The notes under the pieces were generated by a model. The model was not told the origin of the DNA. It ran no database searches and saw only the letters and a program-made list of their open reading frames with translations. Both the position numbers and the translations under genes were made by a program. DNA of 64,000 nucleotides from Ignavibacteria bacterium (lineage in GTDB: Bacteria; Bacteroidota; Ignavibacteria; Ignavibacteriales; Ignavibacteriaceae), in contig JAJTBZ010000064.1 of assembly GCA_021286645.1 (NCBI GenBank), forward strand, positions 1 to 64,000, read 5' to 3'. Positions 1 to 64,000 of this stretch are shown piece after piece; positions within the stretch are counted from its first letter, which is position 1, and each line of letters begins with the position of its first letter.

Positions 1-759
1 TGTTTTTCTTGTGTGGGCGTTTGTCCGCAGAATGAATTGCATTGGAGCCAGGGGGTAAGAAATGATACTAAAGTAAAAACACTTGAAGAAAATAGCAGCA
101 GAAGGCACATGTTGATGCTTGGAAGCAGTTGGCTGTTTACCGGCTTTATACAAAAAGCCATTCCGAAGATTACACGTACAACTACAATTCCCGAAGCGCG
201 GAAGAATTTTTCTATGCCTCCCGGCGCCTCTGACGCAGCGCATTTTCATGAACTCTGCACGGCGTGCCATTTATGTATAGGGCAATGCCCTTCGCAGGTT
301 TTGCAGCCCGCGGGAATAGAGTATGGCATTATGCATATCATGCAGCCAGTAATGAATTATCGGTTCGGGTATTGTACCTTTGAATGTAAACAATGCACCG
401 ATATCTGCCCGACCGGGGCCTTGCATCCACTGGCTATAGATATCAAAAAACTTACTCGAATCGGCACGGTAAAATTTATTCAAAAAAACTGTGTTGTAGA
501 ATTACAGGGAACAGATTGTGGTGCATGTTCGGAGCATTGCCCAACGAAAGCAGTTACTATGGTACCATATAAAAATGTTCGCATACCTGCACTACAGGAA
601 AAATTGTGTATTGGCTGCGGCGCGTGTGAACATGCCTGCCCGATGAAACCTTTCAAGGCGATGTACGTAGAAGGCGAAATTATTCAGGGCATTGCTGACA
701 GGCCTGCCGCGGTTCAAGAAAATTCTACAACTGCTGTTCCGGAAGAATTCCCATTTTAG
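1..759 (+). CDS. 4Fe-4S polyferredoxin, NapG/NapH-like, 5' truncated
   Basis: The reading frame is open from base 1, which starts inside a cysteine motif (C-x2-C-x3-CP, bases 1-27), so the gene begins outside the window. The GTG at 13 is therefore not a believable start. Four further 4Fe-4S motifs follow: C-x2-C-x2-C-x3-CP at about 256-294, C-x3-C-x2-C-x3-CP at 373-411, C-x8-C-x2-C-x3-CP at 490-543 and C-x2-C-x2-C-x3-CP at 607-642. After the first motif there is an RR pair and a hydrophobic stretch (about 100-150) resembling the twin-arginine region of NapG-type ferredoxins. Such proteins pass electrons at the membrane, often in fusions of a NapH-like membrane part with a NapG-like part. The upstream membrane portion and the redox partner are not visible, so the pathway is unknown. 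The family is clear, the exact role is not. Confidence 0.8.
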   Translation, partial: CFSCVGVCPQNELHWSQGVRNDTKVKTLEENSSRRHMLMLGSSWLFTGFIQKAIPKITRTTTIPEARKNFSMPPGASDAAHFHELCTACHLCIGQCPSQVLQPAGIEYGIMHIMQPVMNYRFGYCTFECKQCTDICPTGALHPLAIDIKKLTRIGTVKFIQKNCVVELQGTDCGACSEHCPTKAVTMVPYKNVRIPALQEKLCIGCGACEHACPMKPFKAMYVEGEIIQGIADRPAAVQENSTTAVPEEFPF

Positions 760-953
760 GCTCGAAACATCACGTTCATCGAGAAAAAATCCCGCTTTAC
801 CGAATTTCTTTAATGCTCCTGATATAAAATACCTATATTCATTGCTCAGCCCTGAAAAATGTGAATTTTTGCAGGATTGTTGGTGTATTCTTATCTACTC
901 GTTGTGGTTTCGCTCTGGATATAATATTTGAATTTATATTAAGGATTAATGAT

Positions 954-3900
954 ATGTCATTTGGTTCTAAAACAATCGCAACCCGACTGTTAATTTTGTT
1001 AACTTTTCTGGCATTTGCGACAGTTATTAATGCGCAAGGCAGTATTCCGGCTCCTGTGTTAAATCTGCCTGTGAATGGGGCGTCAATAGATCCTACGAAT
1101 ATTAACTTATCGTGGTCTGATTCTGGTCCCGGTGCTTCATATCTGGGGCAATATTCCAAAGATATTTCTTTTGCATCCGGTGTTGATAGCTTTTTAGTAG
1201 GCTCAACCGGAACGACTGTTGCAAGCGTTGATGCCGGTAGTAAATATTACTGGCGGGTAAAAGTAACAACCGCTACAGATACGAGTGACTGGTCTTCAGT
1301 ATTTTCGTTTACAACCCAGCTGCCTCAACCTGTACTTACCACTCCCGCGAATAACTCATTTATGGCTTCCACAACAACATTGTTAAAGTGGAATGCTGTT
1401 CCCGGTGCCGTAAAATACACTCTTGCCATTTCTACAGATCCCGGTTTACTTGGTAGTACCAACACTTACGATATTGCCGGTACCAACCACTCGGTTTCCG
1501 GATTGTTATTTAATACAACCTATTATTGGAGCGTGAAAGCAGTAAATGCTGCTGATTCAAGTGCTTTCGCCGGTATTTATCATTTCACTACAGAACTTGG
1601 AGCTTCTACTCTTACGGGGCCAACAAACTATTCTGTAGGCAACGTAACCAATCCGGTTCTGTCATGGGCTGCTGTTAACGGGGCAACAGGGTACAGGGTG
1701 CAATTAGCATCAGATAGTTTATTTTCAGCGTTGATCTCCGATGATACAGTGGCTGCAAATACAAAGCCGCTTTCTTCGTTGCCGAACGATACCAAATATT
1801 ATTGGCGAGTTCAAGCCGTTAATGCTCAGAATATTGGTCAGTTTTCAGGGTTTTATTCATTCTTAACGCAATTAGTGGTTCCTACTCTCGCATCTCCTGC
1901 AGATAACAGCAAGAATCAGGTACCTGCCATAACACTTAATTGGGCTGCAGTTGCCGGGGCAAATCGTTATACTTTGCAAATTTCCCGCACGGCTGATTTT
2001 TCATCGGGTGTTACTACTGCTACAAATCTCGCGGTAACGAATTATCATCCGGCTGGTCTGGAGTATTATACAACATACTACTGGAAAGTGAAAGCATATA
2101 GTACCGTGACCGGTAACTATGGAAACTATTCTTCTCCGTGGAGTTTTCAAACAAAACTGGCTCCGCCTGTTTTAACATATCCTGCATCTGGTGCCGTTAA
2201 TATGTCTATTCAACCGATTCTGCGCTTTCGCCCGGTAATTGGTGCGGCCTCTTATCATTTACAGTTCGCTCTGGGCAGTGATTTTACTCACCCTATTATT
2301 GATACTGTGGGTCTGGCCGACACGTTATTGCCTATATTGACTGAGTTGGCGAACAGCACTACATATTCATGGAGAGTAGCCGCGGTAAATCCTGTTAGCA
2401 CCAGTGATTATACGACATTCTCATTTACAACCGTTCCATTGGTTTTAGCATTCCCGTCACACCCGCTTGGCGGTCAATTGGTTTACACATTAACTCCCCG
2501 GTTATACTGGTATATCAATGTACCGGCACCGGGAATTCAGTTTGATGTACTGTATTCAACTGATATCTCATTCCCCGCCGGGCAAACTACTGTAGGTGAT
2601 GCTGCCGACTCCATTTCCTATCAGATTACAACTAATCTTATTCCGGGAACGAAATATTATTGGAAAGTCAGGACAAAATATCCTGATAATATCATTGTCA
2701 AATATTCGGCTATTGACAGCTTTACTACCTATGGAGCACCATTAGCCCCAATCGCGGTATATCCGACCACCGGAAATACGGTCTATAATCTTAGCCCGGT
2801 ACTCTCATGGCACATGAATCTCGTTGTTCCTTTCTATACATTTGAATATAGATATAAACAATCTGCTTCACTGGTGTGGTCTGCCCCGGTAAATACGGGC
2901 AGCGATTTGAGTGATACACTAACGGGGCTCGTGGCCGGCGAATCGTATGATTGGCAGGTACGCAGTAACAATGGTAATACAGTATCACCATGGTCAAGCA
3001 CGCAAACATTTAGTATAGCGGGCAGCAGCAGTACTTCTGCCCCTGTTCCGGTTATATCCTACCCGACTGCCAATGCATCGATTTATACAACTACACCCAC
3101 CCTGTATTGGTACGTGATTGGTAGTACAAACGGGTTATCGTATGATATAGAAGTAAAGAAAGATACAAACTTTACCGGAGTAGCAACGGATACAGCAATT
3201 TCCGGCTGGAGCCTTGAGAAGAGTGGATTCTTGCCGGGTACCACATATTTTTGGCGGGTTCGTTCGAATAATGGGCACGCTCCCTCAGCCTGGTCAGCCC
3301 GTGAATCGTTTACGATTATTGCTCCTGCCTATGCAACCGTTCCGGTATTAACATATCCGGTTGATAGTGCTTCAGTATATACGGCAAGCCCTACTTTATA
3401 TTTTTATTCGAATTCATACTATGCCGGAACCAAATATGATGTACAATGGAAAATAGATGATACCTCATTTTCCACCCCGACAGGCAGCGTATCCGGCTTG
3501 ACAGAACCATCGTATAAAGTTCTGAACCTCCTTGCCGGTAAAACATATTTCTGGCGTGCCCGTTCAACGAATGGCGCGAATTTTTCAGCATGGAGCGCCC
3601 CGGAAGCATTTTCGACCTGTGGAACAGCGGGTTCACTTGTTCCCGTACCGGTATGGCCGGTTAACAACTTTGTAGTGAGCGATTCAACTCTGGCAACCAT
3701 ATCGTGGTATGTTAATGGATATAGCGTGCAGCCTTTGCATTACGATATTGCATTATGTACGAATGATTCTTTCTATTCGGCTACATATATCACAGGAATT
3801 AGTGAATCTCCCTACACATTTACCGGATTGACTCCGGGAAACAGATATTATTATAAGATACGTTCTTTTAATGGTAACGCATATTCTGCCTGGTCTGGTG

Positions 3901-4523
3901 TGCAGAGTTTTACTACAACATCAGCGGTATTGGCATTAATACCCAGAACCGGCAGCCCGGTTAATTTGGTATTGGTCCCTGTAAATTCGCCTGTATTGAG
4001 TTGGTTTACATTTGGCCATGCAGCGGGGAATGTAAAATATGAAGTACAATACGCGGATAATGCACAGTTTAGTAACGCGATTACCGTAAAAGATATAGCC
4101 GTGAAATATTTGCAAATCGGAAACCTGATAAAAGGCAAAACGTATTATTGGAGAGTACGTTCTGTCGGAGCAGCAGGGGTTCTCTCGCAATATAGCCAGA
4201 CAGGCCAATTTATCGCCGATGGCACCTCGGATGTAGCGAAGAATACTGAATTGCCAAAGCAATTCTATCTCGCACAAAACTACCCGAATCCTTTTAATCC
4301 GACAACAGTTATTAAGTTCGGTTTACCGGAGCAGCAAATTGTTACGCTGCGGATTTATAATATTCTCGGCCAGGAAGTAGCTGCCATTCTGCAGTCTGCT
4401 TCTCTAAAAGCCGGTAGTTATGAATATACTTTTAACGCATCAAAACTTGCATCAGGTGTTTATATTTATCGGTTAGACGCCGGTAAGAATACCGAGATTA
4501 AGAAAATGATGCTCATGAAATAA
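954..4523 (+). CDS. Secreted FN3-repeat protein with T9SS type A sorting domain
   Basis: A 1189-residue exported protein. The ATG at 954 is preferred because AAGGA lies 8 bases upstream and it opens directly into a signal peptide (hydrophobic to about residue 25, then A-Q). The frame extends upstream to a GTG at 861, but that would put 31 unrelated residues before the signal. The body is a run of about eleven fibronectin-III-like repeats, each ending in a Y-Y/F-W-x-V-R/K motif followed by a strand such as WSS..SFTT. The last ~85 residues are a classic T9SS sorting domain: YPNPFNP, then an IYNILGQEV-type strand, then SGVYIYRL and a lysine-rich end. Known family behaviour: crosses the inner membrane by Sec and the outer membrane by T9SS, and ends up on the surface or released. 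The repeats suggest binding or adhesion; no catalytic domain is seen. It ends at a strong terminator. Confidence 0.9.
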   Translation: MSFGSKTIATRLLILLTFLAFATVINAQGSIPAPVLNLPVNGASIDPTNINLSWSDSGPGASYLGQYSKDISFASGVDSFLVGSTGTTVASVDAGSKYYWRVKVTTATDTSDWSSVFSFTTQLPQPVLTTPANNSFMASTTTLLKWNAVPGAVKYTLAISTDPGLLGSTNTYDIAGTNHSVSGLLFNTTYYWSVKAVNAADSSAFAGIYHFTTELGASTLTGPTNYSVGNVTNPVLSWAAVNGATGYRVQLASDSLFSALISDDTVAANTKPLSSLPNDTKYYWRVQAVNAQNIGQFSGFYSFLTQLVVPTLASPADNSKNQVPAITLNWAAVAGANRYTLQISRTADFSSGVTTATNLAVTNYHPAGLEYYTTYYWKVKAYSTVTGNYGNYSSPWSFQTKLAPPVLTYPASGAVNMSIQPILRFRPVIGAASYHLQFALGSDFTHPIIDTVGLADTLLPILTELANSTTYSWRVAAVNPVSTSDYTTFSFTTVPLVLAFPSHPLGGQLVYTLTPRLYWYINVPAPGIQFDVLYSTDISFPAGQTTVGDAADSISYQITTNLIPGTKYYWKVRTKYPDNIIVKYSAIDSFTTYGAPLAPIAVYPTTGNTVYNLSPVLSWHMNLVVPFYTFEYRYKQSASLVWSAPVNTGSDLSDTLTGLVAGESYDWQVRSNNGNTVSPWSSTQTFSIAGSSSTSAPVPVISYPTANASIYTTTPTLYWYVIGSTNGLSYDIEVKKDTNFTGVATDTAISGWSLEKSGFLPGTTYFWRVRSNNGHAPSAWSARESFTIIAPAYATVPVLTYPVDSASVYTASPTLYFYSNSYYAGTKYDVQWKIDDTSFSTPTGSVSGLTEPSYKVLNLLAGKTYFWRARSTNGANFSAWSAPEAFSTCGTAGSLVPVPVWPVNNFVVSDSTLATISWYVNGYSVQPLHYDIALCTNDSFYSATYITGISESPYTFTGLTPGNRYYYKIRSFNGNAYSAWSGVQSFTTTSAVLALIPRTGSPVNLVLVPVNSPVLSWFTFGHAAGNVKYEVQYADNAQFSNAITVKDIAVKYLQIGNLIKGKTYYWRVRSVGAAGVLSQYSQTGQFIADGTSDVAKNTELPKQFYLAQNYPNPFNPTTVIKFGLPEQQIVTLRIYNILGQEVAAILQSASLKAGSYEYTFNASKLASGVYIYRLDAGKNTEIKKMMLMK

Positions 4524-4541
4524 GGGTGGTAAAGGGTTAAT

Positions 4542-4571
4542 AAAAAAAGCGGACTTCGGTCCGCTTTTTTT
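4542..4571. terminator. Bidirectional intrinsic terminator
   Basis: A 6-bp GC-rich stem (GCGGAC/GTCCGC, 4549-4554 and 4559-4564) with a stable TTCG tetraloop, flanked by seven A on the left and seven T on the right. It lies between the convergent FN3 gene and the alkaline phosphatase gene and should stop transcription from both sides. Confidence 0.9.
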
Positions 4572-4598
4572 ATGCCTAAAAATAAAATAGTTGAATAA

Positions 4599-5675
4599 TT
4601 ACCGAACCAGATTAATGAGTTTTTTCCCGATGCCGCAATTATCCTGGACTCCTGAAAAGTTGATACCACCGGGGCCATAGCAGAAAACACCCACCATAGC
4701 AGCAGTATGCTTTTTTGAAACGAAAGTTATTTCCGGCTGAGTATCTCCCGGCTTACCATTTGTTATGCATGTTCCGCCTGTTTCATGATCAGCCGTAACC
4801 AGTACTAAAGTATTCTTATCCTTCATGGCGAACCTTAATGCAGCATTAATGGCAGTATGAAAATCCTTCAACTCGGCATACATGTTATCGCGTTCATTGT
4901 TATGGCAAGCCCAGTCAATCTGCGAGCCCTCAATCATAAGAACGAAGCCCTTGTTGTTTTTATTAAGGTGTTGTAATGCTGTTTCGGTCAGTTGTCCAAG
5001 GGAATAAGAACGCTGGCGGGCAGCGGGAACACCGTCTTTGGCGATGAGAGCATAAAAATCTTTAGTTGGAGGGTAAGTAAATAAGCTATCCGCGGAAGTG
5101 TAAACTGAATATCCTTTACCGGACAACTCATTGATTACCGGAGAGGAATCTTCAATATACTTGCCATCAACCTGTGGAGTGAAATACTGCAAGCCCCCTC
5201 CAATCATTACATTCCAATGATGCTGCGGGTATTGCCGCGCGATTTCAGATTCTTTATTTCGTTCATCCATATGCGAAACGAACGCTGCAGGCGTAGCATG
5301 AGTTAGGGTTGAAGTAACTACTACTCCTGTACTCTTTCCTTTTTCCCGGGCATATTCCATAATTGTTTTAATGGGTTTACCCTCCGGAGTTATTGATAAA
5401 TGCCTATTCGCAGTGCGTTGCCCGGTGGCTAAGGCAGTTGCCCCGGCTGCAGAATCCGTTATAAGTGCATCAGCCGAACAAGTAACTGAAAAACCGGTAA
5501 CGGGAAATTGTTTCCATGGGGCTAAGGTATCTGAAAAAAGCGCGGCTGAAACTTGCCCAATCCCCATGCCGTCTCCAATCAGGATAATAATATTCTTAGG
5601 TTTGCCATTATTTTTACCATAAATCGTTATGGAAGCAACCAATAGAAGGGCAGCAATAAGATGAAAAATTTTCAA
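4599..5675 (-). CDS. phoA: Alkaline phosphatase, PhoA family
   Basis: 358 residues with an N-terminal signal peptide (about 1-20), so periplasmic or secreted. It hydrolyses phosphomonoesters with two zinc ions and one magnesium. Family residues visible: metal-binding Asp35 in IGDGMG, nucleophile Ser75 in DSAAGATA, His126 in THATPAAF, Glu249/Asp254/His258 in EGSQIDWACHNN, Asp296-His297 in TADHETGG, and His323 in the HTAAMVGVFCYGPG block. It is shorter than the E. coli enzyme (about 450 mature) but all metal-site motifs are present, so it looks functional. Its ATG is 4 bases after the stop of ilvE, so it is probably co-transcribed with that amino-acid gene, which is unexpected for a phosphate-scavenging enzyme. 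No Pho box was identified. Closely related phosphodiesterases cannot be excluded. Confidence 0.9.
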   Translation of the reverse strand: MKIFHLIAALLLVASITIYGKNNGKPKNIIILIGDGMGIGQVSAALFSDTLAPWKQFPVTGFSVTCSADALITDSAAGATALATGQRTANRHLSITPEGKPIKTIMEYAREKGKSTGVVVTSTLTHATPAAFVSHMDERNKESEIARQYPQHHWNVMIGGGLQYFTPQVDGKYIEDSSPVINELSGKGYSVYTSADSLFTYPPTKDFYALIAKDGVPAARQRSYSLGQLTETALQHLNKNNKGFVLMIEGSQIDWACHNNERDNMYAELKDFHTAINAALRFAMKDKNTLVLVTADHETGGTCITNGKPGDTQPEITFVSKKHTAAMVGVFCYGPGGINFSGVQDNCGIGKKLINLVR

Positions 5676-5679
5676 TGAA

Positions 5680-6756
5680 TTACCTGCCGGCTTCTACAAG
5701 TTGCAGCCAATTATGCCGGTCAACTTCGTTCCCCATGTGAAGGCCAATTAGATAGGTAAACAGTGATTGTGCCAGTTCTCCGACCTGCCCGTTGTTTATT
5801 GGCATAATGGTATCTTTATATTTTAGTTCACCAACCGATGTGATTATTGCAGCAGTTCCGGTACCGAAAACATCGGTTACTTCGCCTGCATTATATCGTT
5901 GAATGAATTCATCAACGCTTAATACACGTTCGCGAACATTGTAACCCCGGTCCTTCAGGATCTGAATAACAGACATACGGGTAATCCCCGATAGAATGCC
6001 TCCTGTTAGTTGTGGGGTTACCACCTCATCTTTGAAGGCAACAAAGATATTCATTGTGCCTACTTCTTCAATATTCTTCAGTTCTATCGCATCAAGCCAC
6101 AAAACCTGGGTATAACCCTCTTGCTTGGCTATCTCTGCCCCTAAAAGGCTTGCCGCATAGTTACCGGGGGTTTTACATTCGCCCAACCCTTTGCGTACCG
6201 CCCTGACATATTCATCCTGTATGAGAATTTTTACCGGTTTAAATCCTTCGGGGTAATATGCCCCGACTGGTGAAAGGAGTAGTACAAATTTGAAATTTTT
6301 CGAAGGTTTTACGCCTAAAACCGCATCGGTACCAAAGAGAAATGGCCGAATATATAACGATTCCCCCGCTTTCGAAGGAATCCAGTCTTTATCTATTTTA
6401 ACCAATTCTTTTAGAGCTTCAGTCACTAAATTTATATCTACATCGGGCATGCACAACCTGCGGGAGGAGTTATTCAGGCGTTCAAAGTGTTTGTCGGGTC
6501 TGAATAATACTATATCACCTGAATTTTGTCTGAAAGCTTTTAGGCCTTCAAATGCAGCCTGTCCATAATGGATAAACATGGTAGCCGGGTGCATAGAGAA
6601 ATTTGCCAGGGGGCGGAATACCATGTTGTGCCACCCCTGTTCAGGTGAATAGTCCATTTCAAAAATGTGATCGGTAAAATATTGACCAAACCCTAAAGTA
6701 GTTGGTAATTCAGGTTTTTCTGTTCGTGGGGTAATATTATAGGTAAAGCCGCTCAT
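5680..6756 (-). CDS. ilvE: Branched-chain amino acid aminotransferase
   Basis: 358 residues, fold-type IV PLP enzyme of the eukaryotic-like BCAT group. It interconverts leucine, isoleucine and valine with their 2-oxo acids, using glutamate/2-oxoglutarate, in the cytoplasm. Evidence: HYGQAAFEGLKAFR near residue 63, the PLP lysine K195 in ECKTPGNYAAS, VLWLDA..KNIEEVGTMNIF, and the C-terminal GTGTAAIITSVG phosphate-binding block. Length is normal for the family. The start has AGAGGA six bases upstream. The alkaline phosphatase gene follows after 4 bases. No other ilv or leu gene is nearby. Confidence 0.95.
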   Translation of the reverse strand: MSGFTYNITPRTEKPELPTTLGFGQYFTDHIFEMDYSPEQGWHNMVFRPLANFSMHPATMFIHYGQAAFEGLKAFRQNSGDIVLFRPDKHFERLNNSSRRLCMPDVDINLVTEALKELVKIDKDWIPSKAGESLYIRPFLFGTDAVLGVKPSKNFKFVLLLSPVGAYYPEGFKPVKILIQDEYVRAVRKGLGECKTPGNYAASLLGAEIAKQEGYTQVLWLDAIELKNIEEVGTMNIFVAFKDEVVTPQLTGGILSGITRMSVIQILKDRGYNVRERVLSVDEFIQRYNAGEVTDVFGTGTAAIITSVGELKYKDTIMPINNGQVGELAQSLFTYLIGLHMGNEVDRHNWLQLVEAGR

Positions 6757-6833
6757 TCGAATCCTCTTTTGGAAAATAACTAAACTTGAATCAGTATTTA
6801 AGAAATTTCGGTGACTTATTAAACACGAAATTT

Positions 6834-9305
6834 TTACATTACATGCTGGGGATCAACATCAAAAGAAAGTGGTACGTTATTGAATTCAGATCGATTTTTG
6901 AATTCAACAAATGCCTCCCAAATAATTTTACGCAATATACTTCCGGTGGGGTCGGTAATCCGGTCGCTTTTTACCAGAATCTGGTATCGGTATTCGCCAC
7001 GAATTCGGGAAATAACTGCCGTACATGGAGGGGAGATGCGTAATATTTTTTTTGCGGGCTGCAAGAAATTGTAAAAATCAGAAATGGCCAGTTGAGCGTT
7101 TTTTTCCGATTTGTCTTTAACTTCTATAAGGCAAAGCCTGGAAAAAGGGGGATAGTGTAAGTTCCTACGTTTTTGCAATTCGGCTTTGTAGAAATTATCA
7201 TAGTCATGGAGGACTACTTTGGTAAGAACCGGGTGGCGATCGTTTTGAGTTTGAATTAATACTTCGCCTTTATGGATACTTCTGCCCGCGCGTCCTGCCA
7301 CCTGCGTTAATAGCTGAAAAGTTCGTTCATCAGCTCTGAAATCAGGAAGCCATAAATTGGTTTCAGCAGATATAACCCCGACAAGCGTCACGCGTGAAAA
7401 GTCGAGCCCTTTCGCGACCATTTGCGTACCTATCAGGATATCAGTCTGGCCGGAGCGGAAATCCCCAAGAATTCTGCTTAAACTGCCTTTTTTTGCAATT
7501 GCATCGGAATCAACACGCTGCATCCGGGCATTGGGGAAGTAGTAGGATAGTTCATCTTCTACCCGTTCGGTACCCATGCCGAAAAACCGAATTGAAGGCG
7601 ACCCGCATTTCGTGCATTGCTCGGGCACAATTTTTCGGTATCCACAATAATGACATTCAATAATATTGGAGTTGATATGATGAACAAGGGCGACTGAACA
7701 GTTTTCGCACATTTCCATTTCACCGCAATCAAAGCAGTAAACTTGTGTAGAGAACCCTCTTCTGTTTTGTAAGATAATTACACCCTCTTTTTTTACTAAG
7801 CGGTCGTTTATTTTATCGAGGAGAGTTTGTGAAAAAACATTCGACATAAATTTTTGTTTCTTTTCCTCGACAACATTTACTAACCTGATTTCCGGTAAAA
7901 CAGCGTCATCGGCACGCTCAGTAAGTTTTAATAGTGTATATTTACCGGTTTCTGCATTGTGCATGCTTTCAATTGAGGGAGTAGCAGAGCCAAGCACAAC
8001 GGGGCACCCTGCCAGTTTCGCACGCATAATACCGGTATCGCGGGCATGGTATTTGGGTGTAGTATCGGTTTGCTTAAAACTGGCATCATGCTCTTCATCG
8101 ATAACGATAAGGCCAATATTTTGTAAGGGCGCAAATAATGCGGACCGTGCCCCGATAACTACACGAACCTTTCCTTCCCGGATCATTTTCCACGTATCGA
8201 ACCGTTCTCCGGGGCTTATCTGGCTATGTATCACAACAACCTGCGAGCCGAATTTGGCAATGAAACGCGATGTTATTTGCGGAGTTAAGGAAATTTCAGG
8301 GACTAATATCAAGACTGATTTCCCTAATGCTAAAGCCTGTTTGGCCAGATCAAGATAAATTAATGTCTTGCCGCTGCCCGTTACACCATGAAGCAGAAAG
8401 ACCTGGAATTGTTGTTCCTGAATTGATTTGTTTACTATCTCATAAACATCTTTCTGCATAGCCGTTAGCTGGTAGTCCGGAAGATCATTGGCTAAAGTTT
8501 CCCGATGCTTCCGTTGCACTTTTTTGAAGAAGACACTAATGAGTCCCTTTTTTACTAAAGGTAATAGAACGCCTGATTTTAAACCTGTTTTACTTAAGAG
8601 AGTTTTAACGCTTACATCTTTTCGTGCGTATTCGGTCATAGTAAGCAATAGTAATGCCTGTTTGGGTGACCGATGTTCTATTACCGGAATTAGCTCATAT
8701 ATCGATTCAATAGGGGCTGTTAGTTTAACAAAGCGTTCTTTTTTCTCACGTACCCGGGCTTCAGGAAGCCGGTTATCGATAGTTATGATGCCCGTTAATT
8801 GTAATTTCCGAATAATTGAATAAATATTTTTCTTTTTAATCGCTTTCTGTAGGCGGGTTAGCGGGATTTTAGGATGCTCAATTAATACTTGCAGTATCTT
8901 CGCGAGAATGGTATTCTTTCTTTTGAGTGCAGATAATGCATCCCGGGAGACCTGCGGGTCGCTGATAAGATAGCGGGCGGATTGCATGTCGGTGCCGTAG
9001 GGTGTGCAGAGCCGTAATACCTCTCCAACTCCGCATAAATAATAATCTGCCATCCACTGGTACAGTTCAAGGTCTTTACGATCGATCACGGGGGATTCAT
9101 CGACAACTTCAAAAATATCTTTAATTTTCGAGATCTCAATTTCTCCCGCATCCTCTTTAACGAGCATGCAAAAACCGGTAAGTACACGCTTGCCAAATGG
9201 AGCCAGAACGCGTTTCCCAAATGCTATGGCATGTATCAGATCATCGGGGATATGGTACGTGAATGTTCGCCTGAAAGGTAAATAAAAAATAATTTCCGCG
9301 AACAT
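6834..9305 (-). CDS. priA: Primosomal replication restart helicase PriA
   Basis: 823 residues. PriA recognises stalled or repaired forks and reloads the replicative helicase; it is a 3'-5' superfamily 2 helicase. Domains in order: N-terminal 3'-binding domain (1-100), winged-helix region, helicase core with Walker A GVTGSGKT at 307-314 and DEEH at 403-406, an inserted double zinc-binding region with eight cysteines (C524, C527, C533, C536, C551, C554, C564, C567), then helicase lobe 2 (GTQMVAKGLDF, QVAGRAGR) and a C-terminal domain. The length fits the family. Its start is 6 bases after the stop of the upstream lipoprotein gene, so the two are likely co-transcribed. Confidence 0.97.
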   Translation of the reverse strand: MFAEIIFYLPFRRTFTYHIPDDLIHAIAFGKRVLAPFGKRVLTGFCMLVKEDAGEIEISKIKDIFEVVDESPVIDRKDLELYQWMADYYLCGVGEVLRLCTPYGTDMQSARYLISDPQVSRDALSALKRKNTILAKILQVLIEHPKIPLTRLQKAIKKKNIYSIIRKLQLTGIITIDNRLPEARVREKKERFVKLTAPIESIYELIPVIEHRSPKQALLLLTMTEYARKDVSVKTLLSKTGLKSGVLLPLVKKGLISVFFKKVQRKHRETLANDLPDYQLTAMQKDVYEIVNKSIQEQQFQVFLLHGVTGSGKTLIYLDLAKQALALGKSVLILVPEISLTPQITSRFIAKFGSQVVVIHSQISPGERFDTWKMIREGKVRVVIGARSALFAPLQNIGLIVIDEEHDASFKQTDTTPKYHARDTGIMRAKLAGCPVVLGSATPSIESMHNAETGKYTLLKLTERADDAVLPEIRLVNVVEEKKQKFMSNVFSQTLLDKINDRLVKKEGVIILQNRRGFSTQVYCFDCGEMEMCENCSVALVHHINSNIIECHYCGYRKIVPEQCTKCGSPSIRFFGMGTERVEDELSYYFPNARMQRVDSDAIAKKGSLSRILGDFRSGQTDILIGTQMVAKGLDFSRVTLVGVISAETNLWLPDFRADERTFQLLTQVAGRAGRSIHKGEVLIQTQNDRHPVLTKVVLHDYDNFYKAELQKRRNLHYPPFSRLCLIEVKDKSEKNAQLAISDFYNFLQPAKKILRISPPCTAVISRIRGEYRYQILVKSDRITDPTGSILRKIIWEAFVEFKNRSEFNNVPLSFDVDPQHVM

Positions 9306-9311
9306 ACAGAA

Positions 9312-9854
9312 TTATTTCGGCAGTGAGCGGAAAATAGAAATTAAATCCCGTGTCTCCTGTACAGCCTGACCGGATTGGAATTCGAATTCAAGTTTCGGTG
9401 TCCCTTCTTTCCAGATAATCCGTTGGTATTCATCATTTTTAATTATTTCACCGTTGGTATAAAGAACGGAATCTTCGGCTTGAAGTGTAAGGTAGTAATA
9501 TCCTTCATTGAATCGAATACCTTCGATTTTTTCAATATCGGTAAAGTCATATATAGCAACACCGTTGAGTTTATTATCATAAACATCAAGTTTACGCGAG
9601 GTTACATTCTTTCCTTCGCTTTTCATAGAATAGAGAAAATCATCGCTCTTCAGCATATAATCGAACAGATTTTTCTTATCGTCCTCAAATTCTCTATTCC
9701 CTGGCGCATCCGAACGAATATCGAAAAATTTCACGCTGACTGTCCCGGTTTTTTTTGTTTTCATAGATATCGAATATGAAACCTTTGAAACTACCAGGCA
9801 GCCGGGAAGGCTGAAAATGGCAACAGCTAAAATAAGAGCGTATAATTTTTTCAT
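9312..9854 (-). CDS. Putative lipoprotein, unknown function
   Basis: 180 residues. The start at 9854 is chosen because GGAAG lies just upstream; an earlier in-frame ATG at 9866 overlaps that ribosome binding site. The N-terminus is a signal peptide ending in a lipobox L-P-G-C, so the mature protein should be lipid-anchored. The rest is charged and beta-rich, with no catalytic motif that I recognise. A run such as GVAIYDFTDIEKIEGIRF suggests a strand-rich fold. It precedes priA by 6 bases with no functional link apparent. A 47-base imperfect palindrome lies 29 bases upstream of its start. Confidence 0.7.
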   Translation of the reverse strand: MKKLYALILAVAIFSLPGCLVVSKVSYSISMKTKKTGTVSVKFFDIRSDAPGNREFEDDKKNLFDYMLKSDDFLYSMKSEGKNVTSRKLDVYDNKLNGVAIYDFTDIEKIEGIRFNEGYYYLTLQAEDSVLYTNGEIIKNDEYQRIIWKEGTPKLEFEFQSGQAVQETRDLISIFRSLPK

Positions 9855-10246
9855 AATTACTTCCATTTATGTAATGAACATAAACGCCTCTATCCGCATC
9901 CCGCGTCGCGGGTTTCTGATACAGGCGTTCTGCTAAAAAAATCCAGATGAATAATTAATATAAATATATTTTAACGGAATTAAAACGATGGAAAATGGGC
10001 TTGACAGTGATGATTTGCAATCTGAAAAACGCTTCGGTTAGTGATGCAGAAGGTTTTTTTTGAGGATAAATTGACAATTAATTTATTTTATTGCAAATTA
10101 TAGCAAGATATTCCGGGGCGATGTATAATAATGCAAATATATTAAAATTCAAACCAAAGCATAAAATATTATTTAAGTAACTTTGTATGCGAAATTAATT
10201 GATAGTTATTGAGAGTTTGGAAGAAATATTTTAGTGTGAGGATTAT
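9855..10246. other. Intergenic region between divergent lipoprotein and sulP genes
   Basis: 392 bases without a gene. The left part holds an extended imperfect palindrome (listed separately). The rest is very AT-rich. TTGACA hexamers occur at 10001 and 10071 on the plus strand, and TATAAT at about 10126, but none pair at 16-18 bases, so no promoter is called with confidence. No small ORF with a ribosome binding site and no tRNA-like fold was seen. Confidence 0.5.
9883..9929. repeat. Extended imperfect inverted repeat upstream of lipoprotein gene
   Basis: Outer arms AACGCCT (9883-9889) and AGGCGTT (9923-9929), middle arms TATC/GATA, and an inner GC arm CCCGC/GCGGG (9900-9904 and 9908-9912) with a GTC loop, separated by a 1-base mismatch and a 5x5 internal loop. 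No T-run follows on either strand, so it is not a normal terminator. It could be an mRNA leader hairpin for the minus-strand lipoprotein gene, an operator, or a REP-like element. Only one copy was noticed in this window. Confidence 0.6.
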
Positions 10247-11938
10247 ATGATGCAGTTCAAACTTCCGCCAGATTTGCAGCCCAAATTATATACGATACTC
10301 AAAAAGGGATATCGGAAAGAATCGTTCTTCGCTGATCTGAGCGCCGGAGTAATAGTTGGTATTGTTGCTCTTCCCCTGGCAATTGCATTCGCAATTGCTT
10401 CCGGTGTAAAACCCGAACAGGGGCTCTATTCTGCAATTATTGCAGGACTGGTGGTTTCGGTTTTATCGGGGTCGCGGGTGCAAATATCGGGGCCTACCGG
10501 TGCTTTTATTGTTATTATTTATGGAATTGTTCAGCAATATGGTTACGACGGTCTGGCGATTGCAACGATACTCGCGGGAATATTTCTGATTATTCTCGGC
10601 ATCGTGCGGTTCGGCATATTATTGCGATTTATTCCACACGCTCTTACGGTAGGATTTACCTCCGGAATAGCAATAATAATATTTAGCAGCCAGATAAAAG
10701 ATTTTTTTGGGCTAAAAACCGGGGCATTGCCTGCCGAATTTATTGAGAAATGGTCTGTTTATATAAATACATTTTCATCCGTTAATGTATTCGCGTTAGC
10801 AGTAGGTGCGGCATCGCTTCTTATAGTGTTTCTCTGGCCGCGTTTAAATGTAAAAATTCCGGGCTCGCTTGTAGCAATTTTGTTAAGTACAGTTGCGGTT
10901 TCTATGTTTCATCTTCCGGTTGAAACTATCGGAACGCGCTTTGGGCAAGTGCCAAATACTTTGCCTATGCCAAAGATTCCTGCTCTGAGTTGGCATGTTA
11001 TTACGCAAATGGTTTCCCCGGCATTTACTATTGCAATGCTTTCGGCAATTGAGTCATTACTCTCTGCTGTAGTAGCAGATGGTATGATGGGAACCAGGCA
11101 CAGGTCGAACATGGAATTGATAGCTCAAGGGGCGGGTAATTTAATCTCTCCATTATTCCTGGGTATTCCGGTAACCGGTGCGATAGCACGTACGGCGACG
11201 AATATCAAAAATGGCGGCCGCACGCCGGTATCCGGTATCATTCACGCGATTGTATTAATCATCATTATGCTATTTCTGGCGCCGTATGCATCGCTTATAC
11301 CTATGGCATCGCTGGCGGCAATTCTTATATATGTTTCATACAATATGAGTGAATGGCGGAGCTTTGTAAAAACATTGAAAGCTCCGGTTTCAGACAGGGC
11401 TATTCTCCTTATTACATTTTTGCTCACATTGTTTGTTGATCTGACCGTGGCTATTGAGGTCGGGCTTGTATTTGCAGCCTTGTCATTCATTAAGAAAATG
11501 TCCGATGTTACCGAGGCTAAATTCCTTACAGAAGCAATTCGGGCATCGGGTGAATCGGAGGATACGAATGAAGTGCGTTTCCAAATGAAAGATATACCAC
11601 AGGGTGTAGAGATATTTGAAGTATATGGCTCATTGTTCTTTGGGGCAGTTGATCAGTTTCGGGAATCAATCAGGCAACTTGAAAAACCGCCGCGTGTAAT
11701 TATATTAGAAACCACAAAGATGCTTGTGATCGACGGAAGCGGGTTGAAAGCTCTGGAGGATTTACTTGGGCAGCTTGAAAAAAGTAAAACAAAGCTTATT
11801 GTTACCGGTATGCATAAGCAGCCACTGTTCGAGCTTACCCGTTCGGGTTTGCTCGATCAAATAGGTGAAGATAATTTTTATGGCAGTATTCCAGAAGCTT
11901 TGGAAAAAGCTAATCTTCGTCCATCAGGTCAACAATAA
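10247..11938 (+). CDS. SulP-family anion transporter with STAS domain
   Basis: 563 residues. N-terminal half to residue ~430 has many membrane segments with SulP signatures (AGVIVGIVALPLAIAFAIA near residue 33, SGPTGAFIVI near 85, and IPVTGAIARTATNIKNGG near 305). The C-terminal ~120 residues form a cytoplasmic STAS domain (VEIFEVYGSLFFGAV, then MLVIDGSGLKAL). SulP members move sulfate, bicarbonate or other anions with sodium or protons; the substrate cannot be told from sequence, and no carbonic anhydrase or sulfur-assimilation gene is beside it. Start ATGATG at 10247 follows GTGAGGA. Its last 29 bases overlap the 3' end of the convergent AI-2E-type gene. Confidence 0.92.
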   Translation: MMQFKLPPDLQPKLYTILKKGYRKESFFADLSAGVIVGIVALPLAIAFAIASGVKPEQGLYSAIIAGLVVSVLSGSRVQISGPTGAFIVIIYGIVQQYGYDGLAIATILAGIFLIILGIVRFGILLRFIPHALTVGFTSGIAIIIFSSQIKDFFGLKTGALPAEFIEKWSVYINTFSSVNVFALAVGAASLLIVFLWPRLNVKIPGSLVAILLSTVAVSMFHLPVETIGTRFGQVPNTLPMPKIPALSWHVITQMVSPAFTIAMLSAIESLLSAVVADGMMGTRHRSNMELIAQGAGNLISPLFLGIPVTGAIARTATNIKNGGRTPVSGIIHAIVLIIIMLFLAPYASLIPMASLAAILIYVSYNMSEWRSFVKTLKAPVSDRAILLITFLLTLFVDLTVAIEVGLVFAALSFIKKMSDVTEAKFLTEAIRASGESEDTNEVRFQMKDIPQGVEIFEVYGSLFFGAVDQFRESIRQLEKPPRVIILETTKMLVIDGSGLKALEDLLGQLEKSKTKLIVTGMHKQPLFELTRSGLLDQIGEDNFYGSIPEALEKANLRPSGQQ

Positions 11939-12995
11939 ACTTCAGGTTCTGATTATTGGAATTTGAGATAATGATTTTAATTATGGCGGTTAGTGGGATT
12001 GCCAATAACATTCCCACTATACCCCAAATATAACCCCATAGCAGTACTGAAAGCAATATGATAATGGGGTTTAGTCCCAGCCTCTTACCGATCAGCATGG
12101 GTTCAAGGATATTAAAAAACAATGTCTGAATCAGTGCAATCAATCCGGCAGTTAATAACCCGTAACCCAATGATTGATGTTGTATTGTCGCCATTACGCT
12201 TGGCAGTATTAATGCAATTACAGCACCAATACTGGGAATAAAGTTAAGAAGGAATACAAAAACACCCCAAATAAGAATAAAGTCCACGTTCATTGCAAGT
12301 AATAGCAAACCGACGCTGATACCCGCGCCAAGATTCATGGCGGTTTTTGCAACAATGTATTTCTGAATCTGCCGTGTGATTTCATTAACCGTAGATTCCA
12401 AGCTGGCGTAGGGAGCAGTTCTCCCTTCCGAATCTGCTGCCGCATCGGCTGCCTGCTGCTCCATCTGAGCAGAAAAACGCCGCTTAAATGCAACATAAAC
12501 TGCCTGGTGCCCGCTGACGATAAAGGCAAAGAAAAAAATTGTTAATAGTGCACTGCCGGTAATGCTGAATGCAGAACTGAACAAACTGCCGGCAAGTTCT
12601 TTGTAATCAATTTTGGCAATTATCTTTTGCAGAGAGAAAGAACGGAAATACGGGTCCTTTATTCCTAAAGAAGCTGAAGTATCGCGTACGATGTTATTAA
12701 GCGTGTTGGTATAGTTTTGCCATTCATTGGAAAATTGTAATACGGACTCAACCAGAATTCTTGAAAGGCCTACCGAAATAAAGAGTATTACGATTACATC
12801 AAATAGTATTACTGCTATAGTGGGTACTTTCTTTTCAAGGAGCGTATTGTTCAGCGGTGCAAATAAAAAATACAGGATATATGCGATTACAAACGGAATA
12901 AAAACAGCCTGAAGTTCTTTTAACACCAAGGCTAATATTATTGTGCCAATTGTAACGACGAAAAATTTAACCGTGCCATCAACGGGCTGTTTCAT
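11910..12995 (-). CDS. AI-2E/PerM-family membrane permease
   Basis: 361 residues from the ATG at 12995, which has GGAGT upstream; an in-frame extension to 13064 would run into the serA terminator and adds a non-hydrophobic segment, so it is rejected. Family layout is visible: N-terminal helix pair (about residues 10-60), a third helix, a soluble amphipathic loop with NEWQNYTNTLNNIV and a Glu/Ala-rich insert, then the C-terminal helix bundle with NFIPSIGAVIALILPSVMA, ILEPMLIGKRLGLNPIIILL and WGYIWGIVGMLLAIPLTAI. These hallmarks define the AI-2E exporter/YdiK/PerM family, whose members have been linked to signal export or Na+/H+ transport. The substrate is unknown here. The gene overlaps the SulP gene tail to tail. 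Confidence 0.9.
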   Translation of the reverse strand: MKQPVDGTVKFFVVTIGTIILALVLKELQAVFIPFVIAYILYFLFAPLNNTLLEKKVPTIAVILFDVIVILFISVGLSRILVESVLQFSNEWQNYTNTLNNIVRDTSASLGIKDPYFRSFSLQKIIAKIDYKELAGSLFSSAFSITGSALLTIFFFAFIVSGHQAVYVAFKRRFSAQMEQQAADAAADSEGRTAPYASLESTVNEITRQIQKYIVAKTAMNLGAGISVGLLLLAMNVDFILIWGVFVFLLNFIPSIGAVIALILPSVMATIQHQSLGYGLLTAGLIALIQTLFFNILEPMLIGKRLGLNPIIILLSVLLWGYIWGIVGMLLAIPLTAIIKIIISNSNNQNLKFIVDLMDED

Positions 12996-13038
12996 TTCCG
13001 ACTCCTGATTCACCAAACGAAAAATATGTAGGGGGTAG

Positions 13039-13071
13039 AAAAAAGCCGGTGCACGAAAATGCACCGGCTTT
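13039..13071 (-). terminator. Intrinsic terminator of serA
   Basis: A 12-bp perfect stem (13042-13053 with 13060-13071) and a six-base loop. Read on the minus strand it is followed by a run of six T (bases 13044-13039). It sits 20 bases beyond the serA stop. Confidence 0.9.
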
Positions 13072-13091
13072 AAGTTTATATGTAATATTTC

Positions 13092-14282
13092 TTATAAAGC
13101 AACATGGCTGACACTAAGCACGTTCGGATTATCTTTAATCATAATCAAACGTTCAGCAGGTACCTCGGATTGTAATTTCATGGTACACGATGCGGCAATT
13201 CCACCGTCAAATATAACGTTTTCAATTTCCTCGACATTGATATGAGCTTCACTGATAACGTTTAATACCGAGGCGAGAACACCCGGCCTGTCGTAGTGTT
13301 TTACAACAAGCTGATAACCTTGTTGCAAGTCTTTTGCTCTGTTAACCCAATGAGCAATTACGCCGCTGTTAACGAAATCTTTAATTATGCGAATTGTTTC
13401 GCTGGCAACTGCATTTTGTGCCTGTTCAGTAGAAGCACCAATATGGTGAGTAACATAAACATTCGGGTTGTTTTGCAGTCTTGAAGAAACAGTGCCGCCT
13501 TTACCTTCCGGTTCGCCTTTGAATACGTCGAGCGCAACACGGATTTTCTTTGTTTCAATTGCTTCCAGCATTGCATCTTCATCAATAATTTCAGCACGGG
13601 CAGTATTAATGAGAAATGCACCTGGTTTCATATGGCTGAACATTTCTTTATTAAATAAGCCGCGGGTTTCGGGTGTTAATGGTAAGTGAATGGTAATAAC
13701 GTCGCAAAGCGGTAATAATTTATCCATCTCGGAGAAATCTTTAATCAATTCTCCCTCTATCCGGCAAATATCTTTGCCGTAGACATTCATTCCAAATGAG
13801 GTAGCGCGCTTGGCAACTTCGCGGCCAATAGCACCGACGCCAACAATACCCAATGTTTTTCCGTGAATACCTTCAGCTTTTGAATACTCGCCTTTATTCC
13901 AAACACCGCTTTTAAAATCTGCTACGTTGTCGGGTATGCGTCTATCGAGAGCAAGCATAAGTCCGATTGCCAGTTCTGCCACTGCAATTGAGTTCATACC
14001 AGGGCAATTAGCAACATAAACGCCCTTTTGGTTGGCAGCTGAGATGTTAATGTTATTAACGCCTGCGCCGGCACGAATAATAAGATTTAAATTCTTACTG
14101 TTTTGAATAGTTTCAGCATTAACGATTGTTGATCTTACGACCAGAATATCGGCATCTGCTGCAGCGGCCGGTAAGTCATTCTCGCCAAGTTTAGGTTCAT
14201 AGGCAACATCCAGATCCATAGCCTTTAATTGATCTATATGTTGTTGAGGGAACTTATCGGCAATGAGAACTTTGACTTTCAT
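13092..14282 (-). CDS. serA: D-3-phosphoglycerate dehydrogenase
   Basis: 396 residues. It oxidises 3-phosphoglycerate to 3-phosphohydroxypyruvate with NAD, the first step of serine synthesis. Visible: NAD-binding GVGAIG at 148-153, catalytic Arg229 in NTARAEIID, Glu257 in LDVFKGEP, His280 in THHIGAST, and a C-terminal ACT domain (about 320-396) beginning QLVVKHYDRPGVLASVL, the usual site of serine feedback. The length matches the short ACT-only type rather than the longer type with an intervening domain. No serB or serC is adjacent. It appears to be transcribed alone, ending at the terminator just downstream. Confidence 0.95.
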   Translation of the reverse strand: MKVKVLIADKFPQQHIDQLKAMDLDVAYEPKLGENDLPAAAADADILVVRSTIVNAETIQNSKNLNLIIRAGAGVNNINISAANQKGVYVANCPGMNSIAVAELAIGLMLALDRRIPDNVADFKSGVWNKGEYSKAEGIHGKTLGIVGVGAIGREVAKRATSFGMNVYGKDICRIEGELIKDFSEMDKLLPLCDVITIHLPLTPETRGLFNKEMFSHMKPGAFLINTARAEIIDEDAMLEAIETKKIRVALDVFKGEPEGKGGTVSSRLQNNPNVYVTHHIGASTEQAQNAVASETIRIIKDFVNSGVIAHWVNRAKDLQQGYQLVVKHYDRPGVLASVLNVISEAHINVEEIENVIFDGGIAASCTMKLQSEVPAERLIMIKDNPNVLSVSHVAL

Positions 14283-14753
14283 AACAATCTCCGGTATTAA
14301 ATTTTACTAATAATAATTATAAACTTCTTTCCAAAAGTACGGAAAGCCCAAATAATCGCCAATCCGATTTTGGCTTAAATCGCGGGTAATAAAATTAACT
14401 TGGCAGGCAGCAGGGGAATTAATTGTATATGTTGTAATGTTATTAATAAATCCGGTAAATGCGGGGCTATTTAGCATGATAACCGAAAATTAATCATTTA
14501 TTAAAAATTATTCGTTTGGAAAATAAAAAATATAGGTTAAATTACGGTTAGTACAATGCTCATGTGTGCTACGTTACAGACTCGGAGGCCGGGGGGAATT
14601 TTTTATTCGTTTTTTTTGATATTATTTGTATTTTGAACTATTCGTTGAAGCGAGATGGTCCTTTCCAATTGTCTGCTGAGAAACTTGAATTGCTAAAGAT
14701 AAAAAATTGAAAATACACTTATATTTTATTCAAGAAAAAAAAGGAGAGTTACT
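14283..14753. other. Intergenic region upstream of the T9SS-like locus
   Basis: 471 bases without a gene between divergent serA and the GldL-like gene, so it should carry both promoters. It is AT-rich except for a short GC island (CGGAGGCCGGGGGG, about 14583-14596). I see no ORF with a ribosome binding site, no convincing -35/-10 pair and no terminator. AAGGAGAG at about 14740 is the ribosome binding site of the next gene. Confidence 0.5.
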
Positions 14754-15278
14754 GTGTCAGCAAAGCATACAAATCAAACAGGCCCCAAGACCGCATTCGG
14801 GCGCTTCATGGTTTATAAATTTATCCCTCAATATGCCAATAACGTACAGGGATTGGTATATATGGGTGCTGCATTCCTGATTATTATTGTTGGTTTACGC
14901 GGCCTCGGTACGGTTGCATATACCATATCAATTGTTCCGCCATTCTTGTTGGATAGCGCAACTCATAAAGTAAGTGCAAACTGGGTAATGATTGCACTCT
15001 TTCTGGAGTTTACACTTCTAATGACTCTGGCTGTTGTTACTATGTTTACACCCGAAGATATGGGTGCCCCGGAACCTTCTGAGCATGGGCACCAAGGTCA
15101 ATCGGAAGATATCGTTCGTATTAAACAGGCACTGAGCGAATTAAAAGAAGTTGCCGATGAAGATCTGAAGGTTCTGAATACGTACATTGAACAAATCAAT
15201 AATGTAAACAAAAAGTTAGTACAGACTAAAGCCGACTTTTTCAAGTCTCTTACAGAATTGAAAACGCTCTTTAAATAA
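14754..15278 (+). CDS. gldL: GldL/PorL-like inner-membrane motor protein of T9SS
   Basis: 174 residues starting at GTG 14754, with AAGGAGAG seven to eight bases upstream. Two hydrophobic helices (about 32-50 and 77-98) are joined by a short loop and followed by a charged, helix-rich cytoplasmic tail (110-174) with coiled-coil character. Helix 2 carries an acidic residue inside the membrane span (E85 in ALFLEFTLL), as GldL and PorL do; in those proteins the helix-2 glutamate is needed for proton-driven motion. In known systems GldL pairs with GldM to power secretion and gliding. The next gene has GldM-like topology, which supports the call. Direct similarity by eye is modest, so this rests on topology, the buried glutamate, gene order and the T9SS cargo at the left of the window. 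Confidence 0.6.
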   Translation: MSAKHTNQTGPKTAFGRFMVYKFIPQYANNVQGLVYMGAAFLIIIVGLRGLGTVAYTISIVPPFLLDSATHKVSANWVMIALFLEFTLLMTLAVVTMFTPEDMGAPEPSEHGHQGQSEDIVRIKQALSELKEVADEDLKVLNTYIEQINNVNKKLVQTKADFFKSLTELKTLFK

Positions 15279-15312
15279 GAATTGCAATTAAATACTGAAA
15301 AAGGAGATTAAA

Positions 15313-15939
15313 ATGGCAAAAGGCGGCTCAGGCGCTAAAATGCTGTACTTCGTACTGTATATAGTACTTATTACAGAGTTACTTATAGTTATTACAGAGC
15401 GCGACGAACTGGAAGAGACTGAAAATCACATCAGGCAGAATTTAATTGGCAGCATTGCTAATTCATATAAAATGCCTATTCAACTTTCGGTTACTCCAAA
15501 ATCTTTAGATTATAACGTCGCAGCCGAAGAAGAAAAAGATGCAACCATTGTTATATCGGTTTTAGGGTTAGTAGCTGATGAAGAGAAAAAATCAGTGAAA
15601 TTTTATGTTGATGTAGATCCTTCATCCAAAGCACCGGAAGGCTGGCCTTCTGGCGGTATTTCAACCGATAAACCTTCAGGCAACTACCGGGTTATGAACG
15701 ATGAGCAAGGCGGCGCGCGCTTCCTCGCGAAGTTAAAATCAGAAGGCGATTTCAAGTTTTCTGTTTACTGCCAGGTAGAGCGGAAATTCCCGGAATACCT
15801 GAAAGATACTCCATTGTTAGACTCACTGAAAGCTAAGGTAGGAGGACTAACACTGGCAACCAGTAACAAAGATAAATTCACGATTAGCGCGAAGCGTCAG
15901 GGTGGCGTAAAGAAAAAAGGCGCGGAAATCGTATTTTAA
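15313..15939 (+). CDS. GldM-like inner-membrane protein, N-terminal half
   Basis: 208 residues, ATG at 15313 after AAGGAGAT. One N-terminal hydrophobic helix (about 10-28) follows a short Gly/Lys-rich leader (MAKGGSGAK, then LYFVLYIVL), much like the start of GldM/PorM. The remaining 180 residues would face the periplasm and look beta-rich, with an ILIG-type linker after a charged ERDELEETEN helix. GldM normally has one such helix plus four periplasmic domains in about 515 residues; this protein is long enough for only one or two. The following gene is a secreted beta-rich protein, so together (about 565 residues) they could equal one GldM. Function as the periplasmic shaft of a GldL motor is inference. 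Confidence 0.5.
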   Translation: MAKGGSGAKMLYFVLYIVLITELLIVITERDELEETENHIRQNLIGSIANSYKMPIQLSVTPKSLDYNVAAEEEKDATIVISVLGLVADEEKKSVKFYVDVDPSSKAPEGWPSGGISTDKPSGNYRVMNDEQGGARFLAKLKSEGDFKFSVYCQVERKFPEYLKDTPLLDSLKAKVGGLTLATSNKDKFTISAKRQGGVKKKGAEIVF

Positions 15940-15948
15940 GCATAATAT

Positions 15949-15979
15949 TAGGCAGGTCACATCCTGCCTACTTTTTTTT
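15949..15979 (+). terminator. Intrinsic terminator inside the T9SS-like operon
   Basis: An 8-bp perfect stem (TAGGCAGG/CCTGCCTA, 15949-15956 and 15963-15970), six-base loop, then eight T (15972-15979). It lies 10 bases after the GldM-like N-terminal gene and 46 bases before the next start, so downstream genes either depend on read-through or have their own promoter. Confidence 0.85.
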
Positions 15980-16025
15980 ATGTAATTTTGAAACTCTATT
16001 GACAAAACACAGAGGTAGTATTTCC

Positions 16026-17099
16026 ATGAAAAAAATATTTTTTATTGCAATGGTATTATTTGCGTGCACGGGTTTATTACAAGCACAAAAAGTAACGCCT
16101 AAAGATACCATTCGGGTGGCTGTATTAGAAAATTTTAATGCTCCCTCTGCCGGTGCTCTGGTTATGGCAAATGTGCTGAAATTAGATATTTCGGCTGAAT
16201 TGCTGGATGCTAACTTAAAAAAATTGAGAGACATTACGAAGATTACACAACGCCCGAAAAAAGAAGATATGGCTAAAGCGGCCAGTGGTGGCCGTGGCAC
16301 AACTGTCTGGGCAGTTTTTTCAGATATGGTTGAAGAACCGGGCACTTATTATGTAAAAGCCAGTGTTAATATGTCGGGCGAGCTGGGATCGGCAAAGCAG
16401 GATGTGTATTTTATGGTAATTGCTTCGCAGCCAACTATTGCCGCGCCAGTGAAATTGCGCGATAAATACTTTTTTGGGGAGAAGGAAACATTTAGCTTTG
16501 CTACTGTAAACTATCCTGATCCCAACGCCTATAGCTATCAGGTAGCTGATGGCAGCGGCCAGATACTATATAAAGGTAACGGCCCTGTTGTTCGTATGGA
16601 TTCCGCGTTTAATATGGTAACCAATTGTGGTAAAAAAATTACCATCAAAGGCTTTTATCAGGGTAAACCATTCCTGTATAAAGAAGCGGGCAGCGAAAAA
16701 TCGCGTGCGTCTTCGTGGGAATGTAATTTACAGCAACCGGTAATTAGCGAATTCTGCGAATGGAAAAAAGATAAATCCGATGAGAATTATCTGATTAGTA
16801 TTGAAAATGATATGGCAAAACAGTTCTTCTTTATTTATACCGGAGATACACCTGGTGGATTTTCTGTAACAGTACCTGATATTCAGGGGTTACGGGTTGC
16901 TTCCGAGCCGGAAAACTTTATTGCCGGTGCATCGGTTCGCAAATCTCGTCCATTTGCCATTGTTGATATTAAAGTTAATGAAGAATTCATGAATCAGATG
17001 AAAGTTGGCGATTCACAGAATATTAAATTGCATGTTTCATTCCGCACTCAGTTTGGTGAAACATATAATAAAGATTTTTACGCAGTAGTTATAAAATAA
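16026..17099 (+). CDS. Secreted beta-rich protein, possible GldM C-terminal half
   Basis: 357 residues. The ATG at 16026 is preferred over an upstream in-frame TTG at 15999 because GAGG precedes it and it opens a clean signal peptide (1-20, ending LLQA-Q). The mature part appears to hold several Ig-like beta domains: around 95-130 with VKASVNMSGELGSAKQDVYF, around 140-230 with GEKETFSFATVNYPDP, and a C-terminal domain ending VSFRTQFGETYNKDFYAVVI. A GGRG stretch sits near residue 88. No catalytic motif. The position directly after the GldM-like membrane gene suggests it supplies the distal periplasmic domains of GldM in trans. This is inference; it may instead be a separate periplasmic partner. 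Confidence 0.5.
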   Translation: MKKIFFIAMVLFACTGLLQAQKVTPKDTIRVAVLENFNAPSAGALVMANVLKLDISAELLDANLKKLRDITKITQRPKKEDMAKAASGGRGTTVWAVFSDMVEEPGTYYVKASVNMSGELGSAKQDVYFMVIASQPTIAAPVKLRDKYFFGEKETFSFATVNYPDPNAYSYQVADGSGQILYKGNGPVVRMDSAFNMVTNCGKKITIKGFYQGKPFLYKEAGSEKSRASSWECNLQQPVISEFCEWKKDKSDENYLISIENDMAKQFFFIYTGDTPGGFSVTVPDIQGLRVASEPENFIAGASVRKSRPFAIVDIKVNEEFMNQMKVGDSQNIKLHVSFRTQFGETYNKDFYAVVIK

Positions 17100-17134
17100 A
17101 TAATAAATAGATTGAAAGGTATTCCGGGAGTTTT

Positions 17135-18652
17135 ATGATACAGAAAATCATACAAATGGTAATATTGTGTGGCTTTTTGCTGCCTGTATTTGGCCAAAAC
17201 CTGGATGAGCTGTTAGATCAGGTTGATCTTAAGCTTCGAAAGGATAAGAGATACTTAAACATCAATTATGTGGTGTTCCCCAATAATAAAATTGGCGAAG
17301 AACTGAAAAACCTTCCCCGATTGAATTATCGGGAGCCAATCTCATTCAAAGCAGCTGATAACATCACATACAATATTGTATTCCTGAAAGAGGCAGTTGG
17401 TATAGATTCGCTGGTACTCTTATATGTTGACCAGATTACCGATCGCAGCCAGGGAGATAATACGGGTATGTTTAGTGCTACCGGCGGCCCGCAAAGCGAT
17501 ACGGTAAAAGCTCTGAACTTTAAGGATTTGTATAATTTGCAGAGAGTTCGCCCGGAAGCATATAAGGCTTTATTAACAGAAGTTAACCGCTTTATTCGCG
17601 AAAATCCTGATCAGCAGCCCAGTTCATTGCTGAAAATTCTTCCTGATGAAGATATTAAGACCAGTTTGGGAGTTGCCTCACGTGACAATACAGATTATCT
17701 AAATTATATGCGTGCTAACTACATGCATTGGTACCCCAAAGCAAAAGTAGAAAAGAAAGGGAAACGCGGTGCGGCAGTTGCTACTGCAGATTCTATCAAT
17801 TATCGAATTGAAGCAGGTTTCTCCCGTTTTACTTTCTCGCATCGCTCCATGGATTTTTCTCTTGGTGGTGCCAGTATAGAATTAGGTACTTCAGAAAAAG
17901 TTCTTAACCTTGTACCGTATCAGTCAATGGCTGTTACCGGTGGATTTAGAACTTTGGTAAACATTGCACAAAAGAAAGAAGATATTGATAAATCATTTAT
18001 CATTGATGCCCGTCTGCTGGTGCGGCTATCGCTAAACTCGGAAAGCATGGCAAAGGTACCTTTCGCAATGGTTTCAAGTCCTAAACTAATGGTTGGTAAT
18101 GCCGCGGGTTTAGACGTAACACTTACCCGTCCTTTTGGTTTACCGGTAATCAATTTATTCGTTATGACCGGCTCAGAGCCTTCGTTAAAGAATCCCCCGA
18201 TGAGGTTGGTTAATAAAGATGGTAAATATGTAGCATATTACAATATATCATCCCTCGAAGGATCGATGTCGTTCTTCTGGAATACCAGCGAAACAATGAC
18301 CTCGCGTTTCCGTCTCGATGTTGGCGCGGGCTACTACGATGTTCATGAAGCGCAGTACACAAGCGCTTATAGCAGCACAATTGGAAAATCTCTGATTCAG
18401 GACGATTTTTATCCGATGATTGCTTTACATTTTAATTTTGCACCAGGCGGGGCCGATATATTTGGCGCGATGATCAAAACACTTGATAGCCAGGTGAAAG
18501 CAGAAGGCTGGCTTAAAGTTATGGAACTTGAAGGCGGCCACGTGTTCCGGTTTGCTGCTGCTATTGTATCACCTCCTTTGGCTCGTGAAAAGAGATTGTG
18601 GGAAAGTGATGGCGGCGCGTTAGTTGAAGTACGTTACAGATATGGTTTTTAG
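17135..18652 (+). CDS. Module protein A: exported, beta-barrel-like, unknown
   Basis: 505 residues, ATG at 17135 with GGGAG upstream. Signal peptide 1-20. The N-terminal ~200 residues are mixed helix/strand and end in a conserved-looking SRDNTDYLNYMRAN block. A basic linker (KKGKRG) follows. The C-terminal ~270 residues alternate polar and hydrophobic positions with many aromatics and finish in VRYRYGF, a terminal aromatic typical of outer-membrane barrels. It is clearly homologous to the gene at 20117: shared anchors are xDNTDYLxYxxAN, F/S-F-A/S-H-K/R-SMD, FFWNxSExxTxRxRxDxGxGxYD and the RYRY end. Position after GldL/GldM-like genes suggests a T9SS outer-membrane part. I do not recognise a named family. 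Confidence 0.6.
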   Translation: MIQKIIQMVILCGFLLPVFGQNLDELLDQVDLKLRKDKRYLNINYVVFPNNKIGEELKNLPRLNYREPISFKAADNITYNIVFLKEAVGIDSLVLLYVDQITDRSQGDNTGMFSATGGPQSDTVKALNFKDLYNLQRVRPEAYKALLTEVNRFIRENPDQQPSSLLKILPDEDIKTSLGVASRDNTDYLNYMRANYMHWYPKAKVEKKGKRGAAVATADSINYRIEAGFSRFTFSHRSMDFSLGGASIELGTSEKVLNLVPYQSMAVTGGFRTLVNIAQKKEDIDKSFIIDARLLVRLSLNSESMAKVPFAMVSSPKLMVGNAAGLDVTLTRPFGLPVINLFVMTGSEPSLKNPPMRLVNKDGKYVAYYNISSLEGSMSFFWNTSETMTSRFRLDVGAGYYDVHEAQYTSAYSSTIGKSLIQDDFYPMIALHFNFAPGGADIFGAMIKTLDSQVKAEGWLKVMELEGGHVFRFAAAIVSPPLAREKRLWESDGGALVEVRYRYGF

Positions 18653-18667
18653 TGAGGAGATAAGAGC

Positions 18668-20062
18668 ATGAGAAAAATAAATATTCTATTAGGAATGGTA
18701 ACGGCATTCGTTTTTATCTCGGGTAGCTTGTTCGCTCAGGAAAAACCAATGACTGACTATGAAAAAGTACAGGCTATTTATAACAGCCTTGAATATAATA
18801 CCCTTGCATTTAATGATTTAAAGCAGAAATGGGTAATCAGCGATCCATTATTGGTTCGTGAAGTATATAATCGCTTCGTTGTTCGTGATGCCTTACGTCA
18901 TGGAGGAAACAAAATGACCCTGGCGCAGGTGAAAGAACGCACAGAATCAATTTACAATGGCTCTGTAGTTATTGACTTAAGAAAACGGTACTATGATGAT
19001 GAAATTGAATATTTCGCATTCGTGCCGGAAGATCAATTGCAGGCAGAAAATCCTAACTTTTTAGCCGATCCGGTTAAGGATCCTTTCCTTTTGCAGGATA
19101 TAATTGGTGCAAAGTTGTATGAGAAAATACGTACCCAGGGTTATTTTTACAGCAATTTAACCAAATCGGTTTATGATACGAAAAACGGATATTTCTATGA
19201 TGTATATCTAAACGCGCTGGAACCGCATGTAATGTATTGGAATACTACTTCAAGCGGCAGGAATAAATACTTACTAAGTTTATTCGGTAAGTGGGGTGAA
19301 GATCAGCTTACATTGCCGGGCTGGTATTCCGGTGAATATATTGTTGGTACCGCGTTAACGTATTATCAATCAATTACCAGCGATCCTTCGAAATATTTAT
19401 ATGATTTCCGCGCTGGTATTGCAGTAAAATCAGGGCGACCGTTCTTATCTGATTTTAAGGGACGCCAAATTTTACAGCCAACAGGACAGGCGGCATACTT
19501 CAGAGCCTCGGGCGATGTGTTAAAGTATATCATCAGCGGTGCAGAAGGGTATTACCTCAATGTTGAATTCAAATATACGGTAAATGTATATAGTGCTAAA
19601 GAATTCAAACCTGAATTTCAGGACACCATATCTTCTGTTCGCAATTTCGGAATAGTTGAAATCAGGAAAAAAGATATTGCCAGTTTGGGCGATTTCGGAA
19701 ATCTGGAAGTTGGCGGCGGAATAGCAACATCCGATTACTATCGTTATCTAATCTCACCAACCAGTTCGAAACTCACAGATATTGATTCAAAGAAAGGATT
19801 TGTATCAAAATTCAGGCATAATGTTTTCGTTGAAGCGGGCTTATCTCGCACAGGTGGATTAATTCAGCATCAGGTAAACTTCCAGCTGAGTTACGATACA
19901 GAAGGTTTTAGCTCCTTTGGTGTAATGGGTAAAGTTATGCTCAGTGATCAGTTGGGTCTTGACCTCCGTGTTATGCAGGGGTTTGGATTGGATACTCCGA
20001 CAAAACGGTGGCGACCTGATACCTACATTGTATTCTCACCGATTCTTAGAATCAACTATTAA
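18668..20062 (+). CDS. Module protein B: exported, possible GldN-position protein
   Basis: 464 residues, ATG at 18668 with GAGGAG upstream, 15 bases after protein A. Signal peptide 1-23 ending LFA-Q. An N-terminal domain of about 130 residues carries LEYNTLAFNDLKQKW, DPLLVREVYNRFVV and VIDLRKRYYDDEIE. The rest is strand-rich, includes VMYWNTTSSGRNKYLLS and PGWYSGEYIVG, and ends YIVFSPILRINY, which looks like the last strand of an outer-membrane barrel. The gene at 21636 is a paralogue sharing all these blocks. In known loci GldN follows GldM, so B is a positional candidate for GldN, but I cannot see GldN motifs and the length is greater (GldN is about 335). Treat as unknown. Confidence 0.6.
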   Translation: MRKINILLGMVTAFVFISGSLFAQEKPMTDYEKVQAIYNSLEYNTLAFNDLKQKWVISDPLLVREVYNRFVVRDALRHGGNKMTLAQVKERTESIYNGSVVIDLRKRYYDDEIEYFAFVPEDQLQAENPNFLADPVKDPFLLQDIIGAKLYEKIRTQGYFYSNLTKSVYDTKNGYFYDVYLNALEPHVMYWNTTSSGRNKYLLSLFGKWGEDQLTLPGWYSGEYIVGTALTYYQSITSDPSKYLYDFRAGIAVKSGRPFLSDFKGRQILQPTGQAAYFRASGDVLKYIISGAEGYYLNVEFKYTVNVYSAKEFKPEFQDTISSVRNFGIVEIRKKDIASLGDFGNLEVGGGIATSDYYRYLISPTSSKLTDIDSKKGFVSKFRHNVFVEAGLSRTGGLIQHQVNFQLSYDTEGFSSFGVMGKVMLSDQLGLDLRVMQGFGLDTPTKRWRPDTYIVFSPILRINY

Positions 20063-20070
20063 GCATTTAG

Positions 20071-20091
20071 GGGGACGGGCTAACCGTCCCC
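20071..20091 (+). other. Intercistronic hairpin without T-run
   Basis: GGGGACGG (20071-20078) pairs with CCGTCCCC (20084-20091) around a 5-base loop. The sequence after it (TCTTATC) is not a T-run, so termination is doubtful. It separates the first A-B pair from the second and could protect or separate mRNA ends. Confidence 0.6.
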
Positions 20092-20116
20092 TCTTATCAA
20101 TTCAGAGCGTAACACT

Positions 20117-21646
20117 ATGAGACAAATATATACGTTATTTCTTTGTATAATCATCGTTCCCCTTTGGGTTTCGGCTCAAAGTGTAGTGGACGATTTTTAT
20201 CTCAAAATTGAAAAGAAACTTGCTCTCGATAAAAAATATCTCAATCTGTATGCCCTGAATTTTCAGGCTACACCCGATGAGGCTGCAGCACTTGGTAGTT
20301 TTAAGAGGGCCAATGGAGAATCGGTGTCTTTTCAGAGTAAGGAAAATTTATCCTATAGTATTGTTCTACTAAAGGAAAACTTTGAAATTGATACACTTAC
20401 ACTTATTGCTGTGAAGAAAATTGAGGATAAGGCCGCATCAAGCGACAAGTTTTTTAGCGATGCAACCTCAGGCCCTAAAACAGATACCAGTTTGGTTCTT
20501 ACATTTCGCGACCTGCAAGAGATGTATTTTTCACAGAATGCAGCTTATAGACGTTTATTGGATTTCGTACAAAAGCGCATGGCACAGGAAGATGCCGTTT
20601 CGTTACTCGGTCTGAATGTCAGCGATAAAGCTACGAAAAGCAGAAGCGTTACCAGTGCCGATAACACCGATTATTTATTGTACTCCAAAGCAAATTCTAT
20701 ACATCGGCTGCCGAAGTTTTCGGAAGATGTAAAGAAACCGGCAGTTGCCAGAAGACGTGGCGCTCAGGCTGAACAGGCTGCTACAGATAATGATTATTCG
20801 CTCGATGTAAGTCTTTCGCGCTGGTCATTCGCCCATAAATCAATGGATATGCCATTTGCCTCATTGAGTTCTGAACTAAGCACTGAAACGAGGGCGCTAA
20901 ACTTAACTCCCTGGACTTCTATGTCGTTAAACGCGGGTGTCAGGGCTCTGTTCGCTATTCCCAAATCAGGAGTTACAGCAAATCTGAAACAGGATTTTCT
21001 GATTGATGCAATTATTGGCGGACGTATGCGGCTAAATACATCTACATGGATGGGTAAAATTCCATTCGTGTTTGGTGGTAAACCTTCTCTAAATATTGGT
21101 CCCGGCCTGATTATGGATATTACCGGTTCGAGGGCATACGACTTACCTTTTTTCAACATTTACTATGCCGTTGGATCGGTTGATGTTTCTACTCCCTACG
21201 TGCATACAGGAGAGGGCGATACTACTTCCGCGTATTTTTCATTTAAGCAGTGGGAGGCTTCATTCGCGTTCTTTTGGAATTCGAGCGAAGAAAGAACCCT
21301 TCGGTATCGAATGGATATCGGTGTAGGGAATTATGATATTTATCTTGCTGATTATGTTAAAGGTAAGGCGCAGGGCAATCGAATGATCCATAATAAAATC
21401 AATCCGCTTGTTGCGCTTTCTGCCACCTTCGCGCCGCAAAATATCGACTTCCTGAGCATGGGAGCGAAATACTATGATGGAAGGATTACCCTGAATTTTT
21501 GGCTAAGAGTATTCGAACTCTCACCGAATAATGTTTTCAGGCTTGAAGCGAAATACATTACTACTCCGGTTATGAGAAGTCTTTATCCTTGGGAATCTAC
21601 CGAGAGCAACTCTATTGTACAAATACGGTACCGTTATGCGATGTAA
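20117..21646 (+). CDS. Module protein A': paralogue of protein A
   Basis: 509 residues with a signal peptide (1-20, ending VSA-Q). Same architecture as the gene at 17135: helical/strand N-terminal domain, TSADNTDYLLYSKAN block, basic linker with RRRGAQ, SRWSFAHKSMD, FFWNSSEERTLRYRMD, and a C-terminal end IVQIRYRYAM. The N-terminal domains are well diverged (different lengths and low identity by eye), while barrel-side motifs are better kept, so the duplication is old. Both copies look intact. The last residue is Met rather than the aromatic residue seen in A. Likely an outer-membrane or periplasmic subunit working with B'. Unknown function. Confidence 0.6.
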   Translation: MRQIYTLFLCIIIVPLWVSAQSVVDDFYLKIEKKLALDKKYLNLYALNFQATPDEAAALGSFKRANGESVSFQSKENLSYSIVLLKENFEIDTLTLIAVKKIEDKAASSDKFFSDATSGPKTDTSLVLTFRDLQEMYFSQNAAYRRLLDFVQKRMAQEDAVSLLGLNVSDKATKSRSVTSADNTDYLLYSKANSIHRLPKFSEDVKKPAVARRRGAQAEQAATDNDYSLDVSLSRWSFAHKSMDMPFASLSSELSTETRALNLTPWTSMSLNAGVRALFAIPKSGVTANLKQDFLIDAIIGGRMRLNTSTWMGKIPFVFGGKPSLNIGPGLIMDITGSRAYDLPFFNIYYAVGSVDVSTPYVHTGEGDTTSAYFSFKQWEASFAFFWNSSEERTLRYRMDIGVGNYDIYLADYVKGKAQGNRMIHNKINPLVALSATFAPQNIDFLSMGAKYYDGRITLNFWLRVFELSPNNVFRLEAKYITTPVMRSLYPWESTESNSIVQIRYRYAM

Positions 21647-23051
21647 ATATACTTGTGTGAAAATATTTTTCTATGTATGTATTGCTTTGTTTGCCCGGCC
21701 TGCATTCTCACAGACCCCGGTTTCCGCGGATGCGAAAATGGAGAGGCTGAAAAAAATATATCAAGGCCTTGAATACAATACGGCATCTTTTAATGATTTA
21801 AAACGGACGTGGATTGTAACTGATCCGGTTTTTGTTCGTGAAATCTTTAATAAGTTCGTTGTTAAAAATGCACTGCGCGTAAATGGTAAAAAACCGCGGC
21901 TGGCAGTGCTCGAAGAAAACGCTAAAAGAATTTATGATGGCGAAGTTTTTATCGATTTACGTAAGCGGTATTATGACGATGAAATTGAAGTTCTTCGTTT
22001 CTTTAAAGAAAGCCGACATGTTGATGAAGATACTTCCGATTATTTTTTTGACGCGGTTAATGATTTCGTTTTCATTAAGGAAATATGTGGCGATGAGTTA
22101 TATGCCGACCTGAAAAAACAGGGGTATGCACTTAATGATATTACAAAAACATTTTTCGATTATAAACCTGCATATAATTTCATTGCTTATTTCAGTCTTA
22201 CGGATCCGGAATTGATGTTCTGGAATACAACTACGAATAAACGTAATAAGTACTTTCTTTCTGCAATTGGCAGATGGGGTAATGACCATATTGCTATTCC
22301 CGGCTGGTATCATCCGGAATATGTAGTGGGCTTAAAATTGAATTATGTAGATTCTTTGGAAAACAACAAAGAGGGATACACCTATATTGGTGAAATCGGT
22401 TTGGGGTTGCCTTCAGTACAGCCGGACTTAGGTTTTGACAATTCCTTTTCCGGCAGGCGTCTTGAACATTCCGGAACTTCATTTTATTTGAAGTTTGTTG
22501 GAAAACCTTTAGGAGCCCTTACACCTGAACTTGCCTCCACTGAAATTAATTTAACCGCACTCTTTACTATAGGTACAAAAAAAGCTCAGGATTTTGAAGA
22601 AACCTCCCCGAAGTATTTTTATTCTACAAGAAATTACTTTGATTTATTCTTTAAGTGGAATAATCTGGGAAGAGTATCAGATTTCGGTTCGGTGAATGCC
22701 GGTTTTGGTGTCTCGGGATTCGATCTTGATTATTATTATTTCGATCCCTCAGTACCGAGTCTTAATATGCCGAAGAATCAGTACACCAATGGTTTTAAGT
22801 ATGCAATAGTTGCAGAGGGAAATCTCGCAAATACCGGCAGTATTTTAAGTCATAGTTTTGGTTTACAACTCAGCTATAATGCCACCGAGCAGCTTATGTT
22901 TTTTGGAGTGAAAGCTAATATAATGATATCTAATTCAATAGGTTTAGACTTTAAGGTGCTTTCGCCTATTCAGACAGGTTCGAAATTACGGCCCGATTAT
23001 CGGCCGGATTCGTATCTGGTATTATCTCCAATCATAAAAATTAACTACTAA
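21636..23051 (+). CDS. Module protein B': paralogue of protein B
   Basis: 471 residues from the ATG at 21636, which overlaps the stop of A' by 11 bases and suggests translational coupling. No good ribosome binding site is seen, and a GTG at 21657 that opens straight into the signal peptide is an alternative; the in-frame TTG at 21615 is less likely. Signal peptide ends PAFS-Q. It shares with B the blocks LEYNTASFNDLKRTW, DPVFVREIFNKFVV, FIDLRKRYYDDEIE, MFWNTTTNKRNKYFLS, PGWYHPEYVVG and the end YLVLSPIIKINY. The middle differs by insertions. Probably exported to the outer membrane like B. This gene ends the locus; the next gene is convergent. Confidence 0.6.
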   Translation: MRCKYTCVKIFFYVCIALFARPAFSQTPVSADAKMERLKKIYQGLEYNTASFNDLKRTWIVTDPVFVREIFNKFVVKNALRVNGKKPRLAVLEENAKRIYDGEVFIDLRKRYYDDEIEVLRFFKESRHVDEDTSDYFFDAVNDFVFIKEICGDELYADLKKQGYALNDITKTFFDYKPAYNFIAYFSLTDPELMFWNTTTNKRNKYFLSAIGRWGNDHIAIPGWYHPEYVVGLKLNYVDSLENNKEGYTYIGEIGLGLPSVQPDLGFDNSFSGRRLEHSGTSFYLKFVGKPLGALTPELASTEINLTALFTIGTKKAQDFEETSPKYFYSTRNYFDLFFKWNNLGRVSDFGSVNAGFGVSGFDLDYYYFDPSVPSLNMPKNQYTNGFKYAIVAEGNLANTGSILSHSFGLQLSYNATEQLMFFGVKANIMISNSIGLDFKVLSPIQTGSKLRPDYRPDSYLVLSPIIKINY

Positions 23052-23076
23052 TAACGTTTGGCATAATAAAAGCTAA

Positions 23077-24027
23077 TTAGATTCTAATTTCAAGCCCTTC
23101 GCGCGCAAGAAGGATATTAAGATTCGCGTTAGGGTAATTTTGCTTGCGATAATTAATGGCAGTCTCGAGCAGGTTGAATACCGCAGAATCATCGTTTTCG
23201 GGGGCATGATGGAAGAGGGCGATTGTTTTAATTTTTGCCTTCGCAGAAAGATCGATTCCAACCAATGCGGAACTATGTCCCCAATTTATTTTTTCCATTT
23301 CCTCAGAAAATGAATAAGGGGCATCGAATACCAAAAAATCAGCTTCACGGAAAAAATTAATATAACCAGCTATTTTGCTGTTTGGCAGGTTATTATATTC
23401 GCCATCGCTGGCATACACAAACGATTTGCCGCCATGTTCAACACGAAAACTGAATGATTTACCCGGATGATTTAATTCTGTTGTTTTAACTATTATATCA
23501 TCTATTGTAATAATCGAATTCACTTCAAGATGATGATAAACCTTTTTTGAAGCCATAAACTCGAGTGAAACCGGGAAAAACCGGTAGTCTTGCTGCGATT
23601 CCAGGCGCTCCTTGAACTGTGGATGAGCGAAATAAAAATGTACGGTAACATTAGGCCGGTAAGCAGGAACGAAGAAAGGGAATCCCTGCATGTGATCCCA
23701 ATGAGTATGACTGATAAAAACATGTAATTCAAGGTCTCTTTGAGTTTTACCTGTTTTTATCAAATGGTCACCCAGTTCTCTTAATCCGGTTCCCATGTCA
23801 AAAATTAGAATTTTATTGCCGACACGTAATTCTACGCAAGGAGTATTGCCGCCCAAAAAGGTAGTATCACGCTCGGGAAGTGAATTCAATAGCGCGAGTC
23901 GGCTTTCATTTGATGAAATATCCTTCCCTGAAGCTAACTCCAGCACGCGAAGTAACTTTTTCTGTAGATCAGCAGTTGTTGGTGGGGCGGGAATCGAACC
24001 CCGTACACCCCAGAAGCATACTTCCAT
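23077..24027 (-). CDS. Metallo-beta-lactamase-fold hydrolase
   Basis: 316 residues, cytoplasmic (no signal). The N-terminus FWGVRGSIPAP, then FLGGNTPCVEL (about 57-67), the metal motif HTHWDH at 107-112, NHPGKSFSFR near 193 and YASDGEYN near 210 place it among MBL-fold phosphodiesterase-like enzymes related to the RNase Z/PhnP group. A two-metal site is expected. Substrate unknown; some relatives act on cyclic nucleotides or cyclic phosphates. It has a helical insert of about 35 residues (20-55) between the first strand and the GGNT loop. It is convergent with the T9SS-like locus, with a 25-base gap and no terminator seen. Confidence 0.85.
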   Translation of the reverse strand: MEVCFWGVRGSIPAPPTTADLQKKLLRVLELASGKDISSNESRLALLNSLPERDTTFLGGNTPCVELRVGNKILIFDMGTGLRELGDHLIKTGKTQRDLELHVFISHTHWDHMQGFPFFVPAYRPNVTVHFYFAHPQFKERLESQQDYRFFPVSLEFMASKKVYHHLEVNSIITIDDIIVKTTELNHPGKSFSFRVEHGGKSFVYASDGEYNNLPNSKIAGYINFFREADFLVFDAPYSFSEEMEKINWGHSSALVGIDLSAKAKIKTIALFHHAPENDDSAVFNLLETAINYRKQNYPNANLNILLAREGLEIRI

Positions 24028-24171
24028 CCAAATCCTTTAAATTACGTGATTGACCAATTCGATGCGCTTAATTTAATAAAAAAAATGGTTTTTTATATTG
24101 ATTTGCATTACATTTTTTTTCTTTAATTTAAATAATATGAAATAGCGAACTGTAATAAAAAGGATGATGTG

Positions 24172-25008
24172 ATGAAGCGCAGTATTTGGAGGACTTTTCT
24201 GATTATTTTTATCGTTGTAGGTACACGTGCGTTCGCTCAGGAAGGAGGAGATGGGAATGGGGTGGAAATATTTCTCATAGAGTCATTTGTGCCACAGGAG
24301 TCGCCAAATCAATTCTATTTAACGGTCTATACAAGTGTGCGTTGCCGCTCAAAGGTAATTCTAAACAATAAATACGCTTTTACTATCTCAGATTCGCTTA
24401 CCGATAATCATAAGGCAGTACTCGATATTTCTGCCGTTAAAGCGGATTCTCTTTCTATCCCGTTTGTAATAGAAGTAACCGATTCGCTTAACGTTAAAAC
24501 TGTTAGTGAGAAATACGAAATTATTTTACCCTCAGTGGAAAAGGCCCCTCAGGGCGGCGGCGAGTTTGCTTCCTGCCTGTATGGAGCATTGATTTACGCG
24601 ATACCCGTTGTTGACGGATATCGACAGGATGCACAAAATAGATGGGGTTTTTCGAAAGAATTCCCCATACTTAGTTTCTTCCAGGGCGGCTACAATTACC
24701 CTTCATCGTTTGTATCGGCCGAATATTCTCATGTATTCAAATCTGAAGAGAATTATTTGAGATTGGGATGGAAATATTTAATTCCTACAGTCGCGGGTGA
24801 GTATTTTGTTCTGGGTTTAAACGGAGCCACAAATTTTAAGGGATATAATGGAATTAGTCCTGAGGCGACCTGGGGAGTATTATCGTTAACAAATGAATTT
24901 TCATTATTTATCAGATATAGATATACAACAAACTTCGAAAACCCCGCTCGATCCTATTCGAATATTTCGATTGGATTGTATACGTGGTTCTTTTCAAAGC
25001 ATATGTAG
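24172..25008 (+). CDS. Exported beta-rich protein, unknown
   Basis: 278 residues. ATG at 24172 is chosen (AGGA 7 bases upstream) over a GTG three bases earlier. Signal peptide ends RAFA-Q. An N-terminal domain (about 30-125) looks Ig-like: FYLTVYTSVRCRSKVILNN, then DSLTDNHKAVLDIS. After a Gly-rich linker (about 130) the C-terminal ~150 residues have amphipathic strands with many aromatics (FIRYRYTTNF, ISIGLYTWFFSKHM), suggesting a small outer-membrane barrel. The architecture echoes module protein A but without its marker motifs. It stands alone between a minus-strand enzyme gene and xseA. No function is proposed. Confidence 0.6.
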   Translation: MKRSIWRTFLIIFIVVGTRAFAQEGGDGNGVEIFLIESFVPQESPNQFYLTVYTSVRCRSKVILNNKYAFTISDSLTDNHKAVLDISAVKADSLSIPFVIEVTDSLNVKTVSEKYEIILPSVEKAPQGGGEFASCLYGALIYAIPVVDGYRQDAQNRWGFSKEFPILSFFQGGYNYPSSFVSAEYSHVFKSEENYLRLGWKYLIPTVAGEYFVLGLNGATNFKGYNGISPEATWGVLSLTNEFSLFIRYRYTTNFENPARSYSNISIGLYTWFFSKHM

Positions 25009-25089
25009 GTTTTAGAAATAGATTATGGCAATTAATCCGGGGCAGCAGCTTACCGGAAAGTTATTGTATTATATAATATAACAGAGTTG

Positions 25090-26292
25090 ATGTCAGACCA
25101 GTCAGTTTATAGTGTTTCAGAAATTACGAAGCAAATCAAAGGTGTTTTGGAGGAAACATTCGATGACGTGCAAATAATGGGTGAAATTTCAAATTTCAAG
25201 GCTCATTATAGCGGCCATTGGTATTTTTCTTTAAAAGATGCCGATGCGCAAATTTCCTGCGTCTTGTGGCGATCGTTCACTAATTATGTTTTTTTTACAC
25301 CGCAGGATGGTATGAAAGTGGTGCTTCGTGGGAAACTAACACTCTACGCGCCACGGGGCAGTTATCAGATAGATGTTCGTAGTATGCAACCTGCCGGCGC
25401 GGGAGAGTTGCAAATTGCTTTTGATGCATTAAAGCAAAAATTGGCTGCTGAAGGACTTTTTGAGGCTGAGTATAAAAAAGATATACCCAAGATGCCTTTA
25501 CATATTGGAATTGCGACGGCAATTGATGGAGCTGCTTTGCAGGACATGCTTTCAGTTGCCCGCCGCCGGTTCCCTCTGGTCGAATTACATATAGTGCCCT
25601 GCCGGGTTCAGGGAGCGGGTGCGGCAGAATCGGTGGTTAAGGCTATTCAGGTGTTGAACGCGCAAGATGATATCGAAGTAATAATACTCGCCAGGGGCGG
25701 TGGCTCAATAGAAGATCTGTGGGCATTCAATGAGGAAATTACGGCCCGGGCAATTTTTGGCTCTGATAAGCCAATTATTACCGGCGTAGGGCACGAAGTA
25801 GATTTTACTATTGCAGATTTTGTTGCGGATATGCGGGCACCTACTCCTACTGCTGCTATGGAATATGTAACGCCCGATCAGGATATACTTGCAGAGTATT
25901 TAGAAGGGTATTCGTTAGAATTGCGCGATAACCTTCGAAAAAAAATATTGTTATTAAAGAATCGGGTTGAATTTTTGCATTCATCGGGTATTGGGAACAG
26001 GCCGGTTCAGCTTTTGCAATTTAAAACTCAAAGCCTGGATTACGCGGTCTACCGTCTGGAGAGGAATATTCGGAATCAGATTTCTGATATGAAGCATAAA
26101 GTAGAATTATTACGATTGCAAATAAAAAAACACGATACGGGGAACGCCCTGAAAAAGGGTTTTGTTTTAGTTAAACAGCATGGTAAATTTGTAAAACGAG
26201 GTGCAGACCTTCTGCCTCAAAGCGGGTTTGTGCTGGATTTCTTTGATACATCGATAACGATAGACACGAATGAAAAAACAAAAAGAACTTAG
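25090..26292 (+). CDS. xseA: Exodeoxyribonuclease VII large subunit
   Basis: 400 residues from the ATG at 25090 (a TTG lies one codon earlier). With XseB it degrades single-stranded DNA from both ends. The N-terminal OB-fold (to about 100) includes VYSVSEITKQIKGVLE, MGEISNFK and GHWYFSLKD. The catalytic domain shows IILARGGGSIEDLWAFNEE and GVGHEVDFTIADFVADMRAPTPTAAME, which are the family signatures. It is followed by a helical coiled region and ends in a short KKGFVLVKQHGKF tail domain. The length is at the short end of the family (E. coli 456), with a shortened coiled region. It overlaps xseB by 23 bases. Confidence 0.95.
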   Translation: MSDQSVYSVSEITKQIKGVLEETFDDVQIMGEISNFKAHYSGHWYFSLKDADAQISCVLWRSFTNYVFFTPQDGMKVVLRGKLTLYAPRGSYQIDVRSMQPAGAGELQIAFDALKQKLAAEGLFEAEYKKDIPKMPLHIGIATAIDGAALQDMLSVARRRFPLVELHIVPCRVQGAGAAESVVKAIQVLNAQDDIEVIILARGGGSIEDLWAFNEEITARAIFGSDKPIITGVGHEVDFTIADFVADMRAPTPTAAMEYVTPDQDILAEYLEGYSLELRDNLRKKILLLKNRVEFLHSSGIGNRPVQLLQFKTQSLDYAVYRLERNIRNQISDMKHKVELLRLQIKKHDTGNALKKGFVLVKQHGKFVKRGADLLPQSGFVLDFFDTSITIDTNEKTKRT

Positions 26293-26524
26293 TTTTAATC
26301 AGAAATTAGCCCGGCTTGAAGAAATTGCCGCCTTATTGGAAAACGATTCACTTGAATTGGAAGAAGCTATCAGCCTTTATGAAGAAGGTTCGATATTATC
26401 GGCTTCCTGCCTCGAGTTACTGAAAAATGCTGAATTGAAGATAACTCAATTACAGGGCGCAACAGTTGTTGCCAGGAACATGTTTACCGAATCGGCTGAT
26501 GCTGGGAAAGATACAGATTTATGA
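26270..26524 (+). CDS. xseB: Exodeoxyribonuclease VII small subunit
   Basis: 84 residues. All-helical small subunit with the usual pattern FNQKLARLEEIAALLE..SLELEEAISLYEEGSIL and a second helix LKNAELKITQLQG. It binds several copies per XseA coil to form the active nuclease. The start lies inside the end of xseA (23-base overlap) and its stop overlaps the dxs start in ATGA, so the three genes should be translationally coupled. Confidence 0.95.
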   Translation: MKKQKELSFNQKLARLEEIAALLENDSLELEEAISLYEEGSILSASCLELLKNAELKITQLQGATVVARNMFTESADAGKDTDL

Positions 26525-28413
26525 TTGATGCACAAAAATATCCTGTACTAAGTAAGGTTACATATCCGGCAGATGTAAGGAAGCTGGATATAAACGACCT
26601 GAAAGGGTTATGCAAGGATATCAGAGAATTTCTTGTTGATACAATTTCAGAAACTGGCGGTCACTTTGGTGGCGGGTTAGGAACCGTTGAAATTACCGTA
26701 GCATTGCACCGTGTGTTTAATACTCCGGATGATTTAATTGTCTGGGATACAGGTCACCAGGCTTATCCTCATAAGATATTGACGGGCAGGAAAGAACTGC
26801 TCCATACAATTCGCCAATACGGCGGGATTTCAGGTTTTCTGAAGCGTAATGAAAGTGAATACGATGCTTTTGGAGCAGGGCATGCCTCAACATCAATTTC
26901 AGCAGCTTTGGGAATGGCAGAAGCTTCAAAGAAACTTGGAATCAAGCGCAATGTGGTGGCTGTTATTGGCGACGGCGCTATGACCGGAGGTATGGCATAT
27001 GAAGCAATGAACAACGCGGGTTTTCGGAAAAGTGACCTGATTGTGGTTCTGAATGACAATAATATGTCGATATCTTCTAATGTTTGGCAGATATCAAATT
27101 ATTTTACCGAAATGATCGCGCACCCGGATTATAATAAGTTTAAAGGATATGTGTGGGATTTGACCGGTAAACTGGATCACTTCGGTGACAGGCTCAGGCG
27201 AATTGCCGTTCGCCTGGAAAGTGGGATCAAATCAATTGTTACCCCGGGAATGTTATTTGAAGCCTTAGGGTTCCGTTATTTTGGTCCGGTTAACGGGCAT
27301 AATATTCATCATCTGGTTAAGATATTCGAGCAGGTGAAAGGATTGCGCGGACCGATATTAATCCATGCAACAACCCAGAAGGGAAAAGGCTATAAGCCAG
27401 CGGAAGATGATGCTCAACGGCTGCACGCCTCTACACCATTTGATAAGGTTACAGGAAAGGCATTAAAAGCCCCGGGAGGTAAGCCTTCATACACGTCTAT
27501 TTTTGGAAAAGCCCTTGTTGAATTGGTTAATGAAAATAAAAAAATTGTAGGTATTACCGGAGCTATGCCCGATGGTACCGGGTTAAACTATTTACAGGAA
27601 GCTTTTCCAGATAATTATATTGACGTAGGTATTGCTGAAGAGCACGCGGTAACATTTGCTGCCGGTATGGCAACACAGGGAATTATTCCTGTAGTAGCTG
27701 TTTATTCTACGTTTCTGCAAAGGGCATTCGACCAGATTCTTCACGATGTTTCATTACAGCATCTTCACGTGGTGTTTGTGCTTGACCGTGCCGGTTTAGT
27801 TGGCGCCGATGGACCTACTCACCATGGCACATTTGATCTATCCTATTTACGGGTAGTTCCATATATGGTGCTTATGGCCCCGCAGGATGAACAGGAATTG
27901 AGAAATATGTTATATACGGCGGTTCAACACCGGGGCGGCCCTGTTGCCATACGCTATCCCCGCGGCTCCGCTGTCGGGGTTCCACTTGCCCCGGGCTTTG
28001 AGGCGCTTCCAATTGGTAAGGGCGCTATAATAAAAAAAGGTAAGGATATTGCATTTTTGGCAGTGGGTATAATGGTTAATTATGCTGTAGAGGCTGCTGA
28101 GTTGCTTGAATCCGAAGGTGTATCGGCTGAGGTTGTAAATATGAGATTTATAAAACCGCTTGACGGTGAACTGCTTCAAGACATTGCTGCAAGATTCGAA
28201 AAGATCGTGCTTCTTGAAGAGAGTTCAATAATCGGCGGCTTCTCAAGTGCCGTTACCGAATATTTTGCCGATAATGGTTTATGCGCTAAATTATTGCGTA
28301 TAGGTTTGCCTGATTCTTATGTAGATCATGGAACGCAGGAAGAACTGCACGCAGAGCTGAAAATTGACGTTGAAGGCATAAAAGAGAAGGTTTCCGCTTT
28401 CTTGAATAAATAA
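26521..28413 (+). CDS. dxs: 1-deoxy-D-xylulose-5-phosphate synthase
   Basis: 630 residues, normal length. Thiamine-diphosphate enzyme that condenses pyruvate and glyceraldehyde 3-phosphate, the first step of the MEP isoprenoid pathway. Motifs: GGHFGGGLGTVEITVALH, WDTGHQAYPHKILTGR, TPP-binding GDGAMTGGMAYEAMNNAG followed by LNDNNMSIS, GIAEEHAVTFAAGMA with the catalytic glutamate, and DRAGLVGADGPTHHG. The start overlaps the stop of xseB by 4 bases. The xse-dxs linkage is seen in other bacteria, where an isoprenyl synthase gene often lies between; none is present here. Confidence 0.97.
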   Translation: MIDAQKYPVLSKVTYPADVRKLDINDLKGLCKDIREFLVDTISETGGHFGGGLGTVEITVALHRVFNTPDDLIVWDTGHQAYPHKILTGRKELLHTIRQYGGISGFLKRNESEYDAFGAGHASTSISAALGMAEASKKLGIKRNVVAVIGDGAMTGGMAYEAMNNAGFRKSDLIVVLNDNNMSISSNVWQISNYFTEMIAHPDYNKFKGYVWDLTGKLDHFGDRLRRIAVRLESGIKSIVTPGMLFEALGFRYFGPVNGHNIHHLVKIFEQVKGLRGPILIHATTQKGKGYKPAEDDAQRLHASTPFDKVTGKALKAPGGKPSYTSIFGKALVELVNENKKIVGITGAMPDGTGLNYLQEAFPDNYIDVGIAEEHAVTFAAGMATQGIIPVVAVYSTFLQRAFDQILHDVSLQHLHVVFVLDRAGLVGADGPTHHGTFDLSYLRVVPYMVLMAPQDEQELRNMLYTAVQHRGGPVAIRYPRGSAVGVPLAPGFEALPIGKGAIIKKGKDIAFLAVGIMVNYAVEAAELLESEGVSAEVVNMRFIKPLDGELLQDIAARFEKIVLLEESSIIGGFSSAVTEYFADNGLCAKLLRIGLPDSYVDHGTQEELHAELKIDVEGIKEKVSAFLNK

Positions 28414-28540
28414 TTGAATATTTATTGGCCTACATACGAAATTTTGGAACCGGGACGAAATCTTTCAGACAATAACTTTGTTATAGTAGAAAGATTGCTG
28501 CTGAGAACAATTAACATGATGAGTTATCAGAGAGTTGTAC

Positions 28541-28870
28541 ATGAGTCTATCAGATACAGAAGGGCAGGATACTGCCAGGCTTTCATCCGGTCCAATAGTA
28601 ATTAATCTGTCTTCGGGCAGCGTACAGGTAGCGGGAAAAGATATTGATTTCCCTAAGAAGGAACTTGATCTTTTAGTATTCTTCTTAAAGAATCCCGTTA
28701 CTTTACATACTCGTGATACAATCCTGGCTCAGGTATGGGGCCCCGAGGTGTTCGTGGGCAGCAGAACCATCGATGTTCATATTAGAAAAATCCGCGCTAA
28801 ATTAGGCGAATATGCCTCACTTATAGAAACAATAAAAGGCGTAGGATATCGTTTCAGAGTTACTGAATAA
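28541..28870 (+). CDS. Stand-alone OmpR/PhoB-type winged-helix DNA-binding protein
   Basis: 109 residues from ATG 28541 (an in-frame TTG two codons earlier is possible). The C-terminal 90 residues match the trans_reg_C fold: FPKKELDLLVFFLKNP, TRDTILAQVWG, SRTIDVHIRKIRAKLGE (recognition helix) and IETIKGVGYRFR. The usual N-terminal receiver domain is absent, and I see no receiver remnant in any frame of the 127 bases between dxs and this start. It therefore looks like a complete single-domain regulator rather than a broken response regulator, but an assembly-independent check is needed. Ribosome binding site is weak. Its target and any input signal are unknown. Confidence 0.8.
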   Translation: MSLSDTEGQDTARLSSGPIVINLSSGSVQVAGKDIDFPKKELDLLVFFLKNPVTLHTRDTILAQVWGPEVFVGSRTIDVHIRKIRAKLGEYASLIETIKGVGYRFRVTE

Positions 28871-28903
28871 TTCGCTGCCGACTGCCGTACCGGATTATTA
28901 TTT

Positions 28904-29203
28904 TTAAATTACGCGCTCTAAAGGAATTTGAAATAGCCTTATGTGATCATCTTCGCGTAAGGCTTCTTTGTTTACTTCTTCCAATGCCGCGATAAGTTTA
29001 TTGAGTGACTGTTCCTCTTCAAAAGCTACCAATAATACACTATTCAACCCGGGGAAAGTCCTGCTTCCTAAGTGCGCATCGGTGTTATGCCCTTTGCCTT
29101 TAACCCCTTCCCATTTGGTAAAATAATCAATCTGTAATTGTGTAAGTATATGTGTCAGGCGGGTTTCCAGCACGTCGTGGTAAATGATAAATACTGCTTT
29201 CAT
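28904..29203 (-). CDS. PII-like small protein linked to RND efflux operon
   Basis: 99 residues from the ATG at 29203, which has GGGAT upstream; an earlier start at 29236 adds residues unlike the family. Pattern: MKAVFIIYHDVLETRLTHIL, then WEGVKGKGHNTDAHLGSRTFPG, LLVAFEEEQSLNKLIAAL and IRLFQIPLERVI. This is a ferredoxin-like (PII/DUF-type) fold with short strands and two helices. It follows the RND pump gene by about 100 bases with a hairpin between, and such small proteins are seen next to RND pumps in Bacteroidota. A sensor or metal-binding role is inference; the PII T-loop is not identifiable with certainty. Confidence 0.6.
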   Translation of the reverse strand: MKAVFIIYHDVLETRLTHILTQLQIDYFTKWEGVKGKGHNTDAHLGSRTFPGLNSVLLVAFEEEQSLNKLIAALEEVNKEALREDDHIRLFQIPLERVI

Positions 29204-29268
29204 AACATAATCCCTATCGTAAAGGTGATTAAGCAATGTACAAATAAAATGGCGGTATCACGAAACCA

Positions 29269-29295
29269 CCGGGCTGTTTTCTGGCAACAGCCCGG
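29269..29295 (-). other. Hairpin between RND pump and PII-like gene
   Basis: A 10-bp perfect stem CCGGGCTGTT/AACAGCCCGG (29269-29278 and 29286-29295) with a 7-base loop, 11 bases after the pump stop. On the minus strand no T-run follows, so it may be a partial terminator or mRNA-stabilising stem that lowers expression of the PII-like gene. Confidence 0.65.
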
Positions 29296-29305
29296 GTGAG
29301 AAATA

Positions 29306-32300
29306 CTATTTTCTGCGAAATCTTTGTCTGAGTCGGCGCAAAGCGTCAAACGATACATAGTCATCAAGAACCGTGTACACTACAGGAACTATAAACAAGG
29401 TCAGAAAGGTGGAAGTGATTATACCGCCTATTACCGCCTGTCCCATGGGTGCACGGAATTCTGATCCTTCACTTAATGCCAGTGCAACAGGTACCATTCC
29501 AAAAATCATAGCAAAGCTGGTCATGAGAATCGGGCGCAGCCTTGTAGGGCCCGCTTTCAGGAGCGCTTCATATCGTGGCAAGCCTCTTTCTCGCAGTACA
29601 TTTGCATAATCAACTAATAAAATCCCGTTTTTCGTTGCCAGGCCCATGAGCATGATAATTCCAATGAGTGACATTACTGATACCGAACTGCCAAAAATCC
29701 ATAGCATAAGTGCAGCCCCGATTATCGACATCGGGAGAGCGAGCATAATGGAAAATGGATAAACAAAGCTTTCGAATTGGGCAGCAAGTACAATGTACAC
29801 AAAAATAATTGCGAGTGCGAGGGAGAGGAATATATTGCCGAATGATTCAGCCTGCTGATCTGCTTCACCCACTATTTTTATAGAATATCCTGCTTCAAGT
29901 GGAATTTGCTCAATTTCCGATTTCGCCTCATTGACTACTTCTCCAAGAGTGCTACCGTCGAGAGCCGCATCCACCCTGATCTCCTTTTTTCGATTATATC
30001 TGTTGATCTGCGAAGGCCCAAAATTATTTTCGATATTCGCCACTTCGCTAATGGGAATAAGCATTTTAGTGCCATCATTTTTATCTTTACCGCTCTTAAT
30101 TGTCAACCGGCGAATGCCAGCCTGGTCACTACGATCCTTTTTCTGAAGCTTTACCCGGATATCGATTTGTTCATCGCCGGATTGGTATTTGGCAGCAACA
30201 AATCCATCAACCATGGCGCGGACTGTTGAGGCTAAAACATAGGGATTTACAGCCACATCGTTTGCCTTTTCCCGATTAAGGGTTATTCGGATTTCCGGTT
30301 TACTCAATTCAAGGCTGTTATCCACATCAACCGTGCCCTTGCATTTGCGAACTATTTGTTCAACTTTATCGGCAATTGGTTTGATTTTTGAAATATCATC
30401 ACCCCGCACGCTATACTGGAGCGGTTTATCATTGCCGCCAACATCAGCTTGCAGCAGGTAGGCGAAACGTGCCCCGGGTATGCTTTTCGTGAATTCACGA
30501 GTAAGATTCATAAGTTGTTGCTGCGTTAATTTTCTCTCTTTGAGACCGGTCATTTTAACAAAAATTGTTGCTTTGGTAACCGGATCGTTACCGGCACCAA
30601 TTTTGGTTAACGTGGTAACTACTTCCTTCTTGCTTCTGAGAAAATCTTCGACTTTGGAACAAAGACTGCTGGTTTGTTCAAGAGAACTTCCGGCCGAAGC
30701 TTTTATGGAAATATAGAATTCGCCTCTATCAGATTCGGGGAAAAATTGCGACCCCAACAGACCAAAAATGTAAAAACTGCCAACAAAGGTAAGAATCGCA
30801 GCAGCTATAACTACAAATCGATGGCGTAATGCCCAACCGAGTGCAGTTTGGTATTTGCCACTAAAAAATTCAAATACGTGGTTGAAATAGTACAGGAATT
30901 TATCCCATATATTCCCGTTCCTGTTTAGGGCCTCATCCTCTTTATGCAAAAAGCGTGAGGAGAGCATAGGTGTAAGAGAAAATGCAACAAAAAGCGAAAC
31001 AATAACTGCTACTGACACAGTCATACCGAATTGGTAGAAGAATCGCCCTACAATTCCCGGCATAAAAGCAACTGGAACAAAAACTGCTACAACGGTAAAA
31101 GTTGTGGCCATAACTGCCAAGCCAATTTCTTCTGTCGCTGATTTAGCAGCCTCAAATGGTGTTTCACCCATTTGCATGTGGCGATAGATATTCTCAATCA
31201 CTACAATAGCATCATCAATTAGCAATCCCACGGCAAGGGAAAGAGCTAATAATGACATAACATTAAGTGTGAAATTTAAAGCATACATCATTATGAAACT
31301 TGCAATAATAGATGAGGGCAGGGCGAGGGCGCTAATTATCGTAGCCCGCATATTTGCAAGGAACAGGTAAATGACTATAATTGCCAATAACCCTCCATAG
31401 ATAATGTCAAATAGTACATCCCGAATTGAATCCTTGATAAATGTACTATTATCCTGCGCGGTAACAATAGAAATATCAGACGGCAGCTCTTTCCGGAGCT
31501 TTTGAAGTTCTTTATTTACCGCGGTTGCCACATCAACGGTATTCCCCCCGGATTGTTTGAGAATATTCAGGCCAACTGCATTTTTCCCATTCAATCGGGT
31601 TAAACTGGTTTGTTCCTTTACCCCGTCTACAGCCCGGGCTATATCCCGAAGATAAACAGGTTTGCCCTGAGGGTTGGCAACAATAATGTTATTAAATTCT
31701 TCGACATTTTTGAATTTTGCCATCGTGCGTAACAATACCTGGCTTTTCCCTTGTATAATATTGCCGCCAGGAATTTCCACGTGTGAGCTGTTCACGCTCT
31801 GAATTACATCCTGAATAGAAAGTTTATACGATTCAAGTTTTGCCGCATCAACTTCAATCCCGATTTCGCGTTCTGCGCCGCCAACCAATTCAATATTACC
31901 TACCCCCGGTACATTTTCAAGGCGTTTTTTAATGATATTCTTCGTGTACTCGGTAATTTCCTTTTCATTTCTATTTCCCGAGACGGCCAATGACATGATG
32001 GGAAAGCTTGCCGGGTCATACCGTTGAATAATAGGAGCTTCAATATCATCTGGCAGGTCAGCCCGGATGGCTGAGATTTTTTCGCGTACATCCTGTGCTG
32101 CAACTTTCCCGTCAATCTCCAGTTTGAATGCCACAATTACAAGCGATACATTTTCCTGCGAAGTGGATTGGATATAATCAACGCCGTTGACAGTATTTAT
32201 TGCATCTTCAATTTTTTTTGTTACGTCAGTTTCGATTTGTTCGGGGCCTGCTCCCGGCAGTACTGTTGTAACAATAACGAAAGGAATATCGACATTCGGG

Positions 32301-32410
32301 TACAAGTCAACATTTAACTTGAGGAATGAGAATAATCCCAATACTACCAATGACATAATCATCATTGTAGCAAAAACGGGTTTATTAATTGAAACGTCTG
32401 CTAATTTCAT
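29306..32410 (-). CDS. RND multidrug/solute efflux pump (AcrB/HAE-1 type)
   Basis: 1034 residues, the usual length. Inner-membrane proton-driven pump of a tripartite efflux system. N-terminus MKLADVSINKPVFATMMIMS is typical of HAE-1 pumps. Helix 4 carries the Asp-Asp proton relay (LAVGLLIDDAIVVIENIYRH). Two six-helix halves each bear a large periplasmic loop; GSQFFPESDRGEFYI begins the second porter part, and MLMGLATKNGILLVDYAN marks helix 10. Efflux substrates cannot be told from sequence, but the DD relay favours hydrophobic or drug-like compounds over heavy metals. Gene order on the minus strand is outer-membrane factor, adaptor, pump, with gaps of 24 and 12 bases, so one operon. Confidence 0.95.
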   Translation of the reverse strand: MKLADVSINKPVFATMMIMSLVVLGLFSFLKLNVDLYPNVDIPFVIVTTVLPGAGPEQIETDVTKKIEDAINTVNGVDYIQSTSQENVSLVIVAFKLEIDGKVAAQDVREKISAIRADLPDDIEAPIIQRYDPASFPIMSLAVSGNRNEKEITEYTKNIIKKRLENVPGVGNIELVGGAEREIGIEVDAAKLESYKLSIQDVIQSVNSSHVEIPGGNIIQGKSQVLLRTMAKFKNVEEFNNIIVANPQGKPVYLRDIARAVDGVKEQTSLTRLNGKNAVGLNILKQSGGNTVDVATAVNKELQKLRKELPSDISIVTAQDNSTFIKDSIRDVLFDIIYGGLLAIIVIYLFLANMRATIISALALPSSIIASFIMMYALNFTLNVMSLLALSLAVGLLIDDAIVVIENIYRHMQMGETPFEAAKSATEEIGLAVMATTFTVVAVFVPVAFMPGIVGRFFYQFGMTVSVAVIVSLFVAFSLTPMLSSRFLHKEDEALNRNGNIWDKFLYYFNHVFEFFSGKYQTALGWALRHRFVVIAAAILTFVGSFYIFGLLGSQFFPESDRGEFYISIKASAGSSLEQTSSLCSKVEDFLRSKKEVVTTLTKIGAGNDPVTKATIFVKMTGLKERKLTQQQLMNLTREFTKSIPGARFAYLLQADVGGNDKPLQYSVRGDDISKIKPIADKVEQIVRKCKGTVDVDNSLELSKPEIRITLNREKANDVAVNPYVLASTVRAMVDGFVAAKYQSGDEQIDIRVKLQKKDRSDQAGIRRLTIKSGKDKNDGTKMLIPISEVANIENNFGPSQINRYNRKKEIRVDAALDGSTLGEVVNEAKSEIEQIPLEAGYSIKIVGEADQQAESFGNIFLSLALAIIFVYIVLAAQFESFVYPFSIMLALPMSIIGAALMLWIFGSSVSVMSLIGIIMLMGLATKNGILLVDYANVLRERGLPRYEALLKAGPTRLRPILMTSFAMIFGMVPVALALSEGSEFRAPMGQAVIGGIITSTFLTLFIVPVVYTVLDDYVSFDALRRLRQRFRRK

Positions 32411-32422
32411 TGGGTTACCCTG

Positions 32423-33472
32423 CTATTCGTGGTGTTCTGAATGTTGTACTTTAACCAATGATCCATTTTGAATTTCTGCAATTCCTGTTGTTACCACGAA
32501 TTCGTTTTCATGAAGTCCCTGAAGAATTTCATATACACTGCCATTATTCAATCCCGGTATTACATCGCGAAGTTCTGCCTTGCCGTTATTGACAATAAAG
32601 ACGCTATGTTTATCGCCGTGAGTTGTAACAGCCTGTACCGGTACAACAAGTGCATGCATTTTACTTTGTAAAGCAATAGTAACTTTACAAAACATGCCGG
32701 GAAATAAAACCGCTTTCCCGGTGTTTGGGAATAGTGCTTTAACTTCAAAAGACCGCGACTGTGCGTCGGCAGATTTAGCAATTTCGCTGATTCTGCCGGT
32801 AATCTTAATCGTTGGGTTAATATCTGTGGTTATGGTAACCTGTTTCCCGGGAGAAATATAAGCAATGTCAGCCTCGCCAATATTCATAATTGCCTTTAAA
32901 GTGCCTGTTTGCGCTATAACCAGAAGCGGTGTAGCGGGATTCGCGTTATCCCCGATTTTATAATTCAATGCAGTTACTGTTCCGCTAATCGGGGCTGTAA
33001 TATCTACAACACTTTTAGCGGCTTCAAAATTAGCTTTAGCGATATTATATTGAGTTTGGGCTCCATCAAACATTTGCTGCGAAATAGCGCCTTCTTTTAG
33101 CAACGCCCGCATTCTTTCTAAATCTCTTGAAGCATTTTGTAATGCTGCTTCCGCCTGAAAATATTGCGATGAAGCACCTGCTTTATCAAGATTAATAACT
33201 ACCTGTCCGGCTTTTACTGTTGAACCAATTTTCACCGGGATGGCGACAATACGTTCCGGAATTTTGGCAATTACATTTGCCTGTTCTCCACCTTCCAATG
33301 TTGCCGGGTAGATTTTCTCAATGGCCAGGTTTGTTGTATATGCAGATGTAATATTAACAGCAATTGAATCAGGGCCTTTTTTAATTTCTTTAGTTTCCAG
33401 TTTTGGCTTACAACCCGAAATAATCATCAGGGCGCATGTAACAGTAATTGTAATAGTTATTAGTTTTTTCAT
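32423..33472 (-). CDS. RND periplasmic adaptor (membrane fusion protein), lipoprotein
   Basis: 349 residues from ATG 33472, which has GGAGT 5 bases upstream; a longer start at 33496 is less likely. Lipobox IISGC at about residues 17-21 anchors it in the inner membrane. Adaptor layout: beta-barrel strand, lipoyl half (IPVKIGSTVKAGQVVINLD), helical hairpin (about 95-145), second lipoyl half (ITAPISGTVTALNYKIGDN) and C-terminal membrane-proximal domain. It joins the pump to the TolC-like channel. The compact hairpin is typical of Bacteroidota adaptors. Confidence 0.93.
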   Translation of the reverse strand: MKKLITITITVTCALMIISGCKPKLETKEIKKGPDSIAVNITSAYTTNLAIEKIYPATLEGGEQANVIAKIPERIVAIPVKIGSTVKAGQVVINLDKAGASSQYFQAEAALQNASRDLERMRALLKEGAISQQMFDGAQTQYNIAKANFEAAKSVVDITAPISGTVTALNYKIGDNANPATPLLVIAQTGTLKAIMNIGEADIAYISPGKQVTITTDINPTIKITGRISEIAKSADAQSRSFEVKALFPNTGKAVLFPGMFCKVTIALQSKMHALVVPVQAVTTHGDKHSVFIVNNGKAELRDVIPGLNNGSVYEILQGLHENEFVVTTGIAEIQNGSLVKVQHSEHHE

Positions 33473-33496
33473 ATGTACTCCTAATTCCAAAAACAT

Positions 33497-34843
33497 TTAT
33501 TCTAAACTAACGGCGTATTCCCAATCAGCTTTTGCTGATAGGTAGTCAAAGACTGCCTGTACGTAGTTTGTACGTGCATATACCAGAGCAGCCTGCGTAT
33601 CAATGATTTCCAATTGAGTGCCTACCCCGCTTTTGTAACGCGTTTCGGCAATAGAGAGAGTTTTTTCTGCCTGCTTCAGGCTTTTTTCCTGAGCCTTAAT
33701 TCGCTTTTTTGATTCAGCCATTTTCATTTGCGCCTGTTGCACCTGAATAACTAAAGCTTCTTCAAGTTTCTTTCTGGCAAGCGATACTTTATTAATATCG
33801 ATCTTCACTTGCTCAATTCGGGCTCCTCTCCGGAAACCATCGAAAATATTATATGAAAGTTGTAAGCCGAGAACAAAACTTTCGGCCCATTTATAATTAC
33901 TCAAATGCAAAGTGTTGTCTTGGGATTGCCACTCATACTGCCCGAATAATGCAAGCGTGGGGTAGTATTCGGAACGCTCAATGATAAGGTTTTTATCCAG
34001 AAGTGATTCATTTATTTTTAATTGCTGCACAACGGGATTCATATTAATTGCCGTTGCATTTTTTTCTTCCAATACTTGTGTGGGAACCTCTTCAAGTAAA
34101 AACTGTCCTTTAACTTCCAGGGCTGATTCCATGGGGAGTGCAAGCAGAGTTTTTAAATAGTTCTTTGCCAACTCCAAATTATTCTCTGTTTGTATAACCA
34201 ATGGCTGAGCGTTGGATTTTTGTACATCGGCACGTAAATAATCATACTCGGATGAAACACCCTGCTTATATTGTGCCGCCACGTTGGTAAAATTAGCACT
34301 GGCCGCTTCAAGATTTTTTCGGGCAACAGAAAGCAATTCCTGCATAAGCATTACACTATAGAAGGCTTTTTTTACCTGAACAATTGTCTGCAGTCGGGTA
34401 GAAGTAAGGGCAGTTTTTGAATAACTCGCGTATTCATCGGCAATTTTAATTGCTGTATTGACTTTTTGACTATAGATGACTTGTGATAATGTTACCGAGG
34501 CATCCACACTGTTATTTGATCCCAGTTCAAAGGTTTGAGTCTCAGAGCTGGGATTAAACGCGGTATTCGGTGGTATAAACATAACGGGGAGTTTGATATT
34601 CCTCATATATTTCCCGGAAAATGACAGGCTGGGATACGCGTTAGAATAGGCTTCATTAATCTGTTGTTCGGCCTTAAGAATATCCTGATGTGCTATCTTT
34701 ACATCCCAGTTTTTCTCTGTGGCAATTTTTAGTGCATCTTGTAAAGTAAGAACAAGAGGCTGGCTGCTCTGCGCATTGGTGTGCGAGAGTAGAGAGAAAA
34801 GCATGCAAATGGAAGCGGCAAGAAATAAGTAGTAGTGTTTCAT
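33497..34843 (-). CDS. TolC-family outer membrane efflux channel
   Basis: 448 residues from ATG 34843 (an in-frame TTG lies two codons upstream). Signal peptide ends SHTNA-Q. The protein has the two-fold TolC repeat: TLQDALKIATEKNWDV and a long helical segment, then YNIFDGFRRGARIEQVKIDI in the second half with heptad-rich helices around AESKKRIKAQEKSLKQAEKTLS, and YKSGVGTQLEIIDTQAAL near the end. It forms the trimeric outer-membrane duct of the efflux pump encoded downstream. No lipobox. It is the first gene of the operon; the promoter should lie in the 159 bases shared with dapA. Confidence 0.93.
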   Translation of the reverse strand: MKHYYLFLAASICMLFSLLSHTNAQSSQPLVLTLQDALKIATEKNWDVKIAHQDILKAEQQINEAYSNAYPSLSFSGKYMRNIKLPVMFIPPNTAFNPSSETQTFELGSNNSVDASVTLSQVIYSQKVNTAIKIADEYASYSKTALTSTRLQTIVQVKKAFYSVMLMQELLSVARKNLEAASANFTNVAAQYKQGVSSEYDYLRADVQKSNAQPLVIQTENNLELAKNYLKTLLALPMESALEVKGQFLLEEVPTQVLEEKNATAINMNPVVQQLKINESLLDKNLIIERSEYYPTLALFGQYEWQSQDNTLHLSNYKWAESFVLGLQLSYNIFDGFRRGARIEQVKIDINKVSLARKKLEEALVIQVQQAQMKMAESKKRIKAQEKSLKQAEKTLSIAETRYKSGVGTQLEIIDTQAALVYARTNYVQAVFDYLSAKADWEYAVSLE

Positions 34844-34940
34844 GCTCAAGGGTCTTTTGATTGAATTTGAAAATATTCAATATATGCAATGAAAATACAG
34901 AATATTTTCAGGAGTTGGAAACCGTCCATCAAAAGAAAGT

Positions 34941-34968
34941 TTGTTGATTGGCAAATAAATAGTATAAT
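34941..34968 (+). promoter_or_regulatory. Candidate promoter of the dapA operon
   Basis: TATAAT at 34963-34968 with TTGTTG at 34941-34946 and a 16-base spacer. The -10 is a perfect sigma-70 hexamer, the -35 is weak. The predicted start point would leave a leader of about 28 bases before dapA. Bacteroidota-type promoters differ, so this is tentative. Confidence 0.4.
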
Positions 34969-35002
34969 TGCAAAATATTTCGTGAAAAACAAAAGGAAAA
35001 AT

Positions 35003-35884
35003 ATGTTTCGTGGCGTAGGAACCGCGTTAATTACTCCCTTTAACGGGGAGGGTGAAATTGACCTTGAATCGATGACCCGGGTAGTGAAAGACCAGGTGGC
35101 AGGCGGGGTTAGTATGCTAATTGTTCTGGGCACTACGGGTGAGTCGCCGGTTATAAGCGATAATGAGCGAGTTAGCATTACTGAAACTGTAATTGAGGCT
35201 GCCGAAGGCAAAGCAAAGGTTATAGTTGGAACCGGTACAAATGATACACGAAAAACGGTAAAACTAAATAAACTGGCAGAAGATTGTGGCGCCGAGGGAC
35301 TTCTAATTGTTAATCCGTATTATAATAAAAGTACGCAAAGCGGTCTGGTGGATCATTATTCCTACATCTGTGAACAGACATCTCTTCCTGTTATTCTGTA
35401 TAATGTGCCTTCAAGAACGGGAATGAATGTTGCACCCGAAACAGTTCTTGAAATTCATCAAAAAAATCCTAACGTCATTGCAGTAAAAGAGGCGAGCGGC
35501 GATATTTCGCAGATAGCACGTTTATGTGCTATGAAACCGGAATCTTTAACCGTTCTTTCCGGAAATGATGACCAGACATTGCCAATAATGTCATTGGGCG
35601 CGCGGGGGGTAATCTCGGTTTTTTCGAACGTGTACCCCAAACTGATGACTCAAATAGTGGAGGCATGTTTAGCAGGTAACTACGCTGAGGCTTTGCAGAT
35701 ACATACACGCTGCCTTCGAATGATGAATGTCTTATTTCTTGAAGCCAGTCCAATTCCGGTGAAGTATGCCTGTAGCGTGCGCGGTTTGTGCAGCAATACA
35801 CTTCGGCTTCCACTCGTACCGGTGACAGCAAAAACCGCAGAAATAATTAGTGCTGAAATGAATAAAATGGTAGCATTTCTATGA
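35003..35884 (+). CDS. dapA: 4-hydroxy-tetrahydrodipicolinate synthase
   Basis: 293 residues from the ATG at 35003, preceded by AAAGGAAAA; the frame runs back to 34889 but that part is basic, AT-rich and unlike the family. It condenses pyruvate and aspartate semialdehyde, the first committed step to diaminopimelate and lysine. Visible: GTTGES at 43-48, Tyr133 and Arg138 in LYNVPSRTG, and the Schiff-base Lys162 in VIAVKEASGD. Normal length. Its stop overlaps dapB in ATGA, so dapA-dapB are coupled. Confidence 0.96.
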   Translation: MFRGVGTALITPFNGEGEIDLESMTRVVKDQVAGGVSMLIVLGTTGESPVISDNERVSITETVIEAAEGKAKVIVGTGTNDTRKTVKLNKLAEDCGAEGLLIVNPYYNKSTQSGLVDHYSYICEQTSLPVILYNVPSRTGMNVAPETVLEIHQKNPNVIAVKEASGDISQIARLCAMKPESLTVLSGNDDQTLPIMSLGARGVISVFSNVYPKLMTQIVEACLAGNYAEALQIHTRCLRMMNVLFLEASPIPVKYACSVRGLCSNTLRLPLVPVTAKTAEIISAEMNKMVAFL

Positions 35885-36525
35885 AATATGGTATAGTAGG
35901 CATCTCTGGTAAAATGGGTCAGGAAATTGTAGCCGTTATGAATGAGCGGGGGCATCAGTTAACGATGTCCATGGATATCGTTGCCCAGAACATGCGGGAA
36001 AAACCGGATGTGTTGATTGATTTTTCTTTACCCGCAGCATTTCAAAAAACCAAAGAATTTGTGGAGCATCATAAAGTGCCTTTGGTAATTGGTACCACCG
36101 GGCTAACAGAAACACAACTCGGGCAGATACATCAATTAAGTCTTCTGGTGCCTGTAGTCCAGAGTTATAACTACTCTCTTGGTGTGCATCTTCTTCTTCA
36201 TTGTATCGAATTGGTAAAGGACAAGGTAGCAGATTGGGATGTAGAAATTACCGAAGTACATCATCGGTTTAAGAAAGATAAACCTTCGGGCACCGCGATA
36301 ATGATGAAACAGGCAGTAGGCTCCGATGTCCCGATATCTTCATTACGTCTAGGAAATGTTGTTGGTGAGCATACTATTTCGTTTGGGGGGCTGGGTGAAG
36401 TATTATCATTTAAACATACAGCTCTTTCAAGGCGAACATTCGCCGATGGTGCAGCAAGAGCAGCAGAGGCTATTGAGGGTAAACCGGTTGGACTTTATTC
36501 TTTCCGGCAAATTTTAGGTTTATAA
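35881..36525 (+). CDS. dapB: 4-hydroxy-tetrahydrodipicolinate reductase
   Basis: 214 residues, shorter than the 250-270 of the E. coli type, because the early Rossmann part is compressed. It reduces the DapA product with NAD(P)H. Evidence: nucleotide-binding GISGKMG at 7-13, VLIDFSLPAAF near 45, GTTGLTE at 71, and the catalytic block EVHHRFKKDKPSGTA (about 125-139) with the His and Lys pairs. Compact DapB proteins are common in Bacteroidota. Sits between dapA (4-base overlap) and dapH (30-base gap). Confidence 0.94.
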   Translation: MKYGIVGISGKMGQEIVAVMNERGHQLTMSMDIVAQNMREKPDVLIDFSLPAAFQKTKEFVEHHKVPLVIGTTGLTETQLGQIHQLSLLVPVVQSYNYSLGVHLLLHCIELVKDKVADWDVEITEVHHRFKKDKPSGTAIMMKQAVGSDVPISSLRLGNVVGEHTISFGGLGEVLSFKHTALSRRTFADGAARAAEAIEGKPVGLYSFRQILGL

Positions 36526-36555
36526 ATTTTCGATTACTAATTATAGAGATACACA

Positions 36556-37254
36556 ATGGATTCTTACGAAATAATTAATTTTATTGCTCAATCTTCCAAA
36601 AAGACCCCCGTAAAAGTATACCTGCGTGGATTGTTTCAGGATTTCTTATTTGAAGGTATGGAGTATTACGGAAACGATAAGTTCGGTATACTTTTCTGCG
36701 AAGCAGAAGAATTTATGGACTTTTTGAGTAAGAACGAAGATAAAATCCGGAATTATAGGGTAGAAGCTGACCGTAGGAATTCTGCAGTTCCAATGGCAGA
36801 TCTCACGAAGTATAATGCGCGGATTGAGCCGGGAGCAATTATTCGTGATAAGGTCGAGATCGGCGATAATTGTGTAATTATGATGGGAGCCGTAATTAAT
36901 ATCGGTGCAGTTATTGGTGAGAAAACCATGATAGACATGAATACAGTAATCGGGGGCCGCGCTATTGTAGGCAAAGAATGTCATATAGGAGCGGGCACCG
37001 TAATCGCCGGAGTTATTGAGCCGCCGAGTGCCGAACCGGTAGTGATTGGCGATAATGTTGTTATTGGCGCCAATGCTGTTGTATTGGAAGGTGTAAAAGT
37101 CGGGAATGGATCGGTTATAGCAGCCGGAGCGATTGTTGTTTCCGATGTCCCGGAAAATGTAGTAGTTGCAGGTATGCCGGCACGAGTTATTAAAACGGTA
37201 GACGACAAAACGAAATCAAAGACACTTTTAATTGATTCCTTGCGGAGTTTGTAA
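36556..37254 (+). CDS. dapH: Tetrahydrodipicolinate N-acetyltransferase
   Basis: 232 residues. It acetylates tetrahydrodipicolinate with acetyl-CoA, committing the cell to the acetylase branch of the diaminopimelate pathway. N-terminal DapH domain (1-85) with [19 protein letters not shown], followed by a left-handed parallel beta-helix of hexapeptide repeats (about 90-205: [46 protein letters not shown]). Trimer expected. The length and N-terminal domain distinguish it from the succinylase DapD. No dapL or dapE was seen in the window. Confidence 0.94.
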
Positions 37255-37255
37255 A

Positions 37256-38467
37256 TTGCAAAAAGGAAATCAAAAATTTGTTGTTCAGAAATATGGCGGC
37301 AGCTCTGTTGCCGATGCAGAACGGTTACAAAATGTCGCAACGCGGGTAACAAAAAAAGTGCAGGACGGTTATAACGTAGTTGTGGTTGTTTCAGCAATGG
37401 GCAAAACAACGGACAATTTAATTAAGCTCGCGAAACAGGTCACCGACCAGCCCGATGCCCGGGAAATGGATATGCTGCTTACTACGGGGGAGCAGGTATC
37501 TGCTGCATTGCTGGCTATGGCATTACAGGCAAAAGGTATTAGGGCCAAATCGTTAAATGGTTTTCAGGCAAAAATTAAAACAACGGGAAATTTTACTGAA
37601 GCAAAGATTCAGGCAATAGATAAGAAGAAAATTCTGCAACTTCTTACATCGCATCAGGTTTTGGTGGTTACGGGTTTTCAGGGTATTGCCGATGACGATG
37701 AAATTACTACTCTCGGCAGAGGAGGTTCTGATACTTCGGCAGTTGCCCTGGCCGCCGACTTGCAGTTCCCCTGTGAAATTTTTTCTGATGTTGCAGGCAT
37801 TTATACTACGGATCCTAAACTATTCCCGAAAGCAAAAAAGGTTAAACAGATTACCTACGATGAAATGCTTGAATTGGCTGCATCGGGTGCAAAGGTGCTC
37901 CATAGCCGAGCCGTCGAAATAGCAAAGCGTTTTAATATCAGTATTTATTGTGGTTCATCATTTTCTTATGAAGAAGGAAGTTTTGTTGTGAGTGAAGATT
38001 TAATTATTGAAAAATCGGTTGTTTCCGGCTTAACTGTAATGGATAATCAGACCCAGGTTATTATACATGAGTTACCGGTGGATTATGGCATTGTTCGAAA
38101 AGTATTTGAAAAAGTTGCCACCGCTGGCCTGAATATAGATATGATATCCATAATCAATAATAATACTCATCTCGAAGTATCATTCACTATTATCGATGAA
38201 AAAAAGAAACATCTGGAAAGCGCGTTGAAAAAGGTTTTGGAAGGACTTCCCAAATACCGTATTGAATACATTACCGGTTTTTGTAAAGTGTCAGTAGTGG
38301 GGGTAGGTATGAAGTCAGGGATTGGCGTTGCGTCAGATTTCTTCACCGCGCTAAAAAATATTCCTTTCCGCCTGGTTACGACTTCAGAAATAAAAATATC
38401 CTGCCTGATCGAGACAGAAATGAAGCAGGCGGCCGTTGAAGCTCTGGCCAAAAAATTTAAACTGTAA
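37256..38467 (+). CDS. lysC: Aspartate kinase
   Basis: 403 residues. The start is taken as TTG 37256, two bases after the dapH stop, with GGAG 8 bases upstream; an in-frame TTG at 37232 would lie inside dapH without a ribosome binding site. It phosphorylates aspartate, the first step to lysine, threonine and methionine. Kinase motif KYGGSSVADAERL (12-24), TTGEQVSAALLAMAL, TLGRGGSDTSAVALA, and FSDVAGIYTTDPKLFPKAK are visible. Two C-terminal ACT domains (about 255-400) suggest amino-acid feedback. Monofunctional: no homoserine dehydrogenase is fused. It closes the dapA-dapB-dapH-lysC operon, ending at a terminator. Confidence 0.95.
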   Translation: MQKGNQKFVVQKYGGSSVADAERLQNVATRVTKKVQDGYNVVVVVSAMGKTTDNLIKLAKQVTDQPDAREMDMLLTTGEQVSAALLAMALQAKGIRAKSLNGFQAKIKTTGNFTEAKIQAIDKKKILQLLTSHQVLVVTGFQGIADDDEITTLGRGGSDTSAVALAADLQFPCEIFSDVAGIYTTDPKLFPKAKKVKQITYDEMLELAASGAKVLHSRAVEIAKRFNISIYCGSSFSYEEGSFVVSEDLIIEKSVVSGLTVMDNQTQVIIHELPVDYGIVRKVFEKVATAGLNIDMISIINNNTHLEVSFTIIDEKKKHLESALKKVLEGLPKYRIEYITGFCKVSVVGVGMKSGIGVASDFFTALKNIPFRLVTTSEIKISCLIETEMKQAAVEALAKKFKL

Positions 38468-38473
38468 AAATTC

Positions 38474-38501
38474 AGCCTCGATACTTATCGGGGCTTTTTT
38501 T
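38474..38501 (+). terminator. Intrinsic terminator of the dap-lysC operon
   Basis: Stem AGCCTCGAT/ATCGGGGCT (38474-38482 and 38487-38495, one T-G pair) with an ACTT loop and a run of seven T ending at 38501. It starts 6 bases after the lysC stop. Confidence 0.9.
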
Positions 38502-38656
38502 ATTGCTTTTTTGCGAGATTTCTTATTACTTACTTGTTGAAAAAACTTCCCGCGATGTATGGTTATTTTCCTTCCGGATAGTATTTTGTTAGTAGATTTT
38601 TTGTTAGTTCACTGTGCGATACGGGCAGAATAAGCCTATGCAATTATGGAATATTC

Positions 38657-40612
38657 ATGAGTATATTTGATTCATTTCGAAAAATAAGTTTTACAAGCTT
38701 AAAGAAAACCTATTTCAGGCGGGACGTAGAATCAGCATTTTATTTAGGTAAGCCGTTCTCTTTCCCGAAAGTTTTAACAGAGAAAGTTTTCTTAGCTGCC
38801 TGCGGTGAATTGCACGAGGAACATGTAAGAATGAGCGAGAGATTGAAGCTGTTCTCGCGAGTCGAGCCTCAAAAAATGCAAAGAATTGTTACATTGGCTG
38901 ATGGCGTGCTTGAAGGGAGATATGAATGTTACAACTCTCTTCACTTTACTGTGCCCGATGAGATAAACTGGCATCTTGACTATATAGCCGGTTTCGAATA
39001 TCCAATACTTCCGGCATGGAAAGTAGAACCATTTTCAGAACAGGCCGAGGCAGAATTAGGCATCCCTTTGTTTTTAGGGAGTTTTTATCAGGTGTCATGG
39101 CTCGCTGCATCATGGTTGTACACCGGACAAGCGAAATATAAACAGAAGGCATTTCAGATAATCGCTCAATTCTCCGATGAAAATCCAATTGGCGTAGGCG
39201 TACAATGGTTCGAGCGCTCGGTTGCAGCGACCCGGTTAATAAATTTGTATTATTCCCTTACATTACTTGGCTGTAATAGTCCCGAAGACGGGGCCTGTGT
39301 AAAAAGTGCAATGGAATTAGTCTTAGCACACACGGTCTATTTGGAATTGAATACAGAAATTGCAAAAGCTCATGATTACAAAGTCTTTTTAGTTCAGGCA
39401 GCATTGTTAATAGCCGGGAAATTATTACATGCATCAGAATATGGTAAGCGTCTTTCGCTTTCGGCAATACAGCTTATTGAGCAGGAAATCAGAAAGCAGG
39501 TACGTCCCGATGGCGTAATGTATTTCCATTCAATTCCCGCCCATGCAATTACTCTGGAAGTGTTGGCTGTTGTACAGTCATTTTGTAAGGGCGAATTTGT
39601 ACTGAGTAAAGAATTCTACAAGATATATGCAAAGATGACCGGCGTGTTTGAAGAGTATAGAATTGGGAAAGCCCTGTTCCCCAATATAGGCGATGCAGTG
39701 CTTGGCGGAGTTCTGGAGATGGAAGAGCGTAATTGGGAAGATAAAGCATTAAGCATACTCGAACTTGCGAGAGTGCGATGTGGTACTACAGAAATCTTGC
39801 ACAAGGAAGGCTGTTCACTTGAGATGTATTTAGTTGTGGATGAACCGGATAAAATTACCATTGCTGATACACGCGCGAAGAATACGGCTTCTATCGGTTT
39901 GCATGAAGGAGGTCATTATTTATTACGGGATAAGGATATTTCTGTGTTTATCAAAGCGGCAGAGATTGGAAGAAAGGGCAGCGGCCCTCCCGGGCATAAC
40001 GATTCATTTACTTTTGAACTTGACTACCGGATGAAGCAATTCATTGTTGACTCTGGTACATATTCCTTTTTTGCAAAACCGGAAGTAAGAAACAGCTTGC
40101 GATCTGTTATGCACCACAATACTTTTTATGTCGATCATACTCAACTGGCCGAATTTGTTGGAACGATGGGTATAAAATCAGATCTGACCAAGCCTTCTGT
40201 TGAGGAATGGAATTCGGATGAGGGCGAAGATAATTTAACGGTTCAACATTTCGCTTATGTGCGGCTTGAAGATCCGGTAATTTGCAAAAGGAGTTTCCGT
40301 CTGAATAAGAATAAGAGAAAATTCCGGATAAAAGACGAGTTCCTGGGTGGTAGTGAGCATACGGTAATATCCAATCTATACCTTCACCCGGAAGTTGTAG
40401 TAACAATGCTTGATCCTGAAACTTATAATCTTACCCGGGATGGCGATACAATTCAACTCAGATATCATTTTCCGAACGATAATCTGGATCTCTCCTTACA
40501 GGATACGGTATATTCTCCTTCATACGGTGTACTATTGAAATCGAAAAGGCTGCATTTACAATATAGGGACAAACTACCCGCATTCTATAAAATGGAGTTC
40601 AGTTTTCTATGA
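38657..40612 (+). CDS. Heparinase II/III-like protein
   Basis: 651 residues without a signal peptide, so apparently cytoplasmic. An alpha-helical toroid-like N-terminal half (to about 380) contains WFERSVAATRLINLYYSL and AKAHDYKVFLVQAALLI; a C-terminal beta-sandwich half shows GSGPPGHNDSFTFELDY, DSGTYSF and RSVMHHNTFYVD, which are heparinase II/III C-terminal hallmarks. Enzymes of this family cleave uronic-acid polysaccharides by elimination, but many relatives sit in surface-polysaccharide clusters with no proven activity. Missing export signal is odd for a lyase. The stop overlaps the PfkB gene in ATGA, opening a tightly coupled gene string. Confidence 0.8.
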   Translation: MSIFDSFRKISFTSLKKTYFRRDVESAFYLGKPFSFPKVLTEKVFLAACGELHEEHVRMSERLKLFSRVEPQKMQRIVTLADGVLEGRYECYNSLHFTVPDEINWHLDYIAGFEYPILPAWKVEPFSEQAEAELGIPLFLGSFYQVSWLAASWLYTGQAKYKQKAFQIIAQFSDENPIGVGVQWFERSVAATRLINLYYSLTLLGCNSPEDGACVKSAMELVLAHTVYLELNTEIAKAHDYKVFLVQAALLIAGKLLHASEYGKRLSLSAIQLIEQEIRKQVRPDGVMYFHSIPAHAITLEVLAVVQSFCKGEFVLSKEFYKIYAKMTGVFEEYRIGKALFPNIGDAVLGGVLEMEERNWEDKALSILELARVRCGTTEILHKEGCSLEMYLVVDEPDKITIADTRAKNTASIGLHEGGHYLLRDKDISVFIKAAEIGRKGSGPPGHNDSFTFELDYRMKQFIVDSGTYSFFAKPEVRNSLRSVMHHNTFYVDHTQLAEFVGTMGIKSDLTKPSVEEWNSDEGEDNLTVQHFAYVRLEDPVICKRSFRLNKNKRKFRIKDEFLGGSEHTVISNLYLHPEVVVTMLDPETYNLTRDGDTIQLRYHFPNDNLDLSLQDTVYSPSYGVLLKSKRLHLQYRDKLPAFYKMEFSFL

Positions 40613-41490
40613 GATTACTCGTCGCGGGGCATTCAGTCCTTGACCATATAAGCGAGCCGGCAGGATTCAGGTTTCAGCCGGGCGGTGTTTTTTATTCTGC
40701 AATGGCTCTTGCAACTTTGCAGCAACCGGGTGATGGCTATTTTTTGTGCACGTTACTTGAAAAAGGCAAAGAAGATTTATTTGAACAGGCATTCAGAGTA
40801 TTTGATACAGGATATTCCACATATTCTGAGCGAATTCCACGGGTGCATCTTACTATTCATAATGTGGCAGAACGCTGCGAGAGGTTCGAAAATCTGAATC
40901 AGAAAGTTATTATTCCCTTTGGGGATTTGCATAGATTTGACGGGTTGTTAATTAATATGATATCGGGCTTCGAAATGGAGGTTGCTGACCTTGAGCGAAT
41001 CCGCAGCGAATATAACGGACCAATTTATTTTGATGTTCATTCTCTCTCCCGGGGTGTTGGCGAAAGTTTGGTAAGAGAATTCCGCACAATACCTGATTTT
41101 GCAAAATGGGCGTGTCATCTTACCATTGTTCAGGCAAATGAATCAGAGATTTTAACTTTGCTCAGTGACGCGGATGAGTACACAACCTGTCATTGGCTTC
41201 TGACATTAGGAGTGAAAATAGTATTGGTCACCAGGGGTGAGAATGGTTCCACCATGTATGTTATGGGCTCGGGAGGTATGGAGGTAACACATCAATCAGT
41301 TATTCCTGTGCTGGTATGTAACAAGGTTGGCTGCGGGGATACGTTTGGCGCATACTTCTTTTATCATTATATTAAAAACAATAACGCGCCCGATGCCTTC
41401 AGGCTTGCGGGAATAGCGGGTAGTGTGGTTACTCAATTTAATTCAATTAAAGATCTAATGAAAACGGCAGATGATGTTAGACAATTTTAA
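40609..41490 (+). CDS. PfkB-family carbohydrate kinase
   Basis: 293 residues. Ribokinase-like fold: N-terminal MRLLVAGHSVLDHI and GGVFYSAMALATL, a strand GPIYFDVHSLSRGVG, QANESEILTL, and the C-terminal catalytic GCGDTFGAYFF with the catalytic Asp244. It should phosphorylate a sugar or sugar-like substrate with ATP; the substrate is unknown. It overlaps the heparinase-like gene by 4 bases and the next gene by 20 bases, so they are probably translated together and may act on the same sugar pathway. Confidence 0.85.
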   Translation: MRLLVAGHSVLDHISEPAGFRFQPGGVFYSAMALATLQQPGDGYFLCTLLEKGKEDLFEQAFRVFDTGYSTYSERIPRVHLTIHNVAERCERFENLNQKVIIPFGDLHRFDGLLINMISGFEMEVADLERIRSEYNGPIYFDVHSLSRGVGESLVREFRTIPDFAKWACHLTIVQANESEILTLLSDADEYTTCHWLLTLGVKIVLVTRGENGSTMYVMGSGGMEVTHQSVIPVLVCNKVGCGDTFGAYFFYHYIKNNNAPDAFRLAGIAGSVVTQFNSIKDLMKTADDVRQF

Positions 41491-42385
41491 ATTAAAACAA
41501 CGAATATTAATATGCGGCGTAAGCGGCATGCTCGGGCAAAGATGCGCCCGTTATTACTCACAACTTCCGGGATATGAAATAATGGGTGCGGCCCCGGATG
41601 AAACAATTAAGTTTCCCGAGGTCTCGTATGTATATCTGGATTATACACAACGTGAGGAAGTTAAAAAACTGGTAGAAGATTTCTGCCCGGATGTAATAAT
41701 TAATGCAGGCGCGTTTACGAATGTCGATAAATCGGAAACTGAGCGGGAAACGGCCTGGAAAATTAATGTCAAGGGGGTGGAACATATTGCAGAAGCCGCC
41801 CGAATTGTTGATGCCCATGTTGTGCATATATCTTCAGATTATGTTTTTGATGGGAAACGGGGCCCCTATTCCGAAGTAGATGCTCCATGTCCGATAAATT
41901 ATTATGGCAGAACAAAATTAGCAAGTGAAAATGCATTACATATTTCCGGCGCACGGTATTCCATATTGCGAACCAATGTTCTCTATGGAATAATTCCAAA
42001 CGGGAGGTTGGATTTTGTGAGGTGGGTCGTCGATTCTATTAGCCAGGAGAAACAGATTAATATTGTAACGGATCAGTATAACAATCCTACGTTTATTGAC
42101 GATCTGGTTCGGGCTATGGGAACAGTAGTTGATAAAGAGGCATATGGTGTATATCATGTAGCTGGCATGGAAGTGCTTTCCCGATATGATTTTACCATGC
42201 GAATATTACAGGCTTTTGATTTGCCATCCGACCGGGTTGTACCAATATTAACGGAATCATTGAATCAACCTGCTCAGAGGCCGCTTAAAAGTGGTTTATT
42301 GATCCTCAAGGCTCAAAGTGAATTGGGTTACAGCCCTATGAACCTTGATGATTCACTGGAATTAATGAGAAGGGAATTGAGTTAA
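41471..42385 (+). CDS. RmlD-like NAD(P)-dependent sugar reductase
   Basis: 304 residues. Extended short-chain dehydrogenase fold: GVSGMLGQ at 16-23, DVIINAGAFTNVDKSE near 74, VHISSDYVFDG near 118, and YxxxK at Tyr145-Lys149 (YYGRTK). This matches the dTDP-4-dehydrorhamnose reductase family, but no rmlA, rmlB or rmlC is present in the window, so rhamnose synthesis is not established. The ATG at 41471 lies inside the PfkB gene. Its TAA shares a base with the ATG of the GH13 gene (TAATG). Confidence 0.85.
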   Translation: MMLDNFKLKQRILICGVSGMLGQRCARYYSQLPGYEIMGAAPDETIKFPEVSYVYLDYTQREEVKKLVEDFCPDVIINAGAFTNVDKSETERETAWKINVKGVEHIAEAARIVDAHVVHISSDYVFDGKRGPYSEVDAPCPINYYGRTKLASENALHISGARYSILRTNVLYGIIPNGRLDFVRWVVDSISQEKQINIVTDQYNNPTFIDDLVRAMGTVVDKEAYGVYHVAGMEVLSRYDFTMRILQAFDLPSDRVVPILTESLNQPAQRPLKSGLLILKAQSELGYSPMNLDDSLELMRRELS

Positions 42386-44232
42386 TGGAAAACAGGACAG
42401 TCAGTTTGAAAAAATCGGCCATTCATACCCGGGCCATATTCACGCATGCAAAACTGGTGCGACTCTTTGTACTCTTTGTTGTCTGCGCCTGTAGCGCAAA
42501 GGCTCAGGTGCCGCAGTGGGCAAAGGGTGTAGTGTGGTATCAAATTTTCCCGGAGCGTTTTTCTAATGGAGATACTGCCAATGGTCCTTTCGCCGATAAA
42601 GTTTTACCTTCCAGGGTATCACATGAAGGCTGGGCGTTAACCCCGTGGGGCAGTAACTGGTTTGCTCAATCTGACTGGGAAAAGAACTTGCCTGGTTCTT
42701 TTCGCGATAAGCTCGGATATCGTCGTTACGGTGGCGATATTCAGGGTATCATTAATAAACTGGATTATATAAAATCTCTCGGAGTGGGGGCAATATATTT
42801 GAATCCGGTATTTGATGCAGTTTCGCTGCATAAATACGACGGCTCAACATATCACCATATAGATATTAATTTCGGCCCTGACCCGGAAGGGGATAGAAAA
42901 CTTATTGAAACGGAAACACCCGATAATCCGGCAACCTGGGTTTGGACAAAGGCCGATAAATTGTTCCTCGAATTGATTCGGCAGGCACATGCCAGGAATA
43001 TTAAGGTGGTAATTGATGGTGTATTTAACCATACAGGGGTGCAATTTTGGGCATTTCAGGATATTGTTAAAAAAGGAAAAAATTCGAAGTTTGTTGACTG
43101 GTATCAGATAAAGAGTTGGGGTGATTCGACTGCCGAAGGCTTTTCATTTGACTATAAGGGGTGGTGGAATTTTAAGGGATTACCGGAATTCAACAGAACG
43201 AAAGAGAACCTTCACCCGTCTGTAAAACAATATATTATTAACGCTACTAAAAAATGGATGGATCCCAACAATGATGGCAACCCTGATGATGGTATTGATG
43301 GATGGCGGCTTGATGTTGCCAGAGAGGTGCCAATCGGGTTTTGGCGTGACTGGAAGGCAGTTGTAAAAGGTACCAACAGGGATGCTATTATCATAGGAGA
43401 GTTGTGGGAGCTTTCCCCGGACTTTGTTGACAGGAACGGTGTCTTCGACGGATTAATGAATTATAATTTTGCCTATGCAGTTGCAGACTATTTTGTAAAT
43501 AATACATCTATGACTTCCTCTGCTTTTATTGCCCGATTAAAAGAAATCGATATGACGTATCCCGAGGAGAATTTATATGTATTGCAGAATCTTATGTCAT
43601 CGCATGATACAGAGCGACTCATATCTATGATTGCTAATCCGGGCAGGCAGTATGATCGTAATGGCGACGAGAGGAACAAAGATTACAATCCGGGTAAACC
43701 CAAACAGGAATATTATGAAATGCAAAAACTCATCGCGGCATTTCAGTACCTGTATCGTGGTGCCCCGATGATCTATTATGGCGATGAGTCTGGCATGTGG
43801 GGTGCCGATGATCCGCATTGCCGAAAACCAATGGTGTGGGATGAATTACAATATGACGACGAAATTATTACCAGTGCATCAGGGTTTACGGCAGGATTGG
43901 GGAAATACAAAGTAAACGCCGACCGTGGTATGCTTGGTATGTATAGAAGGCTGGGCAGTATGCGGCAATTCAGTCCTGCTTTGCGTACCGGGAAAATAGA
44001 TTTTATAATTAATGAAGATAATAGCAGGGCATTTGGTTTTTACCGTACACAGGGTACTGAAAAGGTTGTTGCCTATTTCAATGCAGGGAAAAGTTCTGAA
44101 GTTGTTGAGATACCGGTAACAGCAAACGAAGTAATAGACATGACAACCGGCGAGCATATTAAAATTTCTGGTGGATTATTGCGGTTCGCTGTTTGGGGAA
44201 ATTCATTTGCAGTTTATAGAATAGCTGAATAA
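42385..44232 (+). CDS. Secreted GH13 alpha-amylase-family glycoside hydrolase
   Basis: 615 residues. The N-terminus has a basic leader, then a hydrophobic segment (about 23-38) ending ACSAKA-Q, a signal peptide with a long n-region. GH13 regions visible: I VVIDGVFNHTG (208-218), II DGWRLDVAREV with nucleophile Asp310, III IIIGELWE with acid/base Glu339, and IV NLMSSHDTE with His407-Asp408. An early WYQIFPERFSNGD motif resembles neopullulanase and cyclomaltodextrinase types. A C-terminal beta domain ends the protein. It probably cleaves alpha-glucans in the periplasm or outside. RarA starts directly after its stop codon. Confidence 0.9.
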   Translation: MENRTVSLKKSAIHTRAIFTHAKLVRLFVLFVVCACSAKAQVPQWAKGVVWYQIFPERFSNGDTANGPFADKVLPSRVSHEGWALTPWGSNWFAQSDWEKNLPGSFRDKLGYRRYGGDIQGIINKLDYIKSLGVGAIYLNPVFDAVSLHKYDGSTYHHIDINFGPDPEGDRKLIETETPDNPATWVWTKADKLFLELIRQAHARNIKVVIDGVFNHTGVQFWAFQDIVKKGKNSKFVDWYQIKSWGDSTAEGFSFDYKGWWNFKGLPEFNRTKENLHPSVKQYIINATKKWMDPNNDGNPDDGIDGWRLDVAREVPIGFWRDWKAVVKGTNRDAIIIGELWELSPDFVDRNGVFDGLMNYNFAYAVADYFVNNTSMTSSAFIARLKEIDMTYPEENLYVLQNLMSSHDTERLISMIANPGRQYDRNGDERNKDYNPGKPKQEYYEMQKLIAAFQYLYRGAPMIYYGDESGMWGADDPHCRKPMVWDELQYDDEIITSASGFTAGLGKYKVNADRGMLGMYRRLGSMRQFSPALRTGKIDFIINEDNSRAFGFYRTQGTEKVVAYFNAGKSSEVVEIPVTANEVIDMTTGEHIKISGGLLRFAVWGNSFAVYRIAE

Positions 44233-45531
44233 ATGAGCGATAATGTATTATTACCACCTCTTGCCGAAAGGGTACGTCCCCGTGAATTAAAGGATTTTAA
44301 AGGGCAGGAGCACCTGATGGAAACCGGCCGTCCGATTCAGGTAATGCTGGCTTCCGGGAAAATTTCTTCATTCCTTTTATGGGGGCCGCCCGGCACGGGT
44401 AAAACAACAATTGCCCGCCTGATTGCTGATCACACTGCAAGTGATTTCCATCAGCTTAATGCAGTTTCTGCAGGGGTAAAAGATGTTCGTGAGGTTATTA
44501 AGCTGGCGGAAGAGAGCAGGGCCGCCGGTAAAAGAACAATTCTTTTTATCGATGAAATTCATCGCTTCAATAAAGCGCAGCAGGATGCTTTGCTGGGCGC
44601 GGTTGAAGCGGGACAAATAATTTTAATTGGCGCAACTACGGAGAATCCCTCATTCGAAATAATTCCCGCGTTGCGTTCGCGTATGCGAACATTTGTGCTA
44701 AACTCACTTGGTGAAGAAGAATTATCCGGGATACTTCAACACGCTTTGCAGGATGATGTAGTATTACGTGAATTGCCTTTAAATATTACCGATGATACGT
44801 ATCTGATGTACCTTGCCGGTGGCGATGCCAGAATTATGTTGAATTTACTGGAGGCTTCGGTTGATTTTCTGACTGCTCAACAAAACCGGGGTAACTTTGA
44901 GTTAACCAAAGAAATTTTGGAAACTGTAGCACAAAGAAAAAACACGTTGTACGATAAAGCGGGGGAAGAGCATTATAATATTATTTCGGCTTTTATTAAA
45001 AGCATTAGAGGGAGTGACCCTGATGCGGCTTTGTACTGGTTGGCACGCATGCTTGAAGGTGGAGAAGACCCGTTATTTATTGCTCGCCGCCTTGTTATTT
45101 TGGCGGCAGAGGATATTGGAAACGCTTCACCAAATGGACTGGTACTGGCCGAAGCAGCTTTTTCGGCGGTGCATAAAATTGGCATGCCGGAAGCAAGAAT
45201 TATATTGGCACAATGCGTAACATATTTGGCAGGGGCTCCGAAGAGTAATGCGGCATACCTGGCAATAGATAAGGCAATCCGGGATGTGCGCCAAAGCCCG
45301 CAGCATGCAGTGCCGTTGCATTTGCGTAACGCCCCAACGGGGTTGATGAAAAATTTAGGATATGGAAAACAGTATAAATATCCACACGATTTTGAAGGCC
45401 ATTTTGTAGAAGAAAACTATCTACCCGAAGAAATGGGTGACAGGCAGTATTATTTCCCAACTAACCTGGGCCAGGAAAAAAATATTTTGGACAGGCTGCA
45501 ACAGTTGTGGAAGAAAAAAAAGAAATATTAA
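44233..45531 (+). CDS. rarA: Replication-associated recombination protein RarA
   Basis: 432 residues, AAA+ ATPase of the RarA/MgsA/WRNIP1 family that acts at stalled replication forks. Walker A GPPGTGKT at 51-58, Walker B ILFIDEIHRF near 104, GATTENPSFEI sensor region near 134, and the C-terminal oligomerisation region with KSIRGSDPDAALYWLARML and HLRNAPT. Normal length. Its ATG directly follows the TAA of the GH13 gene, so it shares a transcript with carbohydrate genes. No functional link is apparent. Confidence 0.95.
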   Translation: MSDNVLLPPLAERVRPRELKDFKGQEHLMETGRPIQVMLASGKISSFLLWGPPGTGKTTIARLIADHTASDFHQLNAVSAGVKDVREVIKLAEESRAAGKRTILFIDEIHRFNKAQQDALLGAVEAGQIILIGATTENPSFEIIPALRSRMRTFVLNSLGEEELSGILQHALQDDVVLRELPLNITDDTYLMYLAGGDARIMLNLLEASVDFLTAQQNRGNFELTKEILETVAQRKNTLYDKAGEEHYNIISAFIKSIRGSDPDAALYWLARMLEGGEDPLFIARRLVILAAEDIGNASPNGLVLAEAAFSAVHKIGMPEARIILAQCVTYLAGAPKSNAAYLAIDKAIRDVRQSPQHAVPLHLRNAPTGLMKNLGYGKQYKYPHDFEGHFVEENYLPEEMGDRQYYFPTNLGQEKNILDRLQQLWKKKKKY

Positions 45532-45538
45532 TTTTCAC

Positions 45539-45567
45539 TTGACGTGTACATTAGTATAATGTATCTT
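45539..45567 (+). promoter_or_regulatory. Candidate promoter upstream of the Nfu gene
   Basis: TTGACG at 45539-45544, a 17-base spacer, TATCTT at 45562-45567. A TATAAT also sits at 45555-45560 but is too close to the -35. The predicted start is about 20 bases before the ribosome binding site TAGGAG at about 45582. Confidence 0.45.
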
Positions 45568-45594
45568 TAAGCGAGTTTATTTATAGGAGTTGAA

Positions 45595-46137
45595 ATGTTT
45601 CATGTAGTTGATGTAGAATTGACACCAAATCCGCATGCTTTGAAATTTGTATTGAATGAGAAAATTCTACGTTTTGAATCAAGACAATTTACGAGTGTCG
45701 AACAAGCCGGAGATGATCCGCTTGCAAAGGCAATTTTTGAGATACCGGGAATTCAATCGATTTTTTATATGGATAGATTTATTACCATTGAAAAAGCCCC
45801 TGATACCGATTGGGGTATGATACAACGCCCGTTCGTTACCATACTTGCCCGGTTTGATAAATCTCAGTTGCCTCCGGAAGCCGAACCGGTTTTTAGCGAA
45901 GAGCTTTCTGATTCTCTTATGTCATCAATCAATCAGGTACTTAATACGAAAGTTCGCCCGGCTTTAGCTCACGATGGCGGCGGGTTGGAAGTGCTTGGCC
46001 TTACCGGCTTTACTTTGCGCGTCCGTTATCAGGGGGCTTGTGGAAGCTGTCCCAGCGCGATCAATGGAACTCTTCACGCGATCGAAAGCGTGTTGAAAAG
46101 AGAGGTTAACCCTGCTATTGAGGTAATTACAGGCTAA
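45595..46137 (+). CDS. NfuA/NFU1-type iron-sulfur cluster scaffold
   Basis: 180 residues, ATG at 45595 after TAGGAGTTGAA. An N-terminal Nfu_N domain (TPNPHALKFVLNEKILRF, 10-27) precedes a C-terminal NifU-like domain (about 105-180: LNTKVRPALAHDGGGLEVL) with the cluster-binding C149-x2-C152 in ACGSCPSA. It carries or delivers 4Fe-4S clusters to target proteins in the cytoplasm. The layout is that of mitochondrial NFU1 rather than E. coli NfuA, whose N-terminus is a degenerate A-type domain. Confidence 0.92.
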   Translation: MFHVVDVELTPNPHALKFVLNEKILRFESRQFTSVEQAGDDPLAKAIFEIPGIQSIFYMDRFITIEKAPDTDWGMIQRPFVTILARFDKSQLPPEAEPVFSEELSDSLMSSINQVLNTKVRPALAHDGGGLEVLGLTGFTLRVRYQGACGSCPSAINGTLHAIESVLKREVNPAIEVITG

Positions 46138-46140
46138 ATT

Positions 46141-46629
46141 ATGATTAGTGATGAATTTTTCTCGACAAGTTTTGAAATTGCCGGAATTTCGTTTTCGGTA
46201 ATTGCAACACGTACAGGAATTGGGTTTCTGTTACTCAATCAGCCTCTGAAGAAAGAAGCTATGCTTCCTTCACTTTCGCCAAATGCGGCAGAATTTTTCG
46301 GCATTTATGATCAGTTACTCGAGTATTTTGCAGGTACAAGAAAAACATTCGATATCCCGCTTGATATGGAAGGAACACCTTTTCAGAAAAAAGTCTGGAA
46401 ACAACTTACGCGAATCCCCTATGGGAAAACTGTAAGCTATAAAGATGTTGCGGTAAAAATTAAACAGCCCGAAGCAGTACGTGCGGTAGGCATGGCCAAT
46501 GGTGCCAACCCTGTACCAATTATTGTACCTTGTCATCGTGTTATAAATGCAAATGGCAAATTAGGTGGTTATTCGGGCGGTTTGGATATAAAAATCCAAC
46601 TTTTAGATATGGAAAAGAAGAACCTATAG
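46141..46629 (+). CDS. ogt: Methylated-DNA-protein-cysteine methyltransferase
   Basis: 162 residues. It removes methyl from O6-methylguanine onto its own cysteine and is consumed. Catalytic Cys131 in PIIVPCHRVI, DNA-binding helix-turn-helix RIPYGKTVSYKDVAVKIKQP (about 91-110), AVRAVGMANGANP asparagine hinge. Normal length for Ogt-type single-domain enzymes; no AdaA domain. Four bases after the Nfu gene, so co-transcribed. Its 3' end forms half of a hairpin shared with the converging epimerase gene. Confidence 0.94.
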   Translation: MISDEFFSTSFEIAGISFSVIATRTGIGFLLLNQPLKKEAMLPSLSPNAAEFFGIYDQLLEYFAGTRKTFDIPLDMEGTPFQKKVWKQLTRIPYGKTVSYKDVAVKIKQPEAVRAVGMANGANPVPIIVPCHRVINANGKLGGYSGGLDIKIQLLDMEKKNL

Positions 46630-46649
46630 CAGAAATGTTATAGGTTCTT
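46618..46649. terminator. Bidirectional hairpin across two convergent stop codons
   Basis: Perfect 11-bp inverted repeat AAGAACCTATA/TATAGGTTCTT (46618-46628 and 46639-46649) with a 10-base loop. It includes the last codons of both ogt (plus) and the epimerase (minus), which are 8 bases apart. T-runs are poor, so termination efficiency is uncertain. Confidence 0.65.
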
Positions 46650-47567
46650 ATAATAATCAATAGTCTCTGCTAACCCTTCTTCTATAGAGAAACGGGGGAG
46701 AAATCCCAGTACATTCGTACTTCGCGAAATGTCTCCTATACTTGTATCAATATCACCACGACGCTTAGCAGCATGAATTATTTTACTTTTACTTCCTGTT
46801 AAGTTAATAATCATTCGCGCTAAATTTATGATCGATGTCCCAACGCCATGTCCCACATGGAAAATTCCTTGTGCATCGTAATTCTGCGCTGCGAGAATAT
46901 TTGCAGAAGCTACATCTTTTACAAAAACAAAGTCCCTTACCTGTTCACCTGTGCCATGTATGGTAATATCTTCATTCTGAAGGGCTTTATAAATAAAAAT
47001 TGGGATAACTGAAGCATACGTGCCACGCGGGTTTTGTCTTGGGCCGAACACATTAAAATGCCGAAAAGTGACCGCGTTTATTTTGGATTCAGCAAGGTAA
47101 TTTTGCAATAAATGTTCACCGGCAAGTTTAGCGGAACCGTAAGGCGATAACGGGAGGGTTGTGGAATCAATTTGTAAAGGGCAATTCGGATTATTCCCAA
47201 ATGTAGCTGCCGAACTGCTATAAATGATTTTAACATCGTTTCTGCCCTGGCAAGCTTCAATTATATGACACAGTCCGCCAACATTTATATTAAAACACTC
47301 GGAAGGGAATTCGAATGATTCAGGCACAGAAACCATAGAAGCGAAATGATAAATCACATCGGAGTTCTCATATATTGGCCGCACAGAGTTAGCATCGGTA
47401 ACAGAAGCTTCAATCAGCGTGATATTTTGAATATGATCCAGATTTTTTTTAAATCCAGTACGTAAATTATCTATTATCGTAACTTCTGCACCAAGCGAAT
47501 TCCAGGCTTCGGCAATATGACTGCCAATAAAGCCGGCTCCTCCGGTAATGGTGATTTTTTTATTCAT
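46638..47567 (-). CDS. NAD-dependent nucleotide-sugar epimerase (GalE-like)
   Basis: 309 residues. Extended SDR: GGAGFIGSH at 9-17, HFASMVSVPES near 74, SSSAATFG near 117, and YxxxK at Tyr143-Lys147 (SPYGSAK). RHFNVFGPRQNP and GTGEQVRDFVFVKD follow the UDP-glucose/UDP-GlcNAc 4-epimerase pattern (WbpP/GalE group). The substrate cannot be fixed by eye. It is last in a four-gene operon and its ATG overlaps the nitrilase gene by 8 bases. Confidence 0.87.
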   Translation of the reverse strand: MNKKITITGGAGFIGSHIAEAWNSLGAEVTIIDNLRTGFKKNLDHIQNITLIEASVTDANSVRPIYENSDVIYHFASMVSVPESFEFPSECFNINVGGLCHIIEACQGRNDVKIIYSSSAATFGNNPNCPLQIDSTTLPLSPYGSAKLAGEHLLQNYLAESKINAVTFRHFNVFGPRQNPRGTYASVIPIFIYKALQNEDITIHGTGEQVRDFVFVKDVASANILAAQNYDAQGIFHVGHGVGTSIINLARMIINLTGSKSKIIHAAKRRGDIDTSIGDISRSTNVLGFLPRFSIEEGLAETIDYYKNL

Positions 47568-48345
47568 GCACTTCCTGGTTTAAACTACTAATCGTAATAT
47601 CGTCTAAAAAGGCGAAACGCTCGCGAACGTTTGATATAACTTCCCGTTCAATATCGCAAAGTACAATAGTATTTTGCTCTTCACTATACGAAAGCCGCTC
47701 GCCTAATGGCGAGAATACCGCGCTATGCCCGGGGTACGAAACTGCCGGATCATTGCCTGTTCTGTTAACAGCTATAAAATAAGCCAAATTTTCAATGGCA
47801 CGCGCGGGTAGCAACGAGTCCCAATGAGCAATTCTGGCGGCAGGCCAATTCGCGATATCGATAATGCAATCAACTTTATGCCTGGCGTAGTTACGATATA
47901 GCTCCGGGAAACGCAGATCATAACAGATACTTAATCCGAAACGCAGATCATCGATTTGCGTAATTACCGGTAAACTGCCGCCCTTATAATGAAGGTTTTC
48001 TGATGCAAAAGAGAAAAGGTGGATTTTCTTGTAAACTGCCTGTGCATTGCCCGATTTATCAATAACGAAAAGAGTATTATAATAACTGCCATGTTCCTGA
48101 ATAATGCATCCATAAATAAAAGTCGCTTTTTTCTCTCGTGCGAGGTTAGAGAAAAAAATATAAGTTGGGCCGTCGGGTTCTTCCGCTAAATGCTCGGGAT
48201 GCATTGAAAAACCGGTTAATGTCATTTCAGGGCAGATAAAGAGCGATATATCGTTAGGGGAAGCGGCTACCAGGCCGCTGATTATCGATTCATTCGCTTT
48301 TTTATCTTCCCATACAAGAGAGTATTGTATCAGGCCAACTTTCAT
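47560..48345 (-). CDS. Carbon-nitrogen hydrolase (nitrilase family, YafV-like omega-amidase)
   Basis: 261 residues. The Glu-Lys-Cys triad is visible: Glu40 in ICPEMTLTGF, Lys107 in YKKIHLF, Cys141 in SICYDLRFPELY. These surroundings match YafV/omega-amidase proteins, which hydrolyse 2-oxoglutaramate-type side products and repair metabolites. Length is normal. It sits between a glycosyltransferase (4-base overlap) and an epimerase (8-base overlap). That company is unusual for a metabolite-repair amidase. A deaminated glutathione amidase is another possible role. Confidence 0.88.
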   Translation of the reverse strand: MKVGLIQYSLVWEDKKANESIISGLVAASPNDISLFICPEMTLTGFSMHPEHLAEEPDGPTYIFFSNLAREKKATFIYGCIIQEHGSYYNTLFVIDKSGNAQAVYKKIHLFSFASENLHYKGGSLPVITQIDDLRFGLSICYDLRFPELYRNYARHKVDCIIDIANWPAARIAHWDSLLPARAIENLAYFIAVNRTGNDPAVSYPGHSAVFSPLGERLSYSEEQNTIVLCDIEREVISNVRERFAFLDDITISSLNQEVHE

Positions 48346-49358
48346 GAACGTGAACTCACTGTTTTATTATATTCAATTAACAACTTACGAATTTTACTTA
48401 TTTCAGGGGACAAGTATAAGAAAAAAAGCATTATCCGGAAACGGAGCTGAGAATCTTTGAATTTTCTGAAAAGATTATCGGGCAGTAAAGTTGCAGTAAG
48501 TGCTAACAGGATGGATGGGTTTAGGAATGCATGTAAGCCGGTTTGCAGCCATAAACTGCGGGCATTGTTTTTGCTTCCGAAAAAATATTCCCGCCATCCG
48601 GGGATTTGTCGGGCCGCTTTGAGGGTGTGTAACTTAAACTCCCTGGAAATTTGTTCCGGAGTGCACGCGGTGCGGTTAAGAAGCGCCAGGATTAGTCCGT
48701 TTTTATCGATTTGGGAGGCTCTGGAGAGCGAATTGAGGTTTACCCTTACCAGAGTGAGGACTTTCGGTAATATGACGAAATTGGCCTTATTCCGAATCCG
48801 TATCCAAAGCTCAAAGTCTTCGAATATCTGATTGCAATAACCGCCTTCTGAATTTATAAAGGATTTTCGATACACTGCACCCGAATGAGTTATTTCGTTA
48901 TGCAACGCAAGCCGGGCATAAATTTGTTCGTGCTGTACAGGGCCTTTAACTATGCCCGTTAGTGTAGAATTCGAGAATAAACCGTACCAATTCGACATAA
49001 TAGTGTTATCGGGCAGATTTACGAACTCGGCAACCTGCACTGCAAGACGTTCCGGAACAGAAATATCATCTGCATCCATACGCGCAATAATTTCATTGGT
49101 CGCGATTTGCAAGCCAAAATTTAACGCCGCTCCCAGTCCCTGATGTTCAATTCTCACACAGCGGATACGGATATCGGAATATGACGCAATTATGTCGGGA
49201 GTGGTATCCGAAGAGCCATCATCAATAATCAGAAACTCGAACAATGGATATGTTTGAGTCAGAATACTATCGATAGCATTTCTAATGGTTGCCTCTGCAT
49301 TATAGACCGGCATTAAAACGGTTACAGGCGGTAACGTATGCGAATCTTTGGCTCTCAA
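48342..49358 (-). CDS. Family 2 glycosyltransferase
   Basis: 338 residues. GT-A fold: TVLMPVYNAEATIRNAIDSI near residue 11, LIIDDGSSDTTPDII near 44, GLGAALNFGLQIA near 79, and the metal-binding DxD as ARMDADDIS near 92, followed by a WIRIR/EDFEL acceptor-side block. No multi-pass membrane region; a short hydrophobic segment lies near the C-terminus (MLFFLYLSPEI). It should transfer a sugar from a nucleotide sugar onto a lipid- or glycan-linked acceptor. It overlaps the patatin/Omp85 gene by 4 bases upstream and the amidase by 4 bases downstream. Confidence 0.9.
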   Translation of the reverse strand: MRAKDSHTLPPVTVLMPVYNAEATIRNAIDSILTQTYPLFEFLIIDDGSSDTTPDIIASYSDIRIRCVRIEHQGLGAALNFGLQIATNEIIARMDADDISVPERLAVQVAEFVNLPDNTIMSNWYGLFSNSTLTGIVKGPVQHEQIYARLALHNEITHSGAVYRKSFINSEGGYCNQIFEDFELWIRIRNKANFVILPKVLTLVRVNLNSLSRASQIDKNGLILALLNRTACTPEQISREFKLHTLKAARQIPGWREYFFGSKNNARSLWLQTGLHAFLNPSILLALTATLLPDNLFRKFKDSQLRFRIMLFFLYLSPEISKIRKLLIEYNKTVSSRS

Positions 49359-52084
49359 TAGTAGAATCCGATAGAGAAATAAAAAGTCAGGGGCCCACTT
49401 TTTACGAATGAAGAGCTGTCATCTTTGTTCAGGATAAAGGCTCTTCCAACGGAAAAATCTGCCGGCCCGATTGGTGTATCAAATGAAAGTGTTGCGCCCA
49501 GGCCATGTTTGAAATCGGCTATTCGGAGCTGATCCTGATATTCCCAAACTGATCCCAGAGAATATCTTCCCTGTATATATGATTCAAAAAAGAGCTTGAA
49601 AGGTAATTTTAAGCGGTATTCTAAGCTGCCGACGAATATTTGTCTGCCGCGCAATTCGTTTTCACGAAGGCCGGGGAACGAATATTGCCCGCCCAGAGAG
49701 TATTGTTGAGTTAAAGGCAAGGTCTTATCGGCGCTGCCTACTTTAAGGCTGCTGGCAAATGTTAATGCTTTTGAAAACGGAACATTGAAAATATATTCAA
49801 TCCCGAAGTTTGTATATCCAATCTCACTGCCCAGTTTAACTGATGCAATCTCGTAATATCCGTTAAATTTGATTCCTCTTGTGGGGTAGGGATATTTGTC
49901 CTGTGTATCAATTGTTGAAGAGAGGCGAACAGATACAATTCGGTCAGATGTTTCGGTAACCGGGCTGGCCTGAGTATTTTGAAGTTCATCTCTTTCGAAC
50001 GCTGCACGAATAGATACATTGCCGAATCTGGCCATCTGGGAACCGATTGCAAAAGTAAAACCATACTGTGATTGACGGTATTGGCCGGTGATATCCCGGT
50101 CAAAAGCAGAATTACTCGTGTATCTTTCAGAGTAGGCTGTTACATCGTTTGTCCGGTAAAATCCCCTGATATTGTAAGTTATATATGTATCAAAGATGCG
50201 GTTGGATTTGTGCTCAAGCGTAAAAGAATTAGCTTTTGAGCTTAAAAATGTGAGGAGTCCAAATTCTGTTCCGGTTCCCAGTATATTCTCATCCCGAATA
50301 TCGATGTTGACCTGCGGAGTGTTTTCATTTTCGAATTTTAACCCGATACGGGCAACACTGGATATTTTTTCTTTTACAGTAAAGGTTATATCGTTCTCTG
50401 CCCCGATATGTTCAACACTCACAACAATATTTTCGAAAAGATTGGTAGTCCGTAAATTGGTTAGTGCCTGTTGAAGGGCTGAACGCAGAAGAAAATCGCC
50501 TGTACGGATAGGTATTTCTCTTCGAATTATCTGATCGCCGGTATACTGATTTCCGGCAACAATTATGTGGCGGATAGCACCTTCATTAATTGCAATATGC
50601 AATTGGTGGCTGGTGGAGTCAAATGCGACAGAATCGATTTCTGCAATCGCGTATCCCGCTTGCCGATAATAGCTTAAAATGGCTTTTAACAGATGAAAAG
50701 TACTCTGGTTTCCGAATGGCTGCCCGATAAACGGGCGGGCAATAGCCATGAGTGTGTCCGCAGGGAGGTGTGCCATCCCTTGTGTTGCAATCGAAAGAAT
50801 TCTATCGTTTGGAGTCGCGATTAATTCAAGAGCCGTAAATGTTTTGTACGGATATAAATTAATAAAAAGCTGTTTATATGAATAATGTTCGTTTTTGGTA
50901 TATAAAAACCGAAGAATGTCGGTCTTTGTAAGGTTCGGACTACCGAGAAGATTGGTAAAATCTTCCTTTAACTCATCCGGGCAGGCATAAAGTACCGGGT
51001 TGTAGATGGGGAAATTGGTTTCCAGAAGCCGGCGTTTTTCAAGAGAATCGAGTTGTTTGCGAATAAGCGGAGCAAATTTGCGGCCAATGTCATATCCGGC
51101 ATTGATCACTGAGTCAAGGTTCTGGAAATTCGCAGAGTTCCACCCGTTAAGCTTCGGTGTAATAGTAACATCAGCATCCTTTAGCTGCTGTTCATTCAGC
51201 AGCTTCATGGGAATACTTACAACCTGGTCAGCCACATTCCATGGTAATCGCAATTCAGTTTCATCGTGTAAATCACTTGTTGCATTTATTGCAATTATAT
51301 ACTCAGCACCGGCCTCTCGCGTAATGCTGACCGGTATATTGGCGGTTAAGCCCCCGTCAACGAGCAGAAGTGAGTCATATTGCAGTGGGGAGAGCAGAAA
51401 AGAAACGCTTGAGCTTGCGCGCAAAGCTTGAGCTATCGAGCCGGTTCGAAGTAAAACAGGGGTACCGTGAACCAGATCGGTACAAACTGCACCGAAATTT
51501 TTTTCAAGATACTCGAAATTATTTTGAGTATGGATCGGGGCCTGTAAAGTGAGCAGACTTAAAAAATTAGTTAAATGTTGCCCGTCGTTAACAGAATTTG
51601 GCAGCAACGGAGTTAATCCTTGTAAGCGCAACGTAAGAACGGATTTATCTTCTGTGAGCTTTTGTTCAACAAAAAGTTCACGCCGGTTCGATTTTGTATT
51701 AACAGAGAGCAAATCATCCCAGTTAGTAGAGCGGGTAATAGCCTGAATTTCTTCGGGTGTGTATCCAATTGAATATAGCCCGCCAATAATACTGCCCATG
51801 CTGGTCCCGATGACGATATCGAATGGTATTCCGGCTTCGTTGAGAGCTTTTATTACACCAATCTGTGAAAAACCCCTTGCACCACCGCCACTAAGACATA
51901 AGCCGATACGCGGGCGCGAATAGGGGATTTGTTCCTGCAGTCCAAAAGGTAATTGACGTGTATGGTATTCGGGTTTAATGACAACGGGGTTGGGGGTCTG
52001 GGCAAAACAGGTGAATGACAGAATGAAAAATTCTGTTATAAGCAGTAGATGAAGTATTTGAGCATTCACGTATTTTCGAAGCAT
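49355..52084 (-). CDS. Patatin-like phospholipase fused to Omp85-type barrel (PlpD-like)
   Basis: 909 residues. Signal peptide to about residue 28 (FTCFA-Q). Patatin domain: oxyanion GGGARGF at 66-72, nucleophile Ser95 in GTSMGS, and the catalytic Asp in LLVDGGLTANIPVS near 245. A POTRA-like region follows (about 470-575: HIIVAGNQYTGDQIIRREIPI, LLRSALQQALTNLRTTNLF), then a C-terminal surface-antigen barrel with YSLGGQYSFPGLRENELRG and an aromatic end FSIGFYY. Known relatives secrete or display a phospholipase through their own barrel (type Vd). The barrel end and catalytic pair are intact. First gene of a four-gene coupled operon. Confidence 0.92.
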   Translation of the reverse strand: MLRKYVNAQILHLLLITEFFILSFTCFAQTPNPVVIKPEYHTRQLPFGLQEQIPYSRPRIGLCLSGGGARGFSQIGVIKALNEAGIPFDIVIGTSMGSIIGGLYSIGYTPEEIQAITRSTNWDDLLSVNTKSNRRELFVEQKLTEDKSVLTLRLQGLTPLLPNSVNDGQHLTNFLSLLTLQAPIHTQNNFEYLEKNFGAVCTDLVHGTPVLLRTGSIAQALRASSSVSFLLSPLQYDSLLLVDGGLTANIPVSITREAGAEYIIAINATSDLHDETELRLPWNVADQVVSIPMKLLNEQQLKDADVTITPKLNGWNSANFQNLDSVINAGYDIGRKFAPLIRKQLDSLEKRRLLETNFPIYNPVLYACPDELKEDFTNLLGSPNLTKTDILRFLYTKNEHYSYKQLFINLYPYKTFTALELIATPNDRILSIATQGMAHLPADTLMAIARPFIGQPFGNQSTFHLLKAILSYYRQAGYAIAEIDSVAFDSTSHQLHIAINEGAIRHIIVAGNQYTGDQIIRREIPIRTGDFLLRSALQQALTNLRTTNLFENIVVSVEHIGAENDITFTVKEKISSVARIGLKFENENTPQVNIDIRDENILGTGTEFGLLTFLSSKANSFTLEHKSNRIFDTYITYNIRGFYRTNDVTAYSERYTSNSAFDRDITGQYRQSQYGFTFAIGSQMARFGNVSIRAAFERDELQNTQASPVTETSDRIVSVRLSSTIDTQDKYPYPTRGIKFNGYYEIASVKLGSEIGYTNFGIEYIFNVPFSKALTFASSLKVGSADKTLPLTQQYSLGGQYSFPGLRENELRGRQIFVGSLEYRLKLPFKLFFESYIQGRYSLGSVWEYQDQLRIADFKHGLGATLSFDTPIGPADFSVGRAFILNKDDSSSFVKSGPLTFYFSIGFYY

Positions 52085-52111
52085 TCAGCACCCTAAATGG
52101 ATGGTATGAGT

Positions 52112-52141
52112 AAAAGGGTGCTGCCCGAAAGCCGCACCCTT
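52112..52141 (-). terminator. Hairpin terminator after yidC
   Basis: AAGGGTGC (52114-52121) pairs with GCACCCTT (52134-52141) around a 12-base loop, six bases after the yidC stop. On the minus strand it runs into TTTTA, a short T-run. Probably the end of the rpmH-rnpA-yidD-yidC transcript. Confidence 0.55.
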
Positions 52142-52147
52142 GCAATA

Positions 52148-53998
52148 TTATTTTTTCTTGGTTTTCTGTTGCTGACGTTGTTTTTCTTCGGCAGCAGCCA
52201 TAATTCTTTCCATAAATCCGCCCTTTTTAGAAGACTTCTTCACCGGTTCGAGAGCAACACCTTTTGTATGATGTGTAATATAATACTGTTGAGCAATCGA
52301 AAGAAGGTTGAAGATGAAATAATAAAGGTTTAAGCCAGCCGGGAAGTTCATAAAGATAATGGTGAACATAACAGGCATAATATAAACCATAGCCTTCTGA
52401 TTCGGGTCCTTCATCGTCATTTTTTGCTGAATAAAAGTAGCAATACCCATCAGGGTAGCGAGCGCGCTAATCTGATTCACGCCGAAAAAGGGAATTCGGA
52501 ATGGTAAATGTAAGATAATATCGGGCCGTGAAAGATCGGTAATCCACCAGATAAATGGCTGTTGACGAAGTTCAACCGCGCTTTGGAGCAATCCCCACAA
52601 GGCAATGAGAACGGGCATTTGGACGAGCAGGGGCAAGCAGCCTCCGACGGGATTAATACCGTAAGTCTGGTACAACTTCATGGTTTCCTTATTCTGCGAA
52701 TCCATGTCGTCTTTGTATTTTTCCTTTATCTCGGCAATTTTAGGCTGCAATAATTGCATTTTCTGCATTGATACAAGGCTGCTCTTGTTCAGCGGATGTA
52801 ATATCAGCTTAATAAAGAATGCAAAAATGATAATAATAATTCCGTAGTTCGGAATAAATGTATTCAGCAAATTGAAAAGGGGAAGGAATACATATTCAGC
52901 AATTGGGCGTACAATGAATTTAAGACCAAAGAAACTGCCAAAATCTACAATTGAGGTGAAATGATGATTGTAATTTCTCAATACATCATAGCTAACGGGG
53001 CCTAGATAAATTAATATTGAGGCATGCTCCTGAGCCTGTTTCACGAGCATTTTATACCGAAGTGAATAAAATTCTTTTATCCCGTCATCCTGATAACGCT
53101 GAGCGTACCCACGTACATAAACGCCTTCAAAAGCCGCCGGGTTGGCCGGTGCCAATATGGTTGCAAAATATTTATTTCTGGCACAAACCCAATCAACACG
53201 GCCATTGAAATCCTGAGAAACTTTTTCGCCGTTTGCCGGAGCGTCAACTTTTACCTGTTCACCACCGTAAAAAACCGAGGCGTTTGCCGCGTTTGCTTCA
53301 TCGGTAGAATTTGCTTCAACAAACCGGATACCACCTTCCCATGTAACATCGAGTGAATTCCCGGAAATAAAGTCATTAAAGCCAGTCAAATCGAGGTCGA
53401 AGCGGGTATCGTATTTGTCATTAAAAAATGTGAACGATTTCTTGATTTGTCTGCCGTCGCGCGAGGTAAAAGTATATGCTACGGTCGCTGAATCTTTTAC
53501 TGTGATATGGTAATCCTTGGTTGAAGGGGCGAACTTAAGTGCTTTGCTGGAGATTTTCTTACCATCGTTGGTAATAAATTCAATATCAACACTGCTGCCT
53601 TTCTGGGTATTCAGCAGCTCAACCCATTCATTTGTTGATCCTTCACCTTTTTGGTTGGTGGGGACAAACCAATTATTATAATGCTTCAAGAACGCTTTTT
53701 TAATTTTTCCGCCTTTATTCGTCAGTTCAAAACGTGCTACCGAGTTATCGACAGTAATAATTTGTTCCTGTTCAATCATTTGGGGATAGTTTGCTGCAGA
53801 ACCCGAGGTATCCTGCACGGGCTCAACCGGTTGAGCAGCTTTTTTAGCTTCAGCAGTTTTGACTGCGGCAGCCATAGAATCCAGCGCTTTTTGAGGAACC
53901 TGTTGCTGTTTCTGCGGTTGTGGGGAGTTATAGTACACCCAAATGAAGAAGATGATAGAAATAAGTATTATACCTAAAATCGATTGTTTGTCGTTCAT
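52148..53998 (-). CDS. yidC: Membrane protein insertase YidC
   Basis: 616 residues, normal for Gram-negative YidC. It inserts and folds inner-membrane proteins with or without SecYEG. An N-terminal anchor helix (about 5-22), a large periplasmic beta domain (about 60-340), then the conserved five-helix core: FFGLKFIVRPIAEYVFLPLF, NYGIIIIIFAFFIKLILHPL, NPVGGCLPLLVQMPVLIALW, and FPAGLNLYYFIFNLLSIAQQYYI. A basic C-terminal tail (KKSSKKGG..RQQQKTKKK) may bind ribosomes. It lies 14 bases after yidD. Confidence 0.97.
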   Translation of the reverse strand: MNDKQSILGIILISIIFFIWVYYNSPQPQKQQQVPQKALDSMAAAVKTAEAKKAAQPVEPVQDTSGSAANYPQMIEQEQIITVDNSVARFELTNKGGKIKKAFLKHYNNWFVPTNQKGEGSTNEWVELLNTQKGSSVDIEFITNDGKKISSKALKFAPSTKDYHITVKDSATVAYTFTSRDGRQIKKSFTFFNDKYDTRFDLDLTGFNDFISGNSLDVTWEGGIRFVEANSTDEANAANASVFYGGEQVKVDAPANGEKVSQDFNGRVDWVCARNKYFATILAPANPAAFEGVYVRGYAQRYQDDGIKEFYSLRYKMLVKQAQEHASILIYLGPVSYDVLRNYNHHFTSIVDFGSFFGLKFIVRPIAEYVFLPLFNLLNTFIPNYGIIIIIFAFFIKLILHPLNKSSLVSMQKMQLLQPKIAEIKEKYKDDMDSQNKETMKLYQTYGINPVGGCLPLLVQMPVLIALWGLLQSAVELRQQPFIWWITDLSRPDIILHLPFRIPFFGVNQISALATLMGIATFIQQKMTMKDPNQKAMVYIMPVMFTIIFMNFPAGLNLYYFIFNLLSIAQQYYITHHTKGVALEPVKKSSKKGGFMERIMAAAEEKQRQQQKTKKK

Positions 53999-54012
53999 AA
54001 TCTTTCCATAAA

Positions 54013-54222
54013 TTAATCTACCGGGTCATAGCCGCCCTGGCAATACGGATTACACCGCAGGATTCGCCAAATGGCTTTAGCACCACCTTTAAAAATACCG
54101 TATTTTGTAATAGCATCAATGGCATACTGCGAACAAGTTGGATAAAAACGGCACGAAGGCGGAAACATTGGAGAAATAAATCGCTGATAGCCCCGAATAA
54201 TGATAATAAATAGTTTACGCAT
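54013..54222 (-). CDS. yidD: Membrane protein insertion efficiency factor YidD
   Basis: 69 residues. The characteristic block [22 protein letters not shown] is split here as RGYQRFISP and [18 protein letters not shown], with two further cysteines near the end ([14 protein letters not shown]). It aids YidC-dependent insertion at the inner membrane. It overlaps rnpA by 8 bases and precedes yidC by 14 bases, the conserved order. Confidence 0.95.
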
Positions 54223-54637
54223 GCAAAACTAACTGTGTAATTTTATTTATCAGATTGAGGGCCGAAGGCTGAAGATCGTGTAAAGAAACACGAGGAGTGC
54301 TCCGCTGAGAAAAACGCAAGGGAATAATGACAAAAAGCACACACTTATTACTTGATTTACATGCCTCAATGAGGCCGTTTTTCTCAGTACGATACACTGT
54401 TTTAATAATACGACGCATACGGTTACGCCAAACAGCGTTACCGGACTTTTTTGATATTATTGGGGCAAAACGGATGCCCGGCTGCCTAATATCAGCAGGT
54501 GATGGAGCCTCAGAAATATAGTATAGACCGCGCATTTTCTCATCATCAGATTGTATTCCGATACCCCGAGAGAAAATGCAGGCAAAATCATTTTTCCCCC
54601 GCAGCCGCTCTCTTCGGGAAAGAGAAAAACGGCGCAC
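54215..54637 (-). CDS. rnpA: Ribonuclease P protein component
   Basis: 140 residues, starting at GTG 54637, two bases after the rpmH stop. It binds the RNase P RNA and helps mature tRNA 5' ends. Visible: [19 protein letters not shown] at the N-terminus and the RNR motif [17 protein letters not shown] (about 68-84). A polar insert of some 15 residues ([20 protein letters not shown]) and a longer C-terminal tail make it slightly longer than the usual 115-125. The RNase P RNA gene is not in this window. Confidence 0.92.
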
Positions 54638-54639
54638 AA

Positions 54640-54786
54640 CTAGAATTCATCACTTACAGTCAAACGTCTTCTACCCTTAGCTCTTCTGCGGGCTAAGACT
54701 TTTCTTCCGTCTTTCGAAGACATCCTTTCGCGGAAACCGTGTTTGTTTCTACGTTTTCTGTTACTCGGTTGATATGTTCTTTTCAT
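54640..54786 (-). CDS. rpmH: 50S ribosomal protein L34
   Basis: A 48-residue protein read on the minus strand: [18 protein letters not shown], then [20 protein letters not shown] and a short tail [10 protein letters not shown]. This is the unmistakable L34 sequence. GGAG lies 9 bases before the ATG. A TATAAT on the minus strand at 54872-54867 is a possible -10 about 80 bases upstream, without a good -35. It is first in rpmH-rnpA-yidD-yidC. The neighbour dnaA, often divergent from rpmH, is absent, and no DnaA boxes were seen in the 261-base gap upstream. Confidence 0.97.
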
Positions 54787-55047
54787 TTATTTTACTCCAA
54801 TAAGCTTAATAAAGACCTCAAATTTAGGCTTTTTTCTTTAAAAATCCAATTACTTGGCCGAACTAAATTATAAGGATTTTTTTTCGTTCGTTTTTCTTGT
54901 AATTTACATCCGTAAAATTTCTGTTGTATGCGCGGCTATTTTTTTAGAAAATCCGCGAAAATAGGCTGAAAATGCAATGTCTGTCAGATGATTTTACGGT
55001 TTTCTGCTGATAGACGAAGTGATTTTTTTACCCTGAAAGGACTCTCG

Positions 55048-56043
55048 ATGCGCGTATTTTGTACGCTATTTAACACAAATTATCTCAGTCGCGGCCTGGC
55101 AATGTACTATTCTCTTGCCAGAAACAATTCAGATTTCCATCTTTTTATGTTCGCTTTCGATGCGAATTGTGAGAAAATTCTCCGTGAAATGCGGCTCAAA
55201 TCGGTTACCGTTATCGGCTTGGAGGAATTCGAGGATAAAAAACTTCTCGCAGTTAAAGCCGGTCGCTCTGTTGCCGAGTATTGCTGGACCTGCACTTCAT
55301 CTACCATCCTGTACGTGCTGGATAATTTTAACGTGAGCGAGTGTACGTATATCGACGCAGATTTGTATTTCTATTCCTCTGTTGAACCAATATTTACCGA
55401 GCTTGGTCAGGATAGTATTCTATTAACCGAGCATCGTTTCTCCCCGGAGTTTGCGAAAGATATTATAAAAGGGAAGTACTGTGTACAGTTCGTGACATTC
55501 AAAAATGATCAGTATGGAAGAAAAGCCCTTACATGGTGGAGACAGCAATGTCTTGACTGGTGCTATGCTCGGCTGGAGGATGGCAAATTCGGCGATCAGG
55601 GCTATTTAAACGATTGGACCACCCGTTTTGAAAAGGTACATGTATTGGACCATTTGGGCGGCGGTGTGGCTATTTGGAATGTGCAGCAGTATAAGTTGCG
55701 AAAAGAAAATGAAAAAATTATTGGTGCGGAAATGAGCACCGGCAATGATTTCGATCTGATTTTTTATCATTTCCATTATTTACGTTTTCTCACGAATGGT
55801 AAATTAGAGTTTGGAAGAAGATTCCTTGACCCGGCAGTTTTAGATTATTTGTACCGGCCCTATGTAAAGGAACTTGAACGAATTCGAATAGATCTGGAAA
55901 AAAAATATCCGGGTATCGATCCGCATGGCATTCAAAAAACATCCTTTACCTGGAAGACCCCTGTTATTTACCTTTACCGAAAGATAAAGGGTGTGTATAA
56001 TGTATATAATAAAGAAAAATTTATTGATTCCGTTAAAGGATAA
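55048..56043 (+). CDS. Glycosyltransferase-like protein with DxD motif
   Basis: 331 residues from ATG 55048 (AAAGGA 7 bases upstream); the frame extends to 54988 but the extra 20 residues lack a start signal. N-terminal RVFCTLFNTNYLSRGLAMYYSL and FAFDANCEKIL, then TYIDADLYFYSS with a D-x-D near residue 111, and GKFGDQGYLNDWTTRF near 183 are typical of GT-A transferases of the GT8-like kind. Soluble, cytoplasmic. Acceptor unknown. Four bases before the DegT aminotransferase, so part of the same sugar cluster. Confidence 0.8.
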   Translation: MRVFCTLFNTNYLSRGLAMYYSLARNNSDFHLFMFAFDANCEKILREMRLKSVTVIGLEEFEDKKLLAVKAGRSVAEYCWTCTSSTILYVLDNFNVSECTYIDADLYFYSSVEPIFTELGQDSILLTEHRFSPEFAKDIIKGKYCVQFVTFKNDQYGRKALTWWRQQCLDWCYARLEDGKFGDQGYLNDWTTRFEKVHVLDHLGGGVAIWNVQQYKLRKENEKIIGAEMSTGNDFDLIFYHFHYLRFLTNGKLEFGRRFLDPAVLDYLYRPYVKELERIRIDLEKKYPGIDPHGIQKTSFTWKTPVIYLYRKIKGVYNVYNKEKFIDSVKG

Positions 56044-56046
56044 CCA

Positions 56047-57141
56047 ATGATTGAATATGAGAATCTGGCATTAGCCAATAAAGTATTTTTTGAAGAATAT
56101 ACTGGTGCGTTTGCCACTACTCTTGAAAGAGGATGGTACATTCTTGGTGAGCAGGTAAAAGAATTTGAAAAAGAATATGCAGCCTATCTTGGTGTGAAGC
56201 ATTGTATTGGCGTTGCTTCGGGCTTAGATGCCTTATATCTGGCGTTGCGGGCATTTAACTTTTCCCCGGGCGATGAAGTTATTGTTCCCTCAAATACATA
56301 CATCGCTACTATACTTTCCATCCTTCAGGCTGGTCTGGTGCCGGTTTTGGTTGAACCTCTTATTGATACCTACAATATTGACCCCGCGAAGATCGAAGAA
56401 AAGATTACGTCAAAAACGCGGGCTATAATGGTAGTGCATTTGTATGGGAAGCCATGCGATATGGCCCCGATTATGCAGATTAAGGAAAAATATTCGCTGA
56501 AATTGGTTGAAGACTGTGCCCAGTCGCATGGTGCAACATATCATGGAAAGGTTACCGGAACTTATGGCGAGTTCGGCGCTTTTAGTTTTTATCCGACAAA
56601 AAACCTTGGTGCATTGGGAGATGCCGGTGCAATTGTTACCAATGACGATGATTTGGCGATTGCAATACGGCGTTTACGCAACTATGGCTCGGATGTTAAA
56701 TATTATAACAAGCTTATCGGGGTTAATTCCCGACTTGATGAATTTCAGGCGGCATTTTTACGAATTAAATTGCGCAAGCTCGATGAAATTAACGCCCAGA
56801 AACGCCGGCTGGCTGCCCTTTATTTTGAAGGATTAGACAATCGCTTTATTAAGCCGGTAATTCAGGACAGTGTGTACGATGTTTTTCATATCTTCAATAT
56901 CCGTTACTCGCGCAGGGATGAATTACGGGCCTATTTATTGGAGAACGGAGTGAAGACGGAAATTCATTATCCGGTTGCCCCGCACCATCAGGAAGCTATG
57001 CAGGGTGTACTCGCTAATGGATCGTATCCGCTTTCAGAGGCCATTCATTCTACAACACTAAGTCTTCCTTTGTCTTTTGCCCATACTGAGGCAGACATTG
57101 CTTGTGTTATCGAAGTTGTTAATTCGTTTCCTGAAAAATAA
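56047..57141 (+). CDS. DegT/DnrJ/EryC1 sugar aminotransferase
   Basis: 364 residues. PLP-dependent fold-type I enzyme that transfers an amino group to a keto-sugar nucleotide. Evidence: [16 protein letters not shown] near 55, [12 protein letters not shown] near 156, and the PLP lysine K185 in [18 protein letters not shown]-terminal [12 protein letters not shown]. Closest in pattern to FdtB/QdtB-type 3-aminotransferases, though the substrate is not decidable by eye. No partner ketoisomerase or dTDP-glucose dehydratase lies adjacent. Followed after 12 bases by the HisH-like gene. Confidence 0.9.
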
Positions 57142-57153
57142 GAATATATTGAA

Positions 57154-57735
57154 ATGGTTTTATTACTTGAACTTGAAAAAACTGATTACACGCGGATGGG
57201 AGAGTTTCTTACTTCAGCAGGGTGCGATGTTAAGATATCAAGAAGTGAAAGAGACATTTGTACCTGTTCGCAGATAATCATTCCTCCAATTGCAGACTAT
57301 AAGGCAGTTATGAAAAAACTGCACTTGTGTAATCTTTATTCGATTTTGCGAATGGTAAAAAAGCCAATTCTTGGTTTGGGTTCCGGTACGCAGATTATGT
57401 TTGAATGCACTGAAAATATACAAAATAATGGTTTGGGATACTTTTGCTGCCCTGGAATTAAATCGGAATACCAGATAACAGAAAGTGGTTTTCAACAGGT
57501 ACACCTGGTATCAGATGCCGGTTTGGTACAAGGGCTGCCGGATGAATTTGAGATGTCTTTCAGTGAGGGATCATTAATTTCCTCCGATACACCGGGAACC
57601 ATCGCGGTATTAAAAAACAAGCCTGAATATGCCGTTATGTTTCAATCGGGCATGTTTCAGGCTGTTCTGTCAAATGTAGTAGAATCTGCTCAATGGGGAG
57701 AGCAAATCATTCGGAATTTTGTATCAGGTAATTAA
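57154..57735 (+). CDS. HisH-like amidotransferase homologue lacking the catalytic triad
   Basis: 193 residues aligned by eye with HisH, the glutaminase of imidazole-glycerol-phosphate synthase. [15 protein letters not shown] (70-84) corresponds to KPVLGICLGMQLLFE, so the nucleophile Cys is Gly76. GFQQV (112-116) matches [13 protein letters not shown] (162-169) stands where QFHPEKSQ is expected, so the His and Glu are Gln164 and Gly166. Glutaminase activity should be absent. The frame is intact and codon use looks like neighbours, so it is unlikely to be a fresh pseudogene. No hisF-like partner is in the window. It lies in a polysaccharide cluster; HisH2/HisF2 pairs elsewhere supply ammonia for modified sugars, but this copy could only be structural or regulatory. 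Confidence 0.75.
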
Positions 57736-58673
57736 ATAACCAGGCTCTTAAAATAGTCAACGGTAATTTCAAGACCGGTTGCCCTGTCTACTTTTGGCTC
57801 CCAGTGCAAAATTTCGCGCGCCTTGGTAATATCAGGCTGCCGAACTTTCGGATCATCGGCAGGGAGTTCCGTAAAAATTATTTTTGATTGTGACCCCGTT
57901 AATTTCACTACTTCTTCTGCGAACTGTAAAATTGTTACTTCTTCAGGATTCCCAATATTAACCGGCTCGGTATGGTTAGACATTAATAATTTATATAATC
58001 CGTCAATCAGATCGCTTACATAGCAAAAGCTTCGTGTCTGTGACCCGTCGCCAAAAACGGTTATATCTTCATTTCGTAAAGCCTGCCCGACAAAACTTGG
58101 CAATGCCCGTCCGTCATCCAGCCGCATACGAGGCCCGTACGTATTAAAAATTCGTACAATCCGTGTATCAACGCCGTGGTAGCGGTGATATGCCATTGTC
58201 ATAGCTTCGGCAAATCGTTTCGCTTCATCATAGACTCCGCGGGGGCCAATGGGGTTAACATTTCCCCAGTAATCTTCTGTCTGTGGGTGTATCAGCGGGT
58301 CGCCGTAAACTTCTGAAGTAGAGGCAAGAAGGATGCGCGCCTTTTTTTCTTTGGCGAGTCCTAATACTTTATGGGTTCCCAAAGAACCAACTTTTAAGGT
58401 TTGAATAGGCAGTTTGAGATAATCTATCGGGCTTGCCGGGGAAGCAAAGTGCAATATGTAATCTACCCTGCCCGGCACGTGAATAAAATTTGTTATGTCG
58501 TGCTTAATGAAAGAAAAATTATCATTACCGAACAGATGTGAAATATTATTAGGATTGCCGGTTAAGAAATTATCTATACAGATAACACGTAACCCCTCGG
58601 CCAGCAGGCGATCGCATAGATGAGAGCCAAGAAAGCCCGCCCCTCCGGTTACTACCGCGGTAGGTTTGTACAT
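57732..58673 (-). CDS. UDP-glucuronate decarboxylase (UXS)
   Basis: 313 residues. Extended SDR that oxidises and decarboxylates UDP-glucuronate to UDP-xylose. [15 protein letters not shown] at 10-24, [12 protein letters not shown] at 76-87, [10 protein letters not shown] near 118, the signature [20 protein letters not shown] (133-152) with Tyr148/Lys152, and [14 protein letters not shown]. This combination is specific to UXS and close relatives. The start has GGAGT upstream. Its last 4 bases overlap the HisH-like gene on the other strand. UDP-xylose would feed the local polysaccharide. Confidence 0.93.
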
Positions 58674-58732
58674 ATAAGAAACTCCAAATCGAATGATGAA
58701 TAAGTTTAATGTTGCAAAGATACGATAAAAGC

Positions 58733-58765
58733 AAAAAAAAAGGGTACCTCTTTTTTAGGTACCCT
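58733..58765 (-). terminator. Intrinsic terminator of the Wzc-like gene
   Basis: AGGGTACCT/AGGTACCCT stem (58741-58749 and 58757-58765) with a seven-base loop; on the minus strand it is followed by a T-run of nine (bases 58741-58733). It lies 19 bases after the kinase stop. Confidence 0.9.
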
Positions 58766-58784
58766 GTAAAAGGCAGCAGAATAA

Positions 58785-61043
58785 TTACGCGTCCATTTTC
58801 GGGGGCAGTTTAGTGCGGTCCGTTTTTCTTGGACGGGTGTAATAATAATAATACTTGTAATAGGAACCGTAAGAACTTCTGTAGACGAAGTTATTCAGAA
58901 TTGTACCGATGAAGTTGATATTATCCTGACGAATAATTTCAAGTGAACGCATCAGCAATTCTACTTCGGTGGTGTTGGCAGATACTACCAGAGCGGTGGC
59001 ATCGGCAACACGCGCAAGTATTTCAGAGTCGGTAACCGCGATAATAGGCGGTGAATCCAATAAGATATAATCGTATTTATCGCGTAATGAATTGATAAAA
59101 TCTTTCATCTTCTGCGATTCGAGAATTTCAGAAGGGTTCGGAGGAATTGTACCCGCGGTAATGTAATACAGATCGGGTATTTCCGAGGTACGAACGATAT
59201 CATCGAAAGGAACCTGATCGAACAGGTAATCTACCAATCCCGGATAACGATTCGTTTTAAAGAATGAATGGATACGCGGTTTACGTAAATCGCAATCGAG
59301 TATCAATGTCTTTTTATTCGAAAGAGCAAAACTACCGGCAAGATTAGTACAGATAATAGTTTTACCTTCAGAAGGCGCAGATGATGTAATAAGCACGGTT
59401 TTCAGTGCTTCTGTATCAACGCGTGAAAACTGCACTCTGGTACGTAAAGCTCTGAATGATTCAGCGGGAATCGAATCAGGCTTACGGGCGACGATAAATT
59501 CGAATTCACTCGATCCGGTCGCAAGTAATCCTTCTATCTGAGGAATCCAGGAAAGTACGTTCGCGTTAAGTTTCTGGATATCATCAGGAGTTTTAACCGT
59601 ATTGTCAAAGTAATTCTTCAGGAATACATAACCAAAGGCAATTAACAAGCCAAGGAAGAAACCTACAACGATGATTAACATACGATTCGGTTTGCTCGGG
59701 TTGTTCGGAACTTCAGCTTTATCGAGGAGAAGTACGTTGCCCGGCTGCGATTGTTCGTTAATTAACGATTCCTGTAATTTTTGTTCAACCAATACGAATA
59801 ACTTTTCAAGAGCTTCGCGTTTCCTTTGTAACCGAGCAAACTCAATACTTGATTTAGGCAGCAAGTTAAATTTCTGTTCATATTTAGAAATAATTGAGTT
59901 CATTACGTCAATGGAAATCTTCGCAGATTGAAGGCGTAAATCTTCGGAAAGTATTTTTTGTGTTAAGTCGCGCAGTTCTTCGGGTGTTGCGGCTAAAACG
60001 TTTGATTTGAGGATTTCAGTTTTTTTCTGTTTAACGAGGTCATTAATCCTTTTGATTTTAGTCTCGTATTCGGCCAGTGTCTTACTTTCCTCGGCAGTCA
60101 GCTGAGCAGAGTTGAGAGAAAGCAATTCCTTATTTACTTCTAAAGTTGTCAATTCCTGTTGAACGTTTTTCATAAATTCTTCGGATGACACTTTATCGAG
60201 ATAAGCACTTACATAAGGCGCTCTGTCCTTAAGTTCCTGGCGGTACTTCTGCAAAACTTTGTCGGAAGAAGATAAGTCGATTTTAGCAGCGTCGCGTTTT
60301 GCTTCGAGGCTGGATAATTGTGAAATAAGAGCGTTTGCCTGTTGTTCCAACGAAACAATTCCGCCATGTTCTTGGAATGATTTCAAGGATTCTTCAGCCT
60401 GGCTTAACTCTTTCTGCTTGTCATCTCTTTGCTGATTAAGGAACTGGCGAACATTGGTAAGCTGGTTCCTGCTCAGTTCAAGATTCATTGTTTTATACAT
60501 ATTCGCGTAGGTGTTGGCGATTAAAGCAGCTTCAGTTTTTGAGGGAGAGAGAACGGTGATTTCAACGAAATCCAAACCTCTTTTTGCTTCGATGTCAACA
60601 CTCTTTAACTCAGAAACCAAGCTTTCGATCTTATTCACTTTTGGTAATGAATTTTTGGATTTCCGATTATCCGAGTCGAGAAGTAAGTAAAAATCCTGTG
60701 GATTATTAGAAGTTTTAAAACTATCGATAAGGGCAGCAGCAACCCTGCGTCTGAGGGCAGTGCTTTTAAGAATTTCAATTTCGTTACTAAGGAAACGGTC
60801 AAACTGAATATCTGTAAAGGTAGGCATCAAGGGTGCCTCGAGAATATTACCGGTTGGTTTTGATATCTTCATAAGCGCGGTTGCTTTGTATATATTTACC
60901 GCGTTGTACGCATAGATTACCGAGAAAACCAAGCTGGAAAGCGCGATAATAAAAACCGGAAAAATATTCGTCCGAATGAGATCAATATTCTCGCGTAACG
61001 ATTTCGGCTGATGTTCTATAAAATATTTCTCTGTCTTGTTCAA
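58785..61043 (-). CDS. Wzz/Wzc-type polysaccharide co-polymerase with BY-kinase
   Basis: 752 residues. N-terminal membrane helix (about 30-50) and Wzz domain, a long periplasmic coiled-coil region (about 195-440) with a second helix near 465 (RMLIIVVGFFLGLLIAFGYVFL), then a cytoplasmic bacterial tyrosine kinase: Walker A SSAPSEGKT (554-562), Walker A' ILDCDLRKP (581-589), Walker B ILLDSPP (660-666). A C-terminal tyrosine cluster (Tyr721-735, including YYKYYYYY) is the autophosphorylation tail. It controls chain length and export of a surface polysaccharide, paired with the small SLBB protein upstream (12-base gap). No cognate phosphatase was found. Confidence 0.93.
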   Translation of the reverse strand: MNKTEKYFIEHQPKSLRENIDLIRTNIFPVFIIALSSLVFSVIYAYNAVNIYKATALMKISKPTGNILEAPLMPTFTDIQFDRFLSNEIEILKSTALRRRVAAALIDSFKTSNNPQDFYLLLDSDNRKSKNSLPKVNKIESLVSELKSVDIEAKRGLDFVEITVLSPSKTEAALIANTYANMYKTMNLELSRNQLTNVRQFLNQQRDDKQKELSQAEESLKSFQEHGGIVSLEQQANALISQLSSLEAKRDAAKIDLSSSDKVLQKYRQELKDRAPYVSAYLDKVSSEEFMKNVQQELTTLEVNKELLSLNSAQLTAEESKTLAEYETKIKRINDLVKQKKTEILKSNVLAATPEELRDLTQKILSEDLRLQSAKISIDVMNSIISKYEQKFNLLPKSSIEFARLQRKREALEKLFVLVEQKLQESLINEQSQPGNVLLLDKAEVPNNPSKPNRMLIIVVGFFLGLLIAFGYVFLKNYFDNTVKTPDDIQKLNANVLSWIPQIEGLLATGSSEFEFIVARKPDSIPAESFRALRTRVQFSRVDTEALKTVLITSSAPSEGKTIICTNLAGSFALSNKKTLILDCDLRKPRIHSFFKTNRYPGLVDYLFDQVPFDDIVRTSEIPDLYYITAGTIPPNPSEILESQKMKDFINSLRDKYDYILLDSPPIIAVTDSEILARVADATALVVSANTTEVELLMRSLEIIRQDNINFIGTILNNFVYRSSYGSYYKYYYYYTRPRKTDRTKLPPKMDA

Positions 61044-61055
61044 ACGAAGCTCCTG

Positions 61056-61571
61056 CTATTTAACAATGTTAAGTACTAAAATTGAAAGTGAAATGAGCGT
61101 AGAAACTACTGCCAGTGTCATCGTGAAATAATCACGGAAGTAGAAACGTGGTTCGCCGGGGAGGATGATGATATCACCTGCCTGAATAACCATGTTGCTC
61201 ATGGTCCCTTTTACTTTTGGCTCAAACATTAAATCATTATAATTGAATGTGAAAACCTTTTGAGTCGAATCGGCATACGTGCGAATAACTCTGATATCAT
61301 TTAACAATGCATCAGGAGATGGGCCGCCAGCGTATGAGATAATGTCGGAAAGCATCAAGTTCGTTGGAACGATATATCGTCCCGGAAGTCTAACATATCC
61401 CCATACTGAGACATGCATATTAAGTGCATTTGCTACAGAATAATCATATACTGCACCATTGGGCGATATTTCTTTAAAATTTGTCCCGATTTTCACGTTA
61501 TTCGATTGGGCATGCACCGGGAAAATAAATAATAGTAGAAAACCTATTAAAAAAACAAGATTTTTTTTCAT
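61056..61571 (-). CDS. Short SLBB polysaccharide export protein (Wza-like)
   Basis: 171 residues, signal peptide to about 21 (PVHA-Q). One SLBB-like domain: VSVWGYVRLPGRYIVPTN (about 53-70), LSDIISYAGGPSPDALLNDI, and MVIQAGDIIILPGEP. The last 22 residues are a hydrophobic helix (LAVVSTLISLSILVLNIVK). Typical OPX/Wza proteins are 350-400 residues with a lipobox and an N-terminal PES domain; neither is seen, so this is a minimal form with a C-terminal membrane anchor. It comes directly before the Wzc-like gene. It may cap the periplasmic side of the export pathway with a separate outer-membrane channel. Confidence 0.8.
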   Translation of the reverse strand: MKKNLVFLIGFLLLFIFPVHAQSNNVKIGTNFKEISPNGAVYDYSVANALNMHVSVWGYVRLPGRYIVPTNLMLSDIISYAGGPSPDALLNDIRVIRTYADSTQKVFTFNYNDLMFEPKVKGTMSNMVIQAGDIIILPGEPRFYFRDYFTMTLAVVSTLISLSILVLNIVK

Positions 61572-61615
61572 TGCTGCCTTTTAATTTAAATTAACTTAAT
61601 AAAATACAAAATATA

Positions 61616-61637
61616 ACGATTCTGACAAATGAATCGT
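61616..61637. promoter_or_regulatory. Inverted repeat upstream of exopolysaccharide export genes
   Basis: ACGATTC (61616-61622) and GAATCGT (61631-61637) are perfect arms around 8 bases, 45 bases before the SLBB gene start. Size and position fit an operator or an element near the promoter. Not assigned to any regulator. Confidence 0.4.
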
Positions 61638-61714
61638 GTGCACAGATCACATCTGCCAAAAATCGTAAAACCAAAGAGGATAAAGAAACGGTTAAGTCGC
61701 TGTTTATTAATAAA

Positions 61715-61776
61715 ATAACCCGGGTTGTTCCCTTAAGGTTTTCATTCGTAAAACCGCGCCCTTTATGCCGGGTTAT
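61715..61776. other. Nested stem structure between transglutaminase and SLBB genes
   Basis: Outer 9-bp arms ATAACCCGG (61715-61723) and CCGGGTTAT (61768-61776) enclose a second hairpin GGTTTT/AAAACC (61737-61742 and 61750-61755). No T-run follows on either strand. Could be the end of the transglutaminase message, a leader RNA of the export operon, or a non-coding element. Confidence 0.5.
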
Positions 61777-61811
61777 ACCGCACTTCTGCTCATATACGTT
61801 ATTTTATAACT

Positions 61812-63224
61812 CTATTTTGTAATATATGAAACTTTCATATCATAACCCCATTTATCAAAATAAAGGTTCCCGCCCCGCCATTCAACTTCTCCTCTCTGAA
61901 AATCCACCGTTTCGCTGCGAGGGTAGGACTTTTCGGGGTAAAAATTCTGCGCTACACCACTATTCACAATCAAATGATACTGGTCGGAATTCCCCAGAAA
62001 ATACCAGTGGATTTTTGGATTGGTGCTTTCCTGCAATCCAAAAGATTGATCGACAGGAACCCAACCCGCACCGGCGACATACATTTCAGCCCAATCATGA
62101 AGGTTAACTGCGTTAGGGTGCAACATCCAGCCACTTTGCCACCGCGCGGGGATTCCGTTATAGCGGCAGAGAGTAATGAAAAGTAAACTTTGAATTCCAC
62201 AATCGCCGTGACCATTGATTGCACAGTATGCCGGTATATCGGGAATTGTAGAATATTCGCGGGCGCTTGCCCAGGGAATATTATTAGAAATCCAGCTATA
62301 TATCTTTAAGAGTTTTTGAGTTTTATCTTTTTCTGTTCCAACTATTGTATTGGAGAGTTTTTTAATTGTTTCAGTAAATTTAATTTGAGGTAATTCTTCG
62401 CGGGTATATTGTTGAAGAATATTATCGGGCACATCAGTGAAATTAATTTTATTAACATCCAGATTGTAATATTCTGCAAAGGCCGTGTATTTAAACGAAT
62501 ATGTGAATACCACTGGTTGGCCGGCAATGGCGGGCTTTTGCATATAAATTGACTGGTGACCATAGGAAGCTGGTGAAATGATGTAATCTGGTTCACCCGA
62601 TGATACCAATTGGACATTCTTCTGACGTAGTTCTCCTGTGCGGGGATATGGCATCCAGCAACGGATAATTTCACCTGCGGGTACGGCATCCGGTTTTACT
62701 GTTAGGGTATATGAACAGGTAATTTCAATTGGTCTGCGAAGGTTGCCGCCTTCGGCAGCAATAATTTGCGGCAACTCGGATTCTAGTAGGGGGGCGTAGC
62801 GCTCGGTTTGTAATCCTTCAATTGTTTCGAACCGCTTTTTAGCATCGGCATCGAGGCGGAACAAATTTCTGGCTGCGAGTGAAAAATACCACCGGTTGCC
62901 ATCGATGTTTTTCATTTCCAGGGTTTGGTTATTTTCCCACTTGCGCATTAAGGTGGCATCTGCTTCCGGTATATATTTTTTGATATAGCCCAAAACCTGA
63001 TCTTCAGTTTTGTTGAAATCAGCACGTATTCTGGCCATGCGCTCCTGACGGAATTCCAATTCCCACTTTACGAGTGGCGTAGTCCCTGGTGTGGTAAGTG
63101 TTTCGGTGATAAGCTTTTGAGCTTGTGAGAAACTGCCCGATTCAATTAATGAATCGATATGCGAAAAACTGTTCTGTGCAAATAGTATTGAAGTAGCCAT
63201 AAAAATAACGAATAGGTATTTCAT
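61812..63224 (-). CDS. Transglutaminase-like exported protein
   Basis: 470 residues with a signal peptide (about 1-16, ILFA-Q). A helical N-terminal region (about 20-150) is followed by a beta domain and a transglutaminase/protease-like core: GHGDCGIQSLLFITL with the catalytic Cys near 350, NLHDWAEMYVAGAGWVPVD with His and Asp about 35-55 residues later. Such proteins in Bacteroidota act in the periplasm, often as peptidases or amidases rather than crosslinkers; substrate unknown. Its ATG overlaps the kdsC stop in ATGA. It is followed by 240 bases of structured sequence. Confidence 0.87.
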   Translation of the reverse strand: MKYLFVIFMATSILFAQNSFSHIDSLIESGSFSQAQKLITETLTTPGTTPLVKWELEFRQERMARIRADFNKTEDQVLGYIKKYIPEADATLMRKWENNQTLEMKNIDGNRWYFSLAARNLFRLDADAKKRFETIEGLQTERYAPLLESELPQIIAAEGGNLRRPIEITCSYTLTVKPDAVPAGEIIRCWMPYPRTGELRQKNVQLVSSGEPDYIISPASYGHQSIYMQKPAIAGQPVVFTYSFKYTAFAEYYNLDVNKINFTDVPDNILQQYTREELPQIKFTETIKKLSNTIVGTEKDKTQKLLKIYSWISNNIPWASAREYSTIPDIPAYCAINGHGDCGIQSLLFITLCRYNGIPARWQSGWMLHPNAVNLHDWAEMYVAGAGWVPVDQSFGLQESTNPKIHWYFLGNSDQYHLIVNSGVAQNFYPEKSYPRSETVDFQRGEVEWRGGNLYFDKWGYDMKVSYITK

Positions 63225-63727
63225 AATTTATAATCCGAGAATGTTAAAATTAAATCAGCAATTTCGCGGTACGCGCCAAATCCCCCATTCGTTTTACAAA
63301 TATAATGTACCGTGTTTTTAACGTCTTCAATCGCATCAGCAGGGCAGGCGCTAAAACCAACTTCCCGTAAAATATCCAGATCATTTACATCATCGCCAAT
63401 AAAGGCAACATTCTCTTTCGCGATGCTTTCGATCTCGCATATTTCTGCAAGTGCCTCTGTTTTTGACCATGTTCCGGTATATATATGCTGGAAATTAAGT
63501 ACCTGTCCACGCATTTTTGCTATTGGGGAGCGGTCGCTGGAGATTAATCCTGTTTTCAAGCCTGCTTTGGTTAAGAGTACCGATCCCATACCATCGCGGA
63601 CATGAAACCTTTTAACATACAAACCGTTTTCAGTATAATGCATACCGCCATCGGTAAGTACTCCATCAACATCTGTCAGGAATATTTTAATTTTTTTGAG
63701 TTTTTCAATTAATTCTGGTTTAAGCAT
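63221..63727 (-). CDS. kdsC: 3-deoxy-D-manno-octulosonate 8-phosphate phosphatase (KdsC)
   Basis: 168 residues, cap-less HAD phosphatase of normal KdsC length. Nucleophile Asp19 and Asp21 in LTDVDGVLTDG, GLISSDRSP near 60, and the metal block IGDDVNDLDIL near 112, with ACPADAIEDVK following. It releases phosphate from Kdo-8-phosphate for lipopolysaccharide inner core. Other kds genes are not in the window. Coupled by a 4-base overlap to the transglutaminase-like gene, an uncommon partner. Confidence 0.93.
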   Translation of the reverse strand: MLKPELIEKLKKIKIFLTDVDGVLTDGGMHYTENGLYVKRFHVRDGMGSVLLTKAGLKTGLISSDRSPIAKMRGQVLNFQHIYTGTWSKTEALAEICEIESIAKENVAFIGDDVNDLDILREVGFSACPADAIEDVKNTVHYICKTNGGFGAYREIADLILTFSDYKL

Positions 63728-63779
63728 AAAGTATCTTTTTAGCTAAATGAGCAATTGGTTAAAATACAAAATTACATTG

Positions 63780-63829
63780 TTTTACGTAAAATAACCCTAT
63801 GACTTTGGTTTTTGTTTAAATTTACGTAA
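63780..63829. promoter_or_regulatory. Paired TTACGTAA palindromes near kdsC
   Basis: TTTTACGTAAAA (63780-63791) is a perfect 12-bp palindrome, and TTTACGTAA (63821-63829) repeats its core. The centres are 40 bases apart, close to four helical turns. They lie in the 237-base gap between kdsC and a divergent gene, where both promoters should be, so an operator pair is possible. Confidence 0.4.
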
Positions 63830-63964
63830 TCGACATACCCACTTGTATCAAAGCCCGTCAGTTTCTCTGTATATTTGTAGTATGGACTCAGAAGGAGAAT
63901 GGAACAATCTTTAAAATACAAGGGTTGTTAAAGAAATAAATGGTTTTATAACGAGGAAATTGCC

Positions 63965-64000
63965 ATGAACAGCATACATCAATTGCGGCATCGTTTGCAC
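63965..64000 (+). CDS. Start of an unidentified gene, truncated by window end
   Basis: ATG at 63965 with GAGGAA seven bases upstream opens a frame of 12 codons (MNSIHQLRHRLH) that runs off the window. Ribosome binding site and open frame support a real start; nothing can be said of its product. Confidence 0.5.
   Translation, partial: MNSIHQLRHRLH

Follow-up and report, generated by a model that had tools for sequence, protein, structure and literature searches.

A seven-gene operon of an Ignavibacteria bacterium, read in the order L-M1-M2-A-B-A'-B' from the open reading frames of the window (the whole analyzed stretch of 64,000 nucleotides), raises the question of what two tandem pairs of exported proteins do beside genes that resemble those of the GldLM motor. 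Few rotary machines driven by ions are known. Among them is the motor of type IX secretion (T9SS) and gliding, which the literature searched treats in Bacteroidia, together with GldK/GldN. A relative that branches deeply and has a split shaft and other outer-membrane partners would reveal which parts of the machine are essential, and would be a natural test of how torque is transferred from an inner-membrane motor to the outer membrane. No description of the operon was found in the open-access literature searched, in keeping with a previous sequence-only reading of this DNA that singled it out as a candidate undescribed system. The features of the operon are listed in Table 1.

Table 1. Genes and selected residues of the L-M1-M2-A-B-A'-B' operon (window coordinates).
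Feature	Position	Strand	Description
L	14754..15278	+	GldL-like inner-membrane protein, 174 aa; cytoplasmic C-terminal tail predicted
L R49	codon 14898-14900		
L E85	codon 15006-15008		
M1	15313..15939	+	208 aa; TM helix ~6-31 and periplasmic region; split GldM-like, N-terminal half
M2	15999..17099	+	exported periplasmic; split GldM-like, C-terminal half
A	17135..18652	+	505 aa; C-terminus RYRYGF; signal peptide, periplasmic domain, predicted barrel
B	18668..20062	+	464 aa; C-terminus SPILRINY; signal peptide, periplasmic domain, predicted barrel
A'	20117..21646	+	509 aa; diverged A copy
B'	21636..23051	+	471 aa; diverged B copy; ATG at 21636 overlaps the A' end

The positions and lengths first assigned to A, B, A', and B' agree with those in the table. 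All four frames are intact and each protein begins with a hydrophobic, signal-peptide-like N-terminus, also as first described. The C-terminal residue is F or Y in three of the four, as in outer-membrane barrels, and M in A'. For M2, the ATG at 16029 is a likelier start than that at 15999, the signal peptide then being MKKIFFIAMVLFACTGLLQAQ. Downstream of B', the neighboring gene is hydrolase-like and lies on the opposite strand. Neither a giant repeat-protein gene nor a DUF2254 gene, both discussed below, adjoins the operon in the window; a DUF2254 remnant was looked for in the window and none was found. No GldK or GldN gene adjoins L and M there. An exported 279 aa protein of unknown family is encoded at 24169-25008 (+), and in several relatives too it adjoins a metal-hydrolase-like gene and xseA.

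The two barrel pairs are diverged copies of each other. At the protein level, A and A' align end to end with 33% identity over 515 columns (E 6e-89), and B and B' with 35% identity over 468 columns (E 8e-102). This whole-protein similarity is far above chance and confirms the tandem A-B-A'-B' duplication proposed from the letters alone. A and B have no significant match to each other. DNA-level similarity between the copies is confined to a single 225-bp stretch (68%), and the duplication must therefore be old. The host genome holds two copies of the A family, both within this operon. A tree of 68 A proteins separates a clade of A' copies (support 100/99) from one of A copies (86/84), and the class-level relatives with a single pair branch outside both (100/98). 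Similarly, the B' of the window groups with the B' copies of other genomes in the B tree. A single ancestral duplication, with both copies retained, would explain the A-B and A'-B' pairs. A few lineages (G070, L132, L136) appear to have lost A'-B'. Conversely, L144 has the order L-M1-M2-A'-B'-giant, in which only the A'-B' pair is kept with the motor. The first reading suggested that the two pairs form alternative or hetero-oligomeric assemblies driven by one motor; either may be the case, and the long parallel retention of both pairs favors specialization.

AlphaFold2 models of A (pLDDT 80) and B (pLDDT 78), each built from a 25-sequence alignment, both contain a barrel. In the model of A, a signal peptide is followed by a periplasmic alpha/beta domain of ~200 aa and a 12-14-strand barrel at residues ~223-505. 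In that of B, the periplasmic domain has ~150 aa and the barrel occupies residues ~179-464. Structure prediction had been proposed as a check, and the models agree with the suggested outer-membrane location; the description of A and B as exported proteins with predicted outer-membrane barrels is well supported. Residues 188-505 of A match FadL/OmpG-type barrels with Z up to 14.8 (a chain of PDB 8gl6 is among the structural matches), and the barrel of B does so with Z up to 13.5, at ~4-10% identity and with the N-terminal domains barely covered. Foldseek searches with the two models returned generic barrels only, with low TM-scores. The modeled likeness to FadL-type barrels, PorV included, is thus a generic one, a common fold by which alone function is not identified, and A and B differ from this group in having an extra N-terminal domain and no family match. 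Pfam and NCBIfam scans of all seven proteins gave nothing meaningful, and profile searches of A and B against PDB sequences gave nothing; as the first reading had stated, no named family can be assigned to A or B.

Known T9SS components were considered as relatives of A and B. Like the GldK/GldN (PorK/PorN) ring, A and B follow M in the operon and take the place on the outer-membrane side. However, they are predicted barrels of 460-510 aa, and in profile comparison their similarity to GldN and GldK is confined to the signal peptide. PorP was likewise rejected: beyond the signal peptide there was no profile match to four PorP-like proteins, and the PorP/SprF model TIGR03519 matched none of A, B, A', and B'. 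The loose analogy to gldN/gldO that had been drawn is therefore not supported.

The barrels could instead belong to an energized outer-membrane transporter, resembling TonB/ExbBD in function, in which the motor works FadL- or porin-like A and B proteins to move a small molecule or polymer in or out. For both barrels, FadL-type transporters and OmpG are the top structural matches, the barrels occur in pairs, and the adjacent giant gene is absent in the window and several relatives. On the other hand, M is GldM-like (see below) rather than ExbD/TonB-like, the Pfam and NCBIfam scans matched no plug or TonB-dependent receptor family, and giant T9SS cargo frequently adjoins B'. The barrel type does not discriminate, since FadL-like barrels also serve as T9SS shuttles (PorV). 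We consider such a transporter unlikely.

The nature of the motor genes became apparent from relatives in which M is a single protein of ~500 aa. The M1 profile matches the N-terminal part of these fused M proteins (96-98%) and the M2 profile the C-terminal part (91-97%). The two matches follow one another along fused M, so that the A-B branch has a split M; in the window, as in the A-B relatives whose loci were read, M1 and M2 are encoded separately. Profile-profile comparison of 30 fused M with 32 GldM sequences gave a probability of 90.6% (E 1.3e-6) over 179 collinear columns, in which residues 222-411 of fused M align with 236-422 of GldM. The controls gave 0.6% for the reversed GldM profile and ~0 for column shuffles. 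For M, significance was reached only once the fused class-level relatives were added: neither M1 alone nor M2 alone was significant against GldM, nor was hhalign of L, M1, and M2 against GldL/GldM with small alignments. M1 and M2 of the window have no family match in Pfam or NCBIfam, and a profile search of M2 against PDB sequences gave nothing.

L has two TM helices predicted from hydropathy (~30-61 and ~73-100). An arginine at the end of TM1 and a glutamate within TM2, corresponding to R49 and E85, are invariant across 15 divergent relatives from the class. E85 is likewise invariant in a set of 15 close relatives. In the Flavobacterium motor, GldL E49, in the second helix, is essential and proton-linked (PMC8986121), and the invariant TM residues of L are taken as equivalent to it. 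Comparison of the L and GldL profiles gave 25% (p 8e-4), covering both TMs and placing the glutamates in register. With the reversed control giving 6.8%, this is only suggestive of a relationship. The GldL model TIGR03513 does not match L, and a profile search against PDB sequences found chance-like matches only, mostly to coiled coils. The neighboring genes had been described as GldL/GldM-like; for M this is upheld by the strong profile match through its fused relatives, and for L it stays at the level of a suggestion.

In view of the M-GldM homology via fused M and the suggestive match between L and GldL, the best reading of L-M1-M2 is that of a distant relative of the GldLM motor in which M is split. 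As in GldLM/PorLM of Flavobacterium and Porphyromonas, a two-helix protein with an essential-type glutamate in TM2 adjoins one that has a single helix and a long periplasmic part, and the host genomes have SprA and T9SS cargo. In contrast, L is not recognized by the GldL model, and GldM is one polypeptide with a TM and four periplasmic domains, whereas here M1 and M2 are divided and M2 is exported separately. The locus also differs in lacking GldK and GldN, with A/B barrel pairs as the outer-membrane partners. In another genome of the phylum (G112), the locus L107 at 787-5636 (-) encodes divergent GldL-like and GldM-like proteins, the latter matching GldM at 7e-11. Next come proteins of 311 aa and 661 aa, the second of which is apparently an outer-membrane barrel fused to a GldK-type domain, the GldK-type assignment being made by eye.

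A search with A across 148 genomes of the phylum found relatives in 7, several of which have two copies 3 kb apart, and within the class, 16 of the 245 genomes are positive with the B profile. Scanning public genomes for B gave 38 loci, almost all in Ignavibacteriota MAGs; a search of phages gave none. A survey of gene order had been put forward as a further check, and the neighborhoods read show that the L-M1-M2-A-B(-A'-B') block is kept across Ignavibacteriales. The full unit in relatives is usually a DUF2254 membrane-protein gene followed by L-M1-M2-A-B-A'-B', and the A-B-A'-B' order recurs in many Ignavibacteriales genomes. The operon is also carried by a MAG labeled Melioribacter roseus. 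In more distant families of the class, the block is L-M1-M2-A-B and has one barrel pair. Some loci have a T9SS-sorted S8 protease upstream of the operon.

The motor is more widely distributed than the barrels. Relatives of L were found by profile in 66 of 149 class genomes, with up to four per genome, and many of them adjoin a single M protein of ~500 aa. Two genomes of the class (G218 and G201) have parallel L-M-OMP-OMP operons. For the G218 operons, a full-length match links the second barrel to B (93%), and a match within the barrel region links the first to A (85%). Because these operons repeat the layout, a motor followed by a barrel pair is a recurring design.

Such a distribution bears on whether the operon serves the lineage as its general motor for type IX secretion, which would replace GldKLMN and power SprA for all cargo. 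SprA is present in 244 of the 245 class genomes, TIGR03513 is above its cut-off in none of the class members listed, and other families of the class have L-M pairs without A-B nearby, as might be expected of a general motor. However, so few genomes have B, and Ignavibacteriales without A-B have SprA, yet L and M are undetected in them; GldL, L, and M all escaped detection in many SprA-carrying Ignavibacteriales genomes (e.g., G019, G031, G132, and G247). SprA in these genomes is thus independent of the operon. Since A-B is rare, SprA is near-universal, and L and M are undetected where A-B is absent, an accessory machine is more likely than a class-wide general T9SS motor, and we regard the latter as distinctly improbable. 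Being carried by part of the class only, the operon again departs from GldLM/PorLM. SprA without a detectable GldLM-type motor raises the question of the energy source of type IX secretion in these organisms.

A possible cargo of the accessory machine is indicated by the gene that follows B'. In ~15 of 25 readable loci, a giant repeat-protein gene lies directly after B'. The four giants followed to their ends have 4,635-5,413 aa and 44-52 Ig-like repeats of ~93 aa, and the giant repeat protein has a C-terminal T9SS-type sorting domain (CTD) that is type A-like. No giant gene follows any of the nine readable A-B-only loci; the Fisher p of 0.002 is optimistic, as the loci are related and the count, tallied by hand from the neighborhoods read, is not corrected for kinship. 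Judging by this linkage, A'-B' may be the cargo-linked copy. No giant adjoins B' in the window and nine other A'-B' loci. Nor is the association exclusive, and the giant repeat protein was rejected as a diagnostic of A-B: almost all Ignavibacteriales genomes tested contain the repeat, and G051, which lacks A-B, encodes a repeat protein of ~4,800 aa. Genes for PorP/SprF shuttles adjoin type B CTD adhesins (PMC12618676). A and B resemble these shuttles in that the gene for an outer-membrane barrel adjoins that for a large T9SS-secreted surface protein, and differ from them in being longer and paired, in having a periplasmic domain, and in the type A-like CTD of the neighboring cargo. The window itself encodes, at 861-4523 (+), a protein of 1,220 aa that combines fibronectin-type domains with a C-terminal T9SS sorting domain.

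A narrower possibility is that the operon is strictly a gliding engine, in which the motor drives the giant fiber along the cell surface as GldLM does with SprB. The giant T9SS-sorted neighbor of B' and the homology of the motor to GldM are consistent with it. Against it, no gliding phenotype was found in the literature searched for these uncultured genomes, and loci such as that in the window have no adjacent giant gene. A strict gliding function therefore seems unlikely.

Our main reading is a proton-motive-force-driven envelope machine related to GldLM/PorLM, with a split M and A/B barrel pairs, that probably serves giant T9SS fibers. As a whole we give it an even chance, and its motor and barrel parts are well supported. 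L would form a two-helix ring carrying the TM2 glutamate and be driven by the proton-motive force, possibly in a 5:2 assembly. M1, providing the TM and first periplasmic part, would combine with the separately exported M2 into a GldM-like shaft. This shaft may act through physical coupling on outer-membrane complexes of A and B, each with a periplasmic domain and a beta-barrel, which would stand where GldK/GldN and PorP/SprF stand in Flavobacterium. A'-B' would be a specialized second complex served by the same motor. From the neighboring cargo, we infer that the A/B machine would most likely export, hold, or move surface fibers that are long and T9SS-sorted.

The operon suggests that Ignavibacteria have an undescribed class of energized cell-envelope machines. 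More tentatively, and with a chance that we put slightly short of even, Ignavibacteria and related orders may have an undescribed GldLM-type motor family that occurs in several paralogous forms per genome and works with barrel pairs other than GldKN. One branch would have divided GldM between a stub in the membrane and a shaft exported on its own, and would have duplicated the barrel pair to give two specialized complexes for giant surface fibers.

Variants of the layout and other envelope systems were also observed. The most divergent L-M1-M2-A-B operon (L063 in G265, 6122-10350) is followed by two PD40-CarboxypepD_reg-OmpA proteins, whose domain make-up is PorE-like. In L181 (G140, 6949-10753), L-M1-M2 with a split M is followed by a single exported 302 aa protein where A-B would stand. 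Elsewhere in the window, 49355-52084 (-) encodes a protein in which a patatin-like phospholipase is joined to POTRA and Omp85 domains in a type Vd-like manner.
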